From: a virus
DNA: 26,457 nucleotides
Virus record (IMG/VR): IMGVR_UViG_3300034062_006332
Coordinates: 1 to 26,457 of that record
Direction: 5' to 3' (one strand)
Within the stretch, counting starts at the first letter, position 1. The number at the start of each line of letters is the position of its first letter. Made by a program: the position numbers and the translations under genes. Under the pieces are notes generated by a model. That model was not told the DNA's origin, searched no databases, and saw only the letters and a program-made list of their open reading frames with translations. Of the stretch, positions 1-26,457 are shown piece by piece.

Positions 1-792
1 AAATTTAACATTAGTTCTAATTGGAGATAGTGGATGTGGTGTCATTCCAGATAGTTTGTTATTGATAATATCTAATTTATTTTCATATTTATCAATTAGA
101 TTGTTATTAACACCAACTCGATAACCAATATTTTCTGGAGGAGTCAAAGCTGCTTTTTGATTAGCAATTTCATATTCACTTATATAATATGGTTCTATTT
201 CTGATCCAGCAATTGAAATAACTTCATTGTTTATGTTAACTAGATTGATAAATGTTTCATTAATATTAAATTTAATGTTTGTCAAAAATTCTTCATCTGT
301 AGGCAATGGTATTGTGCTTAACTTATGATTTATATAATCAATAGTTTTTTGATACTTTGTTATTTCATTTGAATACTTGTTAGAAAGTATTGTTGATATT
401 TCAGAATCTGTAAACAGACTATTATTATCAAATACCTTTGTTTGCAAGGTATTGCTGGTTACATAAAGTGGATAGTCTCCAACGCTTTGTGTTTGTAAAA
501 CTTTGTATTGTTTGTTATCGTAAGTTTTTCCGACCTGATTGACAGAAAATTTAATATTGGTGTATAGTTTTTCTGGAATTTTTCCAGTATTTGTTCCTAC
601 AAGTTCAAATGAACCGTTGCCTAAGTAATAATATTTTAAATCCGTTATCGCATTTCCAACTAATTCAAATTTACCTGCACCTTCATAATTTATGGCAATT
701 ATAGTCGATGCTTCACCTACAAGTTCAAACGAACCAGAACCGACATATGATTTCTTAGAAATACCAAGATTTAATATGTAATTAATATGCAT
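1..792 (-). CDS. Repeat-bearing putative virion protein, 3' end cut off by window edge
   Basis: Translating the minus strand from the ATG at 792-790 gives 264 codons with no stop up to base 1, so the gene continues beyond the left edge. The start lies one base after the stop of the 174-residue gene upstream (TAA-A-ATG), which suggests translational coupling. The N-terminal ~70 residues hold three copies of a short repeat, GSGSFELVGEA, GAGKFELVGNA and GNGSFELVGTN, spaced about 24 residues apart. The remainder is rich in Asn, Ile, Lys and Thr, with predicted helical stretches and no enzymatic motif. Gly-x-Gly-x-Phe-x-Leu repeats of this kind fit small beta-hairpin modules of phage surface proteins, but I do not recognise the family. 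A structural role is inferred from the repeats and from the beta-rich gene next to it. Confidence 0.72.
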   Translation of the reverse strand, partial: MHINYILNLGISKKSYVGSGSFELVGEASTIIAINYEGAGKFELVGNAITDLKYYYLGNGSFELVGTNTGKIPEKLYTNIKFSVNQVGKTYDNKQYKVLQTQSVGDYPLYVTSNTLQTKVFDNNSLFTDSEISTILSNKYSNEITKYQKTIDYINHKLSTIPLPTDEEFLTNIKFNINETFINLVNINNEVISIAGSEIEPYYISEYEIANQKAALTPPENIGYRVGVNNNLIDKYENKLDIINNKLSGMTPHPLSPIRTNVKF

Positions 793-793
793 T

Positions 794-1318
794 TTATATT
801 AATCTTCCAATAATGGTTGAATAAAGATCTTGCGTAAATGCTGAATCATTTTTCATGGTAACTCTTATGTAAAGAGGACCACTGATGGCGATTGGTTGAT
901 AAAATGGAATTGTTAGTGTTGGGTTTGCTGAGGAAAAAAATCCAACAGCATAAGTACCTGATGCTGCTCCGGTTGAAGCAGCAGCGTATTCTACAATTAC
1001 TTTGACAGGACCAGAAGATGCGCTAGCAATTATTTCTTTTAAATAAAATGTTTTTTCACTGGATATGTTATAGTACGAAACTACTGAACTTGTTGTAGAA
1101 GAAACATTTTCCGAAGTGCCGTAAGATGTTATTACATCGTCAGATATCTCTGTTTCTGTTGTAATAACAGGTGTTCCGCTGGCTAAGCCTTGTATGTTAA
1201 GATTGCCAGTTTCAACTAAAATTCTTCCACTAGCGACACTGGCGATTTTGTCGCTTGCTCCACCAGTGTAAGTATTATCAAATATTTGTACGCCGAAACC
1301 GGCAGTAACATTAGCCAT
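794..1318 (-). CDS. Putative beta-sandwich virion or decoration protein
   Basis: 174 residues, complete. The start is set by a good Shine-Dalgarno site (AAGGAG, complement of 1324-1329) five bases before the ATG. The protein is rich in Ser, Thr, Ala, Gly and Val, has no cysteine, and alternates hydrophobic residues in a beta-strand pattern, e.g. FYLKEIIAS, VKVIVEYAA and LYIRVTMKN. That composition and the regular strand spacing in residues ~85-170 resemble the beta-sandwich folds of capsid decoration, fibre or neck proteins. No specific family is recognised. It is followed after one base by the repeat-bearing gene at the left edge, and preceded by a TAAATA box and a leader hairpin, so the pair probably forms its own late transcript. 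The structural role is an inference. Confidence 0.75.
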   Translation of the reverse strand: MANVTAGFGVQIFDNTYTGGASDKIASVASGRILVETGNLNIQGLASGTPVITTETEISDDVITSYGTSENVSSTTSSVVSYYNISSEKTFYLKEIIASASSGPVKVIVEYAAASTGAASGTYAVGFFSSANPTLTIPFYQPIAISGPLYIRVTMKNDSAFTQDLYSTIIGRLI

Positions 1319-1325
1319 GAATTCT

Positions 1326-1360
1326 CCTTATATTGAAATATATACTATTTCAACATAAGG
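1326..1360 (-). promoter_or_regulatory. 15-bp leader hairpin whose foot contains the Shine-Dalgarno site
   Basis: Bases 1326-1340 (CCTTATATTGAAATA) pair with 1346-1360 (TATTTCAACATAAGG) around a 5-base loop. There is one mismatch on the plus strand, which becomes a G-U pair in the minus-strand RNA. The structure lies in the 44-base gap between the methyltransferase stop and the ATG at 1318. On the minus strand the last bases of the stem are the start of AAGGAG, the ribosome site for the 174-residue gene. No T-run follows the stem, so it does not look like an intrinsic terminator. A role in mRNA stability or in masking the ribosome site is inferred. Confidence 0.6.
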
Positions 1361-1362
1361 AT

Positions 1363-2307
1363 TTATTTAGTTAACGTATAATCGCAGAATTGTATACTCA
1401 TTTGAGGGATTAATAAGTTTTTAATATTCAGGTTTACTTTAATTTTATTTCCAACATCTCCTTCCAAGAAGAATTTTTCAGCTGGTTCAGAAATAGTTTT
1501 TTGATCAATTATTTTTAATCCAGAACTTACAATAAATTTATTATAAGTCATAATCGGGGTTAGCACTTTTAATGTTGGGTAATTTTTCAAGTCGCATCCT
1601 AGCGCAATTAATTCTTCTTTTGTTAAAGCCAAGTGAGCATAAGATTTATTTACTTTAGTATAAGCATGTCCGCCATGTCTTCCTATAAAAGGATGACATC
1701 TCATTCTTGCTACGCCATTATCAGATAACAATAACCTTACCTTAGAAAGAAATTGTTCCGGTCTATCGTCTACAATATGGTCAATAACATCATAAATATA
1801 TATCAAATCATATGGACCATTTTTTAGAACATCATCCCAAGATGTTGTAAATTTCATTTTATCGTTAGAATCAATTTGAAAATCATTTTTTATGTCATAC
1901 CCAACAACTATTGCAGGATTATTCTCAGAAACAGCTTTAACTAAATGTCCATAACCAGCACCAAAATCTAAAATTCTCTTATTTTCAAACGAATAATTTG
2001 GGTAAAATATATCTCTTATGCCTCTAGCACGTTCCATCTTATCTTCATTGTTATTTTCATCACACATAAGATCAGGTGGTACAGCTGCAACCCATTGCGG
2101 ATTGCTAATAAAATCTTCCAACTGCTTTTGAACATCAATTGCTTGCTGCTGAATAGTTTGCTGTACAATAGTTTGCTGCACAATAGAAACATTTTCATTT
2201 TTAAGATTCATAAAATTTTGGTCGTTTGGCAAACTATCTATCTTGACTTTAAGATCGTTTAATTTATCTTGTATGCTATTAACCAAATTAATTAAATCTA
2301 TTTTCAT
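1363..2307 (-). CDS. SAM-dependent methyltransferase with N-terminal coiled-coil, Gln-rich extension
   Basis: 314 residues; GAGGT (2315-2311) precedes the ATG. A class I Rossmann methyltransferase core begins near residue 110. Motif I is RILDFGAGYGHL (111-122), the acidic ribose-binding position is in VVGYDIK (D138), and motif IV is YDLIYIYDVIDH (166-177), as in Methyltransf_11/23 proteins. The substrate cannot be read from the sequence. Residues 1-70 are unlike a stand-alone methyltransferase: a predicted helical segment (IQDKLNDLKVKID) followed by a 15-base tandem repeat in the DNA (about 2150-2186) encoding VQQTIVQQTIQQQA. This extension could oligomerise the enzyme or anchor it to another protein. 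The gene lies between a putative virion protein and the O-methyltransferase/glycosyltransferase pair, so a sugar or virion-protein target is plausible but unproven. The HNH gene is divergent from it across 43 bases. Confidence 0.85.
   Translation of the reverse strand: MKIDLINLVNSIQDKLNDLKVKIDSLPNDQNFMNLKNENVSIVQQTIVQQTIQQQAIDVQKQLEDFISNPQWVAAVPPDLMCDENNNEDKMERARGIRDIFYPNYSFENKRILDFGAGYGHLVKAVSENNPAIVVGYDIKNDFQIDSNDKMKFTTSWDDVLKNGPYDLIYIYDVIDHIVDDRPEQFLSKVRLLLSDNGVARMRCHPFIGRHGGHAYTKVNKSYAHLALTKEELIALGCDLKNYPTLKVLTPIMTYNKFIVSSGLKIIDQKTISEPAEKFFLEGDVGNKIKVNLNIKNLLIPQMSIQFCDYTLTK
1364..1370 (-). promoter_or_regulatory. Candidate T4-type late promoter box (CTAAATA)
   Basis: The minus strand reads CTAAATA here, overlapping the stop codon of the methyltransferase gene. 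T4-family late promoters carry a TATAAATA-like -10 box and no -35 box, and CTAAATA variants are known in cyanobacterial T4-like phages. If transcription began about six bases downstream, the RNA would start at the foot of the hairpin at 1360-1326 and serve the genes at 1318-794 and 792-1. A seven-base AT-rich match is weak evidence by itself. Confidence 0.35.
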
Positions 2308-2336
2308 AATACCTCAATAAATAAATTGTCTATAAT

Positions 2337-2343
2337 TATTTAG
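2337..2343 (-). promoter_or_regulatory. Candidate late promoter box (CTAAATA) for the methyltransferase
   Basis: The minus strand reads CTAAATA at 2343-2337. It lies 29 bases upstream of the methyltransferase ATG at 2307, with a GAGGT ribosome site in between. That is the spacing expected of a T4-type late promoter with a leader of roughly 20 bases. It sits in the 43-base divergent gap shared with the HNH gene. Confidence 0.4.
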
Positions 2344-2350
2344 TTAAAAC

Positions 2351-2626
2351 ATGAGAATAAAAAATAAAAAAACATACAAACTATCTAGAGGAAAATGTGT
2401 CTTATGTGGAGAAAATAATCTTGCCACATTAGACATACACAGAATACTAGAAGGTGAAAATAAAGGAAAATATGATCATGAAAATTGTGTTCTTTTGTGT
2501 AGCAATTGTCACAGAAAAGTTCATGCTGGTCAAATAAAGATTATAAGAAGACACAAAAGCTTAAGTTGGCGAGAATACATAGAAGTAGTAGAAGATGGTG
2601 TCACAAAACTAGTCGAATGCACATAG
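2351..2626 (+). CDS. Free-standing HNH endonuclease
   Basis: 91 residues, about the size of a bare HNH domain. Two zinc-binding pairs are present, CVLC (16-19) and CSNC (50-53). Between and after them come DIHRI with His30, then HENCVLLC and CHRKVH, giving His43, Asn45, His54 and His58 of the beta-beta-alpha metal fold. All key residues of an HNH nuclease look intact, so DNA nicking or cleavage is likely. Small HNH genes in large phages are often selfish homing elements sitting between host genes; others help DNA packaging. This one lies alone on the plus strand inside a minus-strand block, which favours the mobile-gene reading. No clear Shine-Dalgarno site precedes the ATG; the upstream bases are AGTTAAAAC, also found before the gene at 12184. 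Confidence 0.88.
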   Translation: MRIKNKKTYKLSRGKCVLCGENNLATLDIHRILEGENKGKYDHENCVLLCSNCHRKVHAGQIKIIRRHKSLSWREYIEVVEDGVTKLVECT

Positions 2627-2865
2627 TCAATTGTCTACATAATAAAATTTTTATTGAATAATGGCACCGTTAATGAATTATCTTATCGAGTTGACTCTAA
2701 CTAGCATTTAAATAAAAAAACGATTCTCATGGCATTATTCGTAGGTTAAACAACGCTTAAAATACTGCCAACAGTAATAAAGTTTGTAATTTCCACATAC
2801 AGTGAGATAATTGGATAAATATATAATTTAAAATATTATGGATATATACTATTGGAGGTGATACC
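2627..2865. other. Non-coding gap between HNH gene and miniprotein
   Basis: This stretch contains no convincing gene; the longest ATG-started frame I found on the plus strand is 16 codons. It contains a short AT palindrome just after the HNH stop (2641-2655) that is too weak to call a terminator, and the promoter-like box at 2814-2821. I could not fold a tRNA cloverleaf or any other recognised RNA from it by eye. A small phage RNA cannot be excluded. Confidence 0.4.
2814..2821 (+). promoter_or_regulatory. Candidate late promoter box (GATAAATA) for the miniprotein
   Basis: GATAAATA differs from the T4 late consensus TATAAATA at one base. It ends 44 bases before the ATG at 2866, and a strong ribosome site GGAGGTG follows at 2854-2860. 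A start about six bases downstream would give a leader of roughly 40 bases. AT-rich TATAAT-like sequence directly after it (2822 onward) could equally be a host-type -10 box. Confidence 0.4.
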
Positions 2866-2994
2866 ATGATGGATGCAATGTTTTGGTTCGGTTGTGGTTT
2901 AATCGTTGGATGGAACCTTCTTCCTCAGCCTATGTGGGTTAAGATGGTTTATGACATGATTGTTTCAAAAATTAAAAGTATGATTATTGGCTAA
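2866..2994 (+). CDS. 42-residue membrane miniprotein
   Basis: A short open frame of 42 codons. It is supported by the strongest ribosome site in the window (GGAGGTG at 2854-2860, five bases before ATG), an upstream promoter-like box, and a perfect terminator hairpin 11 bases after the stop. The protein begins MMDAMFWFGCGLIVGWNLLP. Residues 5-19 are strongly hydrophobic and aromatic, fitting a single short membrane segment. They are followed by an LPQP turn and a basic amphipathic helix (WVKMVYDMIVSKIKSM). The complete expression unit makes a real gene likely despite the size. Function is unknown; small membrane proteins of phages include lysis regulators and superinfection-exclusion factors, but nothing here identifies one. 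It is the only gene besides the HNH on the plus strand in this block. Confidence 0.72.
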   Translation: MMDAMFWFGCGLIVGWNLLPQPMWVKMVYDMIVSKIKSMIIG

Positions 2995-3005
2995 GCAAAA
3001 AAATG

Positions 3006-3035
3006 GTAAAGCAGGATATTAGTATCCTGCTTTAC
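3006..3035. terminator. Bidirectional intrinsic terminator
   Basis: A perfect 13-bp stem, GTAAAGCAGGATA at 3006-3018 and TATCCTGCTTTAC at 3023-3035, with loop TTAG. It sits between two converging genes: the miniprotein ending at 2994 and the O-methyltransferase whose stop begins at 3039. On the minus strand a T7 tract follows two bases after the stem (complement of the A-run 2997-3003). On the plus strand only TTTAT follows. It should therefore stop minus-strand transcription well and plus-strand transcription moderately. Confidence 0.85.
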
Positions 3036-3036
3036 T

Positions 3037-3648
3037 TTATGAAATTCTAGTTAAAACGCATTGATTTCCGTTAACTTGTGAGTTATAATTTTTATTTGAT
3101 AATAAAAATTCAGATATTGCTTTTTCCACACCGGGACAATATCTCCATTTATAATCATCAAACAATATTTTACCGTTTTCGCACATAATTTTTGAAAAAC
3201 AGTCTAATGAAGATTTGGTCCCAAAATAAGTATCAGTATCGCTATGCACAAAAGAAAATTCTAAATTTCCTTCATCAAATGTTTCGGGAAAAATGCCTTT
3301 TTTGTATATTACATTATTCAAATTGATATTTCGTTGTACTTTTTCCAAAGGGTAGTTAAAATCCCCATCAATATGTTTATCTATACTAGAATCTGATTTT
3401 GTCACACCGCAAAAAGTATCATAACAATAATGTTCTTTCCCACCATTACAAAGAGCAATAATTTTTGAAGAAAATCCTTGAAAAACACCAATTTCGGCAG
3501 TTCTGCATTTTTTTTCAATAGACATTAACTGTTGATACAGAAACCTTGTTTTTTCTTTACCCATCAAGCAATTTTTATTAAAATTTAAAAAAATAATATT
3601 AAACAATTGATTAAATTCATAAGTTTCTAATTTTTTATTTTTTATCAT
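3037..3648 (-). CDS. TylF/MycF-type sugar O-methyltransferase
   Basis: 203 residues. It is recognised as a class I SAM methyltransferase of the TylF/MycF (macrocin O-methyltransferase) family by motifs in order: AEIGVFQGFSSK (51-62, SAM loop), YDTFCGV (76-82), FVHSDTDTYFGTKSSL (133-148, with the acidic metal/substrate residues of the family), ILFDDY (161-166) and PGVEKAISEF (172-181). Known members put methyl groups on sugar hydroxyls of antibiotics or surface polysaccharides. Here it directly follows a GT9-like glycosyltransferase in the same orientation, so a phage-encoded glycan modification is the natural inference. It is somewhat shorter than typical members (about 230-260 residues) through a compact N-terminus, but the catalytic core appears whole. 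The ribosome site is weak (AAGGA lies 14 bases upstream). It ends at the bidirectional terminator. Confidence 0.85.
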   Translation of the reverse strand: MIKNKKLETYEFNQLFNIIFLNFNKNCLMGKEKTRFLYQQLMSIEKKCRTAEIGVFQGFSSKIIALCNGGKEHYCYDTFCGVTKSDSSIDKHIDGDFNYPLEKVQRNINLNNVIYKKGIFPETFDEGNLEFSFVHSDTDTYFGTKSSLDCFSKIMCENGKILFDDYKWRYCPGVEKAISEFLLSNKNYNSQVNGNQCVLTRIS

Positions 3649-3691
3649 GTTAAGCGCAATATCCTTATTCTTAATTAATGTATATAATATT

Positions 3692-4543
3692 CTATCTAAT
3701 TTTGTTTAAATGATCATAAACTTCTTCATAAGTAACTAATCGCAAGCTTTTATACCATTTTGTGTTATAGAAAAAATTAGAAAAATCATTATTGTTTTCA
3801 TACATTGGATGGTTAAACGCATCATATCTTCTTATTACTAATGTTGGAATATTAAACATACTTGATAAAATTGGAAAGAATGTTGCAGCTGATATTGTAA
3901 ATGTTGCATTAACTGTAAACTGCATAAATTTTTTTATATCTATTTCTTCTTTATTCTTCTCATCATGTATTATGTGATTAGTATTTATCCATTTAATGTT
4001 TTTGTAAAAACCATATTCTTTTATATCTTTTTCTATCCCAACAAGAAAAACTTTAAAATTTTTGTTTAATAGCAAGTCAATTATTTTTTCTAAATGATTT
4101 TTGAATATGTGTCTTTTAAAGTTTGCGATTTTGCTGTCTTGTGATCCCATAGGGCATATTAGCACATTCTTTTCATCTGTATTCTTTACAAAACCATGAT
4201 TTTGTGTAAAAATGTTACTTAGCTTATCGTCTTTGTTTTTATCGTTAAACAGTTTAGGTATATCAAATTGAATTATTTTTTTATATTGATTGTTATTAAG
4301 TATAATTGATCTTTTTTGCTCTGTTGTTACATAAAAGGGAAGATTCATTGAAGTGCAATATTCTTTGATGAATTTGTTTCTGTAATCTAAAAATGTTTCA
4401 AAATAGAGAATTCCACATTCAGCATATTTTGCATAATTAGAACTTATTATTATATCTCCTATTCCTTTATTTGGAATGACAACTTGTTTGTTTTTCAATT
4501 GATTGTACCACGAATCAAATGATACATTTTTCACATTAATCAT
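3692..4543 (-). CDS. Glycosyltransferase family 9-like protein (heptosyltransferase type)
   Basis: 283 residues with the layout of a GT-B glycosyltransferase related to ADP-heptose:LPS heptosyltransferases. An N-terminal Rossmann start includes NKGIGDIIIS (25-34), like the G-x-GD loop of GT9. A linker precedes the second domain at about residue 126 (NVLICPMGSQDSK, then LLLNKNFKVFLVGIEKD). A helix-strand unit near the C-terminus, TISAATFFPILSSMFNIPTLVI (216-237), matches the family's D-x-GPxHLAAALGxPTVAL position, though the usual Asp/Gly/Pro/His residues are replaced. The similarity is therefore remote and activity is not certain. It would transfer a sugar from a nucleotide-sugar donor in the cytoplasm. 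The next gene is a sugar O-methyltransferase, which supports a joint glycan role. The coding region is even more AT-rich than its neighbours and Lys/Asn-rich. Confidence 0.62.
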   Translation of the reverse strand: MINVKNVSFDSWYNQLKNKQVVIPNKGIGDIIISSNYAKYAECGILYFETFLDYRNKFIKEYCTSMNLPFYVTTEQKRSIILNNNQYKKIIQFDIPKLFNDKNKDDKLSNIFTQNHGFVKNTDEKNVLICPMGSQDSKIANFKRHIFKNHLEKIIDLLLNKNFKVFLVGIEKDIKEYGFYKNIKWINTNHIIHDEKNKEEIDIKKFMQFTVNATFTISAATFFPILSSMFNIPTLVIRRYDAFNHPMYENNNDFSNFFYNTKWYKSLRLVTYEEVYDHLNKIR

Positions 4544-4583
4544 CTTCAGGTTTACTCGTTAGCAATAATTAAAATTTATATTT

Positions 4584-5081
4584 TTAATTCCATTTACTAA
4601 GAACTGTGTTTGCATAATCAGTTCCATTATTTCTAATAACAATTTGTCCTGATGCGCTCTTACCGTCACCTACTTGTCCAGTCAAAACATATTCTTCAGC
4701 TGCTTTGGCTTTTTTGAAATGATCTCTTAGTTCTCTGCCAATAAGGCTAAGAAGCATATTAGTAATATGTTTTTCTGTTTTATTTTTTTCGTTATTAAAT
4801 ATATCGATTACCATTGCTTGTAAATCAAGTTCATACGCTTCACCATAAGGTTGTGTATCAGGTTTCTTTGCCGTCTGAAAGGCAAGAATATCTCCATGCA
4901 TGCAAAATCTTACACCCTCAAATGTTGTGGCAACTGGATAAGCGTAGACAAAAATATAAGGTTTATCTTCGTGTGTAAAATCTTCAACTCGTAGACCATC
5001 TTTTTCCAAAGAATACATTAAAAGAAGTAATCTTTTCTTTGTCATTGTTTTATCACGATTAACATATTCTTTAAATAACAT
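4584..5081 (-). CDS. Conserved-looking phage protein of unknown function, 165 residues
   Basis: Complete frame with an AAGGA ribosome site eight bases before the ATG; a second Met at residue 13 (MTKKRLLL) could also be the start. Residues 13-30 are helical. Residues ~35-75 alternate as beta strands (YIFVYAYPVATTFEGVRF, then DILAFQTAK). Residues ~85-130 are predicted helical with many charged residues, and the tail (GKSASGQIVIRNNGTDYANTVL) is polar. No motif of a known enzyme or structural family is recognised. It lies 21 bases downstream of the 422-residue gene in the same orientation, so the two are probably co-transcribed and may act together. Confidence 0.65.
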   Translation of the reverse strand: MLFKEYVNRDKTMTKKRLLLLMYSLEKDGLRVEDFTHEDKPYIFVYAYPVATTFEGVRFCMHGDILAFQTAKKPDTQPYGEAYELDLQAMVIDIFNNEKNKTEKHITNMLLSLIGRELRDHFKKAKAAEEYVLTGQVGDGKSASGQIVIRNNGTDYANTVLSKWN

Positions 5082-5102
5082 GATATTTTTCCTTATATTC
5101 TA

Positions 5103-6371
5103 TTAGCAGTTGCGAAGTATTTGTTCTGGTACGCTAGCAACACATCTGGTCAAATTGACCAAGTCGCTTGGATTTCCATTATATGGTAGTTCTTTGACAC
5201 TTAAACCATTGACACTACCGGATGCATCCATCAATGTTTCTAGGGAAGCATTCACAAATAGAATTCCGTCTCTTTTGACAAGAAATTCAGTTCTATCTTT
5301 AAGAGGGTTACCATTTTCGTCCATTTCTCCGCTTTCTTTTTGATATTGTATTTTAATATCTTGAAGAGTTGTGAGATTACCATCGGAGTCAAATAGTGCT
5401 TCTGAAGCATCATTTTGGAATGTAGAAACTGTGAAAACGCCGCTATCATATCCGCTTCTGAGAATGTTAGAAATATCCATGCCAACAAAATAAAGTGTTC
5501 CATTATCGGCTAACACATTAACAATAAAAACTCTTTTTTCAAATGAAGTTGCAATTGATTCGACAATAATTCTATGCCTTAAAACTCTTTTCTCTTCTGG
5601 TGCGCCACTATCAAGTTTTTCTAATTCAGCATCAGCAAGATACTTTTCTGGATCATCTTGTTGCAATGACCACCTGCCTACATCAACAAGTCCAAATTTA
5701 CTATTAAATCTAGTTGATATTCTAATTGAAAAAGTTTTTTCATTATAAACTATATCTTCTTGTTGCGCTCCAGAACCCACTTGAATTGCTCCAAGTAAAG
5801 ATGCAATGTACTTCCTATGAAGATCTGCTTTATTGCTATAATAGCCAGATATTCTAATAAATGTATTTATTAATTCTGGCATTGATGACAATGTGGATGA
5901 AAAATGATTTGACAGAGAAACGCCCGGATTAGCCATATCGAGATCTTCTCTAATTTTTTTGCGCATTTCACCAGATGCTTTATTAATATTAGAATTTTGC
6001 CTTAAGAAAACAATTTGAAGATTATCTTCTACAAACTTTTTCTGATAGGTGGAAAGTTCTCCTTCTCTGACGTTATTAATCATTTGAAGTAAAGTGCCAA
6101 CATCGTTCTTGATGCTCTCTTTAAAAAACTTATTTTTCCAAGAACTAAAATCAGATATTTTAGAATCTTTGGGCATATCAGGTTCTCTTGGTTCCTGAAT
6201 ATTTGGTTGTTCCATAGGAGATTTAACTTTTGGAACACTTAATTGTGTTGTTTTATCATATGACTGAGGAGCAAGACTTGTCGGATCTGATCCCATAAAA
6301 GAATCAGGTGGTCCTGCTGGATTTTCTTGCTCACTCATTAGCCAATTTTGAAGATTGATCAAACTCATCAT
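5103..6371 (-). CDS. 422-residue phage protein of unknown function, possibly structural
   Basis: A long, clean frame. Residues ~13-70 are low-complexity, rich in Pro, Ser, Asp and Gln, and probably disordered. Residues ~75-190 are predicted helical. From ~195 to the end the pattern is mainly beta (FSIRISTRF, LRHRIIVESI, KRVFIVNVLADNGTLYFVGM, FLVKRDGILFVNASL). No family is recognised. The start is uncertain. The ATG at 6371 has an AAGGA site eight bases upstream and overlaps the previous gene by 41 bases. The ATG at 6335 (protein beginning MSEQENPAGPP) overlaps the previous stop as ATGAGTGA, a typical coupled start. Either gives the same domain content. It shares an operon with the genes on both sides; a head, neck or packaging role would fit the neighbourhood but is speculation. 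Confidence 0.72.
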   Translation of the reverse strand: MMSLINLQNWLMSEQENPAGPPDSFMGSDPTSLAPQSYDKTTQLSVPKVKSPMEQPNIQEPREPDMPKDSKISDFSSWKNKFFKESIKNDVGTLLQMINNVREGELSTYQKKFVEDNLQIVFLRQNSNINKASGEMRKKIREDLDMANPGVSLSNHFSSTLSSMPELINTFIRISGYYSNKADLHRKYIASLLGAIQVGSGAQQEDIVYNEKTFSIRISTRFNSKFGLVDVGRWSLQQDDPEKYLADAELEKLDSGAPEEKRVLRHRIIVESIATSFEKRVFIVNVLADNGTLYFVGMDISNILRSGYDSGVFTVSTFQNDASEALFDSDGNLTTLQDIKIQYQKESGEMDENGNPLKDRTEFLVKRDGILFVNASLETLMDASGSVNGLSVKELPYNGNPSDLVNLTRCVASVPEQILRNC

Positions 6372-6777
6372 CTTGTTCTTCCTTATCGTTTGTTAATTTA
6401 TTTATCGTTTCAATCAAATTTCTTCTATCGGTTATTGTTATATTATTATTTTGAGTGGCATTAATTTTAGAAACATGTCTCTCTTTAATTTTCAAAGAGG
6501 TCATAAGATCTGCAATTTTGCTTTTACCAATTGCAATCTCTGATTTTAATTTTGCCAAATTGACCAAAGCTTCCTTTGAAGCTGATGTCGAATCACCTTC
6601 ATTCATAACCATTTCAACAAAATTTGATAAAATAGCATCCACTTCCTTGCGATCACTACGCAAATCTTCTAAAATTTCACCATAAAGTCCCATCAACTGC
6701 TCATCACTTACAATCGTGCTACCTTCAGAAGAAGGCAATATAACAGACACTGGCGGAATGATCGATTTGTTTTTCAT
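6331..6777 (-). CDS. Coiled-coil protein, possible small terminase subunit
   Basis: 148 residues, first gene of the minus-strand block. Residues ~22-105 are almost entirely helical with heptad-like spacing (LYGEILEDLRSD, LSNFVEMVMNE, LVNLAKLKSEI, KSKIADLMTSLKIKE). A short NATQNNNITIT segment follows, then an acidic tail. T4 gp16-type small terminases have a similar size and a similar order: helical oligomerisation core, Asn/Gln-rich strand, short C-terminal helix and acidic end. That resemblance is in layout only. Against it, no large terminase gene follows. A scaffold or other coiled-coil structural protein is an equal alternative. No Shine-Dalgarno site precedes the ATG; the upstream bases are GTAAATAATAAC. 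Confidence 0.7.
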   Translation of the reverse strand: MKNKSIIPPVSVILPSSEGSTIVSDEQLMGLYGEILEDLRSDRKEVDAILSNFVEMVMNEGDSTSASKEALVNLAKLKSEIAIGKSKIADLMTSLKIKERHVSKINATQNNNITITDRRNLIETINKLTNDKEEQDDEFDQSSKLANE

Positions 6778-6811
6778 GTTATTATTTACAATTTAACAAC
6801 AAAATAATATA

Positions 6812-6819
6812 TATAAATA
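6812..6819 (+). promoter_or_regulatory. Exact T4 late promoter box (TATAAATA) touching a start codon
   Basis: TATAAATA matches the T4 late consensus exactly, but its last base is the A of the ATG at 6819. A T4-like start site about six bases downstream would lie inside the gene, so the box cannot make a normal leader for it. It lies in the 41-base divergent gap that separates the minus-strand block from the plus-strand tail module. It could be chance in AT-rich DNA, or the annotated start could lie further in, although no later in-frame ATG occurs before residue 35. Confidence 0.3.
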
Positions 6820-7229
6820 TGGTTACTGGAAAAAAAAATAATCCAGATGATGACAATCTGGAAAAGAAAGTACAAATTCTTTATGACTCAACATCAAGAG
6901 TTGATGAAAGAGTTAAAATCATGCTGGAAAACCAAGATAAATTAGATAATAAATTTGAAAAAATTATTGACAAACATATAGAATTGCATACTAAAATCAT
7001 ACTTTTTGAAGACAAACTGGAAAAGCTTGTTGACAACATTGATAACATGATTGATAGAATTTATAATCTTGAAAATGGACATGAATATTTATATAAATGT
7101 AAAATTGGCGCTGAATCAAATGTGAAAAATATGTTTACTTTATTGTATAATGGATGGATAACTATCTATAACATTGTGCTTCCAATAACTGTCGGATACA
7201 TTTTATATGCTATAGGAATACAAAAATGA
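6819..7229 (+). CDS. Coiled-coil protein with C-terminal membrane segment
   Basis: 136 residues. The first ~15 are polar. Residues ~14-92 form a long amphipathic coiled coil (KVQILYDSTSRVDERVKIML, LVDNIDNMIDRIYNL). Residues ~108-133 (LLYNGWITIYNIVLPITVGYILYAIG) are a single transmembrane helix ending three residues before the C-terminus. This topology, with a cytosolic coiled coil tethered by a C-terminal helix, is that of XhlA-type haemolysin/holin partners and of tail-anchored proteins, though XhlA itself is shorter (about 90 residues). A lysis or membrane-docking role is possible; no lysin gene is nearby to support it. The stop overlaps the start of the nucleotidyltransferase gene (ATGA), so the two are translationally coupled. 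There is no Shine-Dalgarno site. Confidence 0.75.
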   Translation: MVTGKKNNPDDDNLEKKVQILYDSTSRVDERVKIMLENQDKLDNKFEKIIDKHIELHTKIILFEDKLEKLVDNIDNMIDRIYNLENGHEYLYKCKIGAESNVKNMFTLLYNGWITIYNIVLPITVGYILYAIGIQK

Positions 7230-8617
7230 GCGAAGAATTATTATCTAAAATTAGACTTAAAGACGTAAAAGGTTCAAGTAATTTTAGACCTTTTAAAGTA
7301 GATTCTGCAAATAATTCGTTACTCAAACCAATTATAGAAGCGTTTGAGAATAGCGATAAAGTAAAAATAGGTTATACTACACTTGATAAAAGCAAAGGTA
7401 CAATTCAACCTACTTTAAAAAGAAAAAGCATATATTTAACTGGTGGAACATTAAGAGATCATTTAAGCGGAAAAACATTCAAGAATTTTGATATTGCAAC
7501 CGATGCAACTCCAGATGAGATTATACTTATTTTAAAGAATTCCGAAACACCATTCAAAAAAGTGTTTGGTGACCATCAGTTTGATGATAAAGAACTTGTC
7601 TACTACCCAGCAAGACACGATTCAAAAAACAACATCATGGAAATAGTTGTCCAAAAAGGAAACCAAAAAGCCTATATTTCCACATTTAACAAAAATAATA
7701 AAAATAGATTTTTAATTCCGACAGAAGCTAAATTTGTTCACAACATCGATCAAGATGCATTTACAAGAGACATAACAATTAATGCTCTTTACTTGAAGTT
7801 GAAAAATTCTGATGGAGAAAACGGAGAACTAACTGATCCTGTTGGTGGAGCACATGATTTAAAAGTTGGAGAAATTTCAACTGTAGAAAGCCCAGAAACT
7901 ACATTTAAAAGAGACCATTACCTTCCATTCAGATTAGCTGATATTTGTTGTCGTTTTTCAAATGACAAAAAAATTCCTGATAAGTTTTTACATGTTATGC
8001 ACCATTTTATTAAAGAAGCAGAATTTGATGGAAGAATCATTAAAAACTATTATGTTAAAGCAATTGACAATTTAGATGTTGATCCAACTCAATATTTAAA
8101 AAACTTGCAACATGCCAAATTACTCAACAAATTATTTCCTAATTGCAATTTCGCAAATATTATTAATGATTTACCAAACAATAAAATCATGACAACTGCG
8201 TATCTTCTTTATCCTAACAATCCAGAAATGACAAAAAGTTTGTTGTTAACTCAAGGTTATTCCAAAGGAGATGCTGAAGAAATTAGCAGATTTATGAAAT
8301 TAGCTGTGTGGTGCAATGGAAACACACATAACACACATCTTATTCACGATTTTCTTACAATGCCTACAAGATTACCACATTCTAAAATTTATGATTTTCT
8401 GAATTTGTTCGGTAAAGGTGATTTGTATTATAAAGTTTTCAAGCAAGATTATTCAAATGTAACAAAAAAATATATTGATGACGAATCAGGAGACAAGATC
8501 GCTAATCCAAAATATATTAAATTTTTAGGTACAAGTCCAAATTATGGAGAAATGGATGCCGTCAGGAAAAATTTATTAGACAAAGCAATAAAAGAAAAGA
8601 TGAATTATGGCTCGTAA
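7226..8617 (+). CDS. tRNA nucleotidyltransferase / poly(A) polymerase-like protein with altered DxD motif
   Basis: 463 residues. The class II nucleotidyltransferase head domain is recognised from LTGGTLRDHLSGK (71-83), FKNFDIATDATPDEI (85-99), MEIVVQKG (138-145, with Glu139 at the place of the third carboxylate), FTRDITINALYL (179-190) and DPVGGAHDL (204-212). These are the signatures of CCA-adding enzymes and bacterial poly(A) polymerases, which add nucleotides to RNA 3' ends. The usual metal-binding D-x-D is N-F-D here (Asn87, Asp89), one base away from Asp (AAT for GAT). Activity may therefore be reduced or lost. After the head, the expected ER..D-P-RMLRAVRFA helix is only loosely kept (FKRDHYLPFRLADICCRF), and the C-terminal 220 residues show no recognised domain. 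It is coupled by overlaps to the genes before (4 bases) and after (11 bases). Confidence 0.82.
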   Translation: MSEELLSKIRLKDVKGSSNFRPFKVDSANNSLLKPIIEAFENSDKVKIGYTTLDKSKGTIQPTLKRKSIYLTGGTLRDHLSGKTFKNFDIATDATPDEIILILKNSETPFKKVFGDHQFDDKELVYYPARHDSKNNIMEIVVQKGNQKAYISTFNKNNKNRFLIPTEAKFVHNIDQDAFTRDITINALYLKLKNSDGENGELTDPVGGAHDLKVGEISTVESPETTFKRDHYLPFRLADICCRFSNDKKIPDKFLHVMHHFIKEAEFDGRIIKNYYVKAIDNLDVDPTQYLKNLQHAKLLNKLFPNCNFANIINDLPNNKIMTTAYLLYPNNPEMTKSLLLTQGYSKGDAEEISRFMKLAVWCNGNTHNTHLIHDFLTMPTRLPHSKIYDFLNLFGKGDLYYKVFKQDYSNVTKKYIDDESGDKIANPKYIKFLGTSPNYGEMDAVRKNLLDKAIKEKMNYGS

Positions 8618-9101
8618 TGAATATGGAAGTTTATTCAAAGATGTCATTTCCAGAGGTGTCAGAGGCAACCAATATGGTCCTAGTTTAAAGACTGTCACAA
8701 GTGGCAGTCTTGTTACATTTCAATATTTGTTTGCTAAAAATGATGTCTATCCTTTGGCTATTTTAACATATGTAAGCAATAATTATATTCATGGTGTTAA
8801 CTTGCATTATTTGACGTTTAATCAAATTAAACAAGTATTGCAAAAAGATAAACTAAATGGATGTCGTACAGGATTCAATTATCAGAATGTAAAGCCTTAT
8901 GAATATATAGTAGATGCGTACAGGACATATAAGAGAAATGGTCTGAAAAATTTAAAAGTCTTAGATTGTGATTTGATTCTTAGATCTATGTCAGTTAGCA
9001 GATCAATAGATCCACAAGAATCAGAAGCAATTAGAGAAAACGTAAAAGATCAAATAAGCAAGTTGATAAATAATTCAGTACAAGACATGATACAAAAGTG
9101 A
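8607..9101 (+). CDS. Small phage protein, myovirus-conserved type, function unknown
   Basis: 164 residues; the start overlaps the previous stop by 11 bases. Residues ~30-70 form a small beta domain with the order SGSLVTFQYLF, YPLAILTYV and IHGVNLHYLTF. A helical region with YEYIVDAYRTYKRNG and LKVLDCDLILRSM follows. That order (Gly-x-Leu-Val-x-Phe-x-Tyr, then a Pro-Leu strand, then Gly-x-Asn-x-His-Tyr-Leu) recalls a short protein seen in many T4-like marine phages, for which I have no reliable name. The C-terminal 40 residues are charged and helical. Its place just before the tape measure gene suggests a virion or assembly role, which is inference only. Confidence 0.7.
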   Translation: MARNEYGSLFKDVISRGVRGNQYGPSLKTVTSGSLVTFQYLFAKNDVYPLAILTYVSNNYIHGVNLHYLTFNQIKQVLQKDKLNGCRTGFNYQNVKPYEYIVDAYRTYKRNGLKNLKVLDCDLILRSMSVSRSIDPQESEAIRENVKDQISKLINNSVQDMIQK

Positions 9102-9108
9102 GTAAACC

Positions 9109-12100
9109 ATGGCAGGCGTAAAAAACGAGTTAGGCATAAATGAAAGAGACCTTACTGGAGAAACAAAAGAGAGTAAAGCAAAAACTGAAAGTGACTTTAA
9201 AGAATTATTTAATTCGTTGAAAGAAATATCAAATAAATTTGAAGCAGGAGTGGACAAGATAAGACAAACTGTCGAAGAAATTGCCAATTACATTAAAAAT
9301 GGAAATCTAGCAAATAAAAAAAATACTAGGAAATTATCTGATACAATAGAAAGAACTAGCGACACTGATGCCAGAATGCCTATAGAAAGATTTTCGGTTG
9401 TGCCGGGCGATACTGAAAAGACAATATTAGGAAGAATAGAAGACTTATTGAAAACGTGCTGCCGTGGTGGTGGTGGAATTGGTGGTGGTGGTGGTGGTGG
9501 TGGTGGTGGTGGTGGTGGTGGTGGTGGTGGAATTGGTGGTGGTGGTGGTGGTGGAATTCCGGGTGCGCCTTCCCGATCATGGGTTGGTATGCTTGTTGAC
9601 TTTCTTAAAGACTTTGAAACTAGTTTGTTAAGTTTGCCAGAACTTTTTCCAAAAACAATTGGTGACATGCTTTTTAATCCGTTTGCAATGGCAACAGAGA
9701 TAAATCAATTTAATGTTGATATGAAAAGAGCTATTCATCAAACACAAGGTTTGACAGCAGAAAGTGGATACATATTAGAAAATTTTACTAAAATATCAAA
9801 ATCTGTGCATAAAACTGGATTTAATGAAGTCGAATTTGAAAAACAACTTGTAAAGTATGCAAGATCAGGCATAAAAAGCAGCAAAGATATGCAAAAAATT
9901 GCAGTTGCTCAGTTAAACACTGAAAGACAACTTGGATTAGCTGCTGGGTCATTACATGAAACATTTTTAGATTTAAGTATTGCTGGTAACATGACTACTG
10001 AACAAATAGGTTTTGCTAACAAGTCAATGATTGATGTCGCAAGAAATACTGGTATAACAGGAGATAAATTAAGAGACGTTGTTCAAAGCAGTCAAGCATT
10101 TACACGAAGTTTAAGAAATTCTGGTAATTTAACAACAATGTCAATGAAAAATGTTATGCAGATGTCAGCAAGTTTCAAAAAGTTTGGTGTTGAAGATGCT
10201 GGTTCAGAAATGCAAAAATATTTAACAGATGGAACAAAGTTACTATTAGACGGCGGCGATGCTATGGCTACAATTATGCGCCAAGCCGCAGATTCTGGTG
10301 GTGTTTACGAAGAGTTACTAACAGGAACTATGACTAAATCAGAAAAATCGATGAGTAAATTTAGTAAAGGATTTAGCAATGTTTTAGAAGAGATGGGTCT
10401 TACCTCGATGGAACAATTTGAAAAGCTAAGTGCTGAAGAAAAAATGATTTTGAATCTTCAAGCAGTTTCTCGAACAGGAAAGCAAGCAGGCGAATTGCTA
10501 ATGATGAAAAAGGCGCTTGAAGAAAGTACTAAAACATTTGATCAAAAAATGGCTGATATTAAAAAAGAAAAAGCCAAAGCAGGTTTAACACCGAAAGAAA
10601 AAGCAGCTCTCGAAGAAAAAGAAAGTAGCTTAAAGACATCCAAGGGTCTTGACATTCTGGCTACAATAAGCGAATCTTTTAAAGGTGCCAAAAATTTCCA
10701 AGAAGGTGCATCTGCTTTTGGAACAAAAAGAAAAACTGAAGGATTAGATTCTGACATTGCAGCGTTACAAGGTTTATCTCCAGAAGCTTATAAAAAATTG
10801 AACTTTACGAATAAAGATATAATGAAGAATGTAATGGCAAATTCTTTAATCGAAATAAATAAAGGATTAGATGCAAGAGGAGAAAAAACATTAGATATAA
10901 CCCCAGATATGTTAGATGATGTCCTGAAAAAAGCTGAAGGAGGTGATACAAGTGCTCTCAGAGAAACAATTGAAAAAATTCAATCCGCAAATCAAATATT
11001 AGCAACTGAAAAACAAGAAGGGTTAGATCCATCTACAAAAATTTTACATGATATTAATAAAGAATCATCAGAAATGCGGCAAACTATGCGAGAAATTCTT
11101 GGAATTGTCAAAATTATTGCTTTTGGCGAAACAGGAGAACTTCCAGACGCTGCAAAAGATGCATTAAAGATAGCAAATGACCAACTAAGAAACGCTCTAA
11201 AAATGGCAACAGACGAAATTGAAAGGCTGAGAAGAGCGGGTGAAAGAGCAGATCGAGACCCAAATTTAAGAGGAGGACCACCGAAACCGGGAGATCCTAT
11301 TGACCATTTTCAAGTGGGAACAAACAGAATTACAGAAAATGGTTTGGCGTATTTGCATGAAGGTGAAATAGTAGTTCCAAAAGAATTTAATCAAATCGCA
11401 AAAGGCAATGGACCTTTTAACATGTCAGAAATGACATTAGAAATGCCTCCTAATCGACCCATTTACTCTAATGCTCTTGCTCATGCGAACAGAGGCAAGG
11501 CTAGCCCAGAAAGCATGTTTACTAATCCTATTGCTCATATGAAAGACCGCACTGCTAAACCAGAAGAGATGTATACCAATTTGATTGCTCATATGAAAGA
11601 CCGCACTGCTAAACCAGAAGAGATGTATACCAATTTGATTGCTCATATGAAAGATGCAACAAGCAGTCCAGACAATTCTTTTAAACGAACAGGTTTGCAA
11701 ACAGAAGAATTATTGTCACTTAAAAAAGATCTTTTAAATCGTTATTCAGATAATAATGAAGGTAGTCGTTCTAATCTCCTTAACAGATATTCAGACAATG
11801 ACCCTAATGAAGGTCCACAAATGTTATTTAACAGAAGAGTTGGAAATGTTCCATATTCTCCTGAAAATCAATTAATAACTACAAATGAAAGAACTAAAGC
11901 GCAGATGGCGACGATGCCGAGTGATAAATTTGGGACATCAGTTGTGCAAGAAAAAAATTCAGCAGAAATGGTTTCGATTTTAAGAGAAATTTCAGATAGA
12001 TTGAAGAATATGTCTAGTTCTGCTCCGGCTGGAGGAATGATTGATGAGTATGGATCTAGGAATTATTCAAAAGTAGATCCTAGACTTAGTAACATGATGG

Positions 12101-12144
12101 GTGGATCTTATACAAAAAGTGATGCGATCAAAGCAATATATTAA
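9109..12144 (+). CDS. Tail tape measure protein
   Basis: 1011 residues. Identification rests on size, position directly ahead of the baseplate genes, long helical stretches (residues ~160-720), and the motif GTNRITENGLAYLHEGEIVVP (737-757), which recurs near the C-terminus of many phage tape measure proteins. The protein sets tail length and sits inside the tail tube before DNA ejection. Residues 1-115 are charged and helical. Residues 120-150 are almost pure glycine (4, 17 and 7 Gly separated by single Ile), coded by a GGT triplet run. Residues 790-861 contain four 18-residue repeats (consensus IAHMKDRTAKPEEMYTNL), the middle two identical. LLNRYSDN then occurs twice (residues ~875 and ~890). 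At 1011 residues it predicts a tail of roughly 150 nm by the usual 1.5 Å per residue, less if the ends lie outside the measuring region. No Shine-Dalgarno site stronger than GTGAG. Confidence 0.88.
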   Translation: MAGVKNELGINERDLTGETKESKAKTESDFKELFNSLKEISNKFEAGVDKIRQTVEEIANYIKNGNLANKKNTRKLSDTIERTSDTDARMPIERFSVVPGDTEKTILGRIEDLLKTCCRGGGGIGGGGGGGGGGGGGGGGGIGGGGGGGIPGAPSRSWVGMLVDFLKDFETSLLSLPELFPKTIGDMLFNPFAMATEINQFNVDMKRAIHQTQGLTAESGYILENFTKISKSVHKTGFNEVEFEKQLVKYARSGIKSSKDMQKIAVAQLNTERQLGLAAGSLHETFLDLSIAGNMTTEQIGFANKSMIDVARNTGITGDKLRDVVQSSQAFTRSLRNSGNLTTMSMKNVMQMSASFKKFGVEDAGSEMQKYLTDGTKLLLDGGDAMATIMRQAADSGGVYEELLTGTMTKSEKSMSKFSKGFSNVLEEMGLTSMEQFEKLSAEEKMILNLQAVSRTGKQAGELLMMKKALEESTKTFDQKMADIKKEKAKAGLTPKEKAALEEKESSLKTSKGLDILATISESFKGAKNFQEGASAFGTKRKTEGLDSDIAALQGLSPEAYKKLNFTNKDIMKNVMANSLIEINKGLDARGEKTLDITPDMLDDVLKKAEGGDTSALRETIEKIQSANQILATEKQEGLDPSTKILHDINKESSEMRQTMREILGIVKIIAFGETGELPDAAKDALKIANDQLRNALKMATDEIERLRRAGERADRDPNLRGGPPKPGDPIDHFQVGTNRITENGLAYLHEGEIVVPKEFNQIAKGNGPFNMSEMTLEMPPNRPIYSNALAHANRGKASPESMFTNPIAHMKDRTAKPEEMYTNLIAHMKDRTAKPEEMYTNLIAHMKDATSSPDNSFKRTGLQTEELLSLKKDLLNRYSDNNEGSRSNLLNRYSDNDPNEGPQMLFNRRVGNVPYSPENQLITTNERTKAQMATMPSDKFGTSVVQEKNSAEMVSILREISDRLKNMSSSAPAGGMIDEYGSRNYSKVDPRLSNMMGGSYTKSDAIKAIY
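9466..9558 (+). repeat. GGT triplet repeat coding poly-glycine
   Basis: Four, seventeen and seven glycine codons separated by single ATT codons. The central run is sixteen GGT in a row plus one GGA; each Gly block ends in GGA-ATT. In this AT-rich genome it is a sharp GC-rich island. Because GGA-ATT closes all three blocks, the tract probably grew by duplication of a GGT...GGAATT unit plus slippage of the triplet. It is in frame, so length changes by triplets would alter only linker length. It separates the N-terminal region of the tape measure protein from its helical body. Confidence 0.97.
11530..11637 (+). repeat. Two perfect 54-bp tandem repeats in the tape measure gene
   Basis: Bases 11530-11583 are repeated exactly at 11584-11637, and the first 17 bases are repeated again from 11638. 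Each unit codes the 18 residues IAHMKDRTAKPEEMYTNL. Diverged copies flank the pair (LAHANRGKASPESMFTNP before, IAHMKDATSSPDNS after). Identity at every base, including third codon positions, points to a recent duplication of an older 18-residue repeat. Confidence 0.95.
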
Positions 12145-12152
12145 TGTTGCAG

Positions 12153-12160
12153 AATAAATA
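12153..12160 (+). promoter_or_regulatory. Candidate late promoter box (AATAAATA)
   Basis: AATAAATA lies in the 39-base gap after the tape measure gene, 23 bases before the ATG at 12184. It differs from the T4 late consensus at one base. It could give an internal start for the baseplate genes. The intervening sequence ends GAGTTAAAAC-ATG with only GAG as a possible ribosome site. Confidence 0.35.
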
Positions 12161-12183
12161 CTAAAAAATTACTGAGTTAAAAC

Positions 12184-12738
12184 ATGGGAATTATTGCAAC
12201 TACAAATACTGGTCAACTTAACGTAATCCCTGATTGTTATATTAGGGCACAAGGTCTTTACGTTTATATGTATAGTTTACCATCTATAACAGACAGCAAA
12301 GGTGCTAATTACAATTCTGAGGAGGGCATGGGCAGAACAATGCCGTTCAAAACATTTAGCGCAGGTACTGCTAGGTCTATAAAGTGGAAATTCACGCTTG
12401 TTTCTTATGATGCTGATAGTATTTATAGAAATATATCATATTTAAGAATTTTGGAAGCTTGTGTATATCCTAGAAGAGATCCAGCAAACATAATTCCTTA
12501 TATTCCTCCTGTTGTTTTGAGCATTAAGTGTGGTGATTTATTAGCTAATAATGGTGTTGAGCTAAATGTTGTAATGTTAAGTTATACCACTTCTTTTCCT
12601 ACTGATCAAGTTTGGAATACTGATTATCCATTTGGTAGATATTTACCTATGAAGCTTGATATAGATTTAGACTTTGATGTTGTTTACGATTCTAGATATC
12701 TTCCCGGCGCAGAAAGAATACTACAATTAGGGGCATAA
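12184..12738 (+). CDS. Baseplate tail-tube initiator/cap protein (T4 gp48/gp54-like)
   Basis: 184 residues. The pattern fits the tube-cap proteins that join tail tube to baseplate hub: an internal RSIKWKFTLVSYDADSI (residues ~63-79), a LRILEACVYPRRDP segment (~87-100), a strand with YIPPVVLSIKCGDLL (~104-118), and a final beta pair, VELNVVMLSYTTSFP and GRYLPMKLDIDLDFDVVY. T4 gp48 and gp54 show the same order of 'IxW' strand, 'FLRaxxYP' helix and 'PPxxxIxxG' strand. Position directly after the tape measure gene matches T4 (29-48-54). It would mark the start of tube polymerisation. Similarity is by pattern only, so it could be another tube-fold baseplate protein. Confidence 0.68.
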   Translation: MGIIATTNTGQLNVIPDCYIRAQGLYVYMYSLPSITDSKGANYNSEEGMGRTMPFKTFSAGTARSIKWKFTLVSYDADSIYRNISYLRILEACVYPRRDPANIIPYIPPVVLSIKCGDLLANNGVELNVVMLSYTTSFPTDQVWNTDYPFGRYLPMKLDIDLDFDVVYDSRYLPGAERILQLGA

Positions 12739-12739
12739 A

Positions 12740-13066
12740 ATGGCATATAAAATTGAAGAATCGAAAACTGCAACTGCTTCAAAATACGTTAATGCTTTGT
12801 CTAGATACCAAGATTCTAAAGTTTATGTTTACGGTGACGAGAAGAAGCTTACATTTGAAGTTTATAAGAGGAGAACTTATCCTGTTACCACATATGACAA
12901 GTATGCTGTGATTCCAGAAGGTTTTGCTTATAGACCTGATTTAGTTTCTGTTCAAGTTTATGGTTATCCTGATTCTTGGTGGCTTATAATGGAAATAAAT
13001 GGTATTTATGATATAAAAGATTTTGTTGCAGGTAAAACCATTCGTCTACCAATAAATACATTTTAA
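12740..13066 (+). CDS. gp53: Baseplate wedge protein gp53-like (LysM-like fold)
   Basis: 108 residues. The C-terminal half carries the gp53 signature: IPEGFAYRPDLVSVQVYGYP (58-77), SWWLIMEING (79-88) and a closing DIKDFVAGKTIRLP (91-104), as in T4 gp53 and other contractile-tail wedge proteins, whose core resembles a LysM domain. The N-terminal 50 residues are an extended arm. In T4, gp53 clamps neighbouring wedges together around the hub. The start has an AGGGG site, and the gene begins two bases after the preceding stop. It sits between tube cap and hub genes, as expected. Confidence 0.8.
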   Translation: MAYKIEESKTATASKYVNALSRYQDSKVYVYGDEKKLTFEVYKRRTYPVTTYDKYAVIPEGFAYRPDLVSVQVYGYPDSWWLIMEINGIYDIKDFVAGKTIRLPINTF

Positions 13067-13067
13067 C

Positions 13068-14783
13068 ATGCCTATAAATTTAAAATATCAAATTCCTCCA
13101 AGTTTTGTAGTAGATGGTACGAGCTACAATCAATGCGGTGATTTAAGAAGAGCTTTACCGTTTACTGGACCCACAGGTATTCCAGAGACTTTGCCATTTC
13201 AAATGTATTCTCCATTTGTAGAGGCGAGGTTCTATAGAGTTTTGCGTTTTGACAATGAACAATTGCAAGTAGCAAGACAAGAACAACAACAATTATATTA
13301 TGTTTCTACAGGTAATTTTCTAGGAAGCAATGAATCTAGAAATGCGTTTATAAAAAGTTTTACTTTGTCGATTGAGAATGCGTATGGTGCAACTTTAGAA
13401 ATTGTTGATACTTCTGGAAATGATTTTATTGGATTTTACAATACAGTCTATAAGAATAGATGTTGGAACAAAGAGGGTATTAACAATGACAATGTTGTAA
13501 AGCCTCAAGAAATATTCATTGTTTCGGTTAATGTTGGTTATGTCTTTGTGAATTCTGAAGGAAAGAAAGCTGTTTATCAGCCTTATGTTAATTCTCCTTC
13601 CAAAAGAATTGCTGGTAGACCAATAGGTCCATTCATTAATTTCTTTTTACATCAGATAGAAGTTCATGTTGAAAGAAACATATGGAGATATAATTTAATT
13701 TTAAAATCGGCAGATGGACCTTATTCGAATTTAACGGTTAACAAGAGGGTAGGAGCACCGGGTCAACAAGTTCCGTTGTTAAGGGCGGCTGAGATAATGT
13801 TAAATGGTGATTGTCCTCCAAGAATTGCCTTTGATGATCCTGCAAAAGCTCGTGTTATTTTGGCTAGACCTCCACAGGGTGCTAATGGAGAGTGGAGTAT
13901 TGGCGCAGAAAAAGGTGCTGGTAGTGCGCCAAATGCAACGAAAAAAGGAGTTTATGCTGGTTATAATTTGCCTCCTTTGGATGCTATTAGAAAAAATATG
14001 GATACATTTGTAACCACAAGTAACAAAGGTGTTTACATGATGTTCCCGACAGGGGCGAATGATGATGCTCTTTATTTAGTTGAAGCTGACAGTACATTTT
14101 GCATTCAAAGAAGAGGTTCGATGGCATTTTGCGGATTAGGACCATTTTTAGGAACATATGTTGTTAATGGTGGAGACTATAGTCCAGTAATACGATTTTC
14201 TCCTAAAATAAATCTTGTTGGTATTCCCAATAAAGCTATAGGTGGTCAAGCGGGTGGTGGGTCTAACATTAGAGCAGTACAAGTTAAAGACTTATGTAAT
14301 CCTTTTGATGGTAACGAGGCTGATCAAGAAAAGAATTCAAAAACAGCTCCGGGTCAAGATATTGCGATGGGAGGAGCTGTGGCAAATGATGCTTGGGATA
14401 GAGATGCTCCGAAAAACTTACCTAGAGTGCAAGCGCAAGCTGGTGTTGCAGCAATTGCTGCTGAAAACTACAGTAAACCAGAAACTGCTGGTGCTATAAC
14501 AGCTACCATGACAATTCAGGGAGATCCTAGATTTCTTTGGTCTTTAAACATAAAGGGTGGAGCGATAAAAATTATATTTATCAATCCATTTGCTGTCTTT
14601 ACGCAAGGTATAACGCCAATTGGTATTCAGACAGATTGGTTAGCAAATCCAAAAATTAATTCTATGATATCAGATGGATTTTATACTGTAACAGGTTGTG
14701 ATCACACAATAAACGATGGTGGATGGGTTACAGATTTAAAATTGACACAAATACCTTCACCAAGAACAAAGCTTAGAGGTTGA
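13068..14783 (+). CDS. Baseplate hub protein (gp27/gpD-like)
   Basis: 571 residues. The C-terminal ~100 residues follow the pattern of hub proteins of the gp27/P2 gpD class: ATMTIQGDPRFLWSLNIKGG (479-498, with GDP at 485-487), a strand KIIFINPFAVF, and a final SDGFYTVTGCDHTINDGGWVTDLKLTQ in which a curled strand pair ends the hub barrel. An earlier segment, QIEVHVERNIWRYNLILKSADGP, looks like the first hub barrel. The ~120 residues at the N-terminus and the ~130-residue Gly/Ala-rich insert (~390-470) are not recognised. The hub trimer would join the tube cap to the spike coded next. It starts one base after the gp53-like stop, without a clear ribosome site, so translational coupling is likely. 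Confidence 0.75.
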   Translation: MPINLKYQIPPSFVVDGTSYNQCGDLRRALPFTGPTGIPETLPFQMYSPFVEARFYRVLRFDNEQLQVARQEQQQLYYVSTGNFLGSNESRNAFIKSFTLSIENAYGATLEIVDTSGNDFIGFYNTVYKNRCWNKEGINNDNVVKPQEIFIVSVNVGYVFVNSEGKKAVYQPYVNSPSKRIAGRPIGPFINFFLHQIEVHVERNIWRYNLILKSADGPYSNLTVNKRVGAPGQQVPLLRAAEIMLNGDCPPRIAFDDPAKARVILARPPQGANGEWSIGAEKGAGSAPNATKKGVYAGYNLPPLDAIRKNMDTFVTTSNKGVYMMFPTGANDDALYLVEADSTFCIQRRGSMAFCGLGPFLGTYVVNGGDYSPVIRFSPKINLVGIPNKAIGGQAGGGSNIRAVQVKDLCNPFDGNEADQEKNSKTAPGQDIAMGGAVANDAWDRDAPKNLPRVQAQAGVAAIAAENYSKPETAGAITATMTIQGDPRFLWSLNIKGGAIKIIFINPFAVFTQGITPIGIQTDWLANPKINSMISDGFYTVTGCDHTINDGGWVTDLKLTQIPSPRTKLRG

Positions 14784-14784
14784 T

Positions 14785-16980
14785 ATGGCAGACATGGCTG
14801 AAGAGATGTATAAAAGATTAGAAAATCTTGAGTCAAAAGTTGCAGAACTTAATGTCGCAACAAAAGATTTACGAGATCCAAGATATAAGCAACCTATAAG
14901 TAAATTTGGTATTTATTCTGCTATTTGCGTTAGTACGATGGATATCTGGAAGCAAAATAGAGTACAGTGGTTTTCTCCAATTTTTGATGATCCTACTTCA
15001 GAAGTTTCAAGTTTACCTTGGGCTTTGCCTATATCATCTTTTGGTGGATTTGACGATAGTGGTTCATCATGGATTCCTCCAGCTGGGTCAACAGTTATCA
15101 TTGCTTTTGAAGGTGGCAATAATGGAGCGGCTTATTATTTAGGAACTACATGGTGTAGAGAACGTGGACCGGGATCGTTGAGTTATTTTAATACGCCGAT
15201 TGAAGAATTTAATCAATTATATGCAGGCAGAAGAAATGGATATCTTTGTGGACCAAATGATGGTTCACAAGTTTTTCCTCCTTGGAATACAGAATCTTAT
15301 AATGGATATGATATTGATTCTATATCGCAATTAAGTAAAGACCAGTCCATCTTAACAAGAGCCACATATCCCAATATATATGGGTTTAAAACTCCTGAAA
15401 AGCACATGATGAAAATGGTTGATGGGGATGCCAGATGCAATAGAAAGTGGAAAAGAATTGAAATTATGAGTGGTTGTGGGAACTGGATGATATTTAAGGA
15501 TGACCATTTGCATTATGCTGGTCAATGGGCGCATCCAACATGTGCTAACAATCAAAAAGATGGAGATACGAGTTGTATTGTAGGACTTCCAAATCCTCCT
15601 GTTTACGACATAAATAACGCTTCAAATGGGCAAACAGCAATTGATATGTCGGGAAATTCCACAGTTACCAATGAAGCTTTAAATAAAAAAAGCGAAAATA
15701 CAGATTGTGCTTATTCAAGTGATGCGTCATCGAGTCAATCAACTATTATTGGTGGCAAACCAGAAACACAAGAGAGACCAGATAGTCAAAATGGTAGAAA
15801 TCCATTTTTCAAACAAGCAAGTGAGTGTAGACCTTACAGAGGTCCACAAACTCCTCAAAACAATAAATGTGATTTACCTCAAACTGGAGTACAGATACTT
15901 TCTATTTCGGGTCATACTCTTGTGATGGATGATTCTGTGAATCAACCAAGAGGATCTATGGATTGGAACAGGAGTACAGAAGCATTTGATTTTGGTTGTG
16001 ACAATAAATTTGCTGGCAGAACATATTGGAAATCAGCAACTGGTCATTTGATTGAAATGAATGATTTAGAAAGAACTGATAGTGGATCTGATACGGTTCG
16101 TAGTGATTCAAATGGAATAAAATTACATAGTGCTTTGGGAAATGAAATATTTTTGTGTGATGCTGTTGATGGTCCTAATTGTGATGGTAGAGCTTCAGCT
16201 GGTCAAGGTATTATTATGACATCAACTAGCAAACACCAATTTATTATGTCTGACGAGGGCAATAAAAGAGAATACGGGTGTCGTAAAGATGGAGTATTCC
16301 CTCAGAACAATGCTAATGCAGCTTATATGCAATTAAGAACTGGTTATGGGTTACAAATTACATTAAATGACAGTCCTGATCAAAAAACAACTCAAGGGCA
16401 ATCAATTGATATTATTGCTCCTCAAAAAACTATTGAGAATGGTTCAAGACCTCATATTATTCAATTACAAGAGGGATATCCAGATGTTAACGAATCGGGA
16501 TATATACAAGTAAGATCAGGTGGAAATTTATTTTTGTATGCGAAAGAGAATGCTTTAGATGTTATCGAGGGTCACAAGATAATATATGTTAAAACGAACA
16601 GGTTGGATTATACAGAGGAAGATTTCTTTCACATTGGCAGAAAAAATCATGTTGTCAAAGTGGACGAAAAAATATTCTTGTTAGCTGGTAGAGATTACAA
16701 ACCACCAAGCAATACTGATAACAATAGAGTAAGTCCTCCAGAGAATTTATTGAAACCAGAACTGGATCAAGCAACCGCTCAAGCAACTGCGAATAAAGAA
16801 GAGTGTGTTCCGGGCATATTCCCAATATTGGTTTTAATGCCAAATGGTTGTATTAAAGCAAGTGATAGAGTTTATGCTTCTTGTAGTAATGCAGCTACTG
16901 GGATTGGAATTGGCAATCTAAATATAGAAGCATGTGCTCCGGGTGATGATCAGTGTTCTGGAGGGTTACCTCTTAGTTGA
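14785..16980 (+). CDS. Baseplate central spike protein (gp5-like, OB-fold), no lysozyme domain seen
   Basis: 731 residues; AGAGGT precedes the ATG. A short coiled coil (1-30) leads into an OB-fold (~38-125) with KFGIYSAICVSTMD, RVQWFSPIFDD, and SSWIPPAGSTVIIAFEGGNNGAAYYLGTTW, the typical gp5/VgrG arrangement. From ~370 to ~590 there are six degenerate repeats of the type [S/T]xxGHxIxMxD: SISGHTLVMDD (373), SATGHLIEMND (417), SALGNEIFLCD (449), STSKHQFIMSD (480), TGYGLQITLND (519) and SGGNLFLYAKE (578). These probably form the trimeric beta-prism or needle. I see no T4-lysozyme-like insert. The C-terminus is cysteine-rich and ends CAPGDDQCSGGLPLS. In the virion it would pierce the outer envelope below the hub. 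Confidence 0.82.
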   Translation: MADMAEEMYKRLENLESKVAELNVATKDLRDPRYKQPISKFGIYSAICVSTMDIWKQNRVQWFSPIFDDPTSEVSSLPWALPISSFGGFDDSGSSWIPPAGSTVIIAFEGGNNGAAYYLGTTWCRERGPGSLSYFNTPIEEFNQLYAGRRNGYLCGPNDGSQVFPPWNTESYNGYDIDSISQLSKDQSILTRATYPNIYGFKTPEKHMMKMVDGDARCNRKWKRIEIMSGCGNWMIFKDDHLHYAGQWAHPTCANNQKDGDTSCIVGLPNPPVYDINNASNGQTAIDMSGNSTVTNEALNKKSENTDCAYSSDASSSQSTIIGGKPETQERPDSQNGRNPFFKQASECRPYRGPQTPQNNKCDLPQTGVQILSISGHTLVMDDSVNQPRGSMDWNRSTEAFDFGCDNKFAGRTYWKSATGHLIEMNDLERTDSGSDTVRSDSNGIKLHSALGNEIFLCDAVDGPNCDGRASAGQGIIMTSTSKHQFIMSDEGNKREYGCRKDGVFPQNNANAAYMQLRTGYGLQITLNDSPDQKTTQGQSIDIIAPQKTIENGSRPHIIQLQEGYPDVNESGYIQVRSGGNLFLYAKENALDVIEGHKIIYVKTNRLDYTEEDFFHIGRKNHVVKVDEKIFLLAGRDYKPPSNTDNNRVSPPENLLKPELDQATAQATANKEECVPGIFPILVLMPNGCIKASDRVYASCSNAATGIGIGNLNIEACAPGDDQCSGGLPLS

Positions 16981-17002
16981 AAATAATTATTTAGGAGTTT
17001 TA

Positions 17003-17419
17003 ATGGCAATTGTGTTAAAAGGTCTTCCGTTTCCGGTGTCAAAAAATCCTTTAGGATTTTTTTACACTCAATTAGGACCAAGAAATATTAAAAGTGATTT
17101 AATCCAGTTAATTTTGACTAATCCCGGTGATAGAGTCATGTTGTCTCAATTTGGCACACCTTTGCGTAAATTTTTTTACGAGCCTAATAACGAGGTAACA
17201 AGATCAGCTATAACTGAAGCGATTACGAATGCAATTGCTACATGGGAACCAAGAATTACTGTTAAGTCGATTGTTGTCGCTAATTTATCTGAAAGTGATA
17301 AAGAGGAAGGAACTTATACAAATCAGAATGGAGTCTTGGTAAAAATTAACTATATAAATCCAGAGCAAATCAATGTTGTTGAAAATTTAATTTTAGCAAT
17401 ACCATTTGAAGGGGGCTGA
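17003..17419 (+). CDS. gp25: Baseplate wedge protein gp25-like
   Basis: 138 residues. It is recognised as the GPW/gp25 family by ILTNPGDRVMLSQFGTPLRKF (37-57) and WEPRI (81-85), whose Glu-Pro-Arg is the most conserved feature of the family, followed by a two-stranded C-terminal part ending LILAIPFEGG. The ATG at 17003 is chosen over upstream in-frame starts because AGGAG (16993-16997) lies five bases before it and the longer frame would run into the spike gene. gp25 joins the inner baseplate ring to the first sheath ring. The family is sometimes labelled 'lysozyme', but nothing here supports enzyme activity. It sits between spike and J genes, the usual order. Confidence 0.93.
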   Translation: MAIVLKGLPFPVSKNPLGFFYTQLGPRNIKSDLIQLILTNPGDRVMLSQFGTPLRKFFYEPNNEVTRSAITEAITNAIATWEPRITVKSIVVANLSESDKEEGTYTNQNGVLVKINYINPEQINVVENLILAIPFEGG

Positions 17420-17420
17420 T

Positions 17421-18971
17421 TTGGAAAAATGTCCGTTTGATTTAAAGCCATACAAACTTGGTGCTAATAACACAAGACCTCAAATATTTTCCTTAAATTA
17501 TACTAATCAAGATTTTTGGTCAATGAAGTCTCGTTTGGTGGCTTATATTAAAGAAAAATTTGGCGCTGAGTTTAATGATTTTGTTGAGTCAAGTCTTGGT
17601 ATTATGCTTATTGAAAATTGGGCATTTATTGCAGACACTCTTTCATTTAAGACAGATCAAATAGCCAATGAAGTATTTATTGATACGGTTACAGAACTAG
17701 AAAATGCTTTGAGATTAGCAAAGCTTGTTGGTTATGAACCTCAACCGCCAATTGCTGGTAAAAGCCTTTGGTCTGCAAGAGTGCAAACGACTTACAATGT
17801 TGATTTAGAAATACCAACACCATATCCAGTTGACATATTAAATAACAATGTTACCACAACAATAGAATTGTTTCCTTCTGATTCGTTAAATAGACCTATT
17901 TACGATGAAAACATTTACATAAACAATGGAACATTGATCAATAGTAATATTGTTGGATTAGAAGGTAGAACTTATAGTGATGCTTTTGGTGCTGTAGGTG
18001 GAACTGATCAGGCATATTTGTTAACTTACAGTCCAGTCTTGCTTGATTCCATTCGTGTAAGCGTTGATGGCACAAAGTGGGATCAAGTCAAATATTTTAC
18101 TGAATCATCTCCTAGAAGAGAATATAGAATTGAATATAATTCTGATTATTCAGTTTATATTATATTTGGTAACAATAGAGCAGGATACATTCCATCTGCT
18201 GGATCTACAATACAAATTGTTTACAGAATAGGTGGTGGACCATCAGGTAACATTGTCAGCAACTTCGTAAATACCCAAACTTTAATACCAATTTCAGGTG
18301 AAGTTTACAGTGCGGTTGTCAATTTGACAAATTACACTAAAGGAGAGCATGGATATGCTGGCGAAACGATTGATGATATTAGATATAAACTTCCAATTTA
18401 CAATCAATCTCAAAATAGATGTGTTTCTGGCAGTGATTACAAAAATTATGCCAATTTATTTGCAACACCTTATAATGGAGTGATGGGTAAAGCAAATGCT
18501 GTATTGAGACATTCTGGGTGTAGTTCCAACATTGTTGAACTTTATGTTTTAACAAAAGTAAACAATTTAGATCTAGAAAAATCATCCAGTCAATTTAAAT
18601 ATGAGTTTATGCAACACATAAATGCTAACAAAATGATGACTGATTATCTTAGCATTCTTGATGGCGAAATCATTTTAACTAACATTTCTGTTAATGTGGT
18701 AATGGATAAATATTATAAAAAGTTTGAAGATGAAATAAAAACTAATATAACTTCAAGAATTGAAAGTTTCTTTTCAGTAAATAATTGGGATTATGAACAG
18801 AATTTAAGAGACATTGATGTTATCAAAGCTCTTTCAGATATGCAACAACCAAGCAGATATGATATTTATTTCACAACAAGCGATCCTGACAACAGTGGAA
18901 AAACTGTAAACGCAAGGTATTTTGAGATTATTAGACCAGAAAGTATAGCAATAAGTTTTACCTATGAATAA
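17421..18971 (+). CDS. Baseplate wedge protein, J/gp6-like, TTG start
   Basis: 516 residues from the chosen TTG at 17421. That codon lies one base after the gp25-like stop and five bases after AAGGGGG (17409-17415). Another TTG at 17406 would add five residues, and the first in-frame ATG is 34 codons further in and would remove conserved sequence. N-terminal region: EFNDFVESSLGIMLIENWAFIADTLSFKTDQIANEVFI, the usual wedge dimerisation helices. Middle: VSVDGTKWDQV and VYIIFGNNRAGYIPSAGS strands of a baseplate-J domain. Then GEHGYAGETIDDIRYKLP (~308-325) and a C-terminal domain with repeated helix-strand units. J/gp6 proteins form the iris-like inner wedge ring that opens at sheath contraction. 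Its stop overlaps the next gene by eight bases. Confidence 0.87.
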   Translation: MEKCPFDLKPYKLGANNTRPQIFSLNYTNQDFWSMKSRLVAYIKEKFGAEFNDFVESSLGIMLIENWAFIADTLSFKTDQIANEVFIDTVTELENALRLAKLVGYEPQPPIAGKSLWSARVQTTYNVDLEIPTPYPVDILNNNVTTTIELFPSDSLNRPIYDENIYINNGTLINSNIVGLEGRTYSDAFGAVGGTDQAYLLTYSPVLLDSIRVSVDGTKWDQVKYFTESSPRREYRIEYNSDYSVYIIFGNNRAGYIPSAGSTIQIVYRIGGGPSGNIVSNFVNTQTLIPISGEVYSAVVNLTNYTKGEHGYAGETIDDIRYKLPIYNQSQNRCVSGSDYKNYANLFATPYNGVMGKANAVLRHSGCSSNIVELYVLTKVNNLDLEKSSSQFKYEFMQHINANKMMTDYLSILDGEIILTNISVNVVMDKYYKKFEDEIKTNITSRIESFFSVNNWDYEQNLRDIDVIKALSDMQQPSRYDIYFTTSDPDNSGKTVNARYFEIIRPESIAISFTYE

Positions 18972-21900
18972 ATTATATACAGATAATCCAAAAGTTAACG
19001 ATAGAGTCGAGTTTGTATTCTTAACTCCAGATTCTAATAAATGTTACTTTGAAGATCCTTATTACATAGAAAACATAACAATATATTTTATAGAACGCAG
19101 TTATGCTTCTACAAATATGCAAGAATATGATAATCAAGTTTCTCAGGAAAATCTTGAAGAAAAATATTTGTATTTTAAAAATATTGCTTGTAATAATCCT
19201 TCGGAAGAAAATATCAAGATAGCTAATGATGCTTTGAACGATTGGCAAACAACTATTGTTACAAGTCCTTTTTATTATCAAAATTCTATTATTGTTTACC
19301 AACGAGGAAATGCAACTAATCCTTTATGGGTAAGAGGTCAACCTAATACAGATTCTCCTGTTCAGAGTGCTCCAAATAATGAATTTCCATATTGTAGATT
19401 TTCTTTTTATTGGGATGCTTTGGGAGTAAGAGAAGGTGACTATTTTATTTGTTACAAATGGAAGCCAAACCCTTCTGGAGACGTTTTAAGCGCACACTTG
19501 GGATTTTATCTTTTAAGTGATATTGCAGCGTATACAAGCAATCCAAGTCACAGAACTCCTGAAAATAAATATTATGATTTATTGACTCGTTATTTGCCAG
19601 AAATGTACAAAACAACATATTCAAGTGATGACAGAACGCCCGAAATTTTAGACAAACTAAACCAATCGATTAACATTGGTTTTAAAAACATGGAAGATTT
19701 GGTCAATCAAATCATTGATCTTCTTGATGCTAATGTTTTACAAGAGCCTTTGTTAATATATCTAGCTAATTTATTTAATTTGAGACTAAGAAGTTCTGAC
19801 CCAACCAGATGGCGAAAACAAATTAAAAAAGCTGTTCCTCTTAATAAATCTAAAGGAACAATAAGGGCTTTAAAAGAAGCTCTGAATGATGCTGGAATTG
19901 AACTTGATAAATTTTCACAACTATGGCAAGTGGGAACCAAATATACTTTTACAGAAAGTTTTGTTTATCTAAATGATAATATTTTTCAACTAGAAAAAGT
20001 AAGTTTAGATAAAAATGATATTTATTTTTCTTTTCAAGTAGCGAAGTCTTCTATAAATGGAAATTCTATTGTTATTGATAATTATGAAACATTAGATTTA
20101 AGCAATATCACAATTTACACTTCTAACGGCAAATCATATATGAAATATATTGGAAATCCGTTAGGAATTGGGTCTCATTTAAAGATAACATATCAGATAA
20201 AAAAATTGCCTGACAATGAAGAGATTCAACTACATGGTTATATATTATCGCTGCCATTAGCTGACACGAGAGATGAAAGATATGTTAAGTATCCAAAAAA
20301 AGATTGGAATACACATGTAATTGAGGAAAGCGACCCATTATTTGATATTATTATCAATGTTAAGAATCCGTTTTATGATCCAATAATATTTGGCAAGGTT
20401 AGAACTGAATTTCCTTATTCAGAACAAGCATATAATATGGATGAATACAATGGTTCTTTAAGAGACAGTTTTGACCCTAAAAACATTGATAAAGATTTTG
20501 TAGAGCCTTGTAGGAACACGATAAGTTCTAGGTTCAACGCTGAGCTTACTATACAAGATTTGTCCAACATTAGATTAACTGAAGCGCAGGAAATTATTGC
20601 AGACTATATTCCTTTTCATGCAATATTACATACTTTGCAATTTAATGGATTTATGCAGGATTACATGCTTCCTGCAAATGAAAGTTGGGAAATACTTATA
20701 AGGTATAATGGTGCTGAATTTTTGATTTCTGGAGAAATAAGTAATGTATTTAACAGAAATATTATTCCGGGATCTGATCTGTATAATCCTGTGCTTAGAA
20801 ATTCTTTAGCAAATTCCAGTAGCATTGAATCTGGCACAACAATGGCATTTAATAAAAACATTGTTCTTTTTTGTTCTTCCCAAAATTTACAATCATTGGG
20901 GATTAATGTTAATCCGGCAAAAACATTTTTACAAATTTTGTCACCGCACATAAACAGTGGTAATTACACAGTTGAAAATCCTACAAACAACATTGTTGAA
21001 GTGATTGAAAGTTTTTCAGAACCATTAAACATAACTGAATTTACATTTATATTATCAAACATAATTATTGCGGACACTAATTTCAATGTTTATGAAGATA
21101 ACACTTACAGCATTATCGATGAATCTTTTGATTACTTGTATTATCCGATAAAGACTGTACATGACGTAAACAACGGCAATGCTCTTGCTGCATGGAAAGT
21201 TGAAATCGTTTTAACTGGTTTTATTTATAATATTAGCAATGTCGTAAATAATAAATTAACTATTGCCAATAATGGAACATTAAGCAATATGCCAGTTGGC
21301 GGATTAAACTATAAATTGTTGGACGAAAATAATAATATAATTTTTGAGTCAACGACTGGAATTTATGATGTTTTAAATCGTGGCAGAGTAGTTGTAGATC
21401 CCGGTACAGGAGTTACTAATATACAAGAACTTCTGCAAGGAAATAATTATTTTTACATTGATTCTACTTCCAATCAATATTACATAGATCAATATCCAAC
21501 TGAAACTGATGAATTCTATATTGATGGATACGTCAGTGGAGATCAAGTGGGAATAAGCGGTAAAATATTAAAAAGATTAACATACAATGTTGGAAATGTT
21601 AATTATAATAAAATGTTGTTAGCAAAGCCATTAACTTTTCCAACATTTACTGATCCAAACAATCCTAATGCAATTCGCAACAGCACTTTTAAAGAAAATT
21701 ATTTAATAAAAATAAATTCAAATTATTTTTATTCGATTATTTCAGAGGTAAATATAAGTTCAACTGATTATCTTTATATTTCAGGAAGGTTTGAGGATTG
21801 GGGAACAATTTCAAGTGGTGGAAGCTCTGTCAATTACGAATTAATTCAGTATATTGAAAATTCTACAACAATTTTGGGAAATAGTTTTGATTATATTGAC

Positions 21901-22059
21901 AGGTCTAGTAATAACTTGATAACGTATCAAACTGCTAATTCTTCTCCATTTGCGTTAGCTGATTTTGCTAATGGACCCAAGTCTGTTTCGATTCAAGAAG
22001 AAAGTATTGGTTATACTATTTTAACTAGAGACAGTAAGAAAATCGAAGGGAAAATATGA
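18964..22059 (+). CDS. Large baseplate wedge protein with tail-protein-I domain (gp7 analogue)
   Basis: 1031 residues, starting within the J stop (ATGAATAA). Residues ~205-320 match the tail-protein-I family: YYDLLTRYLPEMYKTTYSSDD, KNMEDLVNQIIDLLD, EPLLIYLANLFNLRL, WRKQIKKAVPLNKSKGTIRAL and a final KEALNDAGI. The first 200 residues form a separate beta-rich domain not found in P2 gpI. The ~700 residues after the I domain are beta-rich, Asn/Ile/Tyr-rich and likely several stacked domains. In P2-type phages gpI links the wedge to fibres; in T4 gp7 does the matching job. This fused, much enlarged form therefore probably carries the fibre attachment sites. The following gene overlaps by four bases (ATGA) with an AAGGGA site, so all wedge genes are coupled. 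Confidence 0.8.
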   Translation: MNKLYTDNPKVNDRVEFVFLTPDSNKCYFEDPYYIENITIYFIERSYASTNMQEYDNQVSQENLEEKYLYFKNIACNNPSEENIKIANDALNDWQTTIVTSPFYYQNSIIVYQRGNATNPLWVRGQPNTDSPVQSAPNNEFPYCRFSFYWDALGVREGDYFICYKWKPNPSGDVLSAHLGFYLLSDIAAYTSNPSHRTPENKYYDLLTRYLPEMYKTTYSSDDRTPEILDKLNQSINIGFKNMEDLVNQIIDLLDANVLQEPLLIYLANLFNLRLRSSDPTRWRKQIKKAVPLNKSKGTIRALKEALNDAGIELDKFSQLWQVGTKYTFTESFVYLNDNIFQLEKVSLDKNDIYFSFQVAKSSINGNSIVIDNYETLDLSNITIYTSNGKSYMKYIGNPLGIGSHLKITYQIKKLPDNEEIQLHGYILSLPLADTRDERYVKYPKKDWNTHVIEESDPLFDIIINVKNPFYDPIIFGKVRTEFPYSEQAYNMDEYNGSLRDSFDPKNIDKDFVEPCRNTISSRFNAELTIQDLSNIRLTEAQEIIADYIPFHAILHTLQFNGFMQDYMLPANESWEILIRYNGAEFLISGEISNVFNRNIIPGSDLYNPVLRNSLANSSSIESGTTMAFNKNIVLFCSSQNLQSLGINVNPAKTFLQILSPHINSGNYTVENPTNNIVEVIESFSEPLNITEFTFILSNIIIADTNFNVYEDNTYSIIDESFDYLYYPIKTVHDVNNGNALAAWKVEIVLTGFIYNISNVVNNKLTIANNGTLSNMPVGGLNYKLLDENNNIIFESTTGIYDVLNRGRVVVDPGTGVTNIQELLQGNNYFYIDSTSNQYYIDQYPTETDEFYIDGYVSGDQVGISGKILKRLTYNVGNVNYNKMLLAKPLTFPTFTDPNNPNAIRNSTFKENYLIKINSNYFYSIISEVNISSTDYLYISGRFEDWGTISSGGSSVNYELIQYIENSTTILGNSFDYIDRSSNNLITYQTANSSPFALADFANGPKSVSIQEESIGYTILTRDSKKIEGKI

Positions 22060-22526
22060 ACGATTTATCAAAATGTATTGGTCATGTGACAGGAAAAATC
22101 ATCAATAAGAATGGCGAAGAAAGTAACATTGATTTCAGCAATGCTGTTCTTATTGGTGGTAGATCTGAATTAGTTAAAGTTCTTGCCAACAAAATTGATG
22201 GCATTTACAATCAGTTTGTCTCTAGAATGATTTTTGGTGATGGTGGAACTGATGGAACTACCACAAGATATGTAGATGCAGATAGAACAGGTCTTTTTGG
22301 TTTGACTAGAGCAAACAAGCCAGTTGTTACCAATATTGACTCAACAAACGCTACACAAGTCGTTTTTACATCTGTTCTAAGTTTTGATGATGCAAATGGT
22401 TATAATATTTCTGAAATGGCTTTAGTGCTAAACAATGACATTTTATACTCAATGGCAACATTTTCTCCTCTATCAAAAACATCTGATATTCAAATTGTTT
22501 GGAATTGGAGAGTAAATTTACTTTGA
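22056..22526 (+). CDS. Tail-collar-like fibre adaptor protein
   Basis: 156 residues. The C-terminal half, GYNISEMALVLNNDILYSMATFSPLSKTSDIQIVWNWRVNLL, follows the pattern of phage tail-collar/fibre N-terminal domains (x-I-S-E-hydrophobic-x-L-...-L-Y-S-...-F-x-P-x-x-K-T). Those domains fix fibres to the baseplate. The N-terminal half (VTGKIINKNGEESNIDFSNAVLIGG, FVSRMIFGDGGTDG) is a small beta domain. A bare 156-residue collar unit without the fibre shaft suggests a separate adaptor between the I-like protein and the fibres encoded next. An AAGGGA ribosome site is present, with a four-base overlap with the upstream gene. Confidence 0.7.
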   Translation: MNDLSKCIGHVTGKIINKNGEESNIDFSNAVLIGGRSELVKVLANKIDGIYNQFVSRMIFGDGGTDGTTTRYVDADRTGLFGLTRANKPVVTNIDSTNATQVVFTSVLSFDDANGYNISEMALVLNNDILYSMATFSPLSKTSDIQIVWNWRVNLL

Positions 22527-22532
22527 TTTAGA

Positions 22533-22539
22533 CTAAATA
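22533..22539 (+). promoter_or_regulatory. Candidate late promoter box (CTAAATA) close to a start codon
   Basis: CTAAATA lies in the 20-base gap before the fibre gene, ending seven bases before its ATG (22547). If it acts as a T4-type late promoter, the RNA would begin within two or three bases of the ATG, that is, almost leaderless. No Shine-Dalgarno site is present in the gap. It could also serve the genes further downstream. Confidence 0.3.
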
Positions 22540-22546
22540 TGTTACT

Positions 22547-23332
22547 ATGCCAGATATAAGTATAATATCAGTTCCAAGTTATCAACCATTACAGCCTTAT
22601 TATTATCAGGTTGATAACCTGCCTATCAATGCTCTCGTCCAAAGAGATGATATAATCAACAGTGCTGTAGACACAAATACGGCTATTCTTGAGTCTGCAA
22701 TTGGAAATACTGGAACTTTAGCGGCTAGACTTGATCAGTCTTTAGAACAAAATGGTAATCTAAAAAGCAATAAGATTAATGAAGCGTTACATAACATTGG
22801 TGCTCACGAAGATGGCATGTACAATGGCACTGATTATGTTAGAATGGAATTATCTGAACGTCAAAAACTAGAACTTATTTCTGATGAAGCAACAAACTTA
22901 ACAATTCAAGTAGATCAAATTAGTAAAACAGTTTTTTTTAATAATGGACCAATTGTATTTAAGAATTCTACAACTATTAGCTTTAATGTAACAGAACCTA
23001 ACATTATTTCTGCCGAAGTTGCTGTTGGTTTGCAAAATGCACATCGACATTTTTATGGAGTAGAGCCACCTTCAGCTAATTTAAGTCCTGATTACACTAA
23101 TTATATAACTGGTCTTAATGTTCCATTTGAAGTTGGATCTTTAAGAGTTTATATTAATGGTGTAAGAATTTATAATGATGGATCATTGATTTATGTTCCA
23201 ACACCATTAGCAACAAATTCATATCAATTAAATGGTTACATTGAAAATGATCTAAGAACTGGATTTACATTAGACAATGCTATAACTTCAATTGATATAA
23301 TTAGAATTGATTTTGACCTGCCTCTTGATTAA
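22547..23332 (+). CDS. Putative tail fibre or fibre-base protein
   Basis: 261 residues. Residues 1-30 (SVPSYQPLQPYYYQVDNLPINALVQRDD) resemble the short N-terminal anchor of baseplate-bound fibre proteins. Residues ~30-85 are helical (AVDTNTAILESAIGNTGTLAARLDQSLEQNG), as in trimeric fibre stalks. The C-terminal part has QNAHRHFYGVEPP and FEVGSLRVYINGVRIYNDGSLIYVP, a beta module common in fibre proteins. No enzymatic motif is visible. It lies among other fibre-type genes downstream of the wedge proteins; a structural role in the fibre network is likely, while the exact part played is unknown. Confidence 0.68.
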   Translation: MPDISIISVPSYQPLQPYYYQVDNLPINALVQRDDIINSAVDTNTAILESAIGNTGTLAARLDQSLEQNGNLKSNKINEALHNIGAHEDGMYNGTDYVRMELSERQKLELISDEATNLTIQVDQISKTVFFNNGPIVFKNSTTISFNVTEPNIISAEVAVGLQNAHRHFYGVEPPSANLSPDYTNYITGLNVPFEVGSLRVYINGVRIYNDGSLIYVPTPLATNSYQLNGYIENDLRTGFTLDNAITSIDIIRIDFDLPLD

Positions 23333-23349
23333 CATTACTACATTAATAT

Positions 23350-23949
23350 ATGTTAAACAAAATAAAAGAAATACTTGATAAGAATATCGTTGTTAACAGA
23401 CACAGCGACTATCAAATTGAAAAATTCATCATTGGAAAAGAATTAACATTAGACGCTCAAGCGTGGCAATGTATTCGAGAACTTAAAACAAGATATGAAA
23501 GTCTTATAAGTCTTAATATGGAGATTGAAAATATTTTAGATGATATTGAAATTAAAAAAATAGAAATAGAAGAAGAAAAGGAAAAAAATAGCAGAAAAAC
23601 TCCTTTTTTGGTTAGAAAATTAGAAAGAAGTTTAGCAAATTTACAAATAAATCATAATAAATTGTTAGAAAACAAAGAAAACTATGAAAAAGAATGTGAA
23701 GAATTTACAAAAATTTTTGATAAAATTGATTCTAAACATGTTATTAAAAATTGGAATAATACAGAATCTCAAGCTGAATACTTTGAAAATAAATTTAGTA
23801 ATGAATTAAATTTAGATTTTTTGTTAGGTAATCCTGTAAATAAAGAATTGGTTAGATCGATATTGCAATTAGATAATTCTAGTAAAACAAAAGTTCAATT
23901 TTTAAAATTGATAAATACGAGGAAAGGTCTTTTAGGAGATGGTCAGTAA
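23350..23949 (+). CDS. Coiled-coil protein of unknown function
   Basis: 199 residues, highly charged. Residues ~45-125 are a long predicted coiled coil (RELKTRYESLISLNMEIENIL, IEIKKIEIEEEKEKN, LVRKLERSLANLQINHNKLLENKENY). The ends are more mixed: the N-terminus has LNKIKEILDKNIVV, and the C-terminal 45 residues are helical (LNLDFLLGNPVNKELVRSILQL). No family is recognised. Its place between fibre genes suggests a fibre assembly chaperone or a fibre-linking rod, but nothing in the sequence proves either. Composition is markedly more Lys/Glu/Asn-rich than the neighbouring fibre proteins, which fits a non-fibre or chaperone role. The last 11 bases overlap the PKD gene. Confidence 0.65.
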   Translation: MLNKIKEILDKNIVVNRHSDYQIEKFIIGKELTLDAQAWQCIRELKTRYESLISLNMEIENILDDIEIKKIEIEEEKEKNSRKTPFLVRKLERSLANLQINHNKLLENKENYEKECEEFTKIFDKIDSKHVIKNWNNTESQAEYFENKFSNELNLDFLLGNPVNKELVRSILQLDNSSKTKVQFLKLINTRKGLLGDGQ

Positions 23950-24958
23950 ACTAAGTAGTTATGATTTGGGATATCTGGCTGGTGATCTATCAGTATTTCC
24001 AGAAGCTATTGATAACTATGATACACTTTATTTTGCTAAAAATAATAGCGAAACAAATTTAACTCAAGCATTGAATTACGGGTCAGATTTAATTATTGTC
24101 GAAAATGCAGAAAACTTTTCAGACAAAGGCGTTTTAAGAATTAATTTGCCTGAAAAATATGCTACTTTTCCAGAATATGTTTATTACGAGAAAAGAACCA
24201 ATCAAACATTTAGTAATTTGGTTCGTGGGTTTGCTGGATCAAGACAAACTAATTGGGACGTTGGAGCGCAAATTATTGGTGGAGTTTTTGCAGACCATCA
24301 CAACAGCATTAAAGATGCTGTTATAAAAATTGAAAATACTTTAGGTACAGCAGATCTTCCAGCCAGTGGCTCCTTAAACAACATTCTCAAACAACAAGAA
24401 ATAAAGCTTTTAGCACCAAAGCCATTATTTAGAGCATATCCTCTAAATGGTCCTTCTCCTTTAACTGTAAAATTTCAAAATTTTAGCAATGTAATTGCAA
24501 ATAAGTTTTTTTGGGACTTCGGAGATGGTGGAACTAGCCTAGAAAGAAACCCAACCCATACTTATTCCAGTGAAGGAAGCTTTGATGTTAAGTTGAGAAT
24601 TGTAACAAACTTGGGAGCACAAGGACTTGTTGTTAAAAAAGGATATATAACAGCATCAAACGAAATACCAAATTTATTTGTTTATGCTACACCTAGCGTT
24701 GGATATTCTGTTCAGACTGCGAACAAAATGGGAATTGAAGCAACAAGTTTTAACTTGATAGATCAGTCTGGTGGAGACATAGTAGAAAGATTTTGGGTAT
24801 TTGAAGATGGTGGTAACCAAAGACAAGTTAACCCAAATATACACTACACAACCCATAAATACCAAAGAGCAGGAACATATATGCCAACTTTGTTAATAAC
24901 ACTAAGAGGCAATCAAGTAAATAAAATTATAGTTTCAAATCCAGTAAAGGTGTTATAA
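23939..24958 (+). CDS. PKD-domain tail protein, putative adhesin
   Basis: 339 residues. The N-terminal ~155 residues form a unit with LNYGSDLIIVENAENFSDKG and YVYYEKRTNQTFSNLVRGFAGS, like the fibre-base domains of large phages. A clear PKD domain follows at ~165-240: PLTVKFQNFS, then FFWDFGDGGTS (key WDFGDG motif) and PTHTYSSEGSFDVKLRIV. A second, diverged PKD-like domain runs from ~250 to ~335 (ERFWVFEDGGNQ, NIHYTTHKYQRAGTYMPTLLITL), with WVFEDG in place of WDFGDG. PKD domains are Ig-like folds often used for protein-protein or polysaccharide contact on surfaces. The ATG at 23939 is directly preceded by GGAG, too close to be ideal; AAAGG eleven bases upstream may serve. The stop shares one base with the next start (TAATG). 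Confidence 0.85.
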   Translation: MVSKLSSYDLGYLAGDLSVFPEAIDNYDTLYFAKNNSETNLTQALNYGSDLIIVENAENFSDKGVLRINLPEKYATFPEYVYYEKRTNQTFSNLVRGFAGSRQTNWDVGAQIIGGVFADHHNSIKDAVIKIENTLGTADLPASGSLNNILKQQEIKLLAPKPLFRAYPLNGPSPLTVKFQNFSNVIANKFFWDFGDGGTSLERNPTHTYSSEGSFDVKLRIVTNLGAQGLVVKKGYITASNEIPNLFVYATPSVGYSVQTANKMGIEATSFNLIDQSGGDIVERFWVFEDGGNQRQVNPNIHYTTHKYQRAGTYMPTLLITLRGNQVNKIIVSNPVKVL

Positions 24959-26457
24959 TGACAGATAAATTTCAAGGCAAAAATAAAGAGCATATTTTAA
25001 GTCTCACGCCAGTTGCTCCTCCATCTTGTGGATTTGTAGCAGTATCAGATTTATATTCCCAGTTTTCTGAAGATGGATCATCTTGGACAGCTGGAACCAT
25101 GCCAATAGGTGGAGATTGTGTAACTTTTGGCGATAACAGATATGTAGCTATAAATATTTCACAATATTCAGCAATTCAATCAATTGATGGAATTAATTGG
25201 ACATTTAGCGACTTACCATACATTACTTCTGTTACTTGGTCTTCAATTGCCTACGGTAATAACAAATTCGTACTTGTTTCATATGATAGCAGTTACTATG
25301 CAACATCTGTTGATGGTGTTTCTTGGGCTGGTTCTAATGTTGGCAATTTGCCATCGGTTGAGTATTGGGATTCCATTAATTATGTAAATGATTTATTTAT
25401 TGTTCTTGGAACAAACAAAATACTCACGTCAACTGATGCTGAAACATGGAATGAAATTACGTTAAGTGGCATAACAATACTAACTTACAACGCATCTGTT
25501 GTTTATGGTAATGGTTATTATGTAACAATGGATGGTGGATTTAAAAGCGTTTGGTCAACAGATGCTTCTACATGGAATGCTTCCAACATTACAACTTCTT
25601 CATTCCCAGATGGGTTAAAAGATGTAGCATTTGGAAACGGAGTATTTGTTGCAATCGGCAACAACAGTGACAAAGTCATTTATTCTGATGACGGTCAAAT
25701 CTGGATAGAAGCTGATTTGGTATCAGCTAAAGCTTGGAATAGAATCGTTTTTGGTGATAACACATTCACAATACTATCAAATGATACCATATCTTTATCT
25801 TCAGACGGAATAAACTGGACAGAAAACACTCTTCCTAATGACTTTGGATATAAAGACATTGTTTATGGATGCATAACATCACCACCAGCACTTGATTGTA
25901 ATTTTGTTGCAATTGGCGACTATGTGTCTGTTGCTTCTCAAGATGGTGTTACATGGGCAGATGGTACAACAGAAATTGCTCCACAATCAATGTTTGGAGT
26001 TACTTTCGGCAATAACAAGTATGTCGCTGTTGGTGGTTCTAAGGCAATTTATAGTTTTAATGGTACAAGTTGGATTGATAGTAACGATCCCACAATATCA
26101 GGATTACTTAAAGTCGTTTATGGCTCATTTGGTAATTATTTAGCAATTTCCTATGGAACAGATGATTATTTCACTTCAAATGATGGAGAAACTTGGACTT
26201 TACGGACAATGCCGTCAAGCTCTACTTGGTTTTCAATTTCTTATGTAAATAATAAATTTATTGCATTGTCAATGGATAAAGTTGCAATATCAGAAGATGC
26301 AACATCTTGGACAGAAGTTTCTATTGGTGGCAGAGGTTTACTACCATTTGGGCAAAACACTGTTTATGGTAATGGGAAATACGTCACAATAGATGGATAT
26401 GCTTCTTCAGCATCATCTAAAAGTGTTTCATCAACCAATGGAACAGTTTGGAATTAT
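24958..26457 (+). CDS. Asp-box beta-propeller tail protein, 3' end cut off by window edge
   Basis: From the ATG at 24958 (AAAGG seven bases upstream) I read 500 codons without a stop to the last base, so the gene continues past the edge. Twelve Asp-box-like motifs (S-x-D-G/A-x-x-W) occur at residues 37, 75, 117, 158, 200, 243, 281, 327, 366, 407, 445 and 492, about 41 residues apart. Each is preceded by a strand pair such as ITYGNNKFVLVS. This is the blade pattern of sialidase-, BNR- and YCF48-like beta-propellers. At residue ~315 a new start, ALDCNFVAIGD, echoes the first one, PSCGFVAVSD (~22-31). That suggests a seven-blade propeller followed by a second one. No sialidase catalytic Arg triad or Tyr/Glu pair could be assigned, so a binding role is more likely than an enzymatic one. 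Receptor or glycan binding is inferred from its place at the end of the fibre genes. Confidence 0.85.
   Translation, partial: MTDKFQGKNKEHILSLTPVAPPSCGFVAVSDLYSQFSEDGSSWTAGTMPIGGDCVTFGDNRYVAINISQYSAIQSIDGINWTFSDLPYITSVTWSSIAYGNNKFVLVSYDSSYYATSVDGVSWAGSNVGNLPSVEYWDSINYVNDLFIVLGTNKILTSTDAETWNEITLSGITILTYNASVVYGNGYYVTMDGGFKSVWSTDASTWNASNITTSSFPDGLKDVAFGNGVFVAIGNNSDKVIYSDDGQIWIEADLVSAKAWNRIVFGDNTFTILSNDTISLSSDGINWTENTLPNDFGYKDIVYGCITSPPALDCNFVAIGDYVSVASQDGVTWADGTTEIAPQSMFGVTFGNNKYVAVGGSKAIYSFNGTSWIDSNDPTISGLLKVVYGSFGNYLAISYGTDDYFTSNDGETWTLRTMPSSSTWFSISYVNNKFIALSMDKVAISEDATSWTEVSIGGRGLLPFGQNTVYGNGKYVTIDGYASSASSKSVSSTNGTVWNY

Follow-up and report, generated by a model that had tools for sequence, protein, structure and literature searches.

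A variable sugar-gene slot beside a conserved methyltransferase and fibre-like genes in a large T4-like uncultured phage: a candidate decoration kit

The window analysed here is the whole of IMG/VR record IMGVR_UViG_3300034062_006332 (26,457 bases), and our study concerns positions 1,363–4,543 within it. This stretch holds three minus-strand genes: GT, encoding a GT9-like glycosyltransferase of 283 aa (3692–4543), MT2, encoding a TylF/MycF/NovP-type O-methyltransferase of 203 aa (3037–3648), and MT1, encoding a class I SAM methyltransferase of 314 aa with an N-terminal helix (1363–2307). The first-pass annotation had described three minus-strand genes in series. The open reading frames have exactly the coordinates it gave, but the series is interrupted between MT2 and MT1 by an intrinsic terminator (3006–3035, a 13-pair stem and a T run), by a hydrophobic 42-aa ORF on the plus strand (2866–2994) and by a plus-strand HNH endonuclease gene divergent from MT1 (2351–2626; PF01844, E=3.8e-7). 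The 42-aa ORF is kept at the edge of the variable slot described below in relatives, and the HNH gene occupies the same place in the related contigs L093, L094, and L104.

The genes around this interruption form two leftward units. The first, o148-o422-o165-GT-MT2, stops at the hairpin terminator (3035–3006). It contains the conserved genes o422 (5103–6371, minus strand; 83–88% identical in relatives) and, downstream of it, o165 (4584–5081, minus strand; 69–76% identical in relatives), which forms the left border of a variable slot in which GT and MT2 are accessory genes. GT and MT2 are adjacent in this terminator-ended run, as the genes of a glycan cluster would be. The second unit, MT1-s174-fibre, is begun by MT1, a core gene. 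The protein s174 (794–1318, minus strand), shown by alignment across relatives to be conserved and to carry variable short repeats, is likely virion- or fibre-associated, judging by context only. The last gene (1–792, minus strand) is cut by the window end and encodes a repeat protein whose fibre-like role is likewise read from context, that is from its repeats and from the MT1 and s174 neighbours of its counterparts.

The plus-strand baseplate genes of the window are T4-like and include gp25 (PF04965), a gp5-like hub with an OB domain (PF04717) and a gp6-like gene. The nearest deposited relative is LR756511, a 595-kb uncultured phage whose gp6-like protein is 42% identical; in the close relatives of the window this protein is 85–89% identical where measured. 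Flanking genes had been described as structural or packaging-related, and the structural part stands, with tail, baseplate and fibre-like genes, while none could be recognised as a packaging gene. A CCA-adding type tRNA nucleotidyltransferase gene (7226–8617, plus strand; PF01743, E=5e-20) separates the leftward run from the tail genes; its position is kept in relatives, and it is also found nearby in LR756511. Further along the plus strand, a 1011-aa protein (9109–12144), tape-measure-like by size and place, contains a poly-glycine tract of about 35 residues and tandem repeats of the type IAHMKDRTAKPEEMYTNL. An open-ended protein (24958–26457, plus strand) with repeated beta-propeller-like units (GNGxYVxxG...S.DG..W) adjoins a PKD-domain protein and is a candidate receptor-binding part. 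An Rfam search gave no match, and a defence library gave weak generic matches only.

GT was placed by profile comparison. Its sequence alone has no match in Pfam, NCBIfam or PDB searches, and a direct search of deposited phages found none; the only PDB profile match below E=10, to an ADP-heptose LPS heptosyltransferase II, is not significant (E=2.4). GT does not reach the Pfam PF01075 cut-off, and the only protein to match this family comes from the slot of contig L095 (E=0.024). GT is, however, homologous to cGT, a protein of 364 aa found in relatives (E about 1e-5 to 3e-5, in a small set of loci). A joint profile of GT and these relatives matches E. coli WaaF/WaaC/WaaU/WaaQ with an hhalign E of 3.9e-5 and a score of 43, against a top score of 20.5 among 60 column-shuffled control profiles. 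GT alone against the heptosyltransferases is borderline (26.1 versus 23.6 in the best shuffle). GT keeps the N-terminal GxGD motif, and the C-terminal DSG region of GT9 enzymes reads SAAT. The first-pass annotation had named a fold other than GT-B as grounds for refutation; the AlphaFold model of GT is too poor to read a fold from (pLDDT 48.5), and Foldseek on it returned no significant match. The initial assignment to GT9 thus survives at the level of the joint profile while Pfam finds nothing in GT alone, and we regard GT as a putative GT9-like glycosyltransferase.

The TylF/MycF-type assignment of MT2 was borne out. A profile of MT2 and five homologues matches NovP, MycF and CalS11 in the PDB (including 4cdz/5i10) with E values from 6e-26 to 5e-13, and MT2 alone scores 15.9 bits where Pfam TylF requires 23. 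The acidic DxD and DDY motifs are kept (D137, D139, D164, D165), with D137, D139, and D164 invariant in the alignment; from MycF, we take these aspartates to be the metal site. The best plasmid-borne bacterial match is a gene annotated as a TylF/MycF/NovP-related O-methyltransferase (E=2e-12), which sits amid glycosyltransferase, kinase, methyltransferase, and sulfotransferase genes. In isolated phages the only match is Cornie gp98, after which come two glycosyltransferases and then an HNH gene; it is 51% identical to the O-methyltransferase of the cluster O phage Catdawg. Solved members of this family methylate sugars, and the prediction that MT2 is a sugar O-methyltransferase is sound at family level.

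The slot between o165 and MT1 differs in content among relatives. GT and MT2 were found only in the window phage and in identical contigs, two of which show the complete arrangement and a third of which has both genes and is cut before MT1. In their place L095 has a different GT9-like gene (contig cut), L094 a Methyltransf_24 enzyme, and L104 an NAD-sugar epimerase, a sulfotransferase, and a Methyltransf_13-type C-methyltransferase (left edge not seen). L090 and L091 carry a gene without Pfam match and another HNH gene, L093 has only small conserved ORFs and the HNH gene, and the more distant L113 and L135 have no sugar gene. Clear sugar genes, of different families, are therefore present in three of the eight slot arrangements, and a further viral scan with o165 revealed no new slots. 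Relatives have a small acidic, histidine-rich gene after o165 (for example L094 11766–12095); it is absent from the window, where GT stands in its place. We also considered foreign base composition as evidence of insertion and set it aside: the GC content of GT and MT2 is low (0.25–0.26), but their third-position GC is ordinary.

MT1 had been called a second SAM methyltransferase with an unusual N-terminal extension, and both points hold. It matches Methyltransf_23 (E=2e-10) and, by Foldseek, PDB methyltransferases (E=3.5e-9). Its predicted structure (pLDDT 70, core above 90) has a class I Rossmann methyltransferase fold with a SAM motif, and a confident helix spans residues 2–24, also in homologues. 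All related contigs that extend as far as MT1 (L090, L091, L093, L094, and L104) have s174 and the fibre gene next to it. MT1 is 53–57% identical to the MT1 of relatives, a divergence comparable to that of its s174 and fibre-like neighbours, while o148, o422, and the tRNA nucleotidyltransferase gene are 75–88% identical in L090, L093, and L094. Along the DNA, identity between the window and L093 reaches up to 94% in the HNH gene, drops to 51–78% in MT1 and returns to 83–97% in s174. With these mosaic borders, MT1 looks to have been exchanged, or else to have diverged, as a unit.

The number of IQGxxSGxPL-type short repeats differs between the s174 proteins of the window, L090, and L094, as if by slippage, and the count of GSGSFELVGSA units differs between the fibre genes. 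In all relatives the second conserved GT9-like protein, cGT, is encoded on the opposite strand past the fibre gene (L094 17638–18732; also L090, L093, and L104); the window ends short of this position. In L113 (9389–9877) and L135 (7455–7826), an S-adenosylmethionine decarboxylase-like gene, recognised by eye, adjoins MT1 divergently.

Beyond the close relatives, LR756511 and contigs of 144–245 kb carry MT1 homologues; among 50,697 deposited phage records LR756511 is the only one with MT1. Neighbours of these homologues include sulfotransferases and an RGP-family (PF03214) protein in L003, a GT2 gene in L114, a DegT aminotransferase in L115, and an epimerase, a weak sulfotransferase match and a CMP-KDO synthetase-like gene in L132. 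L114 also encodes an MT1-like methyltransferase domain fused to an FGE-sulfatase-type domain (12531–14213; PF03781, E=3e-35). Counting GT2, sulfotransferase, and epimerase matches only, we obtained 15 within 10 kb of MT1 genes, where 6.5 are expected (P=0.002), and 9 within 5 kb, where 3.3 are expected (P=0.0065). We chose these families with some neighbourhoods already in view, and none of the genomes taken singly is significant beyond 0.05, so the evidence that MT1 homologues in distant huge phages co-locate with glycan genes is moderate. The first-pass annotation had reasoned that related phages carrying these genes in unrelated positions would speak against it, and here the outcome is mixed: close relatives keep MT1 in synteny, and in LR756511 it lies about 357 kb from the baseplate block, yet among sugar genes. 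A link between s174 and MT1 beyond close relatives was dropped since the s174 profile misses LR756511 and other distant phages. Searched with MT1, bacterial and archaeal genomes gave partial matches of 25–36% only, which were set aside; one of them, close to a GT2-like gene, sits where a Neisseriaceae MAG contig ends.

A reasonable hypothesis, and the one that we consider somewhat better than an even bet, is that the accessory pair GT/MT2 and the core gene MT1 make up a variable sugar-decoration kit in the tail and host-interaction module of a large T4-like phage, the region being the variable end of this module. By analogy with their families, GT would draw on a nucleotide donor to transfer a sugar, and MT2 would act as an O-methyltransferase on a sugar hydroxyl, while MT1, core in some huge phages, may serve the same general process by finishing the glycan or modifying a fibre-associated protein. 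As relatives fill the slot with other sugar genes, the decoration would differ from phage to phage. This hypothesis is supported by the TylF family of MT2, the GT9-like profile of GT and the differing sugar genes of the slot, by the position of MT1 beside s174 and the fibre gene with mosaic borders, by the glycan neighbourhoods of distant MT1 homologues (joint P 0.002–0.007), by cGT, the second GT9-like gene past the fibre of relatives, and by the structural-operon precedent of cluster O phages. It is weakened by the want of a family match or usable model for GT itself, the many substrates of MT1-like folds, the separate transcription units of GT/MT2 and MT1, the fact that sugar genes are clear in only three of eight arrangements, and the late choice of families for the co-localisation count. 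The original proposal of a methylated glycan is thus partly supported, through the sugar family of MT2, the GT9-like profile, the sugar genes of the slot in relatives and the distant MT1 neighbourhoods. Its notion of one shared cassette fails: the three genes do not stay together across relatives, GT and MT2 being accessory and MT1 core, and they do not form one operon. That GT, MT2, and MT1 share a pathway is a conjecture, as is the choice between virion and host as the target.

As to that target, we favour, by a modest margin, decoration of the virion, probably in its fibre region, over the host surface. GT, MT2, and perhaps MT1 could instead remodel a host surface polysaccharide at infection, for example by capping LPS or capsule against rival phages, which we judge rather unlikely but the strongest of the alternatives. 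GT9 enzymes act on LPS cores, and the MT1 homologue of LR756511 lies away from the baseplate block. A host-surface role has also been ascribed to jumbo-phage polysaccharide clusters with polymorphic glycosyltransferases (PMC7824862). However, MT1 keeps to fibre-like genes in all close relatives, and polymerase, flippase, and ligase genes were not seen within the window. The T4 late-promoter motif TATAAATA occurs at chance level, so that expression timing is not readable and lends this alternative nothing.

A sugar role for MT1 could also be mistaken: its constant place beside s174 and the fibre gene would suit a methyltransferase acting on either protein, with GT and MT2 nearby by chance, and N-terminal protein methyltransferases are among its many closest Foldseek matches, which act on many substrates. 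We find this less likely still, given that distant MT1 homologues lie amid glycan genes and that s174 was not detected near them. Least probable is that the slot is a general insertion hot spot held open by HNH genes, with GT and MT2 as passing cargo unlinked to MT1 or the fibre; their accessory distribution, the HNH gene nearby and the relatives with no insert or with a gene lacking a family match would fit, but different sugar-type families recur in the slot, and GT and MT2 are intact, terminator-ended and genome-like in third-position composition. DNA hypermodification was also considered as a conceivable role for GT and the methyltransferases.

The sugar-decoration hypothesis can be extended, speculatively, to a scheme that we think improbable as a whole: MT1 might found a methyltransferase family of large and huge uncultured phages and stay constant on the fibre side of a glycan system with exchangeable parts, in which sugar genes and MT1 alleles would be traded as units to give a changing methylated coat on the virion tail. 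Short of this, MT1 offers a marker gene for glycan-gene clusters in huge phages with almost no annotated relatives, and the locus is a testable case for phages varying the sugars at their tail fibres. If virion sugars were confirmed, they would bear on adsorption and on the recognition of these viruses by hosts and rival phages.

The locus looks like a phage gene set of a known kind to which a new conserved enzyme, MT1, is added. With the GT9 heptosyltransferases WaaC and WaaF, GT shares profile similarity in the C-terminal half and the N-terminal GxGD motif; it differs from them in lying below Pfam detection and in its altered DSGxxH region. In cluster O phages (Corndog, Catdawg), a TylF-type O-methyltransferase, related to MT2 through Cornie gp98, lies beside glycosyltransferases inside the virion genes; the Catdawg order is portal, O-methyltransferase, three glycosyltransferases, protease, capsid. 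The O-methyltransferase and glycosyltransferase genes, part of the structural operon, were observed in infected cells; their proposed role is to attach methyl and glycan groups to the capsid (PMC4351075). Cluster O is, however, another phage lineage, its cassette lies between portal and protease whereas ours is near the baseplate and fibre genes, it has no MT1, and kinship to GT is established for none of its glycosyltransferases. Jumbo-phage clusters for capsular polysaccharide or LPS modification, to which a change of the host surface is ascribed, vary from one related virus to another in their polymorphic glycosyltransferases, NAD-sugar epimerases, and O-methyltransferases (PMC7824862), as the slot does here in its genes. 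The published clusters are larger, whereas the present system consists of just two genes in a slot beside fibre genes, accompanied by a constant methyltransferase.
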